DNA of 64,000 nt, taken from assembly GCF_041435495.1 (NCBI RefSeq), contig NZ_CP108644.1:1612001-1676000 (forward strand). Reading direction: 5' to 3'. Positions 1 through 64,000 of the stretch are shown in pieces. A model generated the notes under the pieces. That model made no database searches and was not told where the DNA came from. It was given only the letters and a program-made list of their open reading frames with translations. The position numbers were made by a program, and so were the translations under genes. This stretch comes from Streptomyces sp. NBC_01116. GTDB lineage: Bacteria; Actinomycetota; Actinomycetes; Streptomycetales; Streptomycetaceae. Position 1 is the stretch's first letter; every line of letters begins with the position of its first letter.

Positions 1-2447
1 AGCTGCGCCTTGATGACGGCCTGGACGAGGCGGTGGACCTGGATGGAGTTGGAGACCTGGTCGACCTTGGCGAGGGCGAACCGGCCGATCTCCCGGATGA
101 CCCGGCCGAGCACCAGCTTCTCCTGGAGCGAGGAGTCGTACGGCTTCAGCGCGTCGATCATCTCCTTGCTGTAGAGGAGGTTCGCGGAGATCGGTTCCGG
201 GGCGAAGAAGGCGCAGAGCTGGAGCAGCCGCACGGCGGCGGGCGAGCGCTCCTTGAGCCGGGCGATGGAGATGTTCCAGGTCGCGGCGACCGGTTCCGGA
301 TAGCCGGCCGGCTGGTTGAGGCCGAGGACCTGGGGCGCCTGCTGGGCGAGCTGTTCGAGGTAGGCGTCGACGGGGGTGGCGGTCTCCGCGATCCAGGCCG
401 CCGCCTGCTCCACGGCGAGCGGCAGGTCGCCCACGGCGGTCGCCACCTGGTCGGCGTCCTCGTCGCCGAGCCCCGGCGCCCGGCGCTGGAGGTGCTCGAT
501 CGACTCCTCGCGCAGGAAGACGTCCACGGGCAGCGCGTCGCCGTGCTGGGACCAGCTCTGGTTGCGGGAGGTCACCAGGATGTGGCCCGAGCCGCCCTGC
601 GGGAAGTAGCGGCGCAGCTGCTCGGGGTCGTCGGCGTTGTCGAAGACCAGCAGCCAGCGGTCCGAGGGCACGCCGCGCCGCAGCAGGTCGACGGCCTCCT
701 GGGAGGCGGCGGCCATGTCGTCGCCGCCCTGGGCGCCGAGCCGGACGGCGAGTTCGGCGAGCGAGGCGACCACGTCGTCGGGCTGCTCGGACGATATCCA
801 CCAGACCAGGTCGTAGTCGGCCATGAAGCGGTGCACGTACTCCAGCGCCACCTGGGTCTTGCCGACGCCGCCGAGTCCGTACAGGGTCTGCGGCTGCGGC
901 AGGACCACGGCCAGGCCGCCGCCGAGCTGGTCGCGCATCCGCTCCAGGACGAGCGAGCGGCCGGTGAAACCGGGGTTGCGGGGCGGCGCGTTCCAGATCC
1001 TCGGCACGGTGCCGGGGAAGCGGGGACCGGGCGAGAACCCGTCCGCCGCCTGCACCGGGCGGTCCAGGGCCCGCATCACGGCGGTGGTGGCGTGCACCTC
1101 GTCCAGCCGGAAGAGGTCGACGGGGTTGCGGTCGATGTACGGGGCGCTCAGGCGTACGTCCCCGACGCGCAGGGGGACCAGTCGGCCGCGGCCGCTGCCG
1201 ACGGCATCCGCGGCGGTCCGTTCCCACAGCTCGACCGCGCGCTGGGACTTCAGATAGGCGCTGGAGAGCAGCACCACGGTGCGGGCGGCGCTCGCGGCGG
1301 TGGCCTCCGCCTCCTCCGGGGGACGTTCGGCGGAGACGTCGCGCGGAACCACCCGGAAGCCGGCCCGGGTGAGAATCGATTCGAGCCAGTCGGCCCACAT
1401 CCGGTTCTCCGCCACGTAGCTGAGGAAGAGATCGGCGGGGAGGGCGGGCCTGCGCCGGGTGAAGGCGTCGCGGATCCGCAGGCGGACCTCCTCGCCGATC
1501 GGGGGCATCGAGGTGATCTCCCGGTCGGTGATGACCGCGGTGAGCCGTTCGAAGGCGGAGAGCAGCGAGTTGGCGAGCCCGGCCTCGTCGCCGAAGGTGG
1601 CGAGCGTCTCCTCGTAGGCGTAGTAGGGCCGGTAGGGGATCTCCACCGCGCCCCAGTAGGCGGTGAGTTCGTCGCTGGACAGATCGCGCGGCAGCCGGTC
1701 GAACTTCAGCCGGGCCAGCGCCCGCCCGGCGTCCGCCTTCTCCTTCTCGCCCTCGTCGATGCGCATCGGGACGGGGTAGAGGGCGATGGGGCGGCCGGTG
1801 TTGCGCTCGGCGATCTGGCGGGCGACGGAGGCCGCGCCGTCGATGGACTGGTCGCTGAGGGTGAAGCAGTCGACGAGCACGTCCGGGAGGTGGACGGTGC
1901 AGATGTCGGCGATGTCGCTGAGGCCGGTGCGGCTGTCGATGAGGACGTAGTCGTAGTTGGCCTTCATGTCGTCGCGCAGCGCGTCGAAGAAGTGGCCGCC
2001 GCCGAACCGGTCGTAGAAGTTGTCCCAGTCGAAGGTGGAGACGGTCGCGGAGTATTCGCGGTTCTGGCGTCCGGCGGAGACGAAGTCGAGTGTGCCGCCC
2101 TGCGGGAACTCCCAGCCGAGCGACTCCGGGGTCAGCGACACCGCGTGCGGCTGGATGCGGGCGTAGTCGCGGTGCCAGTCCTCGGCGCGCTGGGCGGGGC
2201 TGGTCGCGGCCCAGGCGTACTCGGTGATCAGGTCGATCACACCGGTGGTGGCGCCGAGGGTGGCCGGGTCGAGGAAGGGGTGGAAGAACCGGTGCAGCCC
2301 GGGGGCCTCCAGGTCCCAGTCGACGGCCAGGACGCGCTTGCCGTTGGCCGCGAGGATCCAGGCGGTGTTGGCGAGCGCCATGGTGCGCCCGGTACCGCCC
2401 TTGTACGAGTAGAAGGTGACGATGCGCCCGTCACGACCGGCACTCAT
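1..2447 (-). CDS. fxsT: FxsT-type multidomain protein (ParA-like ATPase, TIR, NB-ARC), 3' end outside window
   Basis: Reading right to left, 815 codons stay open to the window edge, so the C-terminus (in this family, TPR repeats) is missing. Residues 16-22 read KGGTGRT, a ParA/MinD-like deviant Walker A with Arg in place of the last Lys. A TIR-like segment starts near residue 340 (LFLSYVAENRMWADWLE). An NB-ARC/STAND ATPase follows, with Walker A GLGGVGKT near 525 and Walker B LLVFDNADD near 600, and then a winged-helix-like stretch ending VHRLVQAVIKAQ. The ATG overlaps the fxsC stop by 4 nt (ATGA). Family knowledge: this architecture is the FxSxx-COOH system tetratricopeptide protein. Its role is unknown; sensing or signalling is my inference from the STAND layout. 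No TTA codon was noticed. Confidence 0.85.
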   Translation of the reverse strand, partial: MSAGRDGRIVTFYSYKGGTGRTMALANTAWILAANGKRVLAVDWDLEAPGLHRFFHPFLDPATLGATTGVIDLITEYAWAATSPAQRAEDWHRDYARIQPHAVSLTPESLGWEFPQGGTLDFVSAGRQNREYSATVSTFDWDNFYDRFGGGHFFDALRDDMKANYDYVLIDSRTGLSDIADICTVHLPDVLVDCFTLSDQSIDGAASVARQIAERNTGRPIALYPVPMRIDEGEKEKADAGRALARLKFDRLPRDLSSDELTAYWGAVEIPYRPYYAYEETLATFGDEAGLANSLLSAFERLTAVITDREITSMPPIGEEVRLRIRDAFTRRRPALPADLFLSYVAENRMWADWLESILTRAGFRVVPRDVSAERPPEEAEATAASAARTVVLLSSAYLKSQRAVELWERTAADAVGSGRGRLVPLRVGDVRLSAPYIDRNPVDLFRLDEVHATTAVMRALDRPVQAADGFSPGPRFPGTVPRIWNAPPRNPGFTGRSLVLERMRDQLGGGLAVVLPQPQTLYGLGGVGKTQVALEYVHRFMADYDLVWWISSEQPDDVVASLAELAVRLGAQGGDDMAAASQEAVDLLRRGVPSDRWLLVFDNADDPEQLRRYFPQGGSGHILVTSRNQSWSQHGDALPVDVFLREESIEHLQRRAPGLGDEDADQVATAVGDLPLAVEQAAAWIAETATPVDAYLEQLAQQAPQVLGLNQPAGYPEPVAATWNISIARLKERSPAAVRLLQLCAFFAPEPISANLLYSKEMIDALKPYDSSLQEKLVLGRVIREIGRFALAKVDQVSNSIQVHRLVQAVIKAQ

Positions 2448-3784
2448 AGGTCCTCCGCTTCCGTGGCAGGGTCGTGCGGGTCGGGGATGTAGCTCGTACT
2501 GCCCATGGGGCCGGTCAGACGGGTCCGCTCGCCGGAGCCGCCGCCGGATCCGGGAGGGTAGGCCTTGGCGTGCTTGAGGTACTGCTGGGCGGCCACCTCG
2601 ACCACCTGGGGCAGGAGCTGGCCGAACGCCTCCATGGTGGGCACTCCCTTCGCCGCGGCACGGCACAGGGCCCGGCCCTGGCCCATCTTGACCGGCATGG
2701 TCGCCTCGAGCGTCTCGGTGAGCTCGCTCTCCGCCGCTCTGCTCTGGTGGTCGTCGCGGCTCCACGGCACGACCATGGTCACCCAGGGCCGGTTCTCGGC
2801 GTCGAAGGCGGCGAGCCTGCGGCGGTGGTCCTCGTCCCGGAGGGCCCAGCGGTCGACGAGCAGGATCTCGGGGGTGCTGGGCGGGGTCTTGCCGTCGTGC
2901 CGGTCCTCGTCGAACGAGGTGATGTGGGCCTGGTAGTTGAGCGAGCGGACCAGCTCCTCCGCCACATAGGCCAGCGGGCGCGCGGCGGCCGGGTAGTAGG
3001 GGTTCCAGTCCTGGGGGTGGTCGCCGTAGTGGTCGCTGTTGCGGCCCTCGGGCAGATCGTGGCGGGTGGGCGCGGCGATGGTGATCTGCATCGGCCGGGG
3101 GGCGCCGACTCCGCTGCTGGAAGAGCCGAAGGCGCTGGGCGCGAGGCGGTAGTCGACGGGCCGGCCGGTGTCGATGCGGACCGAGTCGGCGACGCTCACG
3201 ATGCGTTTGGCCAGTTCGTAGACGGCCCGTTCGTATTCCTCGGCGAAGAGTCTGAGCTTGATCAGGCCGTAGAGGCCGTCGCTGACGTACCGTTCCCCGA
3301 AATCACGGTGGTTGAACTGCAACCGCTCCGCGGAGCCGGGCAGTTGGCTCGGCGGCACCGGTACCCAGAGGGCCGGGACGATGGCCTCGGCGGGCTGGTT
3401 GGAGCGGGCGCGGTGGTGGATGGCGCGCTGTTCGAAGGCGTACCACTCCTTGCCGCACATCTCGCTGGCGAAGTAGCGCGGGGAGAACAGCGGGACGAAG
3501 ACCCGGCAGGTGGCGAGGACGTCGCCGAGCCGTTCCGACCAGCCCTCCCCGGAACGTATCTCCCGGTCCATGAAGCCCGCGGGCGCGCCCGCGGGTAAGT
3601 CGGTCATGGCCATCACATGGCCGCAGAGGTCCTGGAAAAGCCGTTCGACCCACATATCGGGGTCCGTGCCGCCGCCGTACCCCGGCGTATGGGCGTAACT
3701 CAGAAAGAAATACGGCCGATGGCCCACCGCTCGCTGTTGCGTCGATGCGTGCACACGACCCCCGTCCTGTGTGAGCACTCGCAT
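2444..3784 (-). CDS. fxsC: TIR-like protein FxsC
   Basis: The 446-residue protein has an N-terminal TIR-like domain (YFFLSYAHTPG at 25-35, then a motif around SEMCGKEW whose Glu sits where NADase TIR domains carry the catalytic Glu). A separate C-terminal domain characteristic of FxsC proteins covers roughly 230-420. Leu63 is encoded by TTA, so translation should depend on the bldA tRNA. The gene lies 74 nt downstream of fxsB and overlaps fxsT by ATGA. TIR-like and FxsC assignment follow the family pattern; NAD-cleaving activity is only possible, not shown. The start is the first ATG/GTG of the open frame, and a GTG nearer the TIR domain cannot be excluded. Confidence 0.85.
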   Translation of the reverse strand: MRVLTQDGGRVHASTQQRAVGHRPYFFLSYAHTPGYGGGTDPDMWVERLFQDLCGHVMAMTDLPAGAPAGFMDREIRSGEGWSERLGDVLATCRVFVPLFSPRYFASEMCGKEWYAFEQRAIHHRARSNQPAEAIVPALWVPVPPSQLPGSAERLQFNHRDFGERYVSDGLYGLIKLRLFAEEYERAVYELAKRIVSVADSVRIDTGRPVDYRLAPSAFGSSSSGVGAPRPMQITIAAPTRHDLPEGRNSDHYGDHPQDWNPYYPAAARPLAYVAEELVRSLNYQAHITSFDEDRHDGKTPPSTPEILLVDRWALRDEDHRRRLAAFDAENRPWVTMVVPWSRDDHQSRAAESELTETLEATMPVKMGQGRALCRAAAKGVPTMEAFGQLLPQVVEVAAQQYLKHAKAYPPGSGGGSGERTRLTGPMGSTSYIPDPHDPATEAEDL

Positions 3785-3858
3785 CCCGTAAGGAGGAAGG
3801 GAGTGGAAGCGAACTCATCATTCCGGAGCGGACCGCTTTCCACCCCCCTGCCGTTCGG

Positions 3859-6192
3859 TCATTCGAACGTCACTTTCTGGTCAGAGGAAAGGACGTTCGG
3901 CGCCTGACCGGACGGCGGGAAGCTCCTGCCGCGATTTTTCTCGGCCGCGCTCCGTGTTCCGCTGATCTCCTTGCGGACAGCGGAGATCAGCTGTTTACCG
4001 TCGACCGTCACCTCCGCCGCGTTTTCGATCTTGTCGAGGGCTTCCGGAACACCCGTGAGGAAGCGGGGGTCGTATAGTCCGAGCCCCGCCCGTTCGAATG
4101 TCTCGGCCAGCAGGCGGGAGAACGTCACGTGTTCGTTCCCCCAAGGCGTTCGATGTTCCCAGGTACCGTCCAAGGCGTAAAGATCCGTCACTTCACCGAG
4201 CGCCCGCAGTTTCGCCCGCCGGAATCCGCTCAGCAGGCCGAGGGCCAGCTCGTTCGCCCCGGCCGTCGCCCCGACGCCGAGCGCGCCGGGCCCGTGGCGC
4301 CCGGGTTCGGCCGCGCCGCCGGCCAGCGGGGTCACCGTGGTGAGCGTCCGGGCCGCCTCGGCGGCCTGGTCGGGCACGGCGTCGGCCAGCAGCGACCAGG
4401 CGTCGCCGATCCGGTGCGCCCAGGCGGCCGCCTCCTCCGCTTCGAGGCGGTCGGCCGGGGGAGCGCCGAAGCAGTCACGGAAGGGGTCGAGGTCGTCCAG
4501 CAGGAGGCCGGGGGCCGGTGCCTGCCGCAGGACGCGCACGGGACGCCAGTGCGGGCCCTCGGGGTCCTCGCGCGCGACGCGCTGCTCCGCGCCCGGCGGG
4601 TCCTCCTGGCGGCGGACGAGGAATCCGTCGCCCCCGGCACGCACCACCGCCGTTCCCCGCTCCTCCGGGGAGCCGAGGACCACGGTGCCGAGGGTGGGCA
4701 GGTGCAGGCTTCCGTTCCGGTACGCCACCGGCACGGGCAGGTCGAGTCCGGCACGGACGGCGGCGGCGGCCACGGTGGCGCCGAGCCGTTCGGCGGCCGG
4801 CCCCGTCATGCCGCGGCCCGCTTCGACGTCCTCCAGGGCGCCGAGCAGCCAGGTGCGGGTGTAGGGGTGGGCGAGCACCTCGTCGAGCGCCTCGGCGCCC
4901 GGGGGGTCCGCCTCCACCGCCGCCGCGAGCCGCCAGGCCTCGTCCCAGAGGTCTCCGCCCCGCCCGTCGAGGGTGTCGTGGAGGACCGCGAGCAGGGTGC
5001 GCGTCAGGTCCAGGTGGGCGGCGAGCAGTTCGTCCGGCGCCCGGACGGCGGGTGACTCGGTGGTCGCGGCCGTACGCTCCTCGATGCCCCGGATCAGGGC
5101 GGCGAGGTCGGCGCAGTAGACGGACGGGTTGTCGAACCCGCCGCCCGGGCCGCCGCCGGAGCGGTACCGGTGGGTGTAGAGCCCGCCGCCGCACGAGCGC
5201 ACGACGGGGCAGCGACGGCACGTCTCGCCGACTCCGGCCAGCCCGAGCTGCCGCGCCCGGACGCCGGGGTGGGCCGCGACCTCGTCGAAGGTGTTGTGGA
5301 AGACGTCGAACCCGGTGGTGGCGGCGCCCTCGTAGGCGCTCTTGAGCGAGTCGACCTGTTCCAGCGTCCCGTCGGTCTCGATGACGACGAGGTCGGTGGG
5401 GGCCAGACCGAGGGACTCGGTGAGGCTGGGGCCGCCGTTGAGGCTGGAGAGCACCGAGGCGAACATCCGGACCGGCATGGGACGGCCCTGGTCGCTCCAG
5501 CGGTCGAAGACCGTCAGGAGCCATTCGGCGTACGCGGTGGGCGAGCCGTCCGGGCGTGGCGGCGGTTCGTCCCAGGTGGCGTGCGGCAGCAGGAAGTCGA
5601 CGAGCGGGGGTTCGAGCGCGGCGAGAGCGTCGTGCACGGCCGTCGGATCGTTGTGGATGTCGACCGTGCAGAGCAGGCCGAGGTCCAGATGGCGGTAGCG
5701 CTCCTCGCGGAGCAGTCCGACCGCTCGCATCACCATCGGGTGGCTGCTGCGTCCGTTGGCGAACAGGCGGTGGCGGTCGTTGGCCGCGCGGTCCCCGTCG
5801 AGCGAGATCCCGACCCGGACGTGGAACTCGTCGAACAGGTCGAGGTAACGGGGGCTGAGCTGGACGCCGTTGGTATGGATCCTGAGGTCCAGCTCAGCGA
5901 TGCCGTTCAGAGCCGAGCCGAGCTCCTCGCAGACCCGTCGTAGTCGCGCGGGCCCCGCCAGGAGCGGTTCCCCGCCGTGCAGGATCACCGCGACGGAGGG
6001 AAGCGCATGAGTCCTCGCATGCTCGGCCAGGCGCCGGGCAGTCCAGGAAATCGCCTCGTCGGAGATGGTCCTCGGGCGGGTCGACCAGCTCTGATCTGCG
6101 TGTTCATAGACATAGCAGTGGTCACAGGCAAGATCACATCTGCTGTGCACTTTCAGAACGAATTCGCGGAAGGGGACCAGGGGTCCTGTCAT
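3859..6192 (-). CDS. fxsB: FxsB cyclophane-forming radical SAM/SPASM maturase with C-terminal HExxH-like domain
   Basis: The protein is 777 residues. The radical SAM cluster CxxxCxxC is Cys19, Cys23 and Cys26, followed by a SPASM-type Cys-rich region at about 325-365 (CRRCPVVRSC and a later C). Family knowledge: FxsB enzymes link the Phe ring of the FxS motif in FxsA to the beta-carbon of the Ser two residues later, making a three-residue cyclophane. Residues ~390-720 resemble the HExxH protein that often accompanies these clusters (DDLDPFRD; LALGLLSGFRRAKLRALGEV near 645-665; TPWGN after it). The position expected for HExxH reads SGFRR, so the metal site looks lost. The gene follows fxsA by 30 nt and precedes fxsC by 74 nt. 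Confidence 0.9.
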   Translation of the reverse strand: MTGPLVPFREFVLKVHSRCDLACDHCYVYEHADQSWSTRPRTISDEAISWTARRLAEHARTHALPSVAVILHGGEPLLAGPARLRRVCEELGSALNGIAELDLRIHTNGVQLSPRYLDLFDEFHVRVGISLDGDRAANDRHRLFANGRSSHPMVMRAVGLLREERYRHLDLGLLCTVDIHNDPTAVHDALAALEPPLVDFLLPHATWDEPPPRPDGSPTAYAEWLLTVFDRWSDQGRPMPVRMFASVLSSLNGGPSLTESLGLAPTDLVVIETDGTLEQVDSLKSAYEGAATTGFDVFHNTFDEVAAHPGVRARQLGLAGVGETCRRCPVVRSCGGGLYTHRYRSGGGPGGGFDNPSVYCADLAALIRGIEERTAATTESPAVRAPDELLAAHLDLTRTLLAVLHDTLDGRGGDLWDEAWRLAAAVEADPPGAEALDEVLAHPYTRTWLLGALEDVEAGRGMTGPAAERLGATVAAAAVRAGLDLPVPVAYRNGSLHLPTLGTVVLGSPEERGTAVVRAGGDGFLVRRQEDPPGAEQRVAREDPEGPHWRPVRVLRQAPAPGLLLDDLDPFRDCFGAPPADRLEAEEAAAWAHRIGDAWSLLADAVPDQAAEAARTLTTVTPLAGGAAEPGRHGPGALGVGATAGANELALGLLSGFRRAKLRALGEVTDLYALDGTWEHRTPWGNEHVTFSRLLAETFERAGLGLYDPRFLTGVPEALDKIENAAEVTVDGKQLISAVRKEISGTRSAAEKNRGRSFPPSGQAPNVLSSDQKVTFE

Positions 6193-6222
6193 TCCGCCAT
6201 TCTAGTCACTGCTGACGCCTGC

Positions 6223-6429
6223 TCAGAGAGCCGAACTGAAAGTGGAAATCCGGGTCGGCCGGGCCGTTGCCGCACCGGAGACGCGGCTGAGCTTCCTGGC
6301 GGCTTCGGCGCTGCGGACGTCGGTCGCCGCGAGGGTTGCGCGGGTCTTCGCGGGAGCGAAGGCGGGGGTGTTTCCGTAGGTCTTCACGGCCGTCCTAGGG
6401 GGATCCTGAAGGGGTCTGTTTCCGGACAT
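6223..6429 (-). CDS. fxsA: FxsA precursor peptide ending FSSAL (FxSxx-COOH RiPP)
   Basis: This small ORF, immediately upstream of fxsB, ends in F-S-S-A-L followed by TGA, exactly the FxSxx-COOH signature. The upstream part is a plausible leader with basic and alanine-rich segments. The expected modification is a Phe-to-Ser cyclophane within the last five residues. From ATG 6429 it is 68 residues but no Shine-Dalgarno precedes that codon. An in-frame GTG at residue 15 has AGGA six bases upstream and would give 54 residues, a more usual length, so the shorter start may be the real one. No protease or exporter gene is visible beside it. Whether the product is matured or secreted is unknown. Confidence 0.85.
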   Translation of the reverse strand: MSGNRPLQDPPRTAVKTYGNTPAFAPAKTRATLAATDVRSAEAARKLSRVSGAATARPTRISTFSSAL

Positions 6430-6732
6430 TGAAACGCCGCCGGATTGCGTGTCATCACACGGCCCGGCACGCGAACTTTACTACCGCGGGGACCCCTTCA
6501 CCTGCCGGCGGAGGGCCTTCATCATCTGTGTTGTAAAAATTGAAACACGCCATCCGTTCGGCCGCCCGGGTGGGCGGGGAAACCGCCGCACGACCGGCGG
6601 GCCGAGGAGGCGCCTTCCCCGCCGCCGGCCGGTGCCGGTGGGAGGCGTCCCGCCGGCGGCGGAACCGCCCACGGACGTGCCGCGCACGCGAGTCGCGCGC
6701 CCCCCGCCGGGAGGCTCCAGCGGTGCGGCCGT
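6430..6732. other. 303-nt intergenic region upstream of fxsA
   Basis: This gap should hold the fxs promoter and the terminator of the next gene. It contains a G/C-rich inverted-repeat stretch (about 6600-6665) suited to termination on the minus strand, and an unusually A/T-rich patch at 6528-6546 that could be part of a promoter. A 32-codon minus-strand frame (6455-6553) has no ribosome-binding site and mixed codon usage, so I do not call it. I could not define a -35/-10 pair with confidence. Confidence 0.4.
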
Positions 6733-7431
6733 TCACTCGTTCACCGGTCCCTCGCCGGGGACGCTGTGTCCGGCGCGGGCGCCGCGCACACAGTCCAGGA
6801 CGCGTTCGTGGCTGTCGCCCACGACGTCCGTGACCCGCACCCGGATGTGGAGCGCGTCGACCAGCTCGACGCACCGCTGCGAGAACACCCCGACCGGCAC
6901 CGTGTCGTAGTTCCCCGTGCCGACCAGCGGAAAGCCCGCCCCGAAGTCGATGAGCTGGTAGTCCCGCCCCACCGAGAGGCCGGCCGCCGCCAGGGTGGAC
7001 ACGACGTCCGGGACCGCTACCCAGGGCGCGCCCGCCCCACCGGACCCGCCGCGCAGCACCACGCGGCACTCCCAGCTCTCGACGACGGCGACGTGCTGGC
7101 CGCCGTTCAGTATCCCCACGCGCCACGCGGGCTCCCCCTCGGCGAGGAGCCCCTTGCGCCAGGAGCCGCGCGAGCCGAGGTAGGGATGGACCGTACGGGC
7201 GTACTGCGCCCGGGCCAGGACGGCGCCGGCCGCCACGGCCAGCAGGCTCCCGAGCGCCTCCGTGTCCAGCAGTCGCAGGCGCCAGGGCCAGTCGTCCCGG
7301 GAGCCGGGCGCGACATTGGCCCGCACGGCCTCCCACAACAGGATCAGGACCAGGACGGCGAGCAGCGCCAGCGGAGCGGTGAAGAGCAGCGGGCTGCGGC
7401 GGATCCGGCGCTGGCCGTCCTGGAGCGGCAC
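6733..7431 (-). CDS. Two-helix membrane protein, unknown function
   Basis: The protein is 232 residues from GTG 7431. Two hydrophobic segments lie near the N-terminus (LLFTAPLALLAVLVLILL at about 15-32, and LGSLLAVAAGAVLARAQ at about 58-74). A soluble C-terminal domain follows, with GGQHVAVVESWECRVVL and a FGAGFPLVGTGNYDTVPVG segment. I do not recognise the family. The start is uncertain: GTGs at 7497 and 7521 are also in frame, but codons upstream of 7431 lose the G/C third-position bias. The gene is transcribed away from the SLATT-like gene at 7732, so they share a divergent intergenic region. Two helices plus a soluble domain is also the plan of SLATT-type effectors, but there is no sequence proof of relationship. 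Confidence 0.6.
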   Translation of the reverse strand: MPLQDGQRRIRRSPLLFTAPLALLAVLVLILLWEAVRANVAPGSRDDWPWRLRLLDTEALGSLLAVAAGAVLARAQYARTVHPYLGSRGSWRKGLLAEGEPAWRVGILNGGQHVAVVESWECRVVLRGGSGGAGAPWVAVPDVVSTLAAAGLSVGRDYQLIDFGAGFPLVGTGNYDTVPVGVFSQRCVELVDALHIRVRVTDVVGDSHERVLDCVRGARAGHSVPGEGPVNE

Positions 7432-7731
7432 AGCGTCGTCCGCCCCTCCGCCCCCGTTCCCCTCGATGGCCCCTCCCTCGCCCGGAGGTGATCGCACCCG
7501 TCGAAGAGGGCCACAACTCACCTGCTGCACCGTGCAGTTGACCAACCTTGCCACAGCCGCGCCGACCGAGGAAGAACGTCCGCACGGAAGTGGCCGAACC
7601 CCGTCGTGGCGGCCCCCCGGGGAGCCGGGACGGTCTTGTCGCCCCCGGCGCTCCCCCTTACTCTCGTGGCCCCGGGCGGGGCAGGCGCCACGACCGGCCG
7701 GGTCATACGACAACTGCAGACGGAGGCGTCC

Positions 7732-8658
7732 ATGACGGCGTTGCCTGAGCCGCTGAGATCCATGGTCTTCAGGAACGATGACCTGCCGGCGCTGTTCCAC
7801 CACACGGACGCGGTCGCCGTGGCCCGCCAGCGCGAGGCCGTGAACACCACCCGGGCGCAGCTCGCGCTGCTCGTGGCGGGCACGGTGCCCGCGGCGCTGC
7901 CGTGGCACACCGAGGACGGCCCGGCGGCCCGCGCCCTGTACGGCGCCGCGGTCCTGGCCTACCTGGGCGTGCTCTTCGCGACCTTCCTCGCCTCCCACCG
8001 CAAAGCAAAGTCGCACTGGCAACTGAACCGCTCCGCGGCCGAGTTCATCAAGTCCAACTGCTGGCGCTACGCGGTGCACGGCGCACCGTTCGACAGCTCG
8101 TCCGAGCACCCGGAGGCGCTGTTCGCCAATCGTCTGGAGGACGGCCTCCAGGAGTTGCGGAAAGTGGGCTGGGCCGACCCGCGCGAGGAACTGCCGGATT
8201 CCGGCGGCCTCATCACGGAGTCCATGCGCGCGTTACGGAACAAGGCCTACACGGTCCGCAAGGAGACGTACGTACGGGACCGGCTCATCGAACAGCGGCG
8301 CTGGTACCGCAGACGTCAGCAGGCCTCCCGGCGCGGGGCGGTCCTGTGGTCGGGCGCCATCGTCGCGCTGACGCTCCCGGCGCTGGCCCTGAGCGTGTTC
8401 CAGACCTTCGGAGTGGGGCGCTCGTTCGGGCTGACCGGGGCGTTCTCCGCTGCGGCGGCGGCCTGTCTCACCTGGAACGAGATGCGCCGGCACCATCCGC
8501 TGATCTCGGCGCACTCGCTGGTGGAGAAGGACCTGGAGTCGATGCAGGCCGCCATGGAGACCACCCTCACCGAGCGGCACTGGCCGGCGGCGGTGTTCGA
8601 GACCGAGCGGATCGTGTCGCCCGAGCACACCGACTGGCTGGTCAGACACCGCGTGTGA
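7732..8658 (+). CDS. DUF4231 / SLATT-domain membrane protein
   Basis: The protein is 308 residues, from an ATG preceded by GGAGG seven bases away. It has hydrophobic pairs near 45-85 and 205-245 separated by a charged helical region with basic runs (EQRRWYRRRQQASRR). The layout and C-terminal segment (SLVEKDLESMQAAMETTLTE) match DUF4231/SLATT proteins. Family knowledge: SLATT is a predicted two-transmembrane, pore-forming effector found with nucleotide-sensing SLOG or nucleotide-generating SMODS proteins in conflict systems. Leu168 is a TTA codon (8233-8235), implying bldA dependence. A SLOG-like gene (8809-9288) sits convergently downstream, which supports the assignment. The toxic-effector role is inference. 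Confidence 0.7.
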   Translation: MTALPEPLRSMVFRNDDLPALFHHTDAVAVARQREAVNTTRAQLALLVAGTVPAALPWHTEDGPAARALYGAAVLAYLGVLFATFLASHRKAKSHWQLNRSAAEFIKSNCWRYAVHGAPFDSSSEHPEALFANRLEDGLQELRKVGWADPREELPDSGGLITESMRALRNKAYTVRKETYVRDRLIEQRRWYRRRQQASRRGAVLWSGAIVALTLPALALSVFQTFGVGRSFGLTGAFSAAAAACLTWNEMRRHHPLISAHSLVEKDLESMQAAMETTLTERHWPAAVFETERIVSPEHTDWLVRHRV

Positions 8659-8690
8659 GCCGGAGAGGCCGCCGCACGGGGCCGGAAGCC

Positions 8691-8801
8691 CCTCCGTACA
8701 GCCTGTTCGGTGAGCGCCTCCCGTACGGACCGTTCGGTGAGCGCCGTCCTCCCGTACGGACCGTTCCGTGAGCGCCTCCCGTACGGACCGTTCGGCGAAC
8801 G
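8691..8801. repeat. Four imperfect tandem copies of a ~27-bp unit
   Basis: The unit CCTCCCGTACGGACCGTTCG (first 20 bases; it continues GTGAGCG) occurs at 8691-8716 (diverged), 8717-8743, 8744-8774 (with a 4-bp insertion) and 8775-8801. Each unit carries the palindrome CCGTACGG. The array fills the gap between the convergent SLATT-like and SLOG-like genes. It may act as a bidirectional terminator or be a slippage-generated array. It has no spacers, so it is not CRISPR. Confidence 0.85.
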
Positions 8802-8808
8802 CCTCCGG

Positions 8809-9288
8809 TCAGCCGCGCAGCACTCCGTCGCGCCAGATCACGGTGACGGGGCGGCCCAGGGCGCGGGCGTACGTCACGATGTCGCCCGTGCCGCCGAGGC
8901 CCCGCGCCGGGAGGCCGTCCCAGACCGCGAGCAGCCGGTCGCAGTGGTCGGCGATGTAGGCGCCCGCCGCGTAGTACGCCTCGTCGGTGGAGTGCGGGAA
9001 GTCGAGCCGGACCTCCCGCACCGCGCGCCCCTTGAGCGTCCGGTAGCGGGCGAGGTCGACGGCGTTCTCGAAACAGTCCTCGTAGTCGCCGCTGGGGATC
9101 ACGGCGGTCAGTTCGGCTCCGCAGGCGAGGGCGAGGTCGGCGAAGAGCTGGTCGGCGCCGACCGCCAGGCTGGAGAGTGCGTGCGTCGTGCCGTCGAGTC
9201 CGCACAGGGCGGCCCGCAGCCCCGCGAGCACATGGGCCTCGGCCTCGGCGGGGATGGAGCGGTGACCGGTCACTCCGATGCGATGCAC
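8809..9288 (-). CDS. SLOG-like nucleotide-sensor protein
   Basis: The protein is 159 residues from GTG 9288, chosen because an AGGGGG motif lies about ten bases upstream and the conserved region begins at once (VHRIGVTGHRS). The pattern fits a Rossmann-like SLOG domain: an early GHR turn, GADQLFADLALACGAEL with VIPSGDYEDCF, and AYIADHCDRLLAVWDG followed by GLGGTGDIVTYARALGRPV. Family knowledge: SLOG domains bind nucleotides or nucleotide-like ligands and are often paired with SLATT effectors. The gene is convergent with the DUF4231 gene across a tandem repeat. The ligand is unknown. Confidence 0.65.
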   Translation of the reverse strand: MHRIGVTGHRSIPAEAEAHVLAGLRAALCGLDGTTHALSSLAVGADQLFADLALACGAELTAVIPSGDYEDCFENAVDLARYRTLKGRAVREVRLDFPHSTDEAYYAAGAYIADHCDRLLAVWDGLPARGLGGTGDIVTYARALGRPVTVIWRDGVLRG

Positions 9289-9417
9289 GGATCTGCTACC
9301 CCCTTTGCCAGCGGAGCACGGCGGAGGGCGCGCCCGCCCCGTCGCTCCGCCCCCGTCGCCCCGTAGCGGCGACCCGTCGTGGCGACATCCTCTCAAGAGC
9401 TCCCCGGCGAACGGGAG

Positions 9418-9443
9418 CCCCCGTCCGGAATTCCGGACGGGGG
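9418..9443. terminator. Perfect 26-nt palindrome downstream of sprB
   Basis: Two 13-nt arms meet with no loop at GAATTC (left arm CCCCCGTCCGGAA). It lies 45 nt past the sprB stop on the minus strand and is the likely terminator. It could also stop transcription coming from the other side. Confidence 0.7.
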
Positions 9444-9487
9444 CACGTATGTACGGACGGTTCCGTCACCGGCCGGTGTGGGACCGG

Positions 9488-10555
<1,068 letters not shown>

Positions 10556-10562
10556 TCACACA

Positions 10563-10606
10563 CGCCTCCGGCCCCGGGAGCCGTGGGGCTGCCGGGGCCG
10601 GAGGCG
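10563..10606 (-). terminator. 15-bp stem-loop after the DUF1684 gene
   Basis: The stem CGCCTCCGGCCCCGG pairs with its complement across a 14-nt loop that has a small inner stem. It starts 12 nt beyond the stop of the DUF1684 gene (minus strand) and fits a terminator. Confidence 0.75.
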
Positions 10607-10617
10607 CCTTGCGCGGG

Positions 10618-11439
10618 TCAGGCGTCGATCCGGTTCCGCTCCCCCGCAGGGACCGCCACGGGAAGCGTGTTGCCCGGGGGCGGGAAGGGGCAGATGAAGT
10701 GATCGGCGAAGGCGCACGGCGGCAGCAGCGCGCGGTTGAGGTCGACGCTGACGCTGCCGTCGGCGGCGGGCGCGCCGGGCCGCAGGAAACGGAAGCGGTA
10801 GCTGCCGTTCCCGCTGGTCGCGTCGGAGAAGACGGCCCACAGCGACCCGTCGGGTTCGACCGCGACCTGAAGCGTGTGCTCGTCGCCGTCGACCGTGAAG
10901 GCGATCTCCCCGCCGAGCCCGAGACCGCGCTCGACCCCGTCCGCGTTGGCCACCTGAACGGTCCGGTCCCCACCGTAGGGACGGAAGGTCCCCGGCAGTG
11001 CCCAGCGGGGGTCGTACGGGGTGGCCTCGATGGTCGAGAAGGCGTGCCGGGCCGGTGATCCCGGGTCGAAGTCCCGTACCGCCCACAGCCCTTCGCGGCG
11101 GAGCACCACGAGCCGCCGATCCCCCTGCGCCACCCGGGAGTCGTCGATCGGTCCGCGGTCCGCGCCGAGCACGACCTCGCCGGTCAGCGGCTTGCCGTCG
11201 ACCACGAGGCCGTCCTCGGCGGCGGCCGTGAGGACCACCTCGTCGCCCCTCTCGCGCCAGTGCCCCGGCACGGCCGGAATTCGCCCTTCCGGGTAGTCGG
11301 AGAGCCAGTGGGTTCCGGTCAGGGAGAGAGGGCCGTACGGGGCGGCGACGGCGACGACGCGCCCTTCGTGCCACCGCTGCCAGTCCTGTGCGGCGTCCGG
11401 CCCGCCGCCCTGCTCCTGCTGCTGTGCGTCCGTGCTCAT
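10618..11439 (-). CDS. DUF1684 family protein
   Basis: The protein is 273 residues with no signal peptide or membrane helix. The C-terminal signature LLPPCAFADHFICPFPPPGN with following basic/acidic residues is diagnostic of DUF1684. Beta-rich segments precede it (WLSDYPEGRIPAVPG, YDPRWALPGTFRPYGG). The biochemical role is unknown. It lies 4 nt beyond the stop of the flavin monooxygenase gene 11444-12736 and is transcribed in the same direction, but its start (11439) is separated from that stop by only those bases, so it could be read through as the last gene of the organosulfur operon. Confidence 0.85.
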   Translation of the reverse strand: MSTDAQQQEQGGGPDAAQDWQRWHEGRVVAVAAPYGPLSLTGTHWLSDYPEGRIPAVPGHWRERGDEVVLTAAAEDGLVVDGKPLTGEVVLGADRGPIDDSRVAQGDRRLVVLRREGLWAVRDFDPGSPARHAFSTIEATPYDPRWALPGTFRPYGGDRTVQVANADGVERGLGLGGEIAFTVDGDEHTLQVAVEPDGSLWAVFSDATSGNGSYRFRFLRPGAPAADGSVSVDLNRALLPPCAFADHFICPFPPPGNTLPVAVPAGERNRIDA

Positions 11440-11443
11440 GCGG

Positions 11444-12736
11444 TCAACCTTTCCATACCGGCTCCGGCAGGCCGAGGTGCGACCGCAGGGTGGAGCCGGT
11501 GTATTCGGTGCGGAATGCTCCGCTCTCCTGGAGGAGCGGGACGACCCGGTCGACGAAGTCGTCCAGGCCGCTCGGGGTGAGATGGGGTACGAGGATGAAA
11601 CCGTCGGCGGCCCGTTCGTCGACGAACGCGGTCAGCTCCGCCGCGACGGTCCGGGGCGAGCCGATGAACGACTGCCGGGTGGTCGTCTCGATGACCGTCT
11701 GCCTCAGGGACAGCCCCTTGGCCTCGGAGATCGCGCGCCAGCGGGCGACGATCGCGAAGGGGTCGCCGTGCCGGACCCGGCCCTGGGTGATCTCGGAGTC
11801 GGGGACGGGGTCGATGGCGGGGAGCGGCCCGTCGGGGTCGTACGCGGAGAGGTCGGTGCCCCAGATCTGCTCGGCGGTGAGGATCGCGTTCTGCGGCGAG
11901 ACCTGCTGCCGGCGGATCCCGGCGGCGCGCTCCTGGGCCTCGGCGTCGGTGTCGCCGGTCACCACGGTGACGCCCGGCATGATCTTCAGGTCGCCGGGCT
12001 CCCTGCCGTACGCCGCGAGCCGCGCCTTGACGTCGGCGTAGAAGTCGCGGCCCGCCTCCAGGGTGCCGTGCCGGGTGAAGATGACGTCGGCGGCCGAGGC
12101 GGCGAACTCCCGGCCCTCGTCGGAGTCCCCGGCCTGGATGACCACCGGGTGGCCCTGCGGCGGGCGCGGGACGGTGAACTCCCCGGAGATCGCGAACTGC
12201 GGCCCCTCGTGGGCGAAGGGCCGTGACGTGCCGTCGGGCGTCCAGGAGTCCCACAGCTCGCGGGCGGTGGCGACGAACTCGGCGGCCCGGGTGTACCGGT
12301 CGGCCCGGTCCAGATAGCCGCCCCGGCGGAAGTTCTCCCCGGTGAAGGCGTCGGACGAGGTCACCACGTTCCAGGCGGCCCGGCCCGCGCTGAGGTGGTC
12401 GAGGGTGGCGAGCCGGCGGGCGAGTTCGTAGGGCTCGTTGAAGGTGGCGTTGACGGTGGCGGCGAGGCCGAGCCGGTCGGTGACGGCGGCCAGCGCGTTC
12501 AGCACGGTCAGCGACTCGGGCCGGCCGACCACGTCGAGGTCGTGGACGCGGCCGTTGTGCTCGCGCAGCCGCAGCCCTTCGGCGAGGAAGAAGAAGTCGA
12601 ACTTCCCACGCTCGGCCGTCCTCGCCAGCTGCTCGAAGGAGGAGAAGTCGATCTGGCTGCGGGAGCGGGGATCGGCCCACACGGTGGTGTTGTTGACGCC
12701 GGGGAAATGGGCGGCGAGGTGCATCGGACGGGGCAC
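11444..12736 (-). CDS. NtaA/SnaA/DszA-family flavin-dependent monooxygenase
   Basis: A 430-residue LLM-class (bacterial luciferase-like) oxidoreductase. Diagnostic segments are FDFFFLAEGLRLREHNG, DHLSAGRAAWNVVTS, GHPVVIQAGDSDEGREFAA and a C-terminal GFILVPHLTPSGLDDFVDRVVPLLQ. Such enzymes use reduced FMN from a partner reductase to oxidise sulfonates, sulfones, aminopolycarboxylates or similar compounds. GTG 12736 is chosen because GGAGG lies seven bases upstream and it follows the preceding stop by 2 nt, so the two monooxygenases are coupled. An ATG four codons later is an alternative. Position beside two ABC binding proteins and a Cys-type leader suggests an organosulfur substrate (inference). 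Confidence 0.85.
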   Translation of the reverse strand: MPRPMHLAAHFPGVNNTTVWADPRSRSQIDFSSFEQLARTAERGKFDFFFLAEGLRLREHNGRVHDLDVVGRPESLTVLNALAAVTDRLGLAATVNATFNEPYELARRLATLDHLSAGRAAWNVVTSSDAFTGENFRRGGYLDRADRYTRAAEFVATARELWDSWTPDGTSRPFAHEGPQFAISGEFTVPRPPQGHPVVIQAGDSDEGREFAASAADVIFTRHGTLEAGRDFYADVKARLAAYGREPGDLKIMPGVTVVTGDTDAEAQERAAGIRRQQVSPQNAILTAEQIWGTDLSAYDPDGPLPAIDPVPDSEITQGRVRHGDPFAIVARWRAISEAKGLSLRQTVIETTTRQSFIGSPRTVAAELTAFVDERAADGFILVPHLTPSGLDDFVDRVVPLLQESGAFRTEYTGSTLRSHLGLPEPVWKG

Positions 12737-12738
12737 GG

Positions 12739-13815
12739 TCAGACCTCCTTCGCGACGGCCCTGGCGGCGGCGTAGCGGCTCGCGGGACGCACGAGCCCCA
12801 GGTGTTCGCGCAGGGTGCCGCCGGGATGGAAGGTGCGGAAGAGGCTGCGGTGCTGGAGGAGGGCCACGGTGCCGTTGACGATCCTTTCGAGGTCGCGTTC
12901 GGGAGTGATGGGCGTGAGGTGGAAGCCGTCGGCCGCGCCCGCCCGGTGCCACTGGGCGATGAGGTCGGCGAGGTCGACCGGGCCGCCCCGGAAGTAGGTG
13001 CCGCGCCCGGCGAGCCGCGGCCCGCTCTCCAGACCGGGTTCCGGCGCGGTCTCCATGTCGCCGAGGTCGACGGTGAGGGCGACCAGGACCCGCAGTGCCC
13101 CGGGGTCGCGCCCGTGGGCGGCTGCCTTGGCCCGCACCTCGTCGCGGACGGCGGCCGCCTGCTCGGGTGTGGTGGCCCGGATGTGGACGACGTCGGCGTG
13201 CCGGGCGGCCGCCTCGCGGGCCGGGCCGGTGGTGGCGTCGATGACGGTGACGGGACGGCCCTGCGGCGGGCGCGGCACGATGGCGGGGCCCCGTACGGAG
13301 AAGGTGGCGCCCTCGAAGTCGACGTAGTGCAGTTTGTCCCGGTCGATGAAGCGGCCGGTGGCGGTGTCCCTGATCTCGGCGTCGTCCTCCCAGCTGTCCC
13401 ACAGCCGCCCGGAGACGTCGGCCACTTCCCCGGCCTCCTGCCACAGGGCGGCGGGCGGTGCCGCGGTGCGTCTGCCGAAGAGCCGTGCCTCCGCCTCGGT
13501 GGTGGAGACGTCCGCGCTCCAGCCGGCGCGGCCCCGGCTCACCCAGTCCAGGGTGGCGACGGCGGAGGAGACGTGGAAGGGCTCGGTGTGGGTGGTGGTG
13601 ACGGTCGGGACGAGGCCGATGCGGTCGGTGGCGGGCGCGACGCGGGCCAGGACGGCGAGCGCGTCGAGTCCGGGGCGGGCGAACGAGTCGCCGAGGGTGA
13701 CGTAGTCGAGCGCGCCGTCCTCGGCGAGCCGGGCGAGCCGGAGGTAGTGCCCGGCGTCGTAGTGCGGCGGGCCGCCGATCTCGGCGGCCAGGTGGAGGGA
13801 TGTACGTGCGGACAT
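12739..13815 (-). CDS. LLM-class flavin-dependent oxidoreductase
   Basis: The protein is 358 residues and a paralogue-like relative of the next gene but shorter. Family features are SLHLAAEIGGPPHYDAGHY at the start, TDRIGLVPTVTTTHTEPFHVSSAVATLDWVSRGRAGW in pieces around 75-110, and GRPVTVIDATTGPAREAAARHADVV in the middle. It probably works with the same reduced flavin pool on a related substrate. The ATG has AGAGG seven to eight bases upstream. It is the first of the two coupled monooxygenase genes and lies 127 nt downstream of a binding-protein gene on the same strand, with a hairpin in between. Confidence 0.8.
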   Translation of the reverse strand: MSARTSLHLAAEIGGPPHYDAGHYLRLARLAEDGALDYVTLGDSFARPGLDALAVLARVAPATDRIGLVPTVTTTHTEPFHVSSAVATLDWVSRGRAGWSADVSTTEAEARLFGRRTAAPPAALWQEAGEVADVSGRLWDSWEDDAEIRDTATGRFIDRDKLHYVDFEGATFSVRGPAIVPRPPQGRPVTVIDATTGPAREAAARHADVVHIRATTPEQAAAVRDEVRAKAAAHGRDPGALRVLVALTVDLGDMETAPEPGLESGPRLAGRGTYFRGGPVDLADLIAQWHRAGAADGFHLTPITPERDLERIVNGTVALLQHRSLFRTFHPGGTLREHLGLVRPASRYAAARAVAKEV

Positions 13816-13882
13816 GCGGGGACCTCTCGGGTCGACGGTCGGTCGGGGCTGCGCGAGGCCGTTCACCGTTGCCCCTGCCGCT

Positions 13883-13918
13883 CCCCGGCCGCACGCCGGA
13901 CGGGGCGCGCGGCCGGGG
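13883..13918 (-). terminator. Candidate hairpin after the binding-protein gene
   Basis: A 10-bp stem CCCCGGCCGC pairs across 16 nt. It sits 25-60 nt beyond the stop of the lipoprotein gene and before the monooxygenase pair, so it may attenuate rather than fully end transcription. Confidence 0.45.
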
Positions 13919-13942
13919 TGGCGGGCCCGGTGGGCCCCGGCG

Positions 13943-14917
13943 TCAGCTCTTCGTCTTCGGCAGGCCGGGCGGGTTGATCTCCGACTTCTCCACGGCCTCG
14001 CCGCTGAGCCCCCAGCGCTCCAGGACCTTGGCGTACGAGCCGTCCTCGACGATGTGGTCGATCGCGGCGGCGTACGCCTCGACCAGGCCACTGCCCTTCT
14101 TGGTGGTGGCGGCGATCTTGCCCTGGAGGCCGCCGCCGGCTCCGGAGATCTGTCCGGCGATCTCGCTCTGGCCGGACGTCGCCACGTGGTAGGCGGCGGA
14201 CGGGCTCGGGCCGAGGTGGGCGTCGATGCGGCCCGACTGGAGGGGGAGGTAGTAGTCGTTCTCCTTCTGGAAGTACTTGATCTCCACGGGCTCGCGCCCG
14301 GCCTTGACGTTCTCCTCGCTCCACTCGACGAGGATCTTCTCCTGGTTGGTGCCGGAGGAGACCGAGATCGTCTTGCCGGCGACGTCGGCGGGGCCCTTCA
14401 CCTTCCAGCCGGAGCCCTTCTTCGCCTCGAAGGCGATGTTGTCGAGCCGGTAGGTGGCGAAGTCGTACTTCTCCTTGCGCTCCTCGGTCACGGTGACGTT
14501 GGAGAGGACCCCGTCGAACTTGGAGCTGTCCAGGCCGACGAAGAGGTTCTCCCAGGAGACCTGCTCGAACTCCGGCTTCAGACCGAGGGTGTCGGCGACG
14601 AGGGTGGCGATGTCGATCTCGGAACCGATCCGGGTCTTGTCGTCGGTGGCGTAGAAGCCGAGCGGCGGCACGGCGTCCGCGCTGGCCCCGAACCTCAGCG
14701 TGCCGCGCTCGCGGATCGCCTCGGGGACGAGTGCGGCGACGGCGTCGGCCTTCTTGCCCCTGAGGCGGTCCTGGTCGGGGCTGGTGTTGATCCCGGTGTC
14801 CTTCTTGTCCTTGGACGCCGCCACGTCGGCGGAGACGTCGGGGTCGCCGCAGGCGGTGAGCAGTCCGATGGCGGTGAGTGTGGCGAGGGCGGCGGTGATG
14901 CTGCGGCGGATGGACAC
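13943..14917 (-). CDS. Amino-acid-type ABC transporter substrate-binding lipoprotein
   Basis: The protein is 324 residues. The signal sequence ends with lipobox LTAC (IGLLTACGDP), so the mature protein is a membrane-anchored lipoprotein. The body is a family 3 solute-binding protein: LRFGASADAVPPLGFYATD, GSEIDIATLVADTLGL, LDSSKFDGVLSNVTVTEERKEK and the C-terminal YAKVLERWGLS. The ligand is probably a small amino-acid-like molecule; a sulfur compound is inferred from context. GTG 14917 has GGAG seven bases upstream. It is followed on the minus strand by the monooxygenases and preceded by the ATPase and permeases, all co-directional. Confidence 0.9.
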   Translation of the reverse strand: MSIRRSITAALATLTAIGLLTACGDPDVSADVAASKDKKDTGINTSPDQDRLRGKKADAVAALVPEAIRERGTLRFGASADAVPPLGFYATDDKTRIGSEIDIATLVADTLGLKPEFEQVSWENLFVGLDSSKFDGVLSNVTVTEERKEKYDFATYRLDNIAFEAKKGSGWKVKGPADVAGKTISVSSGTNQEKILVEWSEENVKAGREPVEIKYFQKENDYYLPLQSGRIDAHLGPSPSAAYHVATSGQSEIAGQISGAGGGLQGKIAATTKKGSGLVEAYAAAIDHIVEDGSYAKVLERWGLSGEAVEKSEINPPGLPKTKS

Positions 14918-14957
14918 CTGCGTACTCCTTGCGGATGAGCGATGCATGGGGGTTGTG

Positions 14958-15731
14958 TCAGAGAACCTTGGAGAGGAACGCCCGGGTGCGCTCCTGGGTG
15001 GGGCGGTCCAGCAGGTCGGCGGGCGGGCCCTGCTCGACGATGCGGCCCTCGTCCATGAAGACGACGGTGTCGGCGACCTCGCGGGCGAAGCCGATCTCAT
15101 GGGTGACGACGATCATCGTGGTGCCGCCGTGCGCCAGGTCCTTGATGACGTCGAGGACCTCGCCGACGAGTTCCGGGTCCAGTGCGGACGTCGGCTCGTC
15201 GAAGAGCAGGAGCTTGGGCTCCAGCGCCAGGGCGCGGGCGATGGCGACGCGCTGCTGCTGGCCGCCGGAGAGCTGTCCGGGGTAGGCCGCCGCCTTCTCG
15301 GCGAGTCCGACCCGCTCCAGCAGCTTCTCCGCCGCCGCGACGGCCTCCTTGCGGGGGCGGCGCAGCGCGGAGACGGGCGCCTCGATGATGTTCTCCAGCA
15401 CGGTGAGGTGCGGGAAGAGGTTGAAGTTCTGGAAGACGAAGCCGATCTTGGTGCGCTGGCGCAGCACCTCGCGCTCGCGCAGCTCGTAGAGCTTGTCGCC
15501 GTCCCTGCGGTAGCCGACCAGGGTGCCGTCCACGCTGATCCAGCCCTGGTCGACCTTCTCCAGGTGGTTGATGGTGCGCAGCAGGGTGGACTTGCCGGAG
15601 CCGGAGGGGCCGAGGACGACGGTGACCTCGCCGGGCCGCACCGAGAGGTCGATGCCGCGCAGCACCTCCAGGGAGCCGAAGCTCTTGTGCACGGAGCGGA
15701 TCTCGACCATGGCATCGCTGGGTGCGCTCAT
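14958..15731 (-). CDS. Polar amino-acid-type ABC transporter ATP-binding protein
   Basis: The protein is 257 residues with complete ATPase motifs: Walker [12 protein letters not shown]-loop [10 protein letters not shown], signature LSGGQQQR, Walker [13 protein letters not shown] and H-switch VVTHE. It belongs to the GlnQ/HisP subfamily. The ATG overlaps the upstream permease stop (ATGA), so the two are translationally coupled. It is the only ATPase in the locus and so probably serves both permeases. A second ATG 6 codons later is possible but has less support. Confidence 0.92.
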
Positions 15732-16645
15732 CGCACGGCCCCCTTGGCGTAGTGACGTTCGACGTAGTACTGGACGATCGAGAGGGCGGTGGTCAGGAGG
15801 ATGTACCAGGCGGTGGCGACCATCAGCAGCGGGACGACCCGGCCGCTGCGGCCGTAGACGACCTGGACCTGGTAGAAGAGCTCGCCGATCGCCATGACGG
15901 AGACGATCGAGGTGCCCTTGAACAGCGAGATGATCTCGTTGGCCGCGTTGGGCAGGATGGAGCGCATCGCCTGCGGGAGCACGATCCGCCGCAGCTGCCG
16001 GAGCTTGGGGATGCCGAGGGCGGAGGCGGCCTCCAACTGGCCTCCGCCGACGGCCAGTACGCCGCCGCGCACGATCTCCGCCGCGTACGCCGCCTGGTGC
16101 AGCGCGAGGCCCAGGACGGCCGCGCTGACCGCGCCGACCAGGTTCATCGTGTCGAAGGTGAAGAGGCCCGGCCCGAACGGGATGCCGAACTGCAACTCCT
16201 TGTAGAGGTAGGCGAGGTTGAACCAGAACAGCAGTTGCACGATGAGCGGGATCGAGCGGAACGCCCAGATGTAGCCGTACGCGACCGTCCTCAGGAACGG
16301 ACTGGCCGACAGCCGCATGAACGCCAGCACGATGCCGAGCGCGAAGCCGAGGACCGTGCCGTAGAAGGTCAGTTGGAGGGTGAGCCAGACCGCCTTGAGG
16401 ATGACCGGAGCGGCGAAGAACTGCGCGAAGACGTCCCACTCCCAGCCGGGGTTGGTGACCAGCCCGTTGACGAACTGGGCGATCAGGACGGCGGTCACGG
16501 CGACGGCGACCCAGCGCCAGGGGTGGCGGGCCGGGACGACCGTCAGCTCTCCGTGGTCGGTGCCGGGGTCGGCGACTTTCGGAGCGGGTGGACCGTCGGG
16601 GGTCCCGGCGGATGGATCGATGGGTGGATCGCTGGTCAGCGACAT
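15728..16645 (-). CDS. Amino-acid-type ABC transporter permease
   Basis: The protein is 305 residues. A proline-rich cytoplasmic N-terminus (~45 residues) is followed by about five to six membrane segments. The EAA loop, which contacts the ATPase, reads [22 protein letters not shown]. The HisM/GlnP pattern is clear in [17 protein letters not shown] and [18 protein letters not shown]. It couples to the ATPase gene through ATGA, and its closest relative is the other permease in this locus (18542-19408), with which it may form a heterodimer. Confidence 0.92.
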
Positions 16646-16703
16646 GAGTGGAGTCCTTGGGCGCGGAGGCGGCGGTGGTACGGGAAGGGGTGCGGGCGGC
16701 CGG

Positions 16704-18545
16704 TCAGGAGGCGAGGCGGCCGCGACAGGAGAGGTCGCGAAGGAACGTGAGCGCGGCGCGCGCGGCGGCGTCGTTCTGCCGGAAGGCGGGGCCGCCGGTA
16801 CGGGGCCGGGTGAACGCGCCGCTGCTGCGGGCGGTGGTGAAAGGGCCCAGCGCGAAGCGGCGCGGGTGCGGGCGGCCGGCGCCGTCCAGCACCCGGCTGT
16901 CGGCCGGGTCCACGGAGAGCAGCCCGGTGTCGGTGACGGCGGCCCCGTCGTCGCGCAGGGAGCGCAGCAGGGGGCTCGCGGTGTGCTGGAGCGAAGGGTC
17001 GGGGAGGCGGGCCTCGACCAGGGCGCGGGCCTCGGTGTGCGCCCCGGGGACGGTGGTGCCGGTGGCCCGGAAGACACCGTGCTCCTCGTCGGTCTCCACG
17101 GTCAGGCCGGCGCCGAGGAAGCGGACGACGCCGGCCCGGGAGAGGGCCAGGAGCTGGTGGAGGCGCGGTCCCGGCGGCCCGGAGGCCAGGTAGCTGAAGA
17201 ACCCGTGCCACCAGTCGCCGATGTCGCCGAGCCGGACGAGCTGGGCGTAGGCGGAGAGCAGCCCGAGGAAGACCGCGAGATCCTCGCTGCGCCCCGGGTC
17301 GTGACGACGGGTCAGGTCGGCGGTGATGTAGGCGCGCAGCGCTTCCTGGAGCGCCTCGGGCGAGGCGTGGCGGATGCCTTCCAGGGGCCGGTCCAGGGCG
17401 TCCAGGTCGAGCCGGTCGGCAGGGTCGGGCACGGCCCCGGCGACGATCCCGGCCAGTTCGGGGCTGCCCGGGTCGGCGGCGGCGTACTTCTCGGCGAAGA
17501 CCTCGTGGGCCAGGGCGGTGCGCTCGGGGTGGGCGGTGAACAGCCGGTGGTAGTGGGCGTGGCCCAGCTCCTTCGCGACCACGGGCCAGACATCGCGGCG
17601 GAAGTCGAGCGGTCCCGGCCTGCTCAGCAGCTCCTCGGTCCACGCCTGCCCCGCGTGGAGCGGCAGCGGCGGGCGTTCGCCGGTCCAGCCGTAGCCGATC
17701 TTCGCGTGGTACGGGACGCCGCGCCGCGATCCGACGTACAGCACGGGCTCACGGCCCGACGGCAGGTAGACCCCGTTCTCGTGGCGCCCGCCGCGCCCTT
17801 CGGTGAGCAGGACCATCAGATCGATGAAGGCGAGCCCGAAGCCCCGGACGATGACCGCCTCCCCGGGGCGCAGGGCGTCGAGATCGCTGTCGGCGGTGAA
17901 GTCGGGCGGCAGATGGACCAGGTCGTGCCGCCGGGCGAAGGCGCCGAGCCGCTCCTGCTCGGGCTCCTCCTCGGCGTCGAGGTGGCCCACGGTCAGGACG
18001 ACGAGATCGGCGGTGAGGGGTTCGGCGCGGTCCTGGAGCCGGACGCGCTGACGGCCGCCGCGGGGGCCGGTGACGGCCAGGGCGGTGGTGCGGTGCTCGT
18101 GCACGGTGATGCCGGGCGGCAGAGCGGCCAGGGCGCGGTCGTAGGTCCAGCGCAGATAGGCGCTCTGGAGGCGCCGGGTGGGGAAGTCCGCTCCGGCGAG
18201 GCCGTGTATCTCGGCCAGGACGGCCGGATCCGCGTCCGGGACGACCCGGCCCGCGCGGACCTCCTCGGCCCAGGCGTCCAGGGCCGGGCCCGCCACGACG
18301 GGCCCGGCCAGCTCCACCGTCTCGTCGGTGAACATGGTGACGTCCTCGGCCATGGAGTTCATCCACAGCAGCGGCGACTGGTCGGGCCGCCAGATCCGTC
18401 CGCCGCCCGCCGGGTAGGGGTCGACCAGATGGATGTCCAGGCGCTGGTTCCCGTACAGCTCACCGGCGTTGGCGGCGATGCGCTCGATGACGCCGGTGCC
18501 GCGGGGGCCGCCGCCGATCACCACGACGCTGGGTGCGGAGGTCAT
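16704..18545 (-). CDS. FAD/NAD(P)-binding oxidoreductase-like protein
   Basis: The protein is 613 residues. An N-terminal Rossmann motif GGGPRGTG (11-18) binds the FAD ADP moiety. Later segments include YPAGGGRIWRPDQSPLLWMN, PTRRLQSAYLRWTYDRAL, DLVVLTVGHLDAE and RPGEAVIVRGFGLAFIDLMVLLTEGRGG. This is the large FAD/NAD(P)-binding family seen beside amino-acid-type ABC transporters in Streptomyces. The reaction is unknown; it could be a hydroxylase of the imported substrate or a partner of the monooxygenases. Its ATG overlaps the stop of the upstream permease (ATGA), and 58 nt separate it from the second permease. No signal peptide is present, so it acts in the cytoplasm. Confidence 0.8.
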   Translation of the reverse strand: MTSAPSVVVIGGGPRGTGVIERIAANAGELYGNQRLDIHLVDPYPAGGGRIWRPDQSPLLWMNSMAEDVTMFTDETVELAGPVVAGPALDAWAEEVRAGRVVPDADPAVLAEIHGLAGADFPTRRLQSAYLRWTYDRALAALPPGITVHEHRTTALAVTGPRGGRQRVRLQDRAEPLTADLVVLTVGHLDAEEEPEQERLGAFARRHDLVHLPPDFTADSDLDALRPGEAVIVRGFGLAFIDLMVLLTEGRGGRHENGVYLPSGREPVLYVGSRRGVPYHAKIGYGWTGERPPLPLHAGQAWTEELLSRPGPLDFRRDVWPVVAKELGHAHYHRLFTAHPERTALAHEVFAEKYAAADPGSPELAGIVAGAVPDPADRLDLDALDRPLEGIRHASPEALQEALRAYITADLTRRHDPGRSEDLAVFLGLLSAYAQLVRLGDIGDWWHGFFSYLASGPPGPRLHQLLALSRAGVVRFLGAGLTVETDEEHGVFRATGTTVPGAHTEARALVEARLPDPSLQHTASPLLRSLRDDGAAVTDTGLLSVDPADSRVLDGAGRPHPRRFALGPFTTARSSGAFTRPRTGGPAFRQNDAAARAALTFLRDLSCRGRLAS

Positions 18546-19408
18546 CGCGCACCCGCTGTGCCACGGGCGTAGTACCGCTCCACATAGCGCTGGCCGATGC
18601 TCAGCAGCGTGGTGACGATCGCGTACCAGAGCGTGGCGACGAGCAGCAGCGGGATGACCTGGTAGGTGCGGTGGTAGACGAGCTGGACGGAGTACAGCAG
18701 GTCCTGCACGGCGATGATGCTGACGATGGAGGTGCCCTTGAGCGTGCCGATCAGCATGTTCCCGGCCGGCGGCACGATGGACCGCATCGCCTGCGGCAGC
18801 ACGATGCGCCGGAACCGCCGCCAGGGGCCGAGCCCGAGGGACTGCGCTGCCTCCACCTGGCCGCGCTCGACGGAGAGGATCCCGCCGCGCACCACCTCGG
18901 CGGCGTACGCGGCCTCGTGGAGGGTCAGTCCGATGACGGCGATGGTGACCGGGCCGAGGAGGCTGACCGTGGAGACGCCGAGGATCTGCGGGTACAGGGC
19001 GCCGATGTTGAACCAGAACAGCAGCTGGACCAGGATCGGGGTGGACCGGAAGAGCCAGACGTATCCCCAACCGACCGCCTGGAGAACGGGGTTGCCGGAG
19101 AGGCGCAGGACCGCGAGGACCGCTCCCAGCACGAAGCCGAGCACCACGACCACCGCGGTGAGCCAGAGGGTGAGCCAGAGTCCGCGCAGGACGGGGACGG
19201 TGGCGAAGTAGGAGAGCACGACGTCCCACTGGAACGCGTCGTTGCGGACGACCGAGTTCAGCGCCAGCGCGAGCAGCACGAGGACGGCGACAGCCGCTGT
19301 CCAGCGGCCTGTTCGGCGTACGGGAACGATGCGCGGGACCGCGTCGACGTCGTCCTTGACGAGCGGCCGTGAGGAGGGAGGGGGCAGCGAGACGGTCTGC
19401 GGGGGCAT
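18542..19408 (-). CDS. Amino-acid-type ABC transporter permease (first gene of operon)
   Basis: The protein is 288 residues from ATG 19408 with GGAG seven bases upstream. The EAA loop is [22 protein letters not shown], and [17 protein letters not shown] and LKGTSIVSIIAVQDLLYS match the HisM/GlnP type. An in-frame upstream ATG at 19471 would add 21 residues beginning MCGFRC; it is weakly supported but is noted because two of its first six codons are Cys. The gene heads the minus-strand set permease - FAD protein - permease - ATPase - binding protein - two monooxygenases. Confidence 0.9.
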   Translation of the reverse strand: MPPQTVSLPPPSSRPLVKDDVDAVPRIVPVRRTGRWTAAVAVLVLLALALNSVVRNDAFQWDVVLSYFATVPVLRGLWLTLWLTAVVVVLGFVLGAVLAVLRLSGNPVLQAVGWGYVWLFRSTPILVQLLFWFNIGALYPQILGVSTVSLLGPVTIAVIGLTLHEAAYAAEVVRGGILSVERGQVEAAQSLGLGPWRRFRRIVLPQAMRSIVPPAGNMLIGTLKGTSIVSIIAVQDLLYSVQLVYHRTYQVIPLLLVATLWYAIVTTLLSIGQRYVERYYARGTAGAR

Positions 19409-19502
19409 GCGGGAGCTCCGTGGATGCTCAGATCGAACACGGGGCGTGCCTTCACACCGGAAACCACACATGGGCCGGGCCCCTCAGCGCCGGTCCGCCT
19501 CC

Positions 19503-19532
19503 GAGATAAGCGGCGTGCGGCGGGAGTTGTCA
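19503..19532 (-). promoter_or_regulatory. Sigma-70-type promoter for the minus-strand transporter operon
   Basis: On the minus strand TTGACA (19532-19527) is followed after 18 nt by TTATCT (19508-19503). A transcript start near 19496 would leave a leader of about 88 nt before ATG 19408. Confidence 0.6.
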
Positions 19533-19569
19533 AGCCTGTCCACACTGTGAGCCGTACATCTCACCTCGG

Positions 19570-19599
19570 TTGACGCGCACTCGGATGCCTGTTCAACTT
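19570..19599 (+). promoter_or_regulatory. Promoter candidate for the leader peptide and binding protein
   Basis: TTGACG (19570-19575) and CAACTT (19594-19599) are 18 nt apart. The start would fall at about 19605-19606, on the ATG of the leader peptide, so the message would be leaderless. Confidence 0.5.
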
Positions 19600-19604
19600 G
19601 GCCC

Positions 19605-19676
19605 ATGCATCCGCAGCAGTGGCTGGTCACCCGCTCCCACATCGACTTCGGTCGCGTGTGGTCCTCTTCCTGTTGA
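19605..19676 (+). CDS. Cys-ending leader peptide (uORF) before binding-protein gene
   Basis: A 23-codon frame starts MHPQQW, contains LVTRSHIDFGRV and ends with SSC then TGA. Short Streptomyces peptides with an L-x-T-R-x-H-I-D-x-x-R-V core and a terminal Cys are annotated as putative leader peptides before sulfur-assimilation and transport genes; the pattern is from memory. The frame lies where the promoter above would start RNA, so it would be leaderless, which also fits the lack of a Shine-Dalgarno. It sits 272 nt before the binding-protein ATG. Control by charged Cys-tRNA or ribosome stalling at the terminal Cys codon is inferred by analogy with mycobacterial Cys-rich leader peptides. The following 272 nt are T/C-rich and hold no other gene I can support. 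Confidence 0.65.
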   Translation: MHPQQWLVTRSHIDFGRVWSSSC

Positions 19677-19948
19677 GCTGACCCTCTGCTGTCCGGTTCC
19701 ACCCGCTCACGCCTGTTCTTCCGGCGTTCGAGCCCCGTTCCCCGTGTGACTTCACCTTCACCACACCGCGTCGCCCTCCCCTCGCTCCGCTGAACGCTTC
19801 TGTCACCGCTCTGTCGTCACTCTTCCGACGTCACTCCTCTGTCGCGTTTCCCCGTCGCCATTTTCCTTGCCACTCCTCGCCCGCCCCCTCCGTGCCGCCG
19901 CGGCCCGGGGGTGGTCGGCCTCCCTGACGAACCCGGAGAAGCACCGCC

Positions 19949-20887
19949 ATGTCCCGATCCCGACATACCGCCCTGTTCACCCTGATCACCGTGGCCGCGC
20001 TGACGCTCACCGCCTGCGCGGAGCCGGCCGACCCGGCGGGCGGCGGCTCCGACAAGGGCGTCACCAAGGGAAAGACCCCGACGGCGGATGTCGTCTCGAA
20101 GGTCCGCAAGGACGAGGCCGCGGCGAAGCTGCTGCCCGCCGGGGTCCGCGAGGCGGGCACCCTGCGGATCGCCTCGTCCGTCGGCACTCCGCCCGGGGCG
20201 TTCTACGAGAAGGACGGCTCCACCCCGGCCGGCGCGGACATCGACTTCGCGGACGCGGCGGCCCGGGTGCTGGGGCTGGAGCTGAAGCGCGAGGTGGCGT
20301 CGTTCGAGGCGATCCTGCCGGCGCTCGGCAGCGGCAAGTACGACCTGGGCACGGGGAACTTCGGCGTCACCGACGAACGCCGCAAGACCATCGACTTCGT
20401 CACCTACATCAACGACGGGCAGGGCTTCGCGGTCCGCGAGGACAGCGAGCTGAAGAAGGTCACCGACCTCACCCAGCTGTGCGGGCTGGACGTGGCCACC
20501 GGGGCGGGCACCACCTTCGAGGTGACGCTCCAGGAGAATCTGCCCCGGTGCGCGGAGGCGGGCAAGAAGCCGTACAACGTCAAGACCTACGCCGACCAGG
20601 CGGCCGTCTGGATCTCGCTCCAGCAGAACCGCACCGATGTGGTGATGTCCACCATCAACGGGCTGCGCTACGCGGTGAGCCAGCAGGAGGGCCTGCGCTT
20701 CCTCAACGAGTTCAAACGGCTCGACGTGGGCTTCGCCTTCAAGAAGGGCACCCCGCTGGCCCCCGCCTTCCAGGCCGCCGTCAACCGGCTCAAGGAGGAC
20801 GGGACCTACGACCGGATCCTGAAGAAGTGGGGCACCTCCGAGTCCGCGATCGAGACGTCCGAGATCTCGCCGCCCGAGCTGAAGTGA
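19949..20887 (+). CDS. ABC transporter substrate-binding lipoprotein (divergent)
   Basis: The protein is 312 residues with lipobox LTAC (AALTLTACAEP). It is a family 3 binding protein with LRIASSVGTPPGAFYEKDG, AGADIDFADAAARVLGLELK, LGSGKYDLGTGNFGVTDERRKT and C-terminal YDRILKKWGTSESAIETSEISPPEL. Its closest relative here is the lipoprotein at 13943-14917, which shares the ending ...EKSEINPPGLP, so the two appear to be paralogues of one transporter. GGAG lies ten bases upstream of the ATG. It is transcribed divergently from the permease operon behind a leader peptide. No permease or ATPase follows, so it must use those of the divergent operon. Confidence 0.9.
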   Translation: MSRSRHTALFTLITVAALTLTACAEPADPAGGGSDKGVTKGKTPTADVVSKVRKDEAAAKLLPAGVREAGTLRIASSVGTPPGAFYEKDGSTPAGADIDFADAAARVLGLELKREVASFEAILPALGSGKYDLGTGNFGVTDERRKTIDFVTYINDGQGFAVREDSELKKVTDLTQLCGLDVATGAGTTFEVTLQENLPRCAEAGKKPYNVKTYADQAAVWISLQQNRTDVVMSTINGLRYAVSQQEGLRFLNEFKRLDVGFAFKKGTPLAPAFQAAVNRLKEDGTYDRILKKWGTSESAIETSEISPPELK

Positions 20888-20917
20888 CCTGACACCGGCC
20901 CGGCGGCGCCCGGCCGC

Positions 20918-22144
20918 TCAGCAGTCGCAGCCGCAGGAGTCCCCGCAACAGCAGCAGCCCTCGCCGCACTGGCCGCAGCAGTTGCATGCCTCGCAGCAGT
21001 CGCCGCAGCTCTGGCACGGCGACTGCCGCTGCTCCCGGCTCCAGGGGTCCTCGAAGCTGCCGCAGCACATCTGGCAGGTGCAGGCGAGCCCGGCCCAGAC
21101 CAGGCATCCGGCGATCAGCCCGCGCCGCTCGCGGGGCGGGCGCGGCGGAGGCGGGGCGGCCGGGCCGCCGGGCGGCGGACCGTAGGGGTGGCCAGGGGTC
21201 GGTCCGTACGGGTTTCCGGGCGGCGGGCCGAAGGAGCGGTCGGGCAGCACCAGCCCCTGGTGCCCCTGGCCCTCCTGGTGCGAGCAGGACGACGTGCCGA
21301 AGGCCCGGTCGACCGAGCGCCGCAGCTCATGGGCGAGCAGGACGTGGACGAGCGTGCCGTCGGTGAACTCCGCCTCCCGCAGCGCGAGCCGCACACCGTG
21401 CAGCGCGTCGTCGCAGAGCCGGCGCGCCTCGGAGAGCGGGGTGCCGGTGGCGGTGAGCGGGTTCCAGGCGCCCGACGCGGCGTCGGCCTCCCGGTCCTCC
21501 ACGGCGTCCAGGAGATGGGCGAGCCGCCCGAAGAGCCGGCCGGCCTCCGCGAGCGGCGCGGCGTTCTGCGGCTTCCCGGCGAGGTGCGCGGTGTGCGCGA
21601 AGGCGGCGGCGGTGGCGGTCTCGGTCGGTTCGGTGACCGTCAGCAGCGGGGTGCCGGGCCCGGCGAGCGTCTCGATCCCGGTCTGCCGGTCGACCGCGTC
21701 GACCAGGAGGGCGGTGTCGAAGCCGAGGGCCGCCCCGGTCCGCGCCCCCGCCCGGTCCCACCCGGCGGCCACCCGGCGCGCGGCGGCGGCGACCGGGCGG
21801 CGGGCCAACAGCCCGTCCCGGTCGGCGACGTGGTCCCGGACCTTGGCCGAGGCGAGGACGAGCGAGACGGCCGCGGCGAGCCGCGCCCCTTCCCCCATGG
21901 CGACCGGGGCGGTACGCATGGCGCGCAGCGGGCACGGTCCCGCGGTGCGCCGGCCTCCGGGCGTGCGCCCCGCCTGAGCCTCCGTCAGGACAGAGACGAT
22001 CAGTCCGTCATAGTTCGTGACGATACGGGCGAACTGTCCGTGATCCGCCCTCAGGGCCAGGCACAGACCGCAGAGATGGGCCATCCACTCGACCCTGAGG
22101 CCTTCGGAGAGCCGATGGGTACAGGGCCTGACGATTCCGAACAC
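20918..22144 (-). CDS. DUF5685 family protein with extremely Cys-rich C-terminus
   Basis: The protein is 408 residues. The N-terminus carries the family signature (RPCTHRL, HLCGLCLALRADHGQ, TNYDGLIVSVLTEAQ). The middle is Ala-rich and helical. A Pro/Gly-rich linker (about 310-350) leads to a tail with about 20 Cys in the last ~60 residues, including CQMCC, CGDCC and GCCCC. The conserved Cys/His at the start could bind metal or an Fe-S cluster; the tail could bind metal or be oxidised. The function is unknown. GTG 22144 is chosen because the family homology starts there; longer frames run further upstream. It is convergent with the binding-protein gene, 30 nt away. Confidence 0.8.
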   Translation of the reverse strand: MFGIVRPCTHRLSEGLRVEWMAHLCGLCLALRADHGQFARIVTNYDGLIVSVLTEAQAGRTPGGRRTAGPCPLRAMRTAPVAMGEGARLAAAVSLVLASAKVRDHVADRDGLLARRPVAAAARRVAAGWDRAGARTGAALGFDTALLVDAVDRQTGIETLAGPGTPLLTVTEPTETATAAAFAHTAHLAGKPQNAAPLAEAGRLFGRLAHLLDAVEDREADAASGAWNPLTATGTPLSEARRLCDDALHGVRLALREAEFTDGTLVHVLLAHELRRSVDRAFGTSSCSHQEGQGHQGLVLPDRSFGPPPGNPYGPTPGHPYGPPPGGPAAPPPPRPPRERRGLIAGCLVWAGLACTCQMCCGSFEDPWSREQRQSPCQSCGDCCEACNCCGQCGEGCCCCGDSCGCDC

Positions 22145-22452
22145 GACGATCCCCCGTGAGCCGTTGAGCCGGTGCGCGACGCTCGCGCACCGGAGCGTCG
22201 TGCATCGTATCGAGTGCACCGTTCACCCGTACGTCCCCCGGATCACCCGTACGGCCGGAGCATCATATTTTCCTTCTACAAGCCCTCTTGCGCAGGGCGA
22301 ACCCTGACGAATCGCCACATCTTCTGCACCAGTAACGTCACGAATCGCCTGTGGGCCGACTATCCACTTGGCGCGGTATCCGCATCATGGTCGACCATAG
22401 GGATACGAAAGAGATGCGGAACACCAAGGAACCGCGGTGAGAGGAGGCGTCC

Positions 22453-22896
22453 ATGGGATCGGTGCGCAAGGCGAGTGCCTGGCTGGGCCTCGTAGAGGAC
22501 AACGACGAGCGGTACTACGACGACGAGTACGCCGAGGGTGCGGAGACCGGTACGGGCAACCAGGCCTGGGTCACCGACCCGCGGGTGCAGGTGGCCGCGG
22601 AGACGGCCGAGGAGCAGGACCGCCGGATCGCGACGGTGACCCCGGACAGCTTCCGGGACGCACGGGCCATCGGTGAGCTGTTCCGGGACGGCGTCCCGGT
22701 GATCGTCAACCTCACGGCCATGGACCCCGCCGACGCCAAGCGCGTGGTGGACTTCGCCGCCGGGCTGATCTTCGGTCTGCGCGGCTCGATCGACCGGGTG
22801 GCCACCCGGGTCTTCCTGCTGTCCCCCGCCGACACCCAGGTGGTCGCGGGCGAAGCCGCCGGCCGCAAGGCCGGCGGCTTCTTCAACCAGAGCTGA
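22453..22896 (+). CDS. sflA: SepF-like cell division protein (SflA-type paralogue)
   Basis: The protein is 147 residues. An N-terminal amphipathic start ([13 protein letters not shown]) and acidic linker precede the SepF fold ([38 protein letters not shown] in pieces, then [18 protein letters not shown]). SepF anchors FtsZ to the membrane. Streptomyces carries a canonical sepF beside ftsZ plus two SepF-like genes, sflA and sflB, that restrain ectopic FtsZ/DivIVA assembly. Neighbours (glutaryl-CoA dehydrogenase, and later der and cmk) match the S. coelicolor SCO1749 locus as I remember it, which supports sflA over sflB. GGAGG lies five bases before the ATG. Confidence 0.85.
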
Positions 22897-22963
22897 GCAG
22901 GGCGCTCGCCGGAAGGATCCGGTCAACGCATCCGGCCGGCGCGCGCGTACCGGCGCGTCCCGT

Positions 22964-24184
22964 TCACCGGAAGGCGTCGAGACCGGTGAGCGCCTTGCCC
23001 AGTACCAGCTGGTGCATCTCCACGGTCCCCTCGTAGGTGAGCACCGACTCCAGATTCGTGGCGTGCCGCATCACCGGGTACTCCAGCGAGATCCCGTTGG
23101 CCCCGAGGATCGTGCGCGAGGTGCGGCAGATCTCGATCGCCTCCCGCACGTTGTTGAGCTTGCCGAAACTGACCTGCTCCGGCCGGAGCCTGCCCGCGTC
23201 CATGCGGCGGCCCAGGTGGTGGGCGAGCAGGATGCCCTTGTGCAGCTCCAGGGCCATGTCCGCCAGCTTGGCCTGGGTGAGCTGGAAACCGCCGATCGGC
23301 CGGCCGAACTGCTCCCGGCTCCTCGCGTAGTCGAGGGCCGACTCGAAGCTGGCCCGCGCCGCGCCCATGGCGCCCCAGACGATGCCGTAGCGCGCGTGGC
23401 TCAGACAGCTCAGCGGGCCGCGCAGCCCGCTCGCGTCCGGCAGCACCGCGTCGGCGGGCAGCCGCACCCCGTCCATGACCAGCTCGCTGGTGACCGAGGC
23501 GCGCAGTGACCACTTGTGCCGGATCTCCGGGGCGGAGAAGCCGGGAGCGTCGGCCGGCACGACGAATCCCCGGATGCCCCGCCCGTCCTCGCCCTCGTCG
23601 GTCTGCGCCCAGACGACGGCGACCCCGGCGACCGAGCCGTTGGTGATCCACATCTTGCGGCCGGTGAGGATCCAGTCCTCGCCGTCGCGCTTGGCGTACG
23701 TCCGCATCCCGGCCGGGTCGGAGCCGTGGTCGGGCTCGGTCAGGCCGAAGCAGCCGATGATCTCGCCGGACGCCATGCCGGGCAGCCACCGCTGCTTCTG
23801 CTCCTCGGAGCCGAAGCGGTGGATCGCGTACATCGCGAGCGATCCCTGTACGGAGACGAGTGAGCGGATCCCGGAGTCGGCGGCCTCCAGCTCCAGGCAG
23901 GCGAGCCCGTACTGGACGGCGCTCGCCCCGGCGCAGCCGTACCCGTCCAGTGACATGCCGAGCGCGCCGAGCGCGCCGAGCTCCCGGGCCAGCTCCCTGA
24001 TTCCGGGCAGCTCGCCCTTCTCGTACCACTCGGCGATGTGCGGCAGGACGCGGTCGGTGGCCCAGGTGCGGACGGTGTCGCGGATCGCGAGGTCGTCCGG
24101 GCCGAGCAGGTCGTCGATGCCGAGGGGATCCGACGCGTCGAACGGCGGGAGCTTCAACGGCTTCGCGGACTCGGTGCTGGACAT
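22964..24184 (-). CDS. gcdH: Glutaryl-CoA dehydrogenase-like acyl-CoA dehydrogenase
   Basis: The protein is 406 residues. GCDH-specific segments are GSLAMYAIHRFGSEEQKQRW, GCFGLTEPDHGSDPAGMRT, WILTGRKMWITNG, REQFGRPIGGFQLTQAKLADM and NLESVLTYEGTVEMH; the Glu in TYEGT is the expected catalytic base. It should convert glutaryl-CoA to crotonyl-CoA in lysine/tryptophan catabolism, with FAD and electron transfer flavoprotein. Substrate preference is inferred from resemblance to GCDH rather than other acyl-CoA dehydrogenases. It stands alone, convergent with the SepF-like gene 67 nt away. ATG 24184 precedes the conserved N-terminal helix and has a modest upstream purine run. Confidence 0.85.
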   Translation of the reverse strand: MSSTESAKPLKLPPFDASDPLGIDDLLGPDDLAIRDTVRTWATDRVLPHIAEWYEKGELPGIRELARELGALGALGMSLDGYGCAGASAVQYGLACLELEAADSGIRSLVSVQGSLAMYAIHRFGSEEQKQRWLPGMASGEIIGCFGLTEPDHGSDPAGMRTYAKRDGEDWILTGRKMWITNGSVAGVAVVWAQTDEGEDGRGIRGFVVPADAPGFSAPEIRHKWSLRASVTSELVMDGVRLPADAVLPDASGLRGPLSCLSHARYGIVWGAMGAARASFESALDYARSREQFGRPIGGFQLTQAKLADMALELHKGILLAHHLGRRMDAGRLRPEQVSFGKLNNVREAIEICRTSRTILGANGISLEYPVMRHATNLESVLTYEGTVEMHQLVLGKALTGLDAFR

Positions 24185-24286
24185 GAGGGTGCCTCCGGCG
24201 GCTCGCACGGTGCTCGGAGGGACCGGGAGACGCCCGCCCTCCGAAAACTAGCAGTGGTAGTCAGGGCGTCGTGCTGACGTTACGGC

Positions 24287-25981
24287 TCAGTGTGCCGCTC
24301 GTCCAGAGCCGGTCGCCTCGGCCGGCTCGCGGCGCGCGGGCACCATCGGGCGCGGGGCCGGGCGGTCCGGCCCGGCCGGCCGGGCGGCGCCGGGGACCCG
24401 GTGGTCGTCCGTCTCGCGCCGGTGGCACGCCTCCTGCGGCGGACACTCCATGGCCTTCGGCAGCCGCAGGGCGGCCAGCGCCCCGAGCAGCAGCAGTCCC
24501 GCGCTGACGAGCAGGGTGGTGTGGAGTCCGCCGATGAAGGCGTGCCGGGCCGTGGAGCGCAGCAGGTCGCCCATCGGGCCGCCCAGCTGCGCGGCCACCT
24601 GATAGGCCTCACCGAGCGAATGGGAGGCCTCCGCCCCGGCACGGGCGGGGACGCCCTTCTCGTGCAGGCCGGCGAGGCCGGGGGCGTAGGAGGCGTTCAT
24701 GACACTGCCGAGCAGGGCGATGCCGAGGCCCGCGCCCAGTTGGTAGGAGGTCTCGCCTATGGCCGCCGCGCCGCCCGCCCGCTCCGCGGGGGCGTCGCTG
24801 AGCATCGACTCGTACGCCCCGAAGAGCGTGGTCTGCAGTCCGAAGCCGAGCAGGACGAACGCGCAGGTCAGCAGGGCGGGCCGGTCGTGCTGCCCCATCG
24901 AGGTGAGCAGCAGCACCGAGGACGCGGTGAGGACGAAGCCCCAGCCGACCATGCGCCGGGGGCCGACGCGGCGCAGGGTGTGCGAGCCGGTGGCGCCCGC
25001 GGCCATCGCGGCGAAGGTCAGCGGCAGCAGCCGAAGCCCGGTCTCCAGCGGGCTGAGCCCCAGCACCAGCTGGAGGTACTGGACGGCGATCAGCTGGAGG
25101 CCGACGAGGGCCAGCATGGCGAGCACGATGCAGCCGACGGCGGTGGAGAAGGCCGGGCGGGCGAACATCGAGACGTCGATCAGCGGATGCCTGCGGCGCT
25201 TCTGGCGGCGTACGAAGAGGACGAGGAGCGCGAGCCCGAGGGCCAGCGGGCCCAGCGAGACCGGATCCAGGAGCCCCGCGCCGCCGCCCAGACGCTTCAC
25301 GCCGAGGACGACGCCGAGCACGCCCGCCGCCGCGGTCAGCGCGCCCAGCACGTCCCACGGGCCGTCGTCGCCGCCGCGCGACTCGGGCAGCAGCCAGCGG
25401 CCCAGCGGCAGGATCACGGCCATCAGCGGGATGTTGATCAGAAAGACCGAGCCCCACCAGAAGTGCTCGACCAGGAAGCCGCCGACGACCGGTCCGGTGG
25501 CGGCGCCGACCGCGGCGACCGCGGTCCACACGCCGATGGCGAGCGCCCGCTCCCGGCGGTCGGGGAAGACCTGGCGCAGGATCGACAGCGTGGCGGGCAT
25601 GATCATCGCGCCGCCGACCCCGAGGAGGGCGCGGGCCGCTATCAGGACCGCCGGGGTGTCGGCCGTCGCGGCGAGCGCGGAGGCCACGCCGAACAGCGCG
25701 TAACCGAGGAGCAGCACGCGGCGTCTGCCGATCCGGTCACCCAGCGTGCCGAAGAGGATGAGCAGCGAGGCGCAGACGAGGGGGTAGGCGTCGACGATCC
25801 ACAACAGGGCCGTGCCGCTCGGGCGCAGGTCCTCGGTGACGGCGGGAACGGCGACGTGGAGGACGGTCGCGTCGAGCGCGACGACCAGGAGACTCAGGCA
25901 GAGGACCACGAGGACGACCCAGCGGTTGGCGTCGTCGGCGGCCTTGCGCAGCCGGACCCCGGCCGTGGTCGTCCCGGACAT
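24287..25981 (-). CDS. MFS transporter, DHA2 (14-helix) drug exporter family
   Basis: The protein is 564 residues with about 14 hydrophobic helices. Diagnostic motifs are LDATVLHVAVPAV in helix 1, LGDRIGRRR in the 2-3 loop (motif A), GVGGAMIMPATLSILRQVF and VGAATGPVVGGFL (motif C). It probably exports drugs or metabolites by proton antiport. ATG 25981 has GGAGG seven bases upstream. The C-terminus is a long hydrophilic Pro/Arg-rich tail (about 500-564) with GC-skewed codons and no recognisable domain. No regulator of TetR or MarR type sits beside it. Confidence 0.9.
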   Translation of the reverse strand: MSGTTTAGVRLRKAADDANRWVVLVVLCLSLLVVALDATVLHVAVPAVTEDLRPSGTALLWIVDAYPLVCASLLILFGTLGDRIGRRRVLLLGYALFGVASALAATADTPAVLIAARALLGVGGAMIMPATLSILRQVFPDRRERALAIGVWTAVAAVGAATGPVVGGFLVEHFWWGSVFLINIPLMAVILPLGRWLLPESRGGDDGPWDVLGALTAAAGVLGVVLGVKRLGGGAGLLDPVSLGPLALGLALLVLFVRRQKRRRHPLIDVSMFARPAFSTAVGCIVLAMLALVGLQLIAVQYLQLVLGLSPLETGLRLLPLTFAAMAAGATGSHTLRRVGPRRMVGWGFVLTASSVLLLTSMGQHDRPALLTCAFVLLGFGLQTTLFGAYESMLSDAPAERAGGAAAIGETSYQLGAGLGIALLGSVMNASYAPGLAGLHEKGVPARAGAEASHSLGEAYQVAAQLGGPMGDLLRSTARHAFIGGLHTTLLVSAGLLLLGALAALRLPKAMECPPQEACHRRETDDHRVPGAARPAGPDRPAPRPMVPARREPAEATGSGRAAH

Positions 25982-26462
25982 CTGCCTACCTCCCGATGAG
26001 TCCCTCGCGCTCGGCGGACCGACGGTGACGTGGGGCCCGGCATCGATGGGCGAGTGAGCCGTCAGCGTACGCGAGTCCTGCGAGGTCACACGTGGCGCAC
26101 GTCATACCCCGGTCCGCCGCACAGTGTGGCCTACGCCATTCCGGCACCGGCCGGGGGATCCCGTCCGAGGAGCCCGGACGGCCGTCGTGACGGGGTCCGG
26201 GCGGGCGTCGCGCGGCGCGGCGCGACGGTGCGGGCCTCCCCCGAATGGCGGGATCAATTGCCGCGGATTCCGGTACGCCTATCTTTCCGAGAGATCAAAC
26301 ACGCTTACGAACGGAACCTCCGGGCAATTGGGCGCAAGATCACGGAGAATCTTCTCCGCGCCCGGAAAAGACGCCGTTCCGAGACAAAGTCCACATCACA
26401 TCGTCATCACAAAAAGCCCGGATTGGCCTGCTCGCACACTCACTCGCTGTAACGTCGATTGG
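25982..26462. other. 481-nt divergent intergenic region
   Basis: It separates the MFS gene from the PAP2 gene and must contain both promoters. The stretch 26280-26460 is noticeably less G/C-rich than its surroundings. I see a -10-like TAACGT next to the PAP2 start but no convincing operator, hairpin, RNA gene or coding frame. Confidence 0.4.
26450..26455 (+). promoter_or_regulatory. -10-like element giving a leaderless PAP2 message
   Basis: TAACGT lies seven bases before GTG 26463, and no Shine-Dalgarno precedes that GTG, so transcription probably begins at the start codon. A clear -35 was not found. Confidence 0.35.
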
Positions 26463-27488
26463 GTGCGTACCGACATCTTTGCCCGGCTGGACCGGGAGCC
26501 GGAACCGCCGAAGATAGTGGCACCGCGGATGAGCCGTCACCGCATCGCCCTCTTCGGCGGGACGTTGGCGTTCTATCTCGCCATCGTCTGGGCGGTGCTG
26601 ATCACGTCCTGGCTGGTGGCCCTGGACTGGAAGGTCATGCTGTTCCGGCCCTACCAGCAGTGGCCCGAACTGCACGCCTTCCTGGACTACTACGTGGTGC
26701 TCGGCCAGCGCGGCCCCACAGCGGTGATGGTCGCCTGCTGGCTGGGCTGGCGCTCCTGGCGTCAGCACACGCTCCGACCGCTGCTGGTCCTCGGCACGTC
26801 CCTGCTGCTGCTCAACGTGACGGTGGGCGCGGTCAAGCTGGGGCTCGGCCGGCTCGGTCCGCACTACGCGACACAGATCGGCTCGGCCGAGATGTTCGCC
26901 GGCGGCGATATATTTCCCTCCGGGCACACCGCGAACGCCGTCGTGACCTGGGGAATCCTCGCCTATCTGGCCACCACGCCGCGCGCCAGGCGCTATCTGT
27001 CGGCGGTGTCCGCGACGGTCTCGCTGGGCGTCGGCCTCACCACCGTGTACATCGGTACGCACTGGCTCAGCGACGTCGTGCTGGGCTGGGCGGCCGGGCT
27101 GCTCATCCTGCTGGCGCTGCCCTGGTTCGAGCCGCTGATCGCCCGGACCGAGGCCTGGATCTTCGCGATGCGCGAGCGGTGGCGCGAGCGACGCGACGGC
27201 GCCGGTCCGGCGCCCGTACCCGGGGCCGGGCCGCAGCCGGTGCTGCTGCCGCAGTCGATGGCCACCGACGGCCTCGGCGCCGGGACCGTGACCGCCGCGG
27301 CCGAGCCGCCGGTGCTCCCCGCCGGACATCCGGCCTCGGGCGCCAGAGCGCGGGCCCACGGCGGGCACCCCGTGCGTCCGGGCGGTGTCCCGGTCACCCC
27401 GGCGGGCGTCCGCCGTCCGCCGCCGCCGCACACGGAGCGGGGCGCGCGCGGCACCGGCAGCCCGGCGCGCCCGATGACCGGCAGCTGA
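26463..27488 (+). CDS. PAP2-family membrane phosphatase
   Basis: The protein is 341 residues. About six membrane helices occupy residues 25-225. The PAP2 motifs are present: KLGLGRLGP (motif 1, with the usual Pro displaced by one residue), PSGHTAN (motif 2, His acts on the phosphate) and GTHWLSDVVLGW (motif 3 His and Asp). The enzyme should dephosphorylate a lipid or polyprenyl phosphate at the membrane. Residues ~235-341 form a Pro/Arg-rich disordered tail. GTG 26463 is chosen because the frame upstream lacks homology and codon bias. A strong hairpin follows at 27536. Confidence 0.85.
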   Translation: MRTDIFARLDREPEPPKIVAPRMSRHRIALFGGTLAFYLAIVWAVLITSWLVALDWKVMLFRPYQQWPELHAFLDYYVVLGQRGPTAVMVACWLGWRSWRQHTLRPLLVLGTSLLLLNVTVGAVKLGLGRLGPHYATQIGSAEMFAGGDIFPSGHTANAVVTWGILAYLATTPRARRYLSAVSATVSLGVGLTTVYIGTHWLSDVVLGWAAGLLILLALPWFEPLIARTEAWIFAMRERWRERRDGAGPAPVPGAGPQPVLLPQSMATDGLGAGTVTAAAEPPVLPAGHPASGARARAHGGHPVRPGGVPVTPAGVRRPPPPHTERGARGTGSPARPMTGS

Positions 27489-27535
27489 TCCCGCCTCCCC
27501 GGAACCCCTGGGTGCGCACGCCGTCCCCCGCACAA

Positions 27536-27565
27536 CGAAGGCCCCGACCACGGTCGGGGCCTTCG
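27536..27565. terminator. 14-bp stem terminator between convergent genes
   Basis: CGAAGGCCCCGACC pairs with its exact complement around a 2-nt loop, 48 nt after the PAP2 stop and 29 nt after the stop of the facing small gene. It probably works in both directions. Confidence 0.85.
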
Positions 27566-27593
27566 GTCGTCGGGGACCCGTGCGACCGGCGCG

Positions 27594-27809
27594 TCAGCCC
27601 GCCCAGCAGCGCGTCACCGTGTCGTCCTCGACCTGGAAGTTGATCCGGCCGTGACGGAACTCCATGGTGAGGAACGCGCCCGGGGGAACGGCCCGGACCG
27701 TGTCCCAGCCTCGGCTCCTGGCCTGCCGCTCGGCGGCGTCGGCGGCGAGGCCGACGTACGCCTCGGTGGCGTCGTCCGGCTGTGCTGGAGGGGTCGGTAG
27801 AGATGCCAT
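27594..27809 (-). CDS. Small I78-type protease inhibitor-like protein
   Basis: The protein is 71 residues. Homology is to the potato inhibitor-like I78 family: ERQARSRGWDTVRAVPPGAF followed by TMEFRHGRINFQVEDDTVTRCWAG. There is no obvious signal peptide, so it is probably cytoplasmic. A Cys near the C-terminus is unpaired. The ATG has GGTGAAGG nearly abutting it, so translation may start a little upstream (an in-frame frame extends to 27893). The target protease is unknown. It is an isolated gene facing the PAP2 terminator. Confidence 0.7.
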   Translation of the reverse strand: MASLPTPPAQPDDATEAYVGLAADAAERQARSRGWDTVRAVPPGAFLTMEFRHGRINFQVEDDTVTRCWAG

Positions 27810-28149
27810 ACCTTCACCGTAGGCGGCCCCGGACCGTGACGGAAGGCCGGGCCGGGAGGGCGACGGGGTGGGGATACACCTGCATCTCCTCATGCCACGA
27901 CGGTCACGCTTGTGTCACAGGATCCCCACACGTGCATACGCGACCCTATTCACTCGAACGGACCCGATCGGAAGCACCGGCGGACATTAACGGGAAACGC
28001 CGTTCACCGGCATGAGCAGGTGTCGGAAGCCTTCTGGAATCATGCGATGACCTGCTTCTTTTCCCGTCGCCGGGGAGTGTCGCCAGAATGACAGGGACAC
28101 CGGAATTTCCCGCCCCCGTAAACCCGCCTTTCCTTTCCGCACGCTTCCC
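27810..28149. other. 340-nt intergenic region upstream of the I78-like gene
   Basis: It holds the promoter region of the small inhibitor gene and the 3' flank of the WYL regulator. The sequence 27900-28000 is less G/C-rich (for example GACCCTATTCACTCG). No terminator-grade hairpin or coding frame with proper codon bias was found. Confidence 0.4.
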
Positions 28150-29166
28150 TCACCCGCCCGCCGGGCGTGGTGCGGCGGGCGGTCGCCCGACCCGGGAGTC
28201 CCACGGTCCGTCGAGCGCGCGCGTGAGCCGGTCCCGCGCCTCCCGCATCACCTCGGTCAGTTCGGGCGGCTCGATCACCTCGAAATCGATCCCCATCATC
28301 AGCACGTGGATCACCAGCACGGTGAGGTCCGGCGCCCCCGCGGTCAGCCGGCAGCTCTCCGCGTCCACGGCCTCCAGCACCCCGGCGGACGGTGACACCC
28401 GGCGGGCGGCCCGGGCCAGCGGCGCCTTCAGCAGGATCACGGCCCGGGCCGCGTACGCCGAGACCGCGACGCCCTGGGAGACGTAGGCCGCCAGATCGTC
28501 CGCCGGCGGGGGGCGCGGGGTGAAGCGGGGGCCGTGCGGCGGGGTCGGGGTGATCCGGTCCACCCGGAAGGTGCGCCAGTCCGCCCGGTCCGGGTCCCAG
28601 GCCACCAGATACCAGCGGCGCTCGGTGCAGACGAGCCGGTGCGGCTCCACGGTCCGGCGCGAGACCTCCCCGCCGTGGGTCCGGTAGGCGAACCGGAGCC
28701 GCTCCGCGTCCCGGCAGGCGGCCGCCAGCTCGGTGAGCACGGCGGGATCGACGGCGGAGTCGTCCGCCCCGTGCAGCATCGGCACGGTGAACGCGCCGAG
28801 CGCGCTCACCCGGCGGCGCAGCCGGTTCGGCAGCACCTGTTCCAGCTTGGCCAGCGCCCGTACGGAGGTCTCGCCGATGCCCTCGATGCCGTGGCCGGCG
28901 GCCGTGCGCAGGCCCACGGCGACCGCGACGGCCTCCTCGTCGTCCAGCAGCAGGGGCGGCAGCTCGGCGCCGGCGCCGAGCTGGTAGCCGCCGCCGGTGC
29001 CCCGGCTCGCGTTCACCGGATAGCCCAGGTCGCGCAGTTTGTCGACGTCCCGGCGCACCGTGCGCGGAGTGACGCCGAGCCGGTCGGCCAGGTCGGCGCC
29101 GGACCAGTCCCGGTGGGCCTGGAGCAGTGAGAGCAGGCGCAGCAGTCGTGCCGAGGTCTCCAACAT
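28150..29166 (-). CDS. WYL-domain (YafY-type) transcriptional regulator
   Basis: The protein is 338 residues. The N-terminal DeoR-like winged helix reads LLSLLQAHRDWSGADLADRL followed by GVTPRTVRRDVDKLRDLGYPV. The WYL domain (about 140-220) includes RWYLVAWDPDRADWRTFRVDRI, where the W-Y-L residues are present, and a C-terminal WCX-like extension follows. WYL domains bind small ligands or nucleic acid; targets are unknown. An inverted repeat 17 nt before the ATG suggests autoregulation. The next gene on this strand lies downstream at 27594, so the regulator is probably monocistronic. Confidence 0.85.
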   Translation of the reverse strand: MLETSARLLRLLSLLQAHRDWSGADLADRLGVTPRTVRRDVDKLRDLGYPVNASRGTGGGYQLGAGAELPPLLLDDEEAVAVAVGLRTAAGHGIEGIGETSVRALAKLEQVLPNRLRRRVSALGAFTVPMLHGADDSAVDPAVLTELAAACRDAERLRFAYRTHGGEVSRRTVEPHRLVCTERRWYLVAWDPDRADWRTFRVDRITPTPPHGPRFTPRPPPADDLAAYVSQGVAVSAYAARAVILLKAPLARAARRVSPSAGVLEAVDAESCRLTAGAPDLTVLVIHVLMMGIDFEVIEPPELTEVMREARDRLTRALDGPWDSRVGRPPAAPRPAGG

Positions 29167-29183
29167 ACGGGCGAGTCTGCCAG

Positions 29184-29212
29184 GGATTGCGGACGGAAAC
29201 GGTCCGCAATCC
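29184..29212. promoter_or_regulatory. Inverted repeat operator candidate for the WYL regulator
   Basis: GGATTGCGGAC and GTCCGCAATCC flank a 7-nt centre and end 17 nt before ATG 29166. Position and symmetry suggest an operator, though a terminator for the upstream gene (stop at 29279) is possible. Confidence 0.5.
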
Positions 29213-29278
29213 GCTCAGCCCACGACCTGCTCAGCCCTCGGTCCGCGCCGTCCTCGGTCCGCGCGGCCCTCGGTTCCC

Positions 29279-30130
29279 TCAGCGGTCCGCCGGTCCGGGC
29301 TCCAGCCGGAGGCAGAGGTCGTTGTCGGCGGTGTAGCAGGGAGTGGCGAGCACCCCGGGCGCCGCCGCTCGGGCCGGGTAGACGAAGGACTTGTGGCGGG
29401 ACCAGACGTCGTCGAGGATGCGCGAGATCCTGACCCCGGCCGCGCCCGCAGCCGGGACCAGCCACAGCTGCCAGAGCTGCGCCTCGCGCACCGGCCCCTC
29501 GGCCGGCGGGCCGTAGGGCAGGGTGAAGGCGAAACCGCCGGACGGCCCGTCGGGGGCGAGCGGGAAGCTGTGCGCCGCCCCGGCCGGGTTCCCGGGCAGC
29601 CGGGCCTCCACGGTGGCCCCCTCCCCCACGGCGACGCCGTACAGCGCGCCCTGGACCGTCATGCCGTCCGGGCCGACGACGACGGCTCCCGCCTCGGCGT
29701 GCGGGGCCCGGACCCAGCAGCGCACGGCGAGCCGGCCGTCGGCGGTCGGGTAGGGCACCCGGGCGCTGACGCTCGCGGCTCCGGTGTCCGGGCTGCGGTC
29801 GACGAGGGCCCGCAGGTCCCGCAGCCCCGGCTCCACGGTCCGGACGGTCCCGGCTCCCGGCTCCTCGACATAGGCGTCCCAGCGCCCCTCGGACAGCCCG
29901 GTGGAGGCCGGGAGCACCGCCCGCAGCCGCCCGGGACGGGACTCGCCGAGCGGGATCCGCACCGTGCCGCCGGGCTTGCGGCCGGCCGCGCCCCGGCGCC
30001 GCAGGAGCAGCACGGACGCGGGCGCGGGGGCGGGTAGGGAGGCCGGGACGGTCAGGTCGAAGTCGAAGGTGAGCGTCCCGGCCGGGTCGGCGGCGCAGTC
30101 GGCCCGTACGGCGGCTATGGCGGGGGTCAT
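29279..30130 (-). CDS. Unknown beta-rich protein coupled to a glycosyltransferase
   Basis: The protein is 283 residues with no transmembrane helix. It resembles duplicated beta-sandwich modules: TLTFDFDLTVPASLPAPAPA, GRLRAVLPAST, then a second half with GRLAVRCWVRAPHAEAGAVVVG and WQLWLVPA. I do not recognise a named family, though such genes recur beside GT4 glycosyltransferases in Streptomyces. The ATG overlaps the glycosyltransferase stop (ATGA), so it is made with that enzyme. It may assist in glycan binding or modification, which is inference. Short CCTCGGTCCGCG repeats lie just beyond its stop. Confidence 0.6.
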   Translation of the reverse strand: MTPAIAAVRADCAADPAGTLTFDFDLTVPASLPAPAPASVLLLRRRGAAGRKPGGTVRIPLGESRPGRLRAVLPASTGLSEGRWDAYVEEPGAGTVRTVEPGLRDLRALVDRSPDTGAASVSARVPYPTADGRLAVRCWVRAPHAEAGAVVVGPDGMTVQGALYGVAVGEGATVEARLPGNPAGAAHSFPLAPDGPSGGFAFTLPYGPPAEGPVREAQLWQLWLVPAAGAAGVRISRILDDVWSRHKSFVYPARAAAPGVLATPCYTADNDLCLRLEPGPADR

Positions 30131-31410
30131 GCGGCCCTTCCCTTGCGGAGTACGTCGGCGGCCTTGTAGCGCAGGGCGTAGGCCCCGTCGAGGACACTGC
30201 CCCGGGTGCGGTGCAGCGCGGTGCGCAGGGCGCCGTGCCCGTGCCCCTGGGCTCCGCGGGCGACGAGCTCGGTGAACAGGCTCTCGTGGCGCTCGGCGAT
30301 CCGCGCCGGGTCGAAGCGGGCCGAGGCGCTCAGCGCGGCCCCGCCCATCCGGTGGCGCAGTCCGTCGTCCTCGATCAGCTGGAGGAGCGCGGCGGCGATC
30401 GCGTCCGGGTCGCCGACCGGCACCAGCCGCCCGTCGACGCCGTCCTCGACGATCTCGGCCGGCCCGTGCGGGCAGTCGGTGGCGACGACCGGCAGACCGC
30501 CGCGCATCGCCTCGACGATCGTCATGCCGAAGGACTCGCGGTCCGAAGTGACGGCGGCGATCGACCCCTTGGGCCACTCGGCCTCCATCGGGTTGGCCGA
30601 GCCCATCAGGAACACGTGGTTGTGCAGGCCGAGTTCGTCGACGAGGGTGCGCAGGGACGCCTGTTCGTCGCCGGTGGCGTCGCCGCCGCCGTAGATGCGC
30701 AGCCGCCAGTCCGGGCGGGCGGCGGACACCTGGGCGAAGGCCCGCACCAAGAGGTCGTAGCGCTTGACCCGGTGCAGCCGGCCCGCCGCGACGACCCACT
30801 TCAGGTCGCCGCTCGCGGGCGGACAGGCAGGCCGGGGAACGGCGTTGGGGATGGACTCGATCCGTACGCCGGGCAGCTTCAGCCGGCTCCGGTAGTCGTC
30901 CGCGTCGGCACGGGTGACGGTGGTGAGCGCGTCGAGCAGCGCGTACCGGTGGGCGATCTCGCGGCGCAGCCGGTAGCCGTGGCTGTCGAGCGTCAGGTGC
31001 TCCTGCCCGACGCGCACCGGTCCGCGGCGGGTCGCCCGGCTGAGGTGCACGTTGAGTCCGGGGCGGGTGCCGACGACGACGTCCGCCTCGACCGCCTGGA
31101 GATGGGCGGTGATGCGGGCGTCGGTGAGCCTGCTGTACTGCTGGTGCCGGCTGTCCCCGCGCGGGAACACCGCGGCCGGCCGGGCGTGTTCGGCGTCGTC
31201 GCCGTCGTACGTCGCGCTCTTCTTGCGCAGGTCGACGAGGTGGCGCAGCGTCACGCCGTCGGGTGCGCCGAGAACGGGGGCGTCACGGTGCCGGAAGACG
31301 GACACGATCTCGACGTCGTGCTGCTCGGCGAGCGTACGGGCGAGCGTGAACGTCGTCCGGATGGTTCCTCCGATTCCGTAGGCATTGTGCAGAAGAAAAG
31401 AAATATGCAT
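30127..31410 (-). CDS. GT4-family glycosyltransferase
   Basis: The protein is 427 residues with the GT-B fold. An N-terminal GGTIRTTFTLARTL binding loop, VVAAGRLHRVKRYDLLVRAF at the start of the donor domain, and ESFGMTIVEAMRGGLPVVATDCPHGPAEIVEDG (E-x7-E pattern) identify a retaining GT4 enzyme. Substrates may be cell-envelope polysaccharides. GGGGG lies about 13 nt before ATG 31410, a rather wide spacing. The gene leads a two-gene unit with the beta-rich protein. A 530-nt gap separates it from the divergent gene at 31941. Confidence 0.85.
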   Translation of the reverse strand: MHISFLLHNAYGIGGTIRTTFTLARTLAEQHDVEIVSVFRHRDAPVLGAPDGVTLRHLVDLRKKSATYDGDDAEHARPAAVFPRGDSRHQQYSRLTDARITAHLQAVEADVVVGTRPGLNVHLSRATRRGPVRVGQEHLTLDSHGYRLRREIAHRYALLDALTTVTRADADDYRSRLKLPGVRIESIPNAVPRPACPPASGDLKWVVAAGRLHRVKRYDLLVRAFAQVSAARPDWRLRIYGGGDATGDEQASLRTLVDELGLHNHVFLMGSANPMEAEWPKGSIAAVTSDRESFGMTIVEAMRGGLPVVATDCPHGPAEIVEDGVDGRLVPVGDPDAIAAALLQLIEDDGLRHRMGGAALSASARFDPARIAERHESLFTELVARGAQGHGHGALRTALHRTRGSVLDGAYALRYKAADVLRKGRAA

Positions 31411-31940
31411 GGTGTCGCTGTTTCCCCCTGTCGGTCCGGCCTTGTCGAGTCTGCACGTGCGGCGAATTTCTGCACGAAATGAACCGGGAAATTCCGGAGC
31501 ATCCGCGACATCCCGCACGGTATCCGCGTTCCGCCGCCGAACCGCCGTTGACCTGCGGGTTCCGGAGGCGTTCAATCCGGATAGCCGCAGGCCCCGGACG
31601 TTTCGGGATCGCGCGCGGACCACCGGTTCGGCAGCGGGACGGTTACCCACCACCCGTTTCGCCAAGGCTTTACTCCGAGCTTGACGTAGAAGAATGCCGG
31701 GAGGTTGCCTGCGCCCCGGTAAAAAAACTTCCCGGCGGAACGCGAGGGCCGTGCGCCGACGGAGCGGGGCCGCGCCCCGACCGCCCGGAAGGCCGTACGT
31801 CGACTGCTCGACGTACCGATGTGTCGACCTGTGCCGCACTTCCGTGCGCCCCGGTGCGTGACCCCGGCCACGGATGGCGCGTTGTCTCTTCATGGAGCCC
31901 GGGAACCACCCGGCCCACGCACCGAGTTCGAGGAGCCCCC
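31411..31940. other. 530-nt divergent intergenic region
   Basis: This long gap separates the glycosyltransferase gene from the unknown gene at 31941. It contains an imperfect inverted repeat (GCCGGGAGGTT near 31694 and AACTTCCCGGC near 31725) whose loop includes a run of seven A. The part 31410-31700 is less G/C-rich than average. No open frame has proper codon bias and no tRNA-like fold was seen. Regulatory RNA is possible but unsupported. Confidence 0.4.
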
Positions 31941-32723
31941 GTGCCGCGCATGCTCGACGTCAGCCAGGACGTACGCGCCGAGATCGGCGACGACGAAGCC
32001 GACCGGCTGCTCGTCGGCGACAACGCCCCGGGCAGTTACGACTGCACCTCCTGCCGCACCCCCGGCGACTCCGACCAGGAACGCACCAGCACGGTGCTGT
32101 TCATCGGCGACGAGACCGCCGTCCTCGCCTTCGCCCACGCGACGTGCATCCCCTCACAGGTCGTCAAGGTCGCCGAGGACCAGCTCCAGGGCGCGGTGCG
32201 CAGCATCACCGGTAGCGAGCAGAAGGATACGGAGGGGCGCATGCCCGAACAGGCCGTCCTCGGCATCACCAGCGGACTCGTCCTCATCGAGGACGATCTC
32301 CGCCCGGCCCTGGTCGTCGAACCGACCGGCCCGGTCGCCCGGCCCGGCACCGACGGCAGCGGGGGCGACGAGTTCCTCCAGCTGCTGCTGGAGCAGGGCT
32401 TCCGCCCCGCCCCCGACATGAACCGGCTGCCGGAGGTCCTCGCGGGCTGGTCCGTGCTGCTGGCGGTGGGCCAGCTGCACGCCGTGCTGCAGCCGAGCGC
32501 CGGAGGCGGCAACCCGGTCGCCTGGTGGCAGGCCCACCAGCCGCTCCAGGTGACCGACGGCTGGCGGGCCGCGGCCAACAAGTCGCAGACGGTCCTCGTC
32601 TTCGCCGCCCCGGCCGGCACCATCGGCCAGCAGCCGCGCGAGGACCTGCTCCGGGACGCCCTGGAGAAGGCCGCGGTCAACGGGCTTCTGGTCGCCGCGT
32701 CGATGCCGCTGGCCGGGACCTGA
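31941..32723 (+). CDS. Streptomyces-conserved protein of unknown function
   Basis: The protein is 260 residues and soluble. Segments include DDEADRLLVGDNAPGSYDC with TSCRTPGD (two C-x2-C-like cysteines), TSTVLFIGDETAVLAFAHATC, and a C-terminal domain GWSVLLAVGQLHAVLQPS with QTVLVFAAPAGTIGQ. Cys42, Cys45 and a later Cys might bind metal. I do not recognise a named family. GTG 31941 has AGGAG five bases upstream; ATG 31950 is an alternative but its spacing is too long. It is followed by a small Ser/Gly-rich gene. Confidence 0.7.
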   Translation: MPRMLDVSQDVRAEIGDDEADRLLVGDNAPGSYDCTSCRTPGDSDQERTSTVLFIGDETAVLAFAHATCIPSQVVKVAEDQLQGAVRSITGSEQKDTEGRMPEQAVLGITSGLVLIEDDLRPALVVEPTGPVARPGTDGSGGDEFLQLLLEQGFRPAPDMNRLPEVLAGWSVLLAVGQLHAVLQPSAGGGNPVAWWQAHQPLQVTDGWRAAANKSQTVLVFAAPAGTIGQQPREDLLRDALEKAAVNGLLVAASMPLAGT

Positions 32724-32860
32724 TCGTGTCCGGCCGGTTCGGACGCCCCCGCCGAACAGCGTTTTCTCCGGTGGAGCCGCATCCGACGGGCGGTGAGGTC
32801 GTTGGCACCTACGTGCACTCATACGACTCCTCCCGCCAGCATCAGAGTCAGATCCCTGCC

Positions 32861-33202
32861 ATGCGTCCTGCGCAGGATCCGTCGGGGGGCCCGTCCCCCA
32901 CCCCGATCTACGACGCGCTGTACTCCGAGTACCGGCGCTCGTTCCGGGCTTTGCCGGGCGACCGGAGCGGTGAGGAGAATCTCGGCTTCCCGGCCTTCGG
33001 CGCCGGTCTCTTCGCCTCCAGGACCGCGCTGAGCGGTCACCCCGCCCCCTCCGGGCACAGCGGCGGCGTCGGGCACAACGGCCAGAGCGGGAGCGGCGGG
33101 CAGAGCCAGCACACCGGGACCCTCGGCTCCTGGCAGCGGGTGGGGCGGCATGCGGGGCGGGCCCGGCCCGCGGCGCTCCCGCCGGGGTCACGGGACTCCT
33201 GA
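32861..33202 (+). CDS. Small unknown protein with TPIYDALYSEYRRSFRALPGD motif
   Basis: The protein is 113 residues. Its N-terminal half contains PIYDALYSEYRRSFRALPGD, a motif I associate with a Streptomyces-only family. The rest is Gly/Ser/His-rich (GHSGGVGHNGQSGSGGQ) and probably disordered. No Shine-Dalgarno precedes ATG 32861, and an in-frame GTG about 50 nt earlier is possible, so the start is uncertain. It ends just before a 60-nt palindrome shared with der. Function unknown. Confidence 0.55.
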   Translation: MRPAQDPSGGPSPTPIYDALYSEYRRSFRALPGDRSGEENLGFPAFGAGLFASRTALSGHPAPSGHSGGVGHNGQSGSGGQSQHTGTLGSWQRVGRHAGRARPAALPPGSRDS

Positions 33203-33217
33203 GGCCCTGCGGCGCAG

Positions 33218-33277
33218 GCCGCACGACGAAGCCCCGGGCCGCTCTCGCGAGAGCGGCCCGGGGCTTCGTCGTGCGGC
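33218..33277. terminator. 60-nt perfect palindrome, bidirectional terminator
   Basis: Thirty-base arms pair perfectly with no loop (centre TCTCGCGAGA). It lies 16 nt after the + strand gene and 23 nt after the der stop on the other strand. Such loopless long palindromes are unusual and would form a very strong hairpin in both transcripts. Confidence 0.9.
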
Positions 33278-33299
33278 GATGCCGATCGGCGCGCGGGTG

Positions 33300-34769
33300 C
33301 TACTTGTTGCGGCCGCGCTTCTCGCGGACCCGGACGGAGATGTGGATCGGGGTGCCCTCGAAGCCGAACTCCTCGCGCAGGCGGCGCTCCACGAAGCGGC
33401 GGTAACCGTGCTCCAGGAAGCCGGAGGCGAAGAGCACGAAGCGCGGGGGCTTGGTGCCCGCCTGGGTGCCGAAGAGGATGCGCGGCTGCTTGCCGCCGCG
33501 GATCGGGTGCGGGTGGGAGGCCACGATCTCACCGAGGAAGGCGTTCAGCCGGCCGGTGGGGACACGGGTCTCCCAGCCCTCGATCGCGGTCTCGATCGCC
33601 GGGACCAGCTTCTCCATGTGCCGGCCGGTGAGGGCCGAGACGTTGACGCGCGGGGCCCAGGCGATCTGCGCGAGCTCCGTCTCGATCTCGCGCTCCAGGT
33701 AGTAGCGGCGCTCCTCGTCGAGGGTGTCCCACTTGTTGAAGGCGACGACGAGGGCGCGTCCGGCCTCCACGGCCATGGTGATGATCCGCTGGTCCTGGAC
33801 GCTGATGGACTCGCTGGAGTCGATCAGGACGACGGCGACCTCGGCCTTCTCCACGGCGGCGGCCGTACGCAGCGAGGCGTAGTAGTCCGCGCCCTCCTGG
33901 AGGTGGACGCGGCGGCGGATGCCGGCCGTGTCGATGAACTTCCAGGTGATGCCGCCGAGCTTGATCAGCTCGTCGACCGGGTCGCGGGTGGTGCCGGCCT
34001 GCTCGTTGACGACGACCCGGTCCTCGCCCGCGACCTTGTTCAGCAGGGAGGACTTGCCGACGTTCGGGCGGCCGATCAGGGCGATGCGGCGGGGGCCGCC
34101 GAGGGCGGTGCCGAACTTCTGGGCCGGGGCGTCGGGCAGGGCCTCCAGGACCGCGTCCAGCATGTCGCCGGTGCCGCGGCCGTGCAGCGAGGAGACCGGG
34201 TAGGGCTCGCCGAGGCCCAGCGACCACAGGGCGCTGGCGTCCGCCTCGCCGCTCTGTCCGTCGACCTTGTTGGCGCAGAGGACGACGGGCTTGCCGGCCC
34301 GGCGCAGCAGCTTGACGACGGCCTCGTCGGTGTCGGTGGCGCCGACGGTCGAGTCGACGACGAAGACGACCGCGTCGGCCGTCTCGATGGCGTACTCGGC
34401 CTGGGCGGCGACGGAGGCGTCGAGGCCCAGCACGTCCTGCTCCCAGCCGCCGGTGTCGACGACCTTGAAGCGCCGTCCGGCCCATTCGGCCTCGTAGCTG
34501 ACGCGGTCGCGGGTGACGCCGGGCTTGTCCTGCACGACGGCCTCGCGGCGGCCGATGATCCGGTTCACCAGGGTCGACTTGCCGACATTGGGGCGGCCGA
34601 CGACGGCGAGCACGGGAAGCGGGCCGTGACCGGCCTCGTCGAGGGCGCCCTCGACCTCCTCGGCATCGAAGCCTTCCTGCGCGGCGAGCTCCATGAACTC
34701 CGCGAACTCGGCATCGCCAAGTGCTCCGTGCTCGTGGCCCGAGCCGTCGGAGTGAATCTGGTCGTTCAT
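33300..34769 (-). CDS. der: Ribosome biogenesis GTPase Der (EngA)
   Basis: The protein is 489 residues with two G domains: GRPNVGKS at 58-65 with DTGGW and NKVD, and a second [19 protein letters not shown] with DTAGIRRR and NKWD. A C-terminal KH-like domain follows ([22 protein letters not shown]). Der is needed for 50S subunit assembly. The acidic 50-residue N-terminal extension is usual in actinobacteria. ATG 34769 has GAGG ten bases upstream, and further-upstream Met codons (MMMQRG) lack support. It follows the acyltransferase gene in an operon-like row. Confidence 0.95.
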
Positions 34770-34799
34770 GAAGTCCGTTCCTCTTTGCATCATCATCGA

Positions 34800-34822
34800 T
34801 GGACCGCGATCAGCGCGGTCCA
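34800..34822 (-). terminator. Weak hairpin between plsC-like gene and der
   Basis: TGGACCGCG pairs with CGCGGTCCA around ATCAG. It lies 16 nt after the acyltransferase stop and 31 nt before der, so it may reduce but not stop read-through. Confidence 0.4.
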
Positions 34823-34837
34823 CTACTCAAGTCTCGC

Positions 34838-35494
34838 CTATCGCCCGGTGAGGCGCTTGGCACTTTCCAGGTGGTCGGTCAGCTTCGCCTGGATCCGCAG
34901 GGTCGCCTCGTCCAGCGCCCTGCGTGTCCGCCGCCCGTCGCCCGCGCTCGCGTCGAACGCGTCGCCGAAGACGACGTCGACCCGGCTGCGCAGCGGGGGC
35001 AGCCCCCGTATCAACCGTCCGCGCCGCTCGGTGCTTCCCAGGACGGCCACGGGGACGATCGGAGCCCCGCCCCGTACCGCGAAATACGCGAGTCCGGCCC
35101 GCAGCGAGGCGAAGTCACCCTCGCCCCGGGTGCCCTCGGGGAAGATCCCGAGGACGCCGCCGTCCTCCAGCACGCCGAGCGCGTGGGTGATGGCGGTGCG
35201 GTCGACGACCCGGCGGTCCACCTCGATCTGCCCGATTCCGTGCAGGAACGGGTCGAGGGGGCCGACGAACGCCTCCTTCTTGATCAGGAAGTGCACCGGT
35301 CGGGGCGCGGTGCCCATCAGCATCGGTCCGTCGATGTTGTGGGAGTGGTTCACCGCGAGTATGACGGGTCCGGCGGCGGGCACGCGCCACGCGCCGAGGA
35401 CCCTGGGCCTCCACAGCCCGTACATCAGGCCGATGCCGATGGACCGCCCGACGGCCGCTCCGCGCAGCGTGGGCGCGTCTGTGGCATCGCTCAC
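34838..35494 (-). CDS. PlsC-like 1-acylglycerol-3-phosphate acyltransferase
   Basis: The protein is 218 residues. The acyltransferase motifs are the H-x4-D box NHSHNIDGP, FPEGTRGEGDF with the catalytic-site Glu-Gly pair, and a later PIVPVAVLGS. It should acylate lysophosphatidate or a related lysophospholipid at the membrane. The GTG overlaps the cmk stop (GTGA), so the two are coupled, an arrangement that is conserved in Streptomyces. Other members of the family exist in the genome, so it need not be the essential PlsC. The start was chosen from the overlap. Confidence 0.88.
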   Translation of the reverse strand: MSDATDAPTLRGAAVGRSIGIGLMYGLWRPRVLGAWRVPAAGPVILAVNHSHNIDGPMLMGTAPRPVHFLIKKEAFVGPLDPFLHGIGQIEVDRRVVDRTAITHALGVLEDGGVLGIFPEGTRGEGDFASLRAGLAYFAVRGGAPIVPVAVLGSTERRGRLIRGLPPLRSRVDVVFGDAFDASAGDGRRTRRALDEATLRIQAKLTDHLESAKRLTGR

Positions 35495-36186
35495 GCGGCG
35501 ACCCGCTTCCCCTCGACGAGGGTGACGACGCACTCGATGACCTGCTGGAGGGTCAGCTCGGTGGTGTCCACCTCGACCGCGTCGTCCGCCTTGGCGAGCG
35601 GCGAGGTCTTGCGGCCGGAGTCGGCGGCGTCCCGCTTGACGAGGGCCTCACGGGTGGCGGCCAGGTCGGAGCCCTTCACCTCGCCGCTGCGGCGGGCGGC
35701 GCGGGCCTCCGGGGAGGCGGTGAGGAAGATCTTGAGGTCGGCGTCGGGCAGCACGGTGGTGCCGATGTCCCGGCCCTCGACGACGATGCCGCCGGTCGCC
35801 GCCGCGGCGATGGAGCGCTGGAGCTCGGTGATGAGCGTGCGCACCTCGGGGACGGCGCTGACGGCGCTGACCTTGGAGGTGACCTCCTGGGTGCGGATCG
35901 GGCCGGAGGCGTCCTCGCCGTCGACGGTGATCGTCGGGGCGGCGGGGTCGGTGCCGGAGACGATGACCGGCTTGGCGGCGGCGGTCGCGATCTCGGCCGG
36001 GTCGCCGACGTCGATGCCGTTGTTCAGCATCCACCACGTGATGGCCCGGTACTGCGCGCCCGTATCCAGGTAGCTCAGGCCGAGCTTGGCGGCGACGGCC
36101 TTGGACGTGCTCGACTTGCCGGTGCCCGAGGGCCCGTCGATGGCGACGATCACGGAGGAGCGAGCGGTTTCCACGGTGGTGGACAC
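35491..36186 (-). CDS. cmk: Cytidylate kinase
   Basis: The protein is 231 residues. The P-loop is GPSGTGKSS (18-26), the CMP-binding region contains YLDTGAQYRA, and DVGDP, VVEGRDIGTTVLPDAD and the LID-like RR.GE (ARRSGEVKG) follow. It phosphorylates CMP and dCMP. GTG 36186 has its purine-rich motif almost abutting it; GTG 36174 (four codons in) has AGGAAGG at a better distance, so the actual start may be four residues shorter. It leads into the coupled acyltransferase and der genes. Confidence 0.93.
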   Translation of the reverse strand: MSTTVETARSSVIVAIDGPSGTGKSSTSKAVAAKLGLSYLDTGAQYRAITWWMLNNGIDVGDPAEIATAAAKPVIVSGTDPAAPTITVDGEDASGPIRTQEVTSKVSAVSAVPEVRTLITELQRSIAAAATGGIVVEGRDIGTTVLPDADLKIFLTASPEARAARRSGEVKGSDLAATREALVKRDAADSGRKTSPLAKADDAVEVDTTELTLQQVIECVVTLVEGKRVAA

Positions 36187-36331
36187 CTTCCTGGTACACG
36201 GTGCGGGGACGGACGGGCCTGGAGACGGCCTAGTACCAGGTTACCGAGTACCGGGCGGGCCCTTGTACCCCGTACGGGGCAGGCGGGCCACCCGGGCGGG
36301 GGTGGCGCCGCCCCGTCGTACGGGACCGGGC

Positions 36332-37417
36332 TCAGCCGCGGATCGACCAGCCGCGTTCCTGGAGGGCCGCGCCGAGTACCGGGGCGGCGCTGGGCTCGAC
36401 CATGATCTGGACGAGGCCCGCCTGCTGGCCGGTGGCGTGCTCGATGCGGACGTCCTCGATGTTGACCCCGGCCCGGCCCGCGTCGGCGAAGATCGCGGCC
36501 AGCTCGCCCGGCTTGTCGCCGATGAGGACGGCCACGGTCTCGTACGCGGCGGGGGCGGAGCCGTGCTTGCCGGGGACCCGGACGCGGCCGGCGTTGCCGC
36601 GGCGCAGGACGTCCTCGATGGCGTCGGTGCCCGCACGCCGCTTCTCCTCGTCGGCGGAGTGCAGGCCGCGCAGCGCGGTCACGGTCTCCGCCAGGTCGGC
36701 GGCGACCCCGGCGAGGACGTCGGCGACCGGGCCGGGATTGGCGGAGAGGATCTCCACCCACATCCGGGGGTCGGACGCGGCGATCCGGGTGACGTCCCGG
36801 ATGCCCTGGCCGCACAGCCGTACGGCGGTCTCGTCGGCCTCCTCCAGCCGGGCGGCGACCATCGAGGAGATCAGCTGCGGGGTGTGCGAGACGAGGGCCA
36901 CGGCCCGGTCGTGGGCGTCGGCGTCCATGACGACGGGGACGGCCCGGCACAGGGCGACCAGCTCCAGCGCCAGGTTGAGCACCTCGGTGTCGGTGTCCCG
37001 GGTCGGGGTGAGGACCCAGGGACGGCCCTCGAAGAGGTCGGCGGTCGCGGCGAGCGGGCCGGAGCGTTCCTTGCCGGCCATCGGATGCGTACCGATGTAC
37101 GGGGTGAGGTCGAGACCGAGCGCCTCCAGCTCGCGGCGCGGGCCGCCCTTGACGCTGGCGACGTCCAGGTAGCCGCGGGCCGCCCCGTCGCGCATGGCGG
37201 TGGCGAGGACGGCGGCGGTGTGCGCGGGCGGCACGGCGACGATCGCAAGGTCGACGCGGCCTTCCGGCGCCTCGTCGCTGCCGGCGCCGAGCGCGGCCGC
37301 GGTGCGGGCGGAGGCGGGGTCGTGGTCGACGAGGTGCACGTGGACGCCGCGGCCGGCCAGTGCGAGGGCGGCGGAGGTGCCGACGAGCCCGGTTCCGATG
37401 ACGAGGGCGGTTCTCAC
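36332..37417 (-). CDS. tyrA: Prephenate dehydrogenase with ACT domain
   Basis: The protein is 361 residues. An NAD-binding GTGLVGTS motif (8-15) starts the Rossmann fold. THPMAGKERSGP and the ALVSHTPQLIS segment carry expected active-site residues. A C-terminal ACT-like regulatory domain (about 275-361, VAVLIGDKPGELAAIFADAG) suggests feedback by tyrosine. The product converts prephenate to 4-hydroxyphenylpyruvate. The GTG overlaps the aroH stop (GTGA), so the chorismate branch is translationally coupled. 145 nt separate its stop from cmk. Confidence 0.93.
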   Translation of the reverse strand: MRTALVIGTGLVGTSAALALAGRGVHVHLVDHDPASARTAAALGAGSDEAPEGRVDLAIVAVPPAHTAAVLATAMRDGAARGYLDVASVKGGPRRELEALGLDLTPYIGTHPMAGKERSGPLAATADLFEGRPWVLTPTRDTDTEVLNLALELVALCRAVPVVMDADAHDRAVALVSHTPQLISSMVAARLEEADETAVRLCGQGIRDVTRIAASDPRMWVEILSANPGPVADVLAGVAADLAETVTALRGLHSADEEKRRAGTDAIEDVLRRGNAGRVRVPGKHGSAPAAYETVAVLIGDKPGELAAIFADAGRAGVNIEDVRIEHATGQQAGLVQIMVEPSAAPVLGAALQERGWSIRG

Positions 37418-37776
37418 TGGGCGATGTCCTTGCGCAGGGCGGCGGTGGCGCCGAGGTAGACGTGGCTGATCTCGGCGCGCGGGAGGTAGGTCTCGACATG
37501 CACGAGGATACGGACGACCCGGGGCATGGCCCCGTCGATGTCCAGCTCCTGGGCGCAGATCAGGGGGACGTCGACGATCCCGAGGCCGCGCGCGGCGGCG
37601 GCCGGGAAATCGCTGTGCAGGTCGGGGGTGGCGGTGAACCAGATGCTGATCAGGTCGTCGGCGACGAGCTCGTTGCGCTCCAGTACGGCCGTCAGCAGCT
37701 CACCGACCCGCCGGCCCATGTGCCCGGCCTCGTCCTGGTCCAGCTGGACGGCGCCCCGGACCGCTCGTACCGCCAC
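37414..37776 (-). CDS. aroH: AroH-type chorismate mutase
   Basis: The protein is 120 residues, typical of the monofunctional AroH (trimeric alpha/beta barrel) class. Expected motifs are AVRAVRGAVQLDQDEAGHM, ATPDLHSDFPAAAARGLGI, DVPLICAQELDIDGAM and PRVVRILVH. It converts chorismate to prephenate for tyrA. GTG 37776 has GAGGAG six bases upstream. This gene is first of the pair with tyrA. AroH rather than the helical CM fold is inferred from length and motifs. Confidence 0.92.
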   Translation of the reverse strand: MAVRAVRGAVQLDQDEAGHMGRRVGELLTAVLERNELVADDLISIWFTATPDLHSDFPAAAARGLGIVDVPLICAQELDIDGAMPRVVRILVHVETYLPRAEISHVYLGATAALRKDIAQ

Positions 37777-38047
37777 GTCGTGCTCCTCTTGGTCTTCGCT
37801 GTTCGCTCTTCCTCCGTCTCCGGGCCCGGCGCCCTGGGGCGCGGCCGGAGGCTCACCTCAGCCTAGATCGGCGGCGGCGGACGTGATCACGGCGTTCCGT
37901 CCGTGAGACGGGCGGGGCGCAGGGCCGTGCGGGCCCCTGTCGCCACCCGGGCGGGCGCACGGTCCGCCCGGTTGCTTCACCCGGGGGCCCGCCGCCGCCA
38001 CGATGACCGGCACGCACAGCGCCAGGACCGCTACCGAAGGAGAGCCC

Positions 38048-38497
38048 ATGAACGCACGGCGAAGGACGGTGCTGGCCGCGGGCGCGGCGGGCGCCGCCGC
38101 CCTGGCCACCGGCTGCGGATCGTCCGGCGGGGACGGCGGCGGCGACGCGAGCTCCACGCCGACGGCGTCGGACGGCGCCTCGGACGGGGCGTCGCCGGGT
38201 GCTTCGGGCGGAGCGGAGCTGGCCAGGACCGCGGACATCCCGGTCGGCGGCGGCACGGTCTTCCCGGAGCGAAAGGTGGTGGTGACCCAGCCGGAGGAGG
38301 GCGAGTTCAAGGCGTTCTCCGCCGTCTGCACCCATGCGAGCTGCCTCGTCTCGACGGTGAGCGACGGCACGATCGACTGCCCCTGCCACGGCAGCAAGTA
38401 CAGCATCACGGACGCGGCGGTCGAGGCCGGTCCGGCGACCCGGCCGCTGCCCGCCGAGCGGATCACCGTCTCGGGGGGCGTGATCCGGCTGGGCTGA
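38048..38497 (+). CDS. Rieske-type [2Fe-2S] lipoprotein
   Basis: The protein is 149 residues. The N-terminus combines a twin-Arg motif (RRRTVLAAG) with a lipobox-like LATGC, so the protein is probably Tat-exported and lipidated. A low-complexity linker (residues 24-60) leads to a Rieske fold: CTHASC and CPCHGSK supply the two Cys/His pairs. It is an electron-transfer protein outside the membrane. The partner oxidoreductase is not adjacent. GGAG lies six bases before the ATG. Confidence 0.9.
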   Translation: MNARRRTVLAAGAAGAAALATGCGSSGGDGGGDASSTPTASDGASDGASPGASGGAELARTADIPVGGGTVFPERKVVVTQPEEGEFKAFSAVCTHASCLVSTVSDGTIDCPCHGSKYSITDAAVEAGPATRPLPAERITVSGGVIRLG

Positions 38498-38552
38498 GAG
38501 CGGGCCGGAATCTCCGAGGCGCGGCGGCCACCGCGCACGTACGCTCGCGGGC

Positions 38553-39296
38553 ATGATCAACGCCGCCGACGAGGCACTCGTACGCGACCACACGGTCTAC
38601 GCCTGCGTGATGGGCTCGCGCGCGTTCGGGCTGGCCACACAGGACAGCGACACCGACCGGCGCGGTGTGTTCCTCGCGCCCACCCCGCTGTTCTGGCGCT
38701 TCGAGAAGCCGCCGGCGCATGTGGAGGGCCCCGCGCCGGAGCAGTTCTCCTGGGAGCTGGAGCGCTTCTGCGAGCTGGCGCTGCGGGCCAACCCGAACGT
38801 GCTGGAGTGCCTGCACTCCCCGCTGGTGGAGTCCTTGGACGACACGGGCCGGGAGCTGCTGGCGCTGCGCGGGGCGTTCCTGTCGCGGCTCGCGCACGGC
38901 ACGTTCGTCCGCTACGCGCTGGGCCAGCGGAGGAAGCTGGAGGCCGACGTACGGGTCCATGGCGCGCCGCGCTGGAAGCACGCGATGCACCTGCTGCGGC
39001 TGCTGGCGAGCAGCCGTGATCTGCTGCGTACGGGCGAGCTGCGCATCGATGTCGGCGAGGCCCGCGAGGAGCTGCTGGCGGTGCGGCGGGGCGAGGTGTC
39101 CTGGCCGGAGGTGGAGCGCCGGATGAACCGCCTCGCCGAGGAGAACGACGAGGCGGCGGCCCGCTCCCCGCTGCCGCCGGAACCCGACCGGGCGGCCGTG
39201 GAGGACCTCCTCGTCCGGGCCCGGCAGGCCTCGGCCGGGCGCTCTCCGGGCCACTGCGCGCTCACACCGTACGGGGACCGCCCGACGCGGCCGTGA
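38553..39296 (+). CDS. Nucleotidyltransferase-domain protein
   Basis: The protein is 247 residues. The N-terminus shows the pol-beta motif MGSRAFGLATQDSDTDRRG (G-S then D-S-D-x-D), which binds metal and NTP. The rest is helical and lacks a recognised domain. This family has been connected to RNA repair in other bacteria, but I cannot assign a substrate. It overlaps the convergent SRPBCC gene by 35 nt at the 3' end. The ATG is within 55 nt of the Rieske gene, so the two may be co-transcribed. Confidence 0.75.
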   Translation: MINAADEALVRDHTVYACVMGSRAFGLATQDSDTDRRGVFLAPTPLFWRFEKPPAHVEGPAPEQFSWELERFCELALRANPNVLECLHSPLVESLDDTGRELLALRGAFLSRLAHGTFVRYALGQRRKLEADVRVHGAPRWKHAMHLLRLLASSRDLLRTGELRIDVGEAREELLAVRRGEVSWPEVERRMNRLAEENDEAAARSPLPPEPDRAAVEDLLVRARQASAGRSPGHCALTPYGDRPTRP

Positions 39297-39714
39297 GCTC
39301 GGCCAGCTTCTGGAACTCGCCCAGGTCGTAGTTGGCCAGGGCGGAGTCGAGGTTGGTCAGCGCGCCCAGGTGCTCGATGAACCCCTGGGGGTCGTACTCG
39401 ATCTGCAGGGCCACGCGGCTCGACGTGTCGTCGAGGCGGTGGAAGGTGACCACCCCGGCGTGGTGGACCCCCTCGGTGGTCTTCCAGGCGATGCGGTCCT
39501 CGGGGACCACCTCGGTCAGCTCCGCGACGAACCGCTTCTCCGCGCCGGGCAGCGAGAGCTGCCAGGCGAAGCGCCGCTCGTCGATCGGATCGACGCGCTG
39601 GACGTGGCTCAGGAACCTCGGCCACTGGGTGACATCGCTCCACAGGGACCAGGTGACGGCGACGGGCGCCTTGATGTCGACGGTCTCGACGAGTGAGGAG
39701 GACACGGATACCAC
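39262..39714 (-). CDS. SRPBCC-family (polyketide cyclase-like) protein
   Basis: The protein is 150 residues with the START-like helix-grip fold: VETVDIKAPVAVTWSLWSDVTQWPRFLS, VTFHRLDDTSSRVALQIEYDPQG and a C-terminal helix GEFQKLAELTA. It binds a hydrophobic ligand. GTG 39714 was chosen as the outermost start; a GTG three codons later is possible. It overlaps the nucleotidyltransferase gene by 35 nt end to end. No partner gene points to its ligand. Confidence 0.75.
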   Translation of the reverse strand: MVSVSSSLVETVDIKAPVAVTWSLWSDVTQWPRFLSHVQRVDPIDERRFAWQLSLPGAEKRFVAELTEVVPEDRIAWKTTEGVHHAGVVTFHRLDDTSSRVALQIEYDPQGFIEHLGALTNLDSALANYDLGEFQKLAELTAASGGPRTV

Positions 39715-39827
39715 CAGGCCTTCGTTTTACGGGAACAGGTCCGCCCTCTCGTACCCGGTCGTCCTGCGCTCACTCAGGGCGGGTCCCGTCGGCGTGACGA
39801 TGGCTCGCACCCGCCGGCCGGTACGGC

Positions 39828-40853
39828 TCAGGCGTCCCAGAGCGCGGCGAGGGAGAGCAGATCGCTGCGGTACTCGATGCGCTCCGACCAGTCCTTGGGC
39901 CAGGCCGCCGCACCCAGGTGCGCCCCGGCGAGCGCTCCGGTCAGGCAGGCGATCGAGTCGGAGTCGCCCCGGGTGCAGGCGGCCCGGCGCAGGGCGGTGA
40001 CGGGCTCCTCGGGGAACAGCAGGAAGCAGTGCAGCGCGGTGGCGAGGGCCTCCTCGGCGATCCAGCCGTCCCCGGTCCGCTCGCAGGGGTCGGTCTCCGG
40101 TGACGGGTCGCGCAGTGCGTCCTGGACGCTTCCCAGCGCGGTCAGGCACTCGTCCCAGCCGCGCTGGATGTACGCCTGCGGGGTGGTGTCGCCCGCGTGG
40201 CGCCAGAGGTCGCCGAGCCAGCGGGTGTGGTAGCGGCCCCGGTTCTCGTAGGCATAGCTGCGCAGCTGCCCGATCAGGCCGAGGGGCTCGGCGCCCTGGG
40301 CGAGCAGGAACACCGCGCGGGCCAGCAGGTCGGAGGCGGTGAGCGCGGTGGGGTGGCCGTGGGTGAGGGCGGCCTGGAGCTGGGCGGCCCCGGCGCGCTG
40401 TTCCTCGCTGAGACCGGGGACCAGGCCGACGGGGGCGACCCGCATGTTGGCGCCGCAGCCCTTGGAGTGCGTCTGGCTGGCCTCCTGCCAGATCCGGGTG
40501 TGTTCGAGCAGACGGCAGGCGGTGAGGCAGGTGTTGCCCGGGGCGCGGTTGTTGTCCGGCGCGTGGTACCAGGCGACGAACTCCCTGGTGACCGGGTCCA
40601 CCATCCGTTCGGGGGTGAGCAGTCCGCTGTCCATGGCGGTACGGATGCCCCGGCCCAGAGCGATCGTCATCTGGGTGTCGTCGGAGACGACGGCCGGCGT
40701 CAGGAGGGGAAGCTGCCGCCAGGGGCCGAACTTGGCGAGGATGGCGGGCACGTCGTTGAACTCGGTGGGGAAGCCCAGCGCGTCGCCGAGCGCGAGCCCG
40801 GTCAGCACACCGGTGGCGGCCTGCTTGGTGAGGGGCGGGGTGGTGATGGTCAT
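39828..40853 (-). CDS. ADP-ribosylglycohydrolase family protein
   Basis: The protein is 341 residues with the all-helical DraG/ARH fold. Metal-binding acids appear in LGDALGFPTEF, VVSDDTQMTIALGRGI and the C-terminal TRGDSDSIACLTGALAGAHLG. It should remove ADP-ribose from modified targets or cleave ADP-ribosyl compounds. Its ATG overlaps the nrtR stop (ATGA). It closes the pnuC-nadR-nrtR operon, so its product recycles ADP-ribose linked to NAD turnover. The substrate (protein, DNA or small molecule) is unknown. Confidence 0.88.
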   Translation of the reverse strand: MTITTPPLTKQAATGVLTGLALGDALGFPTEFNDVPAILAKFGPWRQLPLLTPAVVSDDTQMTIALGRGIRTAMDSGLLTPERMVDPVTREFVAWYHAPDNNRAPGNTCLTACRLLEHTRIWQEASQTHSKGCGANMRVAPVGLVPGLSEEQRAGAAQLQAALTHGHPTALTASDLLARAVFLLAQGAEPLGLIGQLRSYAYENRGRYHTRWLGDLWRHAGDTTPQAYIQRGWDECLTALGSVQDALRDPSPETDPCERTGDGWIAEEALATALHCFLLFPEEPVTALRRAACTRGDSDSIACLTGALAGAHLGAAAWPKDWSERIEYRSDLLSLAALWDA

Positions 40854-41626
40854 CTGTCTCGTCCTTCCGGTGCGGAGTACGACGGGTCTGCGGGGGCGTC
40901 CGGTCGTGGCGGGCGCAGGAGCGGCGGGTGCAGGGCGGTGGCGTCGCCCGCCCGGTAGAGGGCGGCCGGTTTGCCCCGGCCGCCGGTGCGGCGCGGCGGG
41001 CCCTCGACGGCCCGGACGAAGCCGGGTGCGTTGAGGACCTTGCGCCGGAAGTTCGGGCGGTCGAGCTCGACGCCCCAGACGGTCTCGTAGACCTGCCGGA
41101 GCTCGCCGAGGGTGAACTCGGCGGGGCAGAACGCGGTGGCCAGGCAGCTGTATTCGAGCTTGGCGCCGATCCGGTCGTGGGCGTCGGCGAGGATCCGGTC
41201 GTGGTCGAAGGCCAGCGGTCCGGTGGAGCCCGTGTCCCACCACCGGGCGCTCGCCGCGTCGCCGCCGCCGCGAGGTTCGGGCAGGTCCGGCAGGAGTGCC
41301 GCGTACGCCACGGAGACGACCCGCATCCTCGGGTCGCGGTCGGGGGCGGTGTAGGTGCGCAGCTGTTCGAGGTGGAGGGCGCCGACGGTGCCGTGGCCGA
41401 GACCGGTCTCCTCGGCGAGTTCGCGGCGGGCGGCGTCCTCGGCGGACTCGCGGGGCAGCAGGAAGCCGCCGGGCAGCGCCCACCGGCCCCGGAAGGGCTC
41501 CTGGCCGCGTTCGACGAGCAGCACGTGCAGCCGGGCCTCGCGGACGGTGAAGACCGCGAGGTCGACGGTGACGGCGAACGGGGCGAAGGCGTGCGGGTCG
41601 TAGCCCTCGGGGGCGGGGGTGCTCAT
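40850..41626 (-). CDS. nrtR: NrtR-type Nudix regulator of NAD metabolism
   Basis: The protein is 258 residues. An N-terminal Nudix domain has an intact Nudix box, G-x5-E-x7-REL-x-EE-x-GL (GFLLPRESAEDAARRELAEE and on). A C-terminal winged-helix extension (FTLGELRQVYETVWGVELDR, then FRRKVLNAPGFV) is the hallmark of NrtR, whose Nudix domain senses ADP-ribose. An intact box is noteworthy because many NrtR proteins have lost it, so this one may still hydrolyse. It is coupled to nadR (ATGA) and follows pnuC. Target operator: the dyad at 43378. Confidence 0.85.
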   Translation of the reverse strand: MSTPAPEGYDPHAFAPFAVTVDLAVFTVREARLHVLLVERGQEPFRGRWALPGGFLLPRESAEDAARRELAEETGLGHGTVGALHLEQLRTYTAPDRDPRMRVVSVAYAALLPDLPEPRGGGDAASARWWDTGSTGPLAFDHDRILADAHDRIGAKLEYSCLATAFCPAEFTLGELRQVYETVWGVELDRPNFRRKVLNAPGFVRAVEGPPRRTGGRGKPAALYRAGDATALHPPLLRPPRPDAPADPSYSAPEGRDR

Positions 41627-42702
41627 CGCTTCTCCGGGAGGGGTGCGGCGAAGTCCCAGCCGGTGGCGAGGAGTTCGTCGACGGCGGCGACCGCGGCGGC
41701 GAGCCGCGCCTCGGGCGGGCCGGTGATCTCGATGAACCGTCTTCCCGTGCGGGTGAGTTCGGCGCGGAAGCGGTCGGTCATCCAGGGTCGCAGCTCCTCG
41801 CCGTCGCGCAGTCCGTCGTCCTCGAAGGGGACGCCCTCGTGGTCGGTGAGCAGCCACAGGTGGTGGGCGGTCCGGTCCGCGATCTCCTCGGCGAGCGGGT
41901 TGCGTCCGCCGATGTACCGCTCGTGCCAGACGGTGGTGGCGAAGGAGTCCGTGTCGCAGAAGAGCACCGGGGACCCGACGCGGGCGGCGGCCTCCTCCCG
42001 GTCGTTCTGGGCCCGTGCGATGAGCGGGAAGTCGTCGGTGGTGAAGGTGACGTCCTCCCAGGCGGCCCCGGGCCACCGCCGGCGCAGGGCGGCGAGCTTG
42101 TCCTCGCTGTACTCGCGGCCGTACTCGGCGACGTACCCGGTGCGCGCCCACACCCCGCCGCGTGCCCGGTAGTGGGCGGCGAGCGCCCGCGCGAGGGTGG
42201 TGGTGCCGGTGGACTCCGCGCCGAGGACGACGACCCGGCGGGCGAGGGCGGCCCGCACGGGCGGCCGGAGGAAGTCCCAGCAGTCGGCCGGGGACCGGCG
42301 CACGGCGGTGCCGGAGACCGGGAAGAGGGTGCGGCCCCGGTCGACGAGGACGGAGGCCGCGCCGAAGCGGCGGCCCAGCTCCTCCCCGTACGCCTCCGAG
42401 GTGAAGACGGCGTCGACCCGCTCGGGCACGGCCGCGGTGAAGACCGCCATGTGCGCGTCCCAGACGGCCGGGTCGGCCACGTCCATGTGCGTGTCGTCGA
42501 CCGCGCCCACCACCGTGACGTCCGGGTGGACCTCGCGCATCCAGGCGACCCGGTCGGCGAGCGGGACGGACTCCACGGAGGCGGCGCAGACCAGCACGGT
42601 CAGCCGTTCGCAGCGGTCCCGGGCGGTCTCGACGAGGTGGTGGTGGCCGGCGTGGGGCGGGTAGAACTTGCCGAGGACCAGGCCGTGTCCGTAGCGCTTC
42701 AC
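41623..42702 (-). CDS. nadR: NadR-like NMN adenylyltransferase / ribosylnicotinamide kinase
   Basis: The protein is 359 residues. The nucleotidyltransferase part has GKFYPPHAGHHHL (G-x-F-x-P-x-H-x-G-H) and VSGTAVRRSP (the ISGTxxR motif). The kinase part starts near residue 170 with LGAESTGTTTLARALA in place of the usual GxxxxGKT/S, so the Walker A Lys is Thr. Later are EYGREYSE and CDTDSFATTVWHERY. It should make NMN from nicotinamide riboside and NAD from NMN. GTG 42702 lies 4 nt inside the pnuC stop region (GTGA), so the pair is coupled. The missing Lys makes kinase activity uncertain. Confidence 0.9.
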   Translation of the reverse strand: MKRYGHGLVLGKFYPPHAGHHHLVETARDRCERLTVLVCAASVESVPLADRVAWMREVHPDVTVVGAVDDTHMDVADPAVWDAHMAVFTAAVPERVDAVFTSEAYGEELGRRFGAASVLVDRGRTLFPVSGTAVRRSPADCWDFLRPPVRAALARRVVVLGAESTGTTTLARALAAHYRARGGVWARTGYVAEYGREYSEDKLAALRRRWPGAAWEDVTFTTDDFPLIARAQNDREEAAARVGSPVLFCDTDSFATTVWHERYIGGRNPLAEEIADRTAHHLWLLTDHEGVPFEDDGLRDGEELRPWMTDRFRAELTRTGRRFIEITGPPEARLAAAVAAVDELLATGWDFAAPLPEKR

Positions 42703-43361
42703 GCGGCGGCCACCTCCGCGGGGCGTGTGGTGCGGGTGCGGGCGGTCAGGTCGCGGTGCCAGGCGCGCAGGCCGACGAGGCAGAGCGCGAGGAACCCGGC
42801 GTACAGCAGCGAGGTCGGATACAGCCCCTTGTGGGCGTACAGCGGGATGTAGATCACGTCGGCGGCGATCCACAGCCACCAGGACTCCAGCCGCTTCCGG
42901 CACTGCCCGTACGTCGCCATCAGCGACAGGGACGTCGTGGCCGCGTCCCAGAACGGGACGGTGGAGTCGGTGGCCCGGGACAGCAGCAGGGTGATCCCGA
43001 GGGTCCCCACCACCCCCGCCGCGAGCAGCCACGTCCATTCGGTGCGGGTCGTTCTGCGCACCGGCAGGACCGAGGAGCCTGGTCCACCCCCGTGGGTCCA
43101 GGTCCACCAGCCGTACGCGGCGAGGGCGATGAAGACGATCTGGAGGCCGGCGTCGGCGTACAGACCGGCCTGGGTGAACAGCAGGATGAAGAAGAGGTTG
43201 TTGGCGATGCCGATCGGCCAGTTGGCGAGGTGCTGGCGGGCCACGAGCCAGACGCACAGCGCCCCGCTTCCGAAGCCCAGCACCTCGGTCCAGCTGACCG
43301 GGGTGTCCAGGACCGTCACCAGGGGCTGTCGCAGGGGATCGAGTACGTCCGCGAGGCTCAC
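42699..43361 (-). CDS. pnuC: PnuC nicotinamide riboside transporter
   Basis: The protein is 220 residues with seven hydrophobic segments. Recognisable features are NWPIGIANNLFFILLF, AAYGWWTW, WDAATTSLSLMATYGQCRKRLESWWLW and YIPLYAHKGLYPTSLLYAGFL. It imports nicotinamide riboside, which NadR would trap as NMN. The GTG has GGAGG seven bases upstream. The gene leads the operon behind an NrtR-like dyad. A longer frame (to 43613) reaches into the upstream hairpin and lacks support. Confidence 0.92.
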   Translation of the reverse strand: MSLADVLDPLRQPLVTVLDTPVSWTEVLGFGSGALCVWLVARQHLANWPIGIANNLFFILLFTQAGLYADAGLQIVFIALAAYGWWTWTHGGGPGSSVLPVRRTTRTEWTWLLAAGVVGTLGITLLLSRATDSTVPFWDAATTSLSLMATYGQCRKRLESWWLWIAADVIYIPLYAHKGLYPTSLLYAGFLALCLVGLRAWHRDLTARTRTTRPAEVAAA

Positions 43362-43377
43362 GCCCGCCTCCTTCTTA

Positions 43378-43394
43378 ATAGTCACTCTGACTAT
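43378..43394 (-). promoter_or_regulatory. NrtR operator candidate over the pnuC promoter
   Basis: ATAGTCA-CTC-TGACTAT is a perfect 7+3+7 dyad 17 nt before GTG 43361. On the minus strand it overlaps TATAGT, a plausible -10. Actinobacterial NrtR boxes as I recall them carry the same AGTC/GACT half-sites. Confidence 0.75.
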
Positions 43395-43415
43395 AAAGGG
43401 TGGACGGGAACGGCA

Positions 43416-43472
43416 GAAGGCCCGCGGCCGGTTCTGTTCGAACTTTCCGAACAGAACCGGCCGCGGGCCTTC
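43416..43472. terminator. 25-bp stem terminator between the MITE and pnuC
   Basis: Two 25-nt arms (left begins GAAGGCCCGCGG) pair exactly around the loop AACTTTC. It is the likely terminator of rluB transcripts that read through the MITE-like element, and insulates the pnuC promoter. Confidence 0.85.
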
Positions 43473-43494
43473 GTACGTCTGGTGCGGAGAGGGC

Positions 43495-43675
43495 CTAGGG
43501 CGTGTTTCGAAAGTCCCGCCTGCTCGGCGACGCCTGGCACGCACGCTCGCCGCGTTGTCGGGATCACCCCGATACATCCAGTATCGGGGCGACCCTCCGC
43601 CTTGCGATCGCACGCACCAGACGCCGCCGAGCCCGCCCTCCGGGCGGACGGCGCTACTTTCGAAACACGCCCTAG
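43495..43675. mobile_element. 181-bp MITE-like element with 20-bp terminal inverted repeats
   Basis: The left end (43495-43514) and right end (43656-43675) are exact 20-nt inverted repeats starting CTAGGGCGTG. The interior contains no coding frame with proper bias and has its own internal hairpin (CCCCGATAC...GTATCGGGG at about 43567-43590). The CTAG ends may reflect target duplication. I have seen this consensus as a dispersed Streptomyces repeat, from memory. The right end provides the rluB stop codon. Confidence 0.7.
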
Positions 43676-44994
43676 AGGCCGACCTCGCGCATCAGCATGC
43701 CGACCTCGGTGTTGGTGAGGCGGCGCAGCCAGCCGGACTTCTGGTCGCCCAGCGGGATCGGCCCGAAGGACGTCCGCACGAGGCGCTCGACCGGGAAGCC
43801 GGCCTCGGCCAGCATCCGGCGCACGATGTGCTTGCGGCCTTCGTGGAGGGTCACCTCGACCAGGTAGTTCTTGCCGGTGTTCTCGACGACGCGGAAGTGG
43901 TCGGCGCGGGCGTAGCCGTCCTCCAGCTGGATGCCGTCCTTGAGCCGCTTGCCGAGGTCGCGCGGCAGGGGGCCCTGGATGGCGGCCAGGTAGGTCTTCT
44001 TGACGCCGTACTTGGGGTGCGTGAGGCGGTGGGCCAGCTCACCGTGGTTGGTGAGCATGATGATGCCCTCCGTCTCGGTGTCCAGCCGGCCCACGTGGAA
44101 CAGCCGCGTCTCGCGGTTGGTCACGTAGTCGCCGAGGCACTGCCGGCCGTCCGGGTCCTCCATCGAGGAGACGACCCCGGCGGGCTTGTTCAGCGCGAAG
44201 AAGAGATACGACTGGGCGGCGACGGTGAGACCGTCGACCTTGATCTCGTCCTGGTGCACGTCGACGCGCATGCCCTGCTCGACGACGATCTCGCCGTTGA
44301 CCTCGACGCGGGACTGCTCGATCAGCTCCTCGCACGCCCGGCGCGAGCCCATGCCGGCGCGGGCGAGGACCTTCTGCAGCCGCTCGCCCTCCTGCTCGGC
44401 GCCCGGGTGGGTCTTGGGGAGGTTGATCTCGGGCTTGTTCGCATACCGGTCGCGGTTGCGCTGCTCGATCTTGGCGTCCAGCTCGCGGGGGCGCGAGGGG
44501 GCGGCACGACGGAAACCGCCGGTGCGGCCGCTGCCGCCCTGTGCGGGCTTCGGGCCGCCCTTGGCGCCGCCCCGGGCGGCCGAGCCGCGGCCCTTGCGGG
44601 GGCCGTCCTGCTCGGCCCGGGCGCCGGGGGCGTCGTTGCCTACGTCGTAGCGGCGCTCCTCCGGGCGGGGACGGCGGGGACGCTGGTCCTGCTCGTCGCG
44701 TCCGCCCTGGTAGCCCGGACGGCCGCCCTGGCCGCCGGGACGACCGCCCTGGCCGGACGGACGGCCGCCGCTGCCGCCGCGTCCGCCGCCCTGACCTCCG
44801 GAGCGTCCACCCTGACCGCCGCCCTGGCCCTGGCCCTGGCCCTGGCGGAAGGATCCGCCGCCGTCACGTCCGCCCTGACCGCGTCCGCCGCCCTGACCTC
44901 CGGGTCGGCCGCCCTGGCCGCCGGGACGACCGCCCTGACCGCCGCTCCGGCCTCCGCCGCCGCCGCTTCCGCTGTTCCTGCCACTGCTTCGCAT
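43672..44994 (-). CDS. rluB: RsuA/RluB-family rRNA pseudouridine synthase with Gly-rich extension
   Basis: The protein is 440 residues. The first ~200 residues are an unusual low-complexity Gly/Gln/Arg region with repeats of GGQGGRPGGQGG. The S4 RNA-binding domain follows (GERLQKVLARAGMGSRRACEEL), and the catalytic motif is GRLDTETEGIIML with Asp as nucleophile. The family modifies 23S or 16S rRNA; RluB is the closest assignment. The ATG overlaps the scpB stop by one base (TGATG). Its own stop, TAG 43674-43672, lies inside the terminal repeat of the MITE-like element. Confidence 0.9.
   Translation of the reverse strand: MRSSGRNSGSGGGGGRSGGQGGRPGGQGGRPGGQGGGRGQGGRDGGGSFRQGQGQGQGGGQGGRSGGQGGGRGGSGGRPSGQGGRPGGQGGRPGYQGGRDEQDQRPRRPRPEERRYDVGNDAPGARAEQDGPRKGRGSAARGGAKGGPKPAQGGSGRTGGFRRAAPSRPRELDAKIEQRNRDRYANKPEINLPKTHPGAEQEGERLQKVLARAGMGSRRACEELIEQSRVEVNGEIVVEQGMRVDVHQDEIKVDGLTVAAQSYLFFALNKPAGVVSSMEDPDGRQCLGDYVTNRETRLFHVGRLDTETEGIIMLTNHGELAHRLTHPKYGVKKTYLAAIQGPLPRDLGKRLKDGIQLEDGYARADHFRVVENTGKNYLVEVTLHEGRKHIVRRMLAEAGFPVERLVRTSFGPIPLGDQKSGWLRRLTNTEVGMLMREVGL
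44640..44990 (-). repeat. Low-complexity tandem repeat coding for Gly-rich RluB N-terminus
   Basis: DNA here is imperfect tandem copies of GGCCGGCGGCCAGGGCGGTC-like units (variable ends) that translate to G-G-Q-G-G-R-P motifs. Such tracts change length easily by slippage. Confidence 0.75.
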
Positions 44995-45656
44995 CAAAAT
45001 TCCGTCTTGTCGTCTGCGTGAGTATCCGGGGTGTCCGGTGCGTCCGGATCGAACGACGGCACACCCTCTAGCGTCTCAGCCTCGATCGCGTCCGCCTCCG
45101 GGAGGAAGGGCGCGAGCTCCGGGAGCTCGTCCAGGCCGCGCAGGCCCATTCGCTCCAGAAAGTAGTTCGTCGTCCTGTACAGGATCGCACCTGTTTCGGG
45201 TTCCGCGCCCGCCTCCGCCACCAGGCCCCTCTGGAGGAGGGTCCGCATGACGCCGTCGCAGTTCACTCCGCGCACCGCCGAGACCCGCGAGCGGCTCACC
45301 GGCTGCCGGTACGCGACCACCGCCAGGGTCTCCAGCGCGGCCTGGGTGAGCCGGGCGTGCTGGCCGTCCAGGACGAAGCCCTCCACGGCCGCCGCGTACT
45401 CGGGGCGGGTGTAGAACCGCCAGCCGCCCGCGACGAGCCGCAGGTCGAAGCCACGGCGCTGCACGGTGTACTCGTCGGCCAGCTCCCGCAACGCGTCCGC
45501 CACGGCCCTGCGCGGCCGCTGGAGCACCTTGGCCAGGTGCTCGACCGTGGCGGGCTCGTCGACGACCATGAGGACCGCCTCCAGGGCGGGCTTCAGATCG
45601 AGCGCGGCGACCGCGCCCGCGCCTTCCTGGTTCTCCTGCTCCGGCTGCGCGCTCAT
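44994..45656 (-). CDS. scpB: Segregation and condensation protein ScpB
   Basis: The protein is 220 residues with two winged-helix domains: ALEAVLMVVDEPATVEHLAKVL at the start, then FVLDGQHARLTQAALETLAVVAYRQPVSRS and GLVAEAGAEPETGAILYRTTNYFLERMGL. ScpB bridges ScpA and SMC. It is encoded in ATGA overlap with scpA and TGATG overlap with rluB, the classic actinobacterial order. The Asp/Pro-rich C-terminus (FDPDAPDTPDTH) is lineage-specific. Confidence 0.95.
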   Translation of the reverse strand: MSAQPEQENQEGAGAVAALDLKPALEAVLMVVDEPATVEHLAKVLQRPRRAVADALRELADEYTVQRRGFDLRLVAGGWRFYTRPEYAAAVEGFVLDGQHARLTQAALETLAVVAYRQPVSRSRVSAVRGVNCDGVMRTLLQRGLVAEAGAEPETGAILYRTTNYFLERMGLRGLDELPELAPFLPEADAIEAETLEGVPSFDPDAPDTPDTHADDKTEF

Positions 45657-46681
45657 GGCCGTACGCCCTCCTCCTCGGGGACCCCGTTCAGCTCCTGGTC
45701 GAACTCGTCCGTCACCACCGGCTCCGCGCCCGCCCCGCCGCACCAGGTCACCATCAGCTCGCCCAGCGCCTCGTCCTGGTCGAGGGTGACGGCCTTCTCG
45801 CGGTACAGCTCCAGCAGGGCCAGGAACCGGGCCACCACGGTCAGGGTGTCCGCCGCGTCCCCGGTCAGCACCGCGAAGCTCACCGCCTCCCCCGCCTCGC
45901 GCAGTCGCTCCACCACGAGGCCCGCCTGCTCCCGGACGCTGACCAGCGGGGCGTGGATGTGGTCGACGTACACCTGGGGCCTGGGCCTCGGCCGCATCGC
46001 CTTCACCGCGAGCTTCGCGAAGCCCTCGGGCCCGATGCTGATGACCACCTCGGGCAGCAGCGCGGCGTGCTGGTCCTCCAGGCCCACCGTACGGGGGTGG
46101 CGGCGGCCCTCCGACTCCAGACGGCCCTGGAAGATCTCGGCGATCCGCTTGTACGCGCGGTACTGGAGCAGCCGCGCGAAGAGCAGGTCCCGCGCCTCCA
46201 GGAGCGCGAGGTCCGCCTCGTCCTCGACCTCGGCGGCGGGCAGCAGCCGGGCGGCCTTGAGGTCGAGCAGCGTGGCGGCGACGACGAGGAACTCGGTGGT
46301 CTGGTCGAGGTCCCAGTCGGGGCCCATGGCGCGGATGTACGCCATGAACTCGTCGGTGACCTTCGACAGGGCGACCTCCGTCACGTCCAGTTTGTGCTTG
46401 GAGATCAGCTGGAGGAGGAGGTCGAAGGGGCCCTCGAAGTTCACCAGCCGGACGGTGAAGCGCTTGTCGTCCGGCTCCTGCTCCGCCTCCGGCACGGCTT
46501 CCGGCTCCGGTGCCTGCTCCGGCACGGCCTCTTGCGCGGGTACGGGAACGGGGTCGGGTACAGGTACGCGAACAGCCTCGTGTACGGGAGCCGCCCCGGC
46601 CGGAGGCGGCGCCGTCATCGCGCCCGGCCCCCGTCCCAGGGCACGGCGGCGCGGGGTGGCGGGGTCGTCGGGCGTGGGCAT
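45653..46681 (-). CDS. scpA: Segregation and condensation protein ScpA
   Basis: The protein is 342 residues. A Pro/Glu/Ala/Val repeat-rich N-terminal tail (~70 residues) is followed by the kleisin core: FTVRLVNFEGPFDLLLQLI, KLDVTEVALSKVTDEFMAYI and TEFLVVAATLLDLKAARLLP. The C-terminal winged helix binds SMC. A further upstream gene (ribbon-helix-helix) precedes it by 122 nt. The tail is longer than in most bacteria and its function is unknown. ATG 46681 is the first of the conserved frame. Confidence 0.93.
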   Translation of the reverse strand: MPTPDDPATPRRRALGRGPGAMTAPPPAGAAPVHEAVRVPVPDPVPVPAQEAVPEQAPEPEAVPEAEQEPDDKRFTVRLVNFEGPFDLLLQLISKHKLDVTEVALSKVTDEFMAYIRAMGPDWDLDQTTEFLVVAATLLDLKAARLLPAAEVEDEADLALLEARDLLFARLLQYRAYKRIAEIFQGRLESEGRRHPRTVGLEDQHAALLPEVVISIGPEGFAKLAVKAMRPRPRPQVYVDHIHAPLVSVREQAGLVVERLREAGEAVSFAVLTGDAADTLTVVARFLALLELYREKAVTLDQDEALGELMVTWCGGAGAEPVVTDEFDQELNGVPEEEGVRP

Positions 46682-46802
46682 GGTGGTCCAGGGGTGGGGC
46701 GGCGGCGCGGGCGGATCCCGCCGGCGGGTCCAGGGCCGGACGCCGCCCGGTGGGCGGGAGTGTGACGACAGGCCCTGGGGCAGGCTACCCGCGCCGAGCG
46801 GC

Positions 46803-47381
46803 TCAGCGGCCGCGCAGCCGCCGCACGAGGATGCTCGCGTCGCCCCGGGACTCCAGGTCGGCCAGGACCACCGCCACCGCCTCGCGGACGATGCGTCCGC
46901 GGTCGACGGCGAGGCCGTGTTCGCCGCGCAGGACGAGCCGGGCGTGTTCGAGGTCCATCAGCTCCTCGGCGGAGACGTAGACCGTGATCTTCTCGTCGTG
47001 GCGTTCCCGGCCGCTGGGGCGGCGGTTGGCGCCGCGTCCGCCGCCGCGCCTGCGCTGCTGCTGGACCGCCGGGGGCTGCTCGGCCGGGGCGGCCGAGGAC
47101 GCGGGGCGCTCGCCGGGGGCGGCCGTGGCGGACGGGGAACGCTCACCCTCGCCGACGCGGCCCCGCGCGTCGCCGCCGTCGGCGCCGGCCGCGGTGTGGT
47201 CCTCACGGTCGGCGGGCGCGGCCTGGCCGGAGGGGTCGCTCTCCCCGGCGGGCGCGGGCACCCGCGGCTCGCCGTTCGCCTTGCGCCGCCGCTCCGCCGG
47301 GGAGGACGGCTGGAGGCCCATCCCGCCTCCGGTGGTACGGAACAGTTCGTCGGCCCCCGGCAGACTCACTCGGCGTGACAC
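46803..47381 (-). CDS. Ribbon-helix-helix-like protein next to orphan ParA
   Basis: The protein is 192 residues. The first ~125 residues are a disordered Pro/Ala/Arg-rich region. The last ~65 look like an RHH domain: EKITVYVSAEELMDLEHARLVL with HGLAVDRGRIVREAVAVVLADLE. GTG 47381 lies inside the parA 3' end (16-nt overlap) and has GGGAGG ten bases upstream; GTG 47369 would give a neat GTGA overlap but lacks that site. It may act as the ParA partner in place of ParB (inference). Its place between parA and scpA is conserved in Streptomyces as I recall. Confidence 0.7.
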   Translation of the reverse strand: MSRRVSLPGADELFRTTGGGMGLQPSSPAERRRKANGEPRVPAPAGESDPSGQAAPADREDHTAAGADGGDARGRVGEGERSPSATAAPGERPASSAAPAEQPPAVQQQRRRGGGRGANRRPSGRERHDEKITVYVSAEELMDLEHARLVLRGEHGLAVDRGRIVREAVAVVLADLESRGDASILVRRLRGR

Positions 47382-48526
47382 CGGGCGAGCACCTCCCTGG
47401 CGAGCTGGCGATAGGCGGCTGCGCCGACCGAGTTGGAGGCGTAGGTGGTGATGGGCTCACCGGCGACCGTGGTCTCCGGGAAGCGGACCGTGCGCCCGAT
47501 GACCGTGTGGTAGACGTGCTCGTCGAAGGCCTCGACAACGCGCGCCAGGACCTCGCGGCTGTGCACCGTACGGGAGTCGTACATGGTGGCGAGGATGCCG
47601 TCGAGCTCCAGCTCCGGGTTGAGCCGCTCCTGGACCTTCTCGATGGTCTCGGTGAGCAGCGCCACCCCGCGCAGGGCGAAGAACTCGCACTCGAGCGGCA
47701 CTATGACCTTGTGAGCGGCCGTCAGGGCGTTCACGGTGAGCAGGCCGAGCGAGGGCTGACAGTCGATCACGATGTAGTCGTAGTCGGCCATCAGCGGCTT
47801 CAGGGCGCGCTGGAGCGTGGACTCGCGGGCCACCTCGCTGACGAGCTGCACCTCGGCCGCGGAGAGGTCGATGTTGCTGGGCAGCAGGTCCATGTTGGGG
47901 ACCGCGGTCTTGAGCAGGACGTCGTCGGCCGTCATGCCCCGCTCCATGAGCAGGTTGTAGACGGTGAGGTCCAGCTCCATCGGGTTGACCCCGAGGCCGA
48001 CGGAGAGGGCGCCCTGCGGGTCGAAGTCGACGAGCAGGACCCGGCGTCCGTACTCCGCGAGCGCGGCGCCCAGGTTGATGGTCGACGTGGTCTTGCCGAC
48101 GCCGCCCTTCTGGTTGCACATCGCGATGATCTTCGCGGGGCCGTGGTCGGTCAGGGGACCCGGGATCGGGAAGTACGGCAGGGGCCGTCCGGTCGGGCCG
48201 ATGCGCTCGCGGCGCTGACGCGCGGCGTCGGGCGCGAGGGTGGCCGCGTACTCCGGATCGGGCTCGTACTCGGCGTCGGGGTCGTAGAAGTGCCCCTCGG
48301 GCACCTCGGCGAAGTCGGCGAAGCGGTCGGTGTCCCGGCTGCTCTCGTTGCCGGCCGTGGCGTTCACGTGTAGGCCGTCCATCATCTGGGGGGCTGTCGT
48401 CATGTGCTGTTGGGTGGCGAAGGTGCGGACAGCGACGGAGCCGACAGCTTCGAGCCCGATCGGGCTCAGACCCCGTGCGGGCATCCCTGGTTGACCACCC
48501 CCGGGAGTAATTGTCGACTCATTCAC
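47366..48526 (-). CDS. Orphan ParA-family ATPase
   Basis: The protein is 386 residues. The ParA Walker A is NQKGGVGKTTSTINLGAALA with the deviant first Lys, Walker A' VDFDPQGALSVGLG and Walker B IVIDCQPSLGLLTVNALT follow, and the last third matches Soj-like proteins. The N-terminal ~130 residues are variable and partly acidic. No parB lies nearby, and the chromosomal parAB locus of Streptomyces is near oriC, so this is a second ParA. It is co-transcribed with an RHH-like gene, then scpA/scpB. GTG 48526 has GGAGG eleven bases upstream. Confidence 0.9.
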   Translation of the reverse strand: MNESTITPGGGQPGMPARGLSPIGLEAVGSVAVRTFATQQHMTTAPQMMDGLHVNATAGNESSRDTDRFADFAEVPEGHFYDPDAEYEPDPEYAATLAPDAARQRRERIGPTGRPLPYFPIPGPLTDHGPAKIIAMCNQKGGVGKTTSTINLGAALAEYGRRVLLVDFDPQGALSVGLGVNPMELDLTVYNLLMERGMTADDVLLKTAVPNMDLLPSNIDLSAAEVQLVSEVARESTLQRALKPLMADYDYIVIDCQPSLGLLTVNALTAAHKVIVPLECEFFALRGVALLTETIEKVQERLNPELELDGILATMYDSRTVHSREVLARVVEAFDEHVYHTVIGRTVRFPETTVAGEPITTYASNSVGAAAYRQLAREVLARCHAE

Positions 48527-48783
48527 AAGTCGTCTTACCTCCTTGGACGTGACCAGGAAACTTATCGATAGGTCAGCGTGGCACCATGCCGACGATTGGC
48601 GACTCTATGGCGTGTCACCGGTCCGCAGCAACACAATCCGCCGGACCCGGCCCGATGTGTCGGCAATCGAACACCTCGCTGTCAAGGGTGCACAGCGACC
48701 AAGCCGCACATTTCACCGCGGCACGAAACGGGTAAAGGGTTACGTTCGGCACGAGTTGCGCAAGGGCCCCACAGGGCCCGATA

Positions 48784-48826
48784 CGCGTCCGGCCGGACCT
48801 TGCTCGGCAAGGTCCGGCCGGACGCG
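48784..48826. terminator. 20-bp stem-loop after ald
   Basis: Arms of 20 nt (left begins CGCGTCCGGCCGG) pair exactly around TCG. It lies 27 nt past the ald stop on the minus strand. Confidence 0.85.
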
Positions 48827-48852
48827 CGATGTTGACGGAGGAGGTTGACCCG

Positions 48853-49977
48853 TCAGCCGAGGAGCGCGGTCAGCTCGACGTGCGGGAGACTGTGCGCCTC
48901 GGCCACCTCGCGGTAAACCACCTGGCCCTCATGGGTGTTGAGGCCCTTGGCGAGAGCGGCGTCGCGGCGCAGGGCGTCGGCCCAGCCACGGTTCGCGAGC
49001 TCCACGATGTAGGGCATCGTCGCGTTGGTGAGCGCGTAGGTGGAGGTGTGGGGCACCGCGCCGGGCATGTTGGCGACGCAGTAGAAGACCGAGTCGTGGA
49101 CCTGGAAGGTCGGCTCGGCGTGGGTCGTCGGACGCGAGTCCTCGAAGCAGCCACCCTGGTCGATTGCAATGTCGACAAGTACACTTCCGGGCTTCATCTT
49201 GGCGACGAGCTCGTTGGTGACCAGCTTCGGGGCCTTGGCTCCGGGGATCAGCACGGCGCCGATGACGAGGTCGGCCTCGACGACGGCCTTCTCCAGTTCG
49301 AAGGCGTTGGAGACGACGGTCTGCACCTTGGTGCCGAAGATCCTGTCGGCCTCGCGGAGCTTGTTGATGTCGCGGTCGAGCAGCGTGACGTGGAAGCCGA
49401 GGCCCACGGCGATCTGCGTGGCGTTCCAGCCGGAGACGCCGCCGCCGATGACGACGGCCCTGCCCGCCGCGGTACCGGGGACGCCGCCGGGCAGCACGCC
49501 GCGGCCGCCGACCGAGCGCATCAGGTGGTACGCGCCGACCTGCGGGGCGAGGCGGCCCGCGACCTCGGACATCGGGGCGAGCAGCGGGAGGGCGCGGTTC
49601 GCGGTCTCGACCGTCTCGTAGGCGATGGCGGTGGTGCCGGAGGCCAGCAGCGCGTCGGTGCACTCGCGGGAGGCGGCGAGGTGCAGGTACGTGAAGAGGG
49701 TCTGGTCCTTGCGGAGGCGGTGGTACTCCTCGGCGACCGGCTCCTTGACCTTCAGCAGCAGGTCGGCGGCGGCCCAGACCTCGTCGGCGGTGGCCAGGAT
49801 CTGCGCGCCCGCGGCGACGTACTCCTCGTCCGGGATGGACGAGCCGACGCCGGCGTCGTGCTCGATGACGACCTGGTGGCCGTGGCGGACGAGCTCATGC
49901 ACTCCGGCGGGGGTGATCGCCACCCGGAACTCGTTGTTCTTGACTTCGCGGGGGATGCCGACCTTCACGTCGATCAC
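48853..49977 (-). CDS. ald: L-alanine dehydrogenase
   Basis: The protein is 374 residues. N-terminal motifs are MIDVKVGIPREVKNNEFRVAITPAGV and LLLKVKEP (active Lys) with FTYLHLAA (His). The NAD site is VVIGGGVSGWNA, and NMPGAVPHTSTYALTNAT is characteristic. It interconverts L-alanine and pyruvate plus ammonia, and in Streptomyces is important in amino acid use and spore formation. A short stretch near 49160-49190 uses codons unlike the rest of the gene. GTG 49977 has a purine-rich upstream. A terminator follows. Confidence 0.95.
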   Translation of the reverse strand: MIDVKVGIPREVKNNEFRVAITPAGVHELVRHGHQVVIEHDAGVGSSIPDEEYVAAGAQILATADEVWAAADLLLKVKEPVAEEYHRLRKDQTLFTYLHLAASRECTDALLASGTTAIAYETVETANRALPLLAPMSEVAGRLAPQVGAYHLMRSVGGRGVLPGGVPGTAAGRAVVIGGGVSGWNATQIAVGLGFHVTLLDRDINKLREADRIFGTKVQTVVSNAFELEKAVVEADLVIGAVLIPGAKAPKLVTNELVAKMKPGSVLVDIAIDQGGCFEDSRPTTHAEPTFQVHDSVFYCVANMPGAVPHTSTYALTNATMPYIVELANRGWADALRRDAALAKGLNTHEGQVVYREVAEAHSLPHVELTALLG

Positions 49978-50111
49978 GGTCCTTGGCTCGGAGGGTCATC
50001 CGGGCAGAACAGTGCACACCCGGACATATACAGCATAAATGGAGACGCCACGAAGGAACGCGGCAGAGCCAGTCTAATGAAGGACTTCCCGCTGTCTAGC
50101 CTTACAAAGCA

Positions 50112-52244
50112 TTAACTTTCTGTCGAAGCACTACGGATTTCGTAGGCTGAGGGCTCCTCGCCCAGCAATCTGTCGGCCGCACCCCGGTGCAGCCTGGCCG
50201 CCGCGGGGTCCCCGAGCCGGTCCAGCGTGTCGGCCAGGCGCAGCTGGAGCGCCGCCTGAAGCCGCACGTCACCCGCGCGCCGGGCCAGATCGACGGCCTC
50301 CCGGCAGGTCTGGAGCGAATCGTGCGGCCGGCCCGCGTACTCCTGGACCCGGGCCGCCTCGCTCAGCGCCCGCGCCTGGGCCGCCGGATCGCCGAGCCTG
50401 CGGTGGCCCGCGGCGGCGGCCCGCCAGTTCCGCAGCGCCTCGCCGTAGCGCCCGGCGTACGTGTGGACCGCCCCGAGCCGCCCGTAGAGCCGGGCCTCGT
50501 CGGCGCGCTCCCCCTGGGTCAGCCGCTGGGCGAGCGCCCGGCCGTACCAGTCGGCGGCCCGGTGGTAGTCCCCCAGCTCCTCGTACGCGCCCCCTACGGA
50601 TTCCATCGCGCGGCCGGTGGCGTACAGGTCCTTCGCCGCCTTTCCGGCGTCCAGCGCGGCCCGGTAGCGGGTCAGCGCGTCCCGGGTGCGGCCGGTGCGG
50701 GCGTCCAGGTCCGCGAGGTTCAGCAGGGCGGCCGCCTGCTCGCGGGGCAGCTCACGGCGGAGCGCCACGTCCAGGACGAGGCCGTGCAGCCCGTACAGCT
50801 CGGGAGCGGCCTCCTCCGTCCCCCGGTGCGCGGCCAGCGCCCGCACCAGGGCCGCCACCAGCCGCCGCGCCAGGGTGTCGAGCTCGCCGTCCGCCACGGC
50901 GAGCCGGGCCGACGCGAGCAGGGCGGGCTGGCGGACCCGCAGCCACGCGCCCGCCTCGTCCGCGCTCGGGAAGCGCAGCGAGCGGGGCAGTCCGGCGAGC
51001 TTGCGGCGGGCGACGGAGCCCTCCGGCTCGGTGACCGCCCGGCAGGACTGGAGCCGGCGCACGGTCCGCTCCAGCATCCGGGCGCGGGCGAGCTGGATCT
51101 CGGCCGGCCGGTCCCGCTCCTCCAGGAGGGCCAGCAGCATCGGGGCGAGGCAGCCGGGCACCGCGTACTGGGGGTGGGCCGCGCCGTCCGTCCGCAGCAG
51201 CCCGAGCTTCACGAAGTCGTCGAGGGTGGAGCGGGCGGCGGAGACCGAGCAGCCGGCCAGCGCGGAGGCCGTGTGGGCGTCGGCGAGCCCGGCGGGGGCG
51301 AGGGCCAGCAGACGCAGTATCCGGGCGGCCGTCTGCGGCAGGGAGTCGTGGACGAGCCGGAAGGCTCGGGCCAGCGGGCGTGCCCCGGTGGGCAGGTGCT
51401 CGCCGGGGTCGGGCAGCTCGTGCAACTGCTTGGCGACGTCGGCGACCGAGGCCATGGGGTGCGCGGCGAGCAGGCCGCCCATCAGGGCGAGCGCCGCGGG
51501 CTGGCCCCCGCACTCCTCGGCCAGACTCTCCGCGGTGCGGGGGTCGACGGTGATGCGGACCTGTCCGATGACGCGGGCGAGCAGCCCCACCGCGGCGCCG
51601 GCCTCCAGTCCGCCGAGGGTGCAGGGCCGTACGTCGGGGATGCCGGTCAGCGGTCCGGTCGCGGTGGCGAGGACCAGGCAGTCCGGGTTCTCCGGGAGGA
51701 GCGGGTCGACCTGTTCGGCGTCGGCCGCGTCGTCGAGCAGCAGGACGGACCGGCGGACGGCGAGGGCCTCGCGGACCATTTCGGACAGCTCGTCCTGGTC
51801 GGCGCCGGGCGGGACCGCCACCCCGAGGAGGCCGAGGATCTCGCCCGCGGTGCGTTCGGTGGGGACACGTCCGCCGCCGGGGTCGGTGAGGCCGACCCGG
51901 AGCACCCCGTCGGGGTAGTCGCCGGAGCCCGTACCGGGAACGGCCCAGGGCAGTGCGCCCGTGGCGGTGGCGGCGGCCCCGGCGGCGTCGGTTCCGGTGA
52001 GCGCCCCGGCCAGCTCCTCGGCGAGCGCGCTGCGGCCGGAGCCGGGTCGGCCCGCGATGAGCAGGACCCGGGCGCGGGGGGCCTTGCGGCCGGCCAGGGT
52101 GTCGAGGCCGGCGCGCTCGATGTCCGCCCGCAACGCCTTCAACTCACGTTCGCGGCCGAGGAATCGGGGCGGGGCGGCGCCGGACGACTCCTCGGCCCCC
52201 GGGGCCTTCGCCGGGCCGCTGGTGTCCACCGCCTGATCGGTCAC
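50112..52244 (-). CDS. STAND-like ATPase/TPR protein of unknown function
   Basis: The protein is 710 residues. The N-terminal ATPase-like domain has GRPGSGRSALAEEL, where Walker A Lys is Arg, so nucleotide hydrolysis is doubtful. VLLLDDAADAEQV is the Walker B. A winged-helix stretch and then TPR repeats follow (about 500-690: YRAALDAGKAAKDLYATGRAMESVGGAYEELGDYHRAADW in pieces). Such proteins are common in Streptomyces and may be scaffolds or regulators. GTG 52244 has GGAG eight bases upstream. 134 nt separate its stop from ald, and 210 nt its start from the Nudix gene. Confidence 0.8.
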   Translation of the reverse strand: MTDQAVDTSGPAKAPGAEESSGAAPPRFLGRERELKALRADIERAGLDTLAGRKAPRARVLLIAGRPGSGRSALAEELAGALTGTDAAGAAATATGALPWAVPGTGSGDYPDGVLRVGLTDPGGGRVPTERTAGEILGLLGVAVPPGADQDELSEMVREALAVRRSVLLLDDAADAEQVDPLLPENPDCLVLATATGPLTGIPDVRPCTLGGLEAGAAVGLLARVIGQVRITVDPRTAESLAEECGGQPAALALMGGLLAAHPMASVADVAKQLHELPDPGEHLPTGARPLARAFRLVHDSLPQTAARILRLLALAPAGLADAHTASALAGCSVSAARSTLDDFVKLGLLRTDGAAHPQYAVPGCLAPMLLALLEERDRPAEIQLARARMLERTVRRLQSCRAVTEPEGSVARRKLAGLPRSLRFPSADEAGAWLRVRQPALLASARLAVADGELDTLARRLVAALVRALAAHRGTEEAAPELYGLHGLVLDVALRRELPREQAAALLNLADLDARTGRTRDALTRYRAALDAGKAAKDLYATGRAMESVGGAYEELGDYHRAADWYGRALAQRLTQGERADEARLYGRLGAVHTYAGRYGEALRNWRAAAAGHRRLGDPAAQARALSEAARVQEYAGRPHDSLQTCREAVDLARRAGDVRLQAALQLRLADTLDRLGDPAAARLHRGAADRLLGEEPSAYEIRSASTES

Positions 52245-52454
52245 GAGCCACGCTCCACTTCGCTGCACGCGGTGCCCGCCGGAACTCCGGTCGGGTGCGT
52301 TTCGAGCGTAGTTCAGCGGTGACGACGATCACTGCGGAGTGGAGCGGAGCACGAGGAACATCCCCCGATCGGATCAGCATTTCTTCATTTCTTACGACCG
52401 CCAGCCCCCGCGATCGTCCGAGCGGGGGCGCGACGCGCGGCGGCAGACGGTCCG

Positions 52455-53081
52455 TCAGGCCTCGAAGGGCCGGGCCGGCCAAGGCGCGTCGGCGGGGCGC
52501 AGGGAGTCGACGCCGTCGCCCGCGCGTACGGCGGAGAGCGCGAGCGCCCCGACGACCAGGCAGTTGTTGTGCACGTCCCCCGCGATCACCGAGCGGACCA
52601 GCTCGGGCAGCGGCACCCGGGCGTGCTCCATGTCGGCCTCCTCCTCGGAGACCGCGTACCGCTCGCCCTCCGCCTCGGAGAGATCGCGGGCGAGGAAGAT
52701 GCGCACGGCCTCGTCGCAGCCGCCGGGCGTGGTGTAGACGTCGGTCAGCACCCGCCAGTCCTCGGCCTTGATGTGCGCCTCCTCGTACAGCTCGCGCTGG
52801 GCGGCGTGCAGGGGGTTCTCGCCGGGGACGTCGAGCAGTCCGGCCGGGATCTCCCAGAGCCGGTGGCGCACCGGGTGGCGGTACTGGCGCAGCACGATGA
52901 CGCGGTCCTCGGCGTCGAGCGCGAGGACGGCGACGGAGCCGGGGTGGACCTGGTAGTCACGGCCGTGGACGGAGCCGTCGGGCATCACCACCTGGTCGGT
53001 GCGGACGCTGGTCTTGTTGCCGGTGAAGGGGGTCGCGGTCGCGGTGACCTGCCACTCCTCGGGCTTGTCCTGGATACCCAT
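52455..53081 (-). CDS. Nudix hydrolase, ADP-ribose pyrophosphatase type
   Basis: The protein is 208 residues. The core is VAVLALDAEDRVIVLRQYRHPVRHRLWEIPAGLLD and the Nudix box GENPLHAAQRELYEEAHI, where the usual last Gly is His. Like mycobacterial ADPRase, it has an extra residue in the first loop. It should hydrolyse ADP-ribose or related sugars, complementing the NAD operon at 40-43 kb. It lies just downstream of pyrG (88 nt). An ATG with AGG upstream starts MGIQDKPEEW. Confidence 0.88.
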   Translation of the reverse strand: MGIQDKPEEWQVTATATPFTGNKTSVRTDQVVMPDGSVHGRDYQVHPGSVAVLALDAEDRVIVLRQYRHPVRHRLWEIPAGLLDVPGENPLHAAQRELYEEAHIKAEDWRVLTDVYTTPGGCDEAVRIFLARDLSEAEGERYAVSEEEADMEHARVPLPELVRSVIAGDVHNNCLVVGALALSAVRAGDGVDSLRPADAPWPARPFEA

Positions 53082-53169
53082 GTACGTCCACGTCCTCCCA
53101 CGAACCAACGGAAACCGGGGCACCGATCCGCGCAGGATCCGTACCCCGGTCAACCGTAATGCCTCGGTG

Positions 53170-54837
<1,668 letters not shown>

Positions 54838-55279
54838 AGCCAAAGGGGGCTCCCGTGGTCGCGATTCTGAGGTGCGTACCGGCCGCCCAACCGGAGATTC
54901 CGGGGGCGCCGTCGCTGCGGTTCGGGGGCCTCGTGCGCTGTCGCGAACGACCACCGGTCCACGGGCTACCAGGGTAACAGCGACGGCGGGAGGCTGCTTC
55001 CGGCCACACCCTGCACAGCGGCGTCACACCTTCACCCCAGCCACTTCACGTCCCACTCGATCAGCTCAGAGATGTTGCGGAGACCGTCGCGCGGATCTTC
55101 GTGCTGCGTCGTATCCTGCTCAAACACTCGCTGCCGAGACGGCCGGGCGGCGGCACCATCCAGGCCGCCCTCCGGTACAGGACTCGTCGGATCTTCCCGG
55201 GTGAAAGACCCTACGACCCCCTTGACCCGCAGTAAGCGCCCTTCAACAGGGCGACATGGCCGTTCGACTGGAGACGCAC
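54838..55279. other. 442-nt gap between pyrG and the GH15 gene
   Basis: It contains both divergent promoters. TTGACC near 55220 could be a -35 for the GH15 gene, without a clear -10. On the minus strand 55032-55130 a 31-codon frame ends NISELIEWDVKWLG with coding-like codons but no Shine-Dalgarno, so it is not called as a gene. No RNA gene or riboswitch was recognised. Confidence 0.4.
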
Positions 55280-57082
55280 GTGGCCGGGCGCATCGAGGAT
55301 TACGCACTCATCGGAGACATGCAGACCGCAGCCCTGGTCTGCCGGGACGGCACAGCGGACTGGTTGTGCCTGCCCCGCTTCGACTCGCACGCCGTGTTCG
55401 CGGGGCTTCTGGGCACCGAGGAACACGGGTTCTGGCGCCTGGGCCCCGCGAGAGCGGAAGGAGCAGAACCGGCCTTCGCCGACCGGCGGCGCTATCGCGG
55501 CGACTCCCTCGTCCTGGAGTCGGAGTGGGACACGCCGCGCGGCACCGTGCGGGTGACCGACTTCATGCCGCCGCGTGACGGCGCCCCCCAGCTCATCCGG
55601 ATCGTGGAGGGCGTCAGCGGCCGGGTGCCGATGCGCTCGGAACTGCGGATGCGGTTCAGCTACGGCCGGGTGACACCCTGGGTGCACAAGGTCGACAACC
55701 GCACGGTCGCCGTCGCCGGCCCGGACTCCGTCTGGCTGGACACCGAGGCGGAGACGTACGGCAAGAACCTGACCACCTACTCCGACTTCACCGTCGGCCC
55801 CGGCGAACGGGTGGCGTTCACGATCAGCTGGCAGCCCTCGCACCACGGGCCGCCCGCCCTCCCCGAGCCCGAGGGCTCGCTGGAGGCGACCGAGCTGTTC
55901 TGGCGCGAATGGGTCGATCAATGCACGTACCACGGGCCCTATCGGGAGGCGGTCGTCCGCTCCCTGATCACGCTGAAGGCCCTCACGTACGCGCCGACCG
56001 GCGGCATCGTCGCGGCCCCGACCACCTCGCTGCCCGAGGAGATCGGCGGCGTACGGAACTGGGACTACCGCTACACCTGGCTGCGGGACGCCGCGATCAC
56101 CCTCTCCTCGCTGCTGCGCACCGGATACCGGGAGGAGGCCCGCGCCTGGCGCGAGTGGCTGCTGCGGGCGGTGGCGGGCGACCCGGAGAACCTCCAGATC
56201 ATGTACGGCATCGCCGGCGAGCGCGAGCTCGGCGAGGCGGAGCTGGACTGGCTGCCCGGTTACGAGAACTCCGGTCCGGTCCGGGTCGGCAACGGCGCGG
56301 CCAACCAGCTCCAGCTCGATGTGTACGGCGAGGTCACCGAGGCGCTGCACCTGGCGCACATGACGGGGCTGACCCGCAACGACTACGCCATGGGCCTCCA
56401 GCTCAAGCTGATCGAGTATCTGGAGAAGCACTGGGAGGAGCCCGACGAGGGCATCTGGGAGGTGCGCGGGCCGCGCCGGCACTTCGTGCACTCGAAGGTG
56501 ATGGCGTGGGTCGCGGTCGACCGGACGATCAAGCTGGTCGAGTCCGGGGACGTCGAGGGTCCGCTGGAGCGGTGGCACCAGCTCCGTGACGACATCCACC
56601 GCGATGTCTGCGAGCGCGGCTACGACAAGGAGCGCAACACCTTCACCCAGTCCTACGGGTCGAAGGAGCTGGACGCCTCCCTGCTGCTCATTCCGCAGAT
56701 GGGCTTCCTGCCGCCGGACGACAAGCGGGTCATCGGCACGATCGAGGCGATCCAGCGGGAGCTGTCCACGGAGGACGGCTTCATCCTGCGCTACCCGACG
56801 GAGGGCGAGGAAGCGGGCGTCGACGGTCTGGCGGGCGACGAGGGCGCGTTCCTGGCCTGTTCGTTCTGGATGGCCGACGACCTCGCGATGATCGGCCGGG
56901 TCGACGAGGCGCGCCAGCTGTTCGAGAAGCTGCTGTCGCTCCGCAACGACCTGGGCCTGCTGGCCGAGGAGTGGGACTCGGGCCTCCAGCGTCAGGTGGG
57001 GAACTTCCCGCAGGCGTTCAGCCATGTCCCGCTGATCGACACGGCCCTGCGGCTGACGGCGAGCGGCGCGTACGTCGGCTGA
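55280..57082 (+). CDS. Glycoside hydrolase family 15 (glucoamylase/trehalase-like)
   Basis: The protein is 600 residues from GTG 55280, which has GGAG six bases upstream and starts VAGRIEDYALIGDMQ, the usual family start; ATG 55256 would add eight residues. Features are IGDMQTAALVCRDGTADWLCLPRFDS at the start, NWDYRYTWLRDA (catalytic-region Glu/Asp near this), LDWLPGYENS and EEWDSGLQRQVGNFPQAFSHVPLI. Family knowledge: actinobacterial members include trehalases and glucoamylases, all cytoplasmic. No signal peptide is present. Which sugar is hydrolysed is not clear from sequence. A hairpin terminator follows. Confidence 0.9.
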   Translation: MAGRIEDYALIGDMQTAALVCRDGTADWLCLPRFDSHAVFAGLLGTEEHGFWRLGPARAEGAEPAFADRRRYRGDSLVLESEWDTPRGTVRVTDFMPPRDGAPQLIRIVEGVSGRVPMRSELRMRFSYGRVTPWVHKVDNRTVAVAGPDSVWLDTEAETYGKNLTTYSDFTVGPGERVAFTISWQPSHHGPPALPEPEGSLEATELFWREWVDQCTYHGPYREAVVRSLITLKALTYAPTGGIVAAPTTSLPEEIGGVRNWDYRYTWLRDAAITLSSLLRTGYREEARAWREWLLRAVAGDPENLQIMYGIAGERELGEAELDWLPGYENSGPVRVGNGAANQLQLDVYGEVTEALHLAHMTGLTRNDYAMGLQLKLIEYLEKHWEEPDEGIWEVRGPRRHFVHSKVMAWVAVDRTIKLVESGDVEGPLERWHQLRDDIHRDVCERGYDKERNTFTQSYGSKELDASLLLIPQMGFLPPDDKRVIGTIEAIQRELSTEDGFILRYPTEGEEAGVDGLAGDEGAFLACSFWMADDLAMIGRVDEARQLFEKLLSLRNDLGLLAEEWDSGLQRQVGNFPQAFSHVPLIDTALRLTASGAYVG

Positions 57083-57097
57083 GCCGCCGACGGTGAG

Positions 57098-57130
57098 GAC
57101 GGCCGCCCCGGGCTCTCCGGGGCGGCCGTC
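57098..57130. terminator. 14-bp hairpin between GH15 and aminotransferase genes
   Basis: GACGGCCGCCCCGG pairs exactly around GCTCT. It lies 16 nt after one stop and 18 nt after the facing one, so it probably serves both. Confidence 0.85.
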
Positions 57131-57147
57131 GCGCGTTGTCGGGGTTC

Positions 57148-57954
57148 TCAGGGGGCGGTGAGCGGTTCGGCCTCGTACGCCCGGTGGAGCAGCTCCAGGA
57201 ACGGCGGGGCGGCCGGCAGCTCGACCGCGCCGATCCGGTGGACGGCCACGCCCGGCGTCCAGGAGTTCATGACGACCGCCCCGGCGAGGGCGGGCAGGTC
57301 CTCGGGGGTGATCGCGACGGTCCGCTGTCCGATCCCGAGCCGGTCCAGCTGCCGCCGGACGATGCCCATCGTCGTCCCGGTCAGCAGCCCGGCCCGGGGC
57401 CACAGCACCGACGCGCCGTCCCAGAAGGCCAGGTTCCAGATCGTCGCCTCGCTGAAGCGGCCCTCCTCGTCCAGGAAGGCGGCGTCGTCGAAACCGTCGG
57501 CGACGGCCCCGCGGAGCAGCCGCGTCTTGGCCGGCTCGCCGACGTGCTTGATGTGCGGCAGGAACCGGTCGTGCCGGACCGCCGCCAGGGCGAGCGGCCC
57601 TCCGGGGCCGGACGACGCCGGGCCGGTGCGCACCAGGAGCGCGGGTTCGGCGTCGGCCGCGGTGAACTCGCCCGCCGGGGAGTGGACCGTGGCCGTCAGC
57701 GAGAGGTCGGCCGGTCCGTCGCGGAGCGCCGTACGCAGACGCGAGCGCACCACCTCCTCGGGCAGAGCCCGGCCGAACAGCTCCGCCGAGGCGGACCTGA
57801 GCCGCTCCAGGTGGAGGTCGAGGCCGCGGACCCGGCCTCCGCGGACCTGTACGGCGGTGAAGTGGGCGTGGCCCGCGAAGGCGAGCGGCGCGAGGTCGCC
57901 GGCGGTGGTCGTCCGGCCGTTCAGCTGCACGATGTACGGGGAATCCTGGTTCAT
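57148..57954 (-). CDS. Class IV (PLP) aminotransferase-like protein
   Basis: The protein is 268 residues with the fold-type IV pattern: FLPHIKHVGEPAKTRLL (Lys-containing loop near the cofactor), ATIWNLAFWDGASVLWP and LLTGTTMGIVRRQLDRLG. The class includes branched-chain aminotransferases and aminodeoxychorismate lyase; which one this is cannot be told. The expected PLP Lys is in the HIKHVGE segment. The message is probably leaderless because the MerR-type promoter starts near the ATG. It is divergent from a MerR gene. Confidence 0.75.
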   Translation of the reverse strand: MNQDSPYIVQLNGRTTTAGDLAPLAFAGHAHFTAVQVRGGRVRGLDLHLERLRSASAELFGRALPEEVVRSRLRTALRDGPADLSLTATVHSPAGEFTAADAEPALLVRTGPASSGPGGPLALAAVRHDRFLPHIKHVGEPAKTRLLRGAVADGFDDAAFLDEEGRFSEATIWNLAFWDGASVLWPRAGLLTGTTMGIVRRQLDRLGIGQRTVAITPEDLPALAGAVVMNSWTPGVAVHRIGAVELPAAPPFLELLHRAYEAEPLTAP

Positions 57955-57961
57955 GGTCCGG

Positions 57962-57993
57962 ACGTTAGGGCCTGACACCGGTGACAAGGTCAA
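57962..57993 (-). promoter_or_regulatory. MerR-type promoter with 20-bp spacer and dyad
   Basis: On the minus strand TTGACC (57993-57988) and TAACGT (57967-57962) are 20 nt apart, with the near-perfect dyad TGTCACC/GGTGTCA between them. Overlong spacers with central dyads are typical of MerR-activated promoters. Confidence 0.65.
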
Positions 57994-58014
57994 GAGGGAA
58001 CGAGGCACGGGCAC

Positions 58015-58359
58015 ATGCTGATCGGGGAGTTGTCCCGGCGGACGGGCGTCAGCGCGCGGTCGCTGCGGTACTACGAGGCGCAGGGGCTGCTGCCGGCCGG
58101 GCGGGGCGCGAACGGCTATCGCACCTACGCCGAGGAGGCGGTGGTGACCGTCACGCAGATCCGCGCGCTGCTGCGGGCGGGCCTGACCACCGAGGTGATC
58201 GCCCAGGTGCTGCCGTGTGCCCGGGGCGAGGGGCCCGCGTTCGACTGGTGCGCGGAGCTGCGGGAGATCCTCGGCGGGGAACTGGCGGTGATGGACGACC
58301 GGATCGAGGCGCTGCGGCTGAGCCGGGGAGCGCTCGCGGGGTTGCTGACGAAGCCCTGA
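58015..58359 (+). CDS. MerR-family transcriptional regulator
   Basis: The protein is 114 residues. The N-terminal MerR helix-turn-helix reads MLIGELSRRTGVSARSLRYYEAQGLL and GYRTYAEEAV. The coiled-coil and short C-terminus contain two Cys (PCARGEGPAFDWC) but no clear metal-binding loop. GAGG lies nine bases before the ATG. The likely target is the divergent aminotransferase promoter just upstream. The ligand is unknown. Confidence 0.88.
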   Translation: MLIGELSRRTGVSARSLRYYEAQGLLPAGRGANGYRTYAEEAVVTVTQIRALLRAGLTTEVIAQVLPCARGEGPAFDWCAELREILGGELAVMDDRIEALRLSRGALAGLLTKP

Positions 58360-58491
58360 CCGGCCCGGCCCGGTGCGGCGGTGCGACAGCTCTCCTCCCC
58401 TGCGATGCGCGTCCCGGCACCCGGGCGGTAGCGTCCTGAACAGGACGACCGCCCGATCGACGGGCAGGGCACAAGGGAAGCGGGCCGGTAC

Positions 58492-60117
58492 GTGGAGAGC
58501 CACAGCGGAATCACCGTGCAGCGGGCGCTGGAGCTGCCGGGGCTGCGCGCCGGGCTCCCGGAGGTGGTGGCCGGCGCCGACCGGCTGAACCGTACGGTGC
58601 GCTGGGTGCACGCGGGCGAGGTCCCGAACATCGCCTCCCTCCTCAAGGGCGGCGAGCTGCTTCTGACCACCGGCCTGGGCCTGGGCGCCCGCCCCGCCGA
58701 ACAGCGCGCGTTCGTCCGCCGTCTCGCCGACCGGGGCATCGCCGCCCTGGTGGTGGAGCTCGGCCCGCGCTTCGGCCGGCTGCCCGCCTCCATCGTGGAC
58801 GCCGCCCGCGCGGCCGGGCTGCCGCTGGTGCAGCTGCACCGCGAGGTGCCGTTCGTCGTGGTGACCGAGGAGGTCCACACCGAGATCGTCAACGGGCACT
58901 ACGCGCTGCTCCAGCAGGCGGAGGAGGTGCACCGGCGCGCCACCCGGGCGCTGCTCGACGGGGGCGGGGTGCCGCAGGTCCTCGGGATCCTCGCCGACTT
59001 CACCGCCAACCCGGTCTTCCTGGAGACGCCCGACGGCCGGCTCCTGTACGCGGCGTCCACCGGGACCGGCCCGGTGGGCGCGGACCCGCTCCAGGTCTGG
59101 GAGGGCATGCGCGGCGACCGGGCGGCCCGGGAGAGCCCGCCGGCCGGCGCGGTGCTGGTGGACGTGCCCGGCGGCGGGCCCGAGACCGGTGCGGTGCGGG
59201 CCCGGCTGGTGCTGCTCGCGGTGGCCGGTCCGCTGGCGACCGTGCACCGGATGGCGGCGGAGCGCGCGGCGGGCCTCCTCGCCGTCGTGCTGATGCAGGC
59301 GCGGCAGGAGGAGGAGCTGGCGGCCCGGGGCCGGGGCGACTTCCTCACCGACCTCGCGGAGGGCCGGATCGCCCCCGAGGACGCCCCCGCCCAGGCCCGG
59401 GTGCTCGGCTTCCGGCCCGGTGACACCTCGCTGCTCCCGGTGGTGATGCGGCTGGCCCCGGAGCTGTCCCCGTCGGGCAACTGGGCGGTGCTGGCCCGTG
59501 CGGTCCTGGAGGAACTGGCCTCGGTCGGGGTGCCGGTGCTGCTAGGCGTGCGGCCGGTGGAGGGGCGGGTTCCGCTGCTGGTGGGGCTGCGTTCGGAGGG
59601 CGAGCGCACCGCGGTCGCCGACCGGGTGGCGGCGGCGCTGCGGGCCGGGGTGGAGCGGGCGGGCCTCGACCGCGCCGGATCGCAGCCGCCGGTGGTCGTG
59701 GTCGGCGTGGCGGGCGGCTGGGCCGCGGCGGGCGCGGGGCTGCGGCACGCGTCGGAGACGGCGACGGCCGCGCAGGGCCTGGACGACCGGCCCTGGTACG
59801 ACGCCCGGCGCCTCGACATCGACCTGCTGCTGTGGCGGCTGCGGGACCATCCGGACCTGGCGGCGTTCGTGAACCGGGCGATCGGTCCGCTGCGCGAGCA
59901 CGACCGCACCTCGCGCCCGCCGCTGCTCCCGACGCTCCAGGCGTATCTGGCGCACGCGGGCCGCAAGGCGGAGACCGCCCGCGAGCTGCACCTCAACCGC
60001 CAGACGCTCTACAACCGGCTGGCCCGGATCGGGGAGCTGCTGGGCACGGACCTGGACGACCCGCAGACGGTGCTGGCGCTGAGTCTGGCGCTGCGGGCCC
60101 GCCGCCACACGACGTGA
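58492..60117 (+). CDS. PucR-family transcriptional regulator
   Basis: The protein is 541 residues. An N-terminal PucR ligand-binding-like part (VQRALELPGLRAGLPEVVAGADRLNRTVRWVH) is followed by a GGDEF-like middle part and a C-terminal helix-turn-helix: AETARELHLNRQTLYNRLARIGELLG. PucR proteins control purine, allantoin or other nitrogen pathways. No obvious target pathway sits beside it. GTG 58492 has AGGGAAG about 14 nt upstream, so the start is not firm. It is followed by a convergent glycosyltransferase. Confidence 0.88.
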   Translation: MESHSGITVQRALELPGLRAGLPEVVAGADRLNRTVRWVHAGEVPNIASLLKGGELLLTTGLGLGARPAEQRAFVRRLADRGIAALVVELGPRFGRLPASIVDAARAAGLPLVQLHREVPFVVVTEEVHTEIVNGHYALLQQAEEVHRRATRALLDGGGVPQVLGILADFTANPVFLETPDGRLLYAASTGTGPVGADPLQVWEGMRGDRAARESPPAGAVLVDVPGGGPETGAVRARLVLLAVAGPLATVHRMAAERAAGLLAVVLMQARQEEELAARGRGDFLTDLAEGRIAPEDAPAQARVLGFRPGDTSLLPVVMRLAPELSPSGNWAVLARAVLEELASVGVPVLLGVRPVEGRVPLLVGLRSEGERTAVADRVAAALRAGVERAGLDRAGSQPPVVVVGVAGGWAAAGAGLRHASETATAAQGLDDRPWYDARRLDIDLLLWRLRDHPDLAAFVNRAIGPLREHDRTSRPPLLPTLQAYLAHAGRKAETARELHLNRQTLYNRLARIGELLGTDLDDPQTVLALSLALRARRHTT

Positions 60118-60141
60118 GAGCGGGCCCGGGAGCCCGTCCCG

Positions 60142-61239
60142 TCAGCGCGTCCGGCCCGTCGCCAGCGGCTGCGCCAACTCGTCGTAGACGCTGAGCACAT
60201 GGGCGATCGTGTCGTCCTCGGTGGGCCAGCCCGCCGCCTGCATCCGCCCGGCCGCGGCGAGCCGGGCGCGCTCCGCCGGGTCCCCGAGGAGCCTCACGAC
60301 CGCACGGGCGAGGGCCTCGGCATTGCCGTAGGGCACCAGTGCGGCAGCCTCGCCGACCAGTTCGGGCACGCCGCCGACAGCGGTGGCGACGAGCGGCACC
60401 CCGGCCCGCAGCGCCTCCTGCGCCAGCGGGGAGCGGCCCTCCCACCGGCTCGGCAGCAGGGCCAGATCGGCGGCGGCGAGCAACTCCCCCGCACGGTCCC
60501 GGCATCCGATGAGCGTGACGGGCAACTCCTCGTCCGTGATCCGCCGTTGCAGAGCGCCCCGCTCCCGCCCCTCCCCCGCGACGACGAGCAGCGGCACGGG
60601 GTCCAGACGCCGCCAGGCGCGGGCCGCGTCCAGCAGGACGTCGAAGCCGTGATGCGGCACGAGACTGCCCACGGCCAACAGCAACGGCCGCCCCACCGCA
60701 CCCAGTTCGGCCCGCGCCTTGCTCGCGTCGTCGGCGTCGGCCGGGCGCGGGGGTGGAACGGCCACGGCTGCGAAGCGGGCGTCGCGGGCGCCCCGCTCGC
60801 GGGCCCGGTCCACCAGGTCGGACGAGGGGGCGAGGACCACGGCCGCCGCCCGTGCGGCGCGCCGTTCCAGCAGGTGCAGGATCTGGCGACGGGCGCCTTC
60901 CGCGTACCGCCGCGAGTGCCAGGTCATCACCAGCGGCACGGCCCGGCCGCTCAGCGCGAGGGCGGTGCGGGCGGCCGCGTGGAGCCCATGGGCGTGGACG
61001 ACGTCCGCACCCGCGCAGGCGGCCCGCAGCGCGGCGACGGCGGCCGGGTCGCTGCGCCGGGGCACCGGAAGGAACCGGGCCCCGGTCGCCGTGAAGTCGT
61101 AGGCGCGGTCCACCGCGGACGGGGCGCAGACGGTCACCCGCACCCCGCGCGCCACCAGCCCGGCGGCCAGCGAACCGACGTGCGCGCTGCTGCCCGCACT
61201 GCCGCCGCCCAGGACTTGGACCGTACGCAGTTGTGACAC
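60142..61239 (-). CDS. GT4-family glycosyltransferase
   Basis: The protein is 365 residues from GTG 61239 with GGGGAG nine bases upstream. The N-terminal loop GGGSAGSSAHVGSLAAGL and HAHGLHAAARTALAL identify GT-B enzymes. The donor half has LLAVGSLVPHHGFDVLLDAARAW and the E-x7-E-like segment EGRSPLAQEALRAGVPLVATAVGGVPELVG. Substrates are unknown. Streptomyces keeps this gene beside recN as I recall. It is convergent with the PucR gene 24 nt away. Confidence 0.85.
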   Translation of the reverse strand: MSQLRTVQVLGGGSAGSSAHVGSLAAGLVARGVRVTVCAPSAVDRAYDFTATGARFLPVPRRSDPAAVAALRAACAGADVVHAHGLHAAARTALALSGRAVPLVMTWHSRRYAEGARRQILHLLERRAARAAAVVLAPSSDLVDRARERGARDARFAAVAVPPPRPADADDASKARAELGAVGRPLLLAVGSLVPHHGFDVLLDAARAWRRLDPVPLLVVAGEGRERGALQRRITDEELPVTLIGCRDRAGELLAAADLALLPSRWEGRSPLAQEALRAGVPLVATAVGGVPELVGEAAALVPYGNAEALARAVVRLLGDPAERARLAAAGRMQAAGWPTEDDTIAHVLSVYDELAQPLATGRTR

Positions 61240-61417
61240 GTTGATTGGCTCCCCGGGGCTCCGGAGTCGGCGGAAAGGACAGCGCCAAGGATGCCAGCCC
61301 GTACGCACGTTCCGGGACCGGCGTAACGTTGCTGCCGCACTCATGGCGACAACCGACCGCACCGCGCCACCCTCACGGGTGAATATAGAGGCGCGATGTT
61401 GTCGACATCCGCCCGCC

Positions 61418-61467
61418 GGAAGCACGTACGGGCCGGAAGCACGTACGGGCGGAAAGCACGTACGGGC
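61418..61467. repeat. Three tandem copies of a 16-17-bp unit
   Basis: GGAAGCACGTACGGGC (with one extra base in copies 1 and 3) is repeated three times in the recN/glycosyltransferase gap. It overlaps the start of the recN terminator. Confidence 0.8.
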
Positions 61468-61489
61468 GGGAGGAATCCCCCCGCCCGTA
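61461..61489 (-). terminator. 10-bp stem-loop after recN
   Basis: TACGGGCGGG pairs with CCCGCCCGTA around a 9-nt loop, 47 nt past the recN stop on the minus strand. Confidence 0.7.
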
Positions 61490-61535
61490 TCCGTACGACC
61501 GCCGTGAACGGCTCCATGAACGGCTGCAGGAGCCC

Positions 61536-63278
61536 CTACTCGGCGCGTGCCGTGGCCAGCAGCTCCTCGGCGTGGGCGCGGGCCGTCTCGGAGTCCTCCT
61601 GGCCCGCGAGCATCCGGGACAGCTCCCGGACCCGGTCCTCGCCCTCCAGGACGGTGACGCCGCTGCGGGTCACCGAGCCGTCCACGGTCTTCTCCACCAG
61701 CAGCTGCCGGTCGGCGAAGGCCGCCACCTGCGGCAGGTGGGTCACGACCACCACCTGCGCGGACCGGGCGAGCTTGGCGAGCCGCCGGCCGACCTCGACG
61801 GCCGCCTTGCCGCCGACGCCCGCGTCGACCTCGTCGAAGAGATACGTCGGTACGGGGTCGGAGCCCGCGAAGACGACCTCGACCGCGAGCATCACCCGGG
61901 ACAGCTCGCCGCCCGAAGCGCCCTTGGCGATCGGCCGGGGCTGGGCTCCCGGGTGCGGGGCGAGCAGCAGCTCGACCTCGTCCGCGCCGGAGGGCCCGTA
62001 GGCGACGCTGCGCCCGCCGATGTCGATGCCGGACGCCTCGTCCGCCGCCTCGGTCTGCCGGATGGCGAAGGAGACCCGGGCGTGCGGCATGGCGAGCGAG
62101 GCCAGCTCGTCCGTCACCGCCTCGGCGAACCGGGCGGCCGCCTCCGTGCGCGCGTCGGTCAACGCCTGTCCGAGCACGGAGAGTTCGGCCCGCAGCCCGT
62201 CGCGCTCGACGGTCAGCTCACCGATGCGCTCGTCGTCGCCCTCCAGCTCGGTGAGCCGCCCGGCGCCCTCCTGGGCCCAGGCGAGCACGGCCGTGATGTC
62301 CGTGCCGTACTTCCGGGTCAGGGTGGTCAGCGCGGCCCGGCGCTCCTCCACGGCGGCCAGCCGCAGCGGATCGGCCTCCAGCTGGTCGGCGTACCCGGCC
62401 AGCTCGCCGGAGACGTCGGCGATCAGGATGGAGATCTCCCCGATCCGGTCGGCCAGCGCGGCCAGCGCCGGGTCATGGGCCCGGACCCCGTCCAGGGCCT
62501 GCCCGGCGGCGGCGACGACCGTCGTCGCGTCGACGCCCTCCGGATCCTCCGGGTTCCCCGCGAGCGCGGTGTGCGCGAGGGAGGCCGCGGAGGCGAGCGC
62601 CTCGGCGTGCCCGAGGCGCTCCGCCTCGGCGGCCAGCTCGACGTCCTCACCCGGCAACGGCTCGACGGCGGCGACCTCGTTCAGACCGAAACGCAGGTGG
62701 TCCGCCTCCTGGGCCCGCTCCCGGGCCCGGGTGGTCAGCTCCTCCAAGGTCGCGGCGACGGTCCGCAGCCGCCGGTAGGCCGCCGTGTACGCGGCGTGCG
62801 GGACCGCCACGCCGTCCCCGGCGTACCGGTCGAGCGCCCCCCGCTGCCGCGCGGGCTTGAGCAGGCCCTGCTGATCGGTCTGGCCGTGCACGGCGACGAG
62901 TTCGTCCGCCAGCTCGGTCAGGACCCCCACCGGCACGGATCTGCCGCCGAGATGGGCCCGTGAGCGTCCTTCCGCCGAGACCGTGCGGCTGATCAGCAGC
63001 GCGCCGTCGTCGAGTTCCGCCCCGGCCTCCTCGGCCCGCAGCGCCGCCGCGTCGCCCTCGGACACCGTGATCCTGCCCTCGACGACCGCGGCCTTGGCCC
63101 CGACCCGTACGAGGGCGGGGTCCGCGCGCCCGCCGAGCAGCAGCCCGAGGCTCGTGACGACCATGGTCTTGCCCGCGCCGGTCTCACCCGTGACCGCGGT
63201 GAAACCGGGTGACAGCTCCACCACCGCGTCGTCGATGACTCCGAGCGACCGTATCCGCATCTCCTCCAACACGGACAT
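61536..63278 (-). CDS. recN: DNA repair protein RecN
   Basis: The protein is 580 residues with the SMC-like plan: Walker A GETGAGKT (about 31-38), a long coiled-coil middle (about 150-370), the ABC signature GASGGELSRVMLA near 460, and Walker B YLFDEVDAGVGG. It is needed for recombinational double-strand break repair. ATG 63278 lies just before the conserved start MSVLEEMRIRSLGV. The NAD kinase gene precedes it by 95 nt on the same strand, the conserved actinobacterial order. Confidence 0.95.
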   Translation of the reverse strand: MSVLEEMRIRSLGVIDDAVVELSPGFTAVTGETGAGKTMVVTSLGLLLGGRADPALVRVGAKAAVVEGRITVSEGDAAALRAEEAGAELDDGALLISRTVSAEGRSRAHLGGRSVPVGVLTELADELVAVHGQTDQQGLLKPARQRGALDRYAGDGVAVPHAAYTAAYRRLRTVAATLEELTTRARERAQEADHLRFGLNEVAAVEPLPGEDVELAAEAERLGHAEALASAASLAHTALAGNPEDPEGVDATTVVAAAGQALDGVRAHDPALAALADRIGEISILIADVSGELAGYADQLEADPLRLAAVEERRAALTTLTRKYGTDITAVLAWAQEGAGRLTELEGDDERIGELTVERDGLRAELSVLGQALTDARTEAAARFAEAVTDELASLAMPHARVSFAIRQTEAADEASGIDIGGRSVAYGPSGADEVELLLAPHPGAQPRPIAKGASGGELSRVMLAVEVVFAGSDPVPTYLFDEVDAGVGGKAAVEVGRRLAKLARSAQVVVVTHLPQVAAFADRQLLVEKTVDGSVTRSGVTVLEGEDRVRELSRMLAGQEDSETARAHAEELLATARAE

Positions 63279-63373
63279 GACCTTACGAGGTCCCGGGCCG
63301 GGCGCGCGACGGCCCCCGCTCCAGGATTCACTCTCCCGAGGGTCGCGGGGGCCGCGGGGCGCCCTCGTCACCG

Positions 63374-64000
63374 TCAGTGGGGAGCGCCCCGCCACCCCGA
63401 AACGGGCAGCGCGAACTTCGCCACCAGCCGGTCGGTGAACGAGGCCTGGTGCAGCCGCGCCAGCCGTACGGGCACCGCGCCGCGCCGCACCTCGACCCGC
63501 GCCCCGGCGGGCAGCTCCACGGTCCGCCGCCCGTCGCACCACAGCACCCCGTGCGGGGTGTGCGGCTGGACCTCGACCGCGAGCACGGACGTGGGCGAGG
63601 TCACCAGCGGCTTGGCGAACAGCGCGTGGGCGCTGATCGGGACCATGAGCAGCGCCTCGACCTCGGGCCAGACGACGGGCCCGCCCGCCGAGAAGGCGTA
63701 CGCGGTCGAACCGGTCGGGGTCGCGCAGACGATCCCGTCGCAGCCGAACCCGGTGACCGGACGGCCGTCGATCTCCAGGACCACTTCGAGCATCCGCTCG
63801 GGCGACACCTTCTGCACGGCCGCCTCGTTGAGCGCCCAGTCGGAGTGCACCACCTCGCCGTTGCTGTGCACGAGGACATCGATCGTCATCCGTTCCTCGA
63901 CCTCGTAGTCGCGGGTGACGACCCGGGAGACCACCTTGTCGAGGTCGTCGCGCTCGGCCTCGGCGAGGAAGCCGACGCGTCCGAGGTTGACGCCGAGCAT
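63374..64000 (-). CDS. nadK: NAD kinase, N-terminus outside window
   Basis: The last 208 codons of a gene that starts beyond the right edge. Motifs include GVNLGRVGFLAE, NEAAVQK, GDGIVCATPTGSTAYAFSAGGP (substrate-binding TPTGSTAY) and SPTSVLAVEVQPHTPHGVLWCDG. NAD kinase phosphorylates NAD to NADP. The missing N-terminus should contain the GGDGT motif. It precedes recN, as in other Streptomyces. The first visible Met is internal, so start cannot be placed. Confidence 0.92.
   Translation of the reverse strand: MLGVNLGRVGFLAEAERDDLDKVVSRVVTRDYEVEERMTIDVLVHSNGEVVHSDWALNEAAVQKVSPERMLEVVLEIDGRPVTGFGCDGIVCATPTGSTAYAFSAGGPVVWPEVEALLMVPISAHALFAKPLVTSPTSVLAVEVQPHTPHGVLWCDGRRTVELPAGARVEVRRGAVPVRLARLHQASFTDRLVAKFALPVSGWRGAPH

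Follow-up and report, generated by a model that had tools for sequence, protein, structure and literature searches.

The FxSxx-COOH (fxs) cluster is larger than four genes: besides fxsA, fxsB, fxsC and fxsT, genes for an alpha/beta-hydrolase, a SLATT protein, a SLOG-fold protein and an AAC(3)-type acetyltransferase are also linked to it, an enlargement that is new here. We propose, with a probability of about 0.4, that the FxSxx-COOH system has been enlarged into an intracellular alarm made of a peptide, a STAND switch, an FxsC NADase and a SLOG/SLATT output. The SLATT and SLOG genes lie beyond the right edge of the segment (1-6429) covered by the preliminary description of this DNA and were overlooked there. 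The window is the whole stretch of 64,000 nucleotides that was analyzed, and the features of the locus are as follows.

1-2447, continuing to window position -1485 (L005:10515-14447), minus strand: fxsT, ParA-like/pseudo-TIR/NB-ARC/DUF7779/TPR protein (NF040586, Pfam)
2444-3784, minus strand: fxsC, TIR domain and FxsC C-terminal domain, 446 aa (TIGR04276, NF040588, Pfam TIR_2)
3446-3448, minus strand: codon of FxsC Glu113, presumed TIR NADase glutamate position (alignment)
3859-6192, minus strand: fxsB (FxsBH form), radical SAM/SPASM maturase, 777 aa, with a C-terminal inactivated HExxH domain (TIGR04269, NF040587)
6223-6429, minus strand: fxsA, precursor peptide, 68 aa (TIGR04268, 29.1 bits, cut-off 28)
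6226-6240, minus strand: FSSAL codons, C-terminal end of FxsA, predicted Phe-Ser cyclophane site (translation)
6733-7431, minus strand: protein between fxsA and the SLATT gene, hydrophobic N-terminal stretch (by eye)
7762-8658, plus strand, opposite to the fxs operon: SLATT_3-SLATT_1 protein, predicted two-TM effector (Pfam)
8809-9288, minus strand: SLOG-fold (YpsA/DprA-like) protein, GTG start

The locus had been described as a complete FxSxx-COOH cluster. Its identity is borne out: a precursor ending in F-x-S-x-x adjoins FxsB, FxsC and FxsT follow in the operon, and all four proteins score above the cut-offs of the curated NCBIfam families of this system (TIGR04268, TIGR04269, NF040587, TIGR04276, NF040588 and NF040586). 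FxsB reaches 604 bits against TIGR04269 (cut-off 370) and 527 bits against NF040587 ("inactivated beta-hydroxylase extension"), FxsC 264 bits against TIGR04276 and 238 bits against NF040588 in addition to its TIR_2 match, and FxsT 1049 bits against NF040586 (cut-off 300). "Complete" does not hold, as only 815 of the 1,310 fxsT codons are inside the window. The genes follow each other on the minus strand in the order fxsA, fxsB, fxsC, fxsT; fxsB lies 30 bp downstream of fxsA, and fxsC overlaps fxsT by 4 bp. From this spacing, we infer that the four genes form one co-transcribed operon.

According to its translation, the last five residues of FxsA are FSSAL-COOH. We compared 44 FxsBH loci (our own and 43 fetched), drawn from 46 matches that comprise 45 at 540 bits or more and the partial G028; G028 and G033, which has an internal stop and lies at a contig edge, are outside the 44. 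The search zone ran from 1.2 kb upstream of the fxsB start to 0.25 kb inside the gene. An ORF ending in F-x-S-[ASGC]-[LIV]-COOH was found near the fxsB start in 38/44 loci and in 0/3,766 control windows, so the pairing of fxsA with fxsB is not due to chance; a looser F-x-[ST]-x-x pattern occurred in 22 of the 3,766 controls. The search pattern had left the last two residues free, and they are A/S/G/C (-2) and L/V/I (-1) in 38/38. The six exceptions carry FSSSVG, FQSSIG, FDAAL, FDAAI and, twice, FNSEIGG plus a tail. Judged by these translations, the C-terminal end is near-invariant, without diversification among related loci.

FxsB is predicted to make a Phe-Ser crosslink on this end. Its CX3CX2C motif is present in all 44 proteins, while HExxH is retained in four; our own FxsB has LLSGFRRAKL at the aligned place and lacks the intact HExxH of the aKG-HExxH peptide beta-hydroxylases. 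HExxH was not found in the 14 called genes of our locus (L005), and within window positions 1-16000 it occurs only in two frames of the plus strand, which run antisense to fxs genes. As far as the accessible part of PMC12636437 describes them, ChlBH-type fused radical SAM-HExxH cyclophane makers share the radical SAM core and the C-terminal HExxH-type domain with FxsB, but the hydroxylase motif is lost in our protein and its cyclophane is a prediction. Similarly, the FxSxx core metallopeptidase (HExxH) is of the active zincin type in the text of Kaur et al. available to us (Kaur et al., 2020; PMC7159879), whereas it is inactivated here.

The TIR glutamate is kept in 47/49 aligned FxsC proteins, and the other two carry Gln at this position. 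We take Glu113, placed through the motif S-x-x-C-x-x-E, to be this residue, and FxsC would then be a TIR NADase. The structure model of FxsC was poor (pLDDT 59.5), and a fold search with it returned no partner at E <= 0.001. FxsT does not have the catalytic glutamate of TIR NADases in any of 50 aligned sequences (V, L or I in 45/50); its ParA P-loop KGG[TV]GRT is found in 50/50 and its NB-ARC P-loop is intact in 46/50. A PDB search matched the TPRs of FxsT to those of the kinesin-light-chain type. The FxsT TPRs diverge fastest (mean identity 0.753 in close pairs, versus 0.889 for NB-ARC and 0.912 for the ParA-like part), which makes them a poor fit to TPRs reading only the constant peptide.

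The preliminary description would have given up its reading if fxsC and fxsT were unlinked to fxsA/fxsB in most genomes. FxsC passes: 43 of its 59 matches (61 rows, with the split pairs G002 and G090 merged) have an FxsBH-type FxsB no more than 16 kb away, and seven more adjoin a short FxsB according to their coordinates. FxsT, as the test was worded, does not, since NF040586 is above cut-off in 113/121 genomes and FxsB in 76/121, so that an FxsT-family protein occurs without an FxsB over cut-off in 37 genomes or more.

Among 41 relatives with FxsB, FxsC and FxsT, the hydrolase is present in 40, SLATT in 30, SLOG in 29 and the AAC(3)-type acetyltransferase, which is missing at our own locus, in 26, as counted in the stretches fetched, each no longer than about 19 kb; gene calls for some relatives came from a home-made codon score. 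The absence of SLATT from 11 loci and of SLOG from 12 (including G078, whose SLOG sits 13 kb away) indicates that each is dispensable or replaceable. The conserved hydrolase gene lies directly past fxsT and has the Ser, Asp and His motifs. The SLATT protein (SLATT_3, 124.6 bits; SLATT_1, 115.7 bits) is a predicted membrane effector, and the 159-aa stand-alone SLOG protein has the fold of the SLOG superfamily. The protein encoded at 6733-7431, called in close relatives only, with the same family in five compared loci, is probably accessory; it had no Pfam or PADLOC hit. In PADLOC, FxsB matched viperin (pVip) weakly and FxsT matched PDC-M28B in part; FxsC, SLATT, SLOG and the hydrolase had no hit. 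NCBIfam models naming the FxSxx-COOH system did not match the scanned hydrolase, AAC, SLATT and SLOG proteins.

SLATT orthologues (at least 43% identity) gave 33 matches in 121 genomes, 31 of them with FxsBH or FxsC no farther than 16 kb away. Both SLATT and FxsBH were found in 32 genomes, SLATT only in 1, FxsBH only in 10 and neither in 78 (Fisher p 2e-19, a value that overstates independence because the genomes are related). In another family, SLATT, FxsA-like, FxsB, AAC, two FxsC-like, FxsT and hydrolase genes stand together, with the SLATT gene preceding the locus. A decayed locus holds a hydrolase remnant and the last 42 fxsT codons, with a SLOG remnant adjacent.

In the proposed alarm, FxsB would tie Phe to Ser at the FxsA end, and the threshold at which the STAND protein FxsT responds would depend on the crosslinked peptide. 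FxsT could then bring in FxsC, acting as a TIR NADase; the SLOG protein may read the product of FxsC, and the SLATT protein would turn this signal into membrane damage. At the weakest step, the hydrolase and the AAC(3)-type enzyme might trim or cap the peptide. The crosslink, the binding of the peptide to FxsT, the NADase activity, the nucleotide messenger and the opening of SLATT are all putative, as is a role in phage defense or programmed hyphal death. If this alarm exists, bacterial NLR-like proteins would gain modified peptides as a further kind of ligand, and a scaffold TIR and an enzyme TIR would be split in bacteria. Sequence data have revealed FxSxx peptides, and their tie to sensor, TIR, SLOG and SLATT genes makes their purpose testable. 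A more specific bacterial NLR pathway is unlikely: here, the FxsA cyclophane would be a license or safety catch of FxsT, the pseudo-TIR an adaptor leading to the FxsC NADase, then SLOG and SLATT, and the trigger would be phage damage to peptide maturation. We know of no earlier immune circuit in which a RiPP acts as a receptor ligand inside the cell and not as a weapon, and this pathway, if true, would to our knowledge be the first.

The locus has several points in common with known systems. The FxSxx systems in the accessible text of Kaur et al. (2020; PMC7159879) share the FxSxx precursor, the radical SAM-SPASM enzyme, the AP-ATPase with TIR and the actinobacterial host; related standalone systems there also have the inactive MinD/ParA domain, as does FxsT with its KGG[TV]GRT loop beside NB-ARC and TIR. 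That text does not name an acetyltransferase, hydrolase, SLOG or SLATT as FxSxx parts, although its figures or supplements may show SLATT or AAC. It also reports FxSxx peptides with some VMAP-MoxR-vWA ternary conflict systems. In neighborhoods of this kind, we found long TPR proteins that end in FxsC and are adjoined by VMAP and MoxR-type ATPase genes, two of them in plasmid records, and an FxsC-bearing ORF adjoins VMAP in L078; a Pfam scan of the neighbors of our own locus (all but a few called ones) gave no VMAP, MoxR or vWA domain. The pairing of a TIR protein with a SLOG-fold protein resembles Thoeris, but in ThsA a SIR2 or TM part is fused to SLOG, which here stands alone. DRT10 anti-phage defense requires a SLATT protein, according to the available part of PMC12632851, and SLATT is the likely output of an immune module in both cases; here, the scanned neighbors have no reverse transcriptase domain by Pfam, and SLATT occurs with SLOG and TIR. 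The accessible text of a fungal paper (PMC12734244) mentions FxSxx-COOH merely as an annotation. In the literature searched, which included few subscription papers, we found no tested function for FxSxx peptides.

That the cluster provides a signal or an immune trigger inside the cell, and not a secreted antibiotic, had been suggested before, and this is the better-supported reading given the block without exporter, the near-invariant end tied to STAND and TIR, and the linked SLATT and SLOG. The claim that such a function was undescribed is wrong, as the link of a RiPP to a STAND protein and "a peptide toxin or signal" are already in the available text of Kaur et al. (2020; PMC7159879).

It is somewhat unlikely that the cluster is a switch of development or metabolism. 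In this case, the peptide would be the internal ligand of an AfsR-like STAND protein tuning differentiation or antibiotic production, and TIR, SLOG and SLATT would be regulatory or stress parts, not killing parts. FxsT has a weak AfsR similarity (41.5 bits), an AfsR/HaaT-like NB-ARC-TPR gene adjoins a related fused FxsB in L049 (with a gene of similar size in L050), one clade keeps the system at a fixed chromosomal site, and the translated peptide end hardly varies. However, FxsBH-type FxsB is patchily spread (42/121 genomes among the matches listed, 33/121 by the NF040587 cut-off), decayed and partial loci exist, FxsC retains the TIR Glu and ends proteins in VMAP-MoxR neighborhoods, and no DNA-binding domain was among the FxsT Pfam hits.

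A toxin-antidote arrangement, with the modified peptide as an intracellular toxin and FxsT, FxsC, the hydrolase and the acetyltransferase as its controllers, is distinctly unlikely. AAC(3)-type enzymes acetylate amines, and such acetylation could mask the peptide, but 15/41 loci have no AAC(3). L023 retains only A, B and the hydrolase, and a toxin is one of the two roles proposed in the accessible text of Kaur et al. (PMC7159879). Against this, FxsT alone remains in L052, and L053, L054 and L056 have FxsC and FxsT without FxsB; the protein arm is thus retained where the peptide is gone.

It is very unlikely that SLATT, SLOG and the hydrolase accompany fxs through synteny alone, as bystanders at a chromosomal site that they share. 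One clade does have them at its fixed site with protease, DUF1684 and luciferase-like genes, and 5/48 hydrolase matches (at least 52%) are orphans in which no fxs remnant was found. The gene-called hydrolase orphans G022 and G032, as well as G057, which kept SLATT/SLOG and has no fxs operon there, lie among the genes of that site. Nevertheless, linkage to fxs is kept with different flanking genes (MreB-type L030, L032, L033 and L036; L013; L035) and after operon inversion, SLATT, AAC and hydrolase stand beside fxs in the other family too, and two of the 33 SLATT matches are away from fxs, one of them a contig break.

The usual RiPP layout is a precursor and a radical SAM maturase in one operon. 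Although fxsA and fxsB follow it, and past the hydrolase there are an MFS gene (143 bits; L005:3712-5301), at a distance of about 5 kb, and an ABC-2-like membrane gene that stays under its cut-off with 29.3 bits (family in 12 compared loci), an ordinary exported natural product with the STAND protein as pathway regulator is highly improbable in view of the linked block without exporter, the tight linkage of FxsC, SLATT and SLOG, and a peptide end that is near-invariant and does not diversify. The earlier statement that exporters and proteases are lacking holds for exporters inside the linked fxs block; the MFS gene beyond it, the hydrolase past fxsT and the alpha-lytic-type proteases on either side of the locus go against it. 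The surroundings beyond SLOG and the hydrolase are not a defense island and contain protease, DUF1684, luciferase-like, transporter, phospholipase and lipase genes.

The preliminary description had given the precursor an exact FSSAL end and placed maturase, TIR and STAND genes behind it. Translation bears out this end (...RISTFSSAL), and NCBIfam family scores above cut-off confirmed fxsB, fxsC and fxsT, which lie with fxsA on one strand:

6223-6429, minus strand: fxsA, precursor, above the cut-off of the NCBIfam precursor model
3859-6192, minus strand: fxsB, maturase, above the cut-offs of the NCBIfam maturase and FxsBH models (FxsBH, the form with a C-terminal HExxH-type domain)
2444-3784, minus strand: fxsC, TIR protein, above the cut-offs of the NCBIfam FxsC N- and C-terminus models
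2447 leftwards to -1485, minus strand: fxsT, STAND protein of 1,310 codons, scoring 1049 bits in the whole genome (cut-off 300)

The cluster was also said to be complete, which is true of the genome but not of the window, since fxsT is truncated by the window edge. Among the matches listed, the closest FxsC (97% identity) is from Streptomyces rubiginosohelvolus. Between fxsA and the SLATT gene, a protein (6733-7431) common to 4 other compared loci gave no match in a Pfam scan.

Kaur et al. 2020 (PMC7159879) already link FxSxx peptides to radical SAM enzymes and AP-ATPases, describe the inactive MinD/ParA domain and raise the possibility that the peptide acts as a toxin or signal, a function which had been called undescribed. 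The literature searched, with few subscription papers and no supplements, yielded no experimental study of an FxSxx system and no such system joined to SLATT or SLOG. What is new here is the enlarged gene set, the split between the TIR domains and the occurrence of FxsC in VMAP-MoxR neighbourhoods.

To test linkage, we compared 121 genomes of the genus, counting as near any gene at most 16 kb from FxsBH or FxsC. SLATT at 43% identity or more gave 33 matches, 31 of them near; the exceptions were a contig break (G028) and a genome with SLATT and SLOG alone at a conserved site (G057), while 3 more matches at 30-32% identity were located elsewhere. For SLOG (at least 51% identity), 31 of 34 matches were near, the other 3 being in G028, G057 and the decayed G005; more distant SLOG proteins (34-44%) are common elsewhere. 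The hydrolase (at least 52%) gave 48 matches, 41 near, the other 7 being G028, G005 and 5 orphans. By genome, 32 carry both SLATT and FxsBH, 10 FxsBH only, 78 neither and 1 SLATT only, and this last (G007) has FxsC and a short FxsB. The Fisher p of 2e-19 for this table overstates the linkage because the species are related. More telling is that the pairing persists amid different flanking genes (MreB-type in L030, L032, L033 and L036; also L013 and L035) and is kept where the operon is inverted with respect to SLATT-SLOG (L025, L027, L034, L037, L041, L042, L045, L047). In G005, remnants of the hydrolase and SLOG genes adjoin what is left of fxsT, its final 42 codons (L062:7236-8438), showing that this locus decayed as one unit. 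In another family, L082 holds a SLATT gene (SLATT_1, 56 bits) preceding an FxsA-like ORF ending in FSSHL, with FxsB, AAC, two FxsC-like proteins, FxsT and the hydrolase. Pairwise distances of FxsB, FxsC, hydrolase, AAC, SLATT and SLOG track the FxsT distances, with r of 0.83-0.95 and, for each protein, 0 of 500 permutations, a result that vertical descent alone would be enough to yield.

An ORF ending in F-x-S-[ASGC]-[LIV] was found near the fxsB start in 38 of 44 FxsBH loci (43 fetched plus our own); control windows of the same loci gave 0/3,766 such ends and 22/3,766 of the looser form F-x-[ST]-x-x. Invariance of F and S/T is largely built in, as the initial search required them, and positions -2 and -1, unconstrained in that search, were A/S/G/C and L/V/I in 38/38. 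The remaining 6 loci end in FSSSVG, FQSSIG, FDAAL, FDAAI or, in L049 and L050, FNSEIGG plus a tail. Upstream of fxsB in L033 and L035, the FDAAL and FDAAI ends keep Phe and replace Ser at -3 with Ala. In L049:5975-10707 and L050:5911-10487, the overlapping upstream ORF with the FNSEIGG end accompanies a fused FxsB-type maturase, then a different NB-ARC-TPR gene (HaaT/AfsR-like in L049, judged by size and start only in L050), a second RiPP-STAND pairing.

The CX3CX2C motif is kept in all 44 FxsB. Their C-terminal domain is akin to HExxH beta-hydroxylases; HExxH is kept in 4 of 44 (L008, L038, L039, L044), is intact in L082 and is gone from our FxsB. No further HExxH was detected in the called genes of L005, the fetched stretch of our genome, nor on the fxs coding strand of window 1-16000. 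With the motif lost from FxsB, beta-hydroxylation would not be expected at this locus.

At the position six residues past the conserved Ser, 47/49 FxsC carry Glu and 2/49 Gln; FxsT has Val, Leu or Ile at this position in 45/50 and Glu in none of 50. The next residue is Trp in 48/49 FxsC and 44/50 FxsT. From TIR motifs, we take the aligned Glu to be the TIR NADase glutamate. The ParA-like P-loop of FxsT reads KGG[TV]GRT in 50/50, Arg replacing the usual Lys, and its NB-ARC P-loop is intact in 46/50. These residues point to FxsC as the enzyme and to FxsT as a STAND scaffold. L053:6886-14532 and L056:8433-17395 hold FxsC and FxsT without FxsB, an extra adjoining TIR gene (PADLOC TIR-TM in L053), a shorter FxsT-like ORF and, by eye, transposase-like ORFs close by.

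FxsC also occurs as a module. In L076 and L077 it forms the C-terminal end (68-69% identity) of one long TPR protein with a vWA-like segment, seen by eye and without Pfam match, and in L078 the FxsC-bearing ORF adjoins one for a VMAP-M2 protein (227 bits). On plasmid NZ_CP109474.1, the FxsC gene comes after genes for VMAP-M2 (120.5 bits) and an AAA ATPase; this plasmid and L076, equal in length and position, seem to be one replicon, so that the two are not independent cases. On plasmid NZ_CP108290.1, FxsC is accompanied by VMAP-C (108.6 bits) and by an ATPase annotated as MoxR-family. PMC7159879 assigns the effector position to the C-terminal parts of vWA proteins and predicts that SLATT forms nucleotide-responsive pores. 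Taken with this, the placement of FxsC supports it as a putative effector.

Across 41 FxsT, close-pair identity was 0.933 for DUF7779, 0.912 for the ParA-like domain, 0.889 for NB-ARC, 0.819 for the pseudo-TIR and 0.753 for the TPRs (within fxsT, L005:10515-14447), which resemble kinesin light chain TPRs. As the TPRs diverge fastest and the peptide end is nearly constant, the TPRs may sense a variable trigger from outside, with the peptide possibly bound by a conserved FxsT domain; alternatively, faster TPR change may simply reflect weaker constraint.

Genes with an alpha-lytic protease prodomain and a trypsin domain lie either side of the locus (window 9488-10387; L005:8057-9340) and follow one chromosomal context only. 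Beyond the hydrolase, L005:3712-7905 carries genes for an MFS transporter, an HxlR regulator, an ABC-2-like membrane protein and a phospholipase A2.
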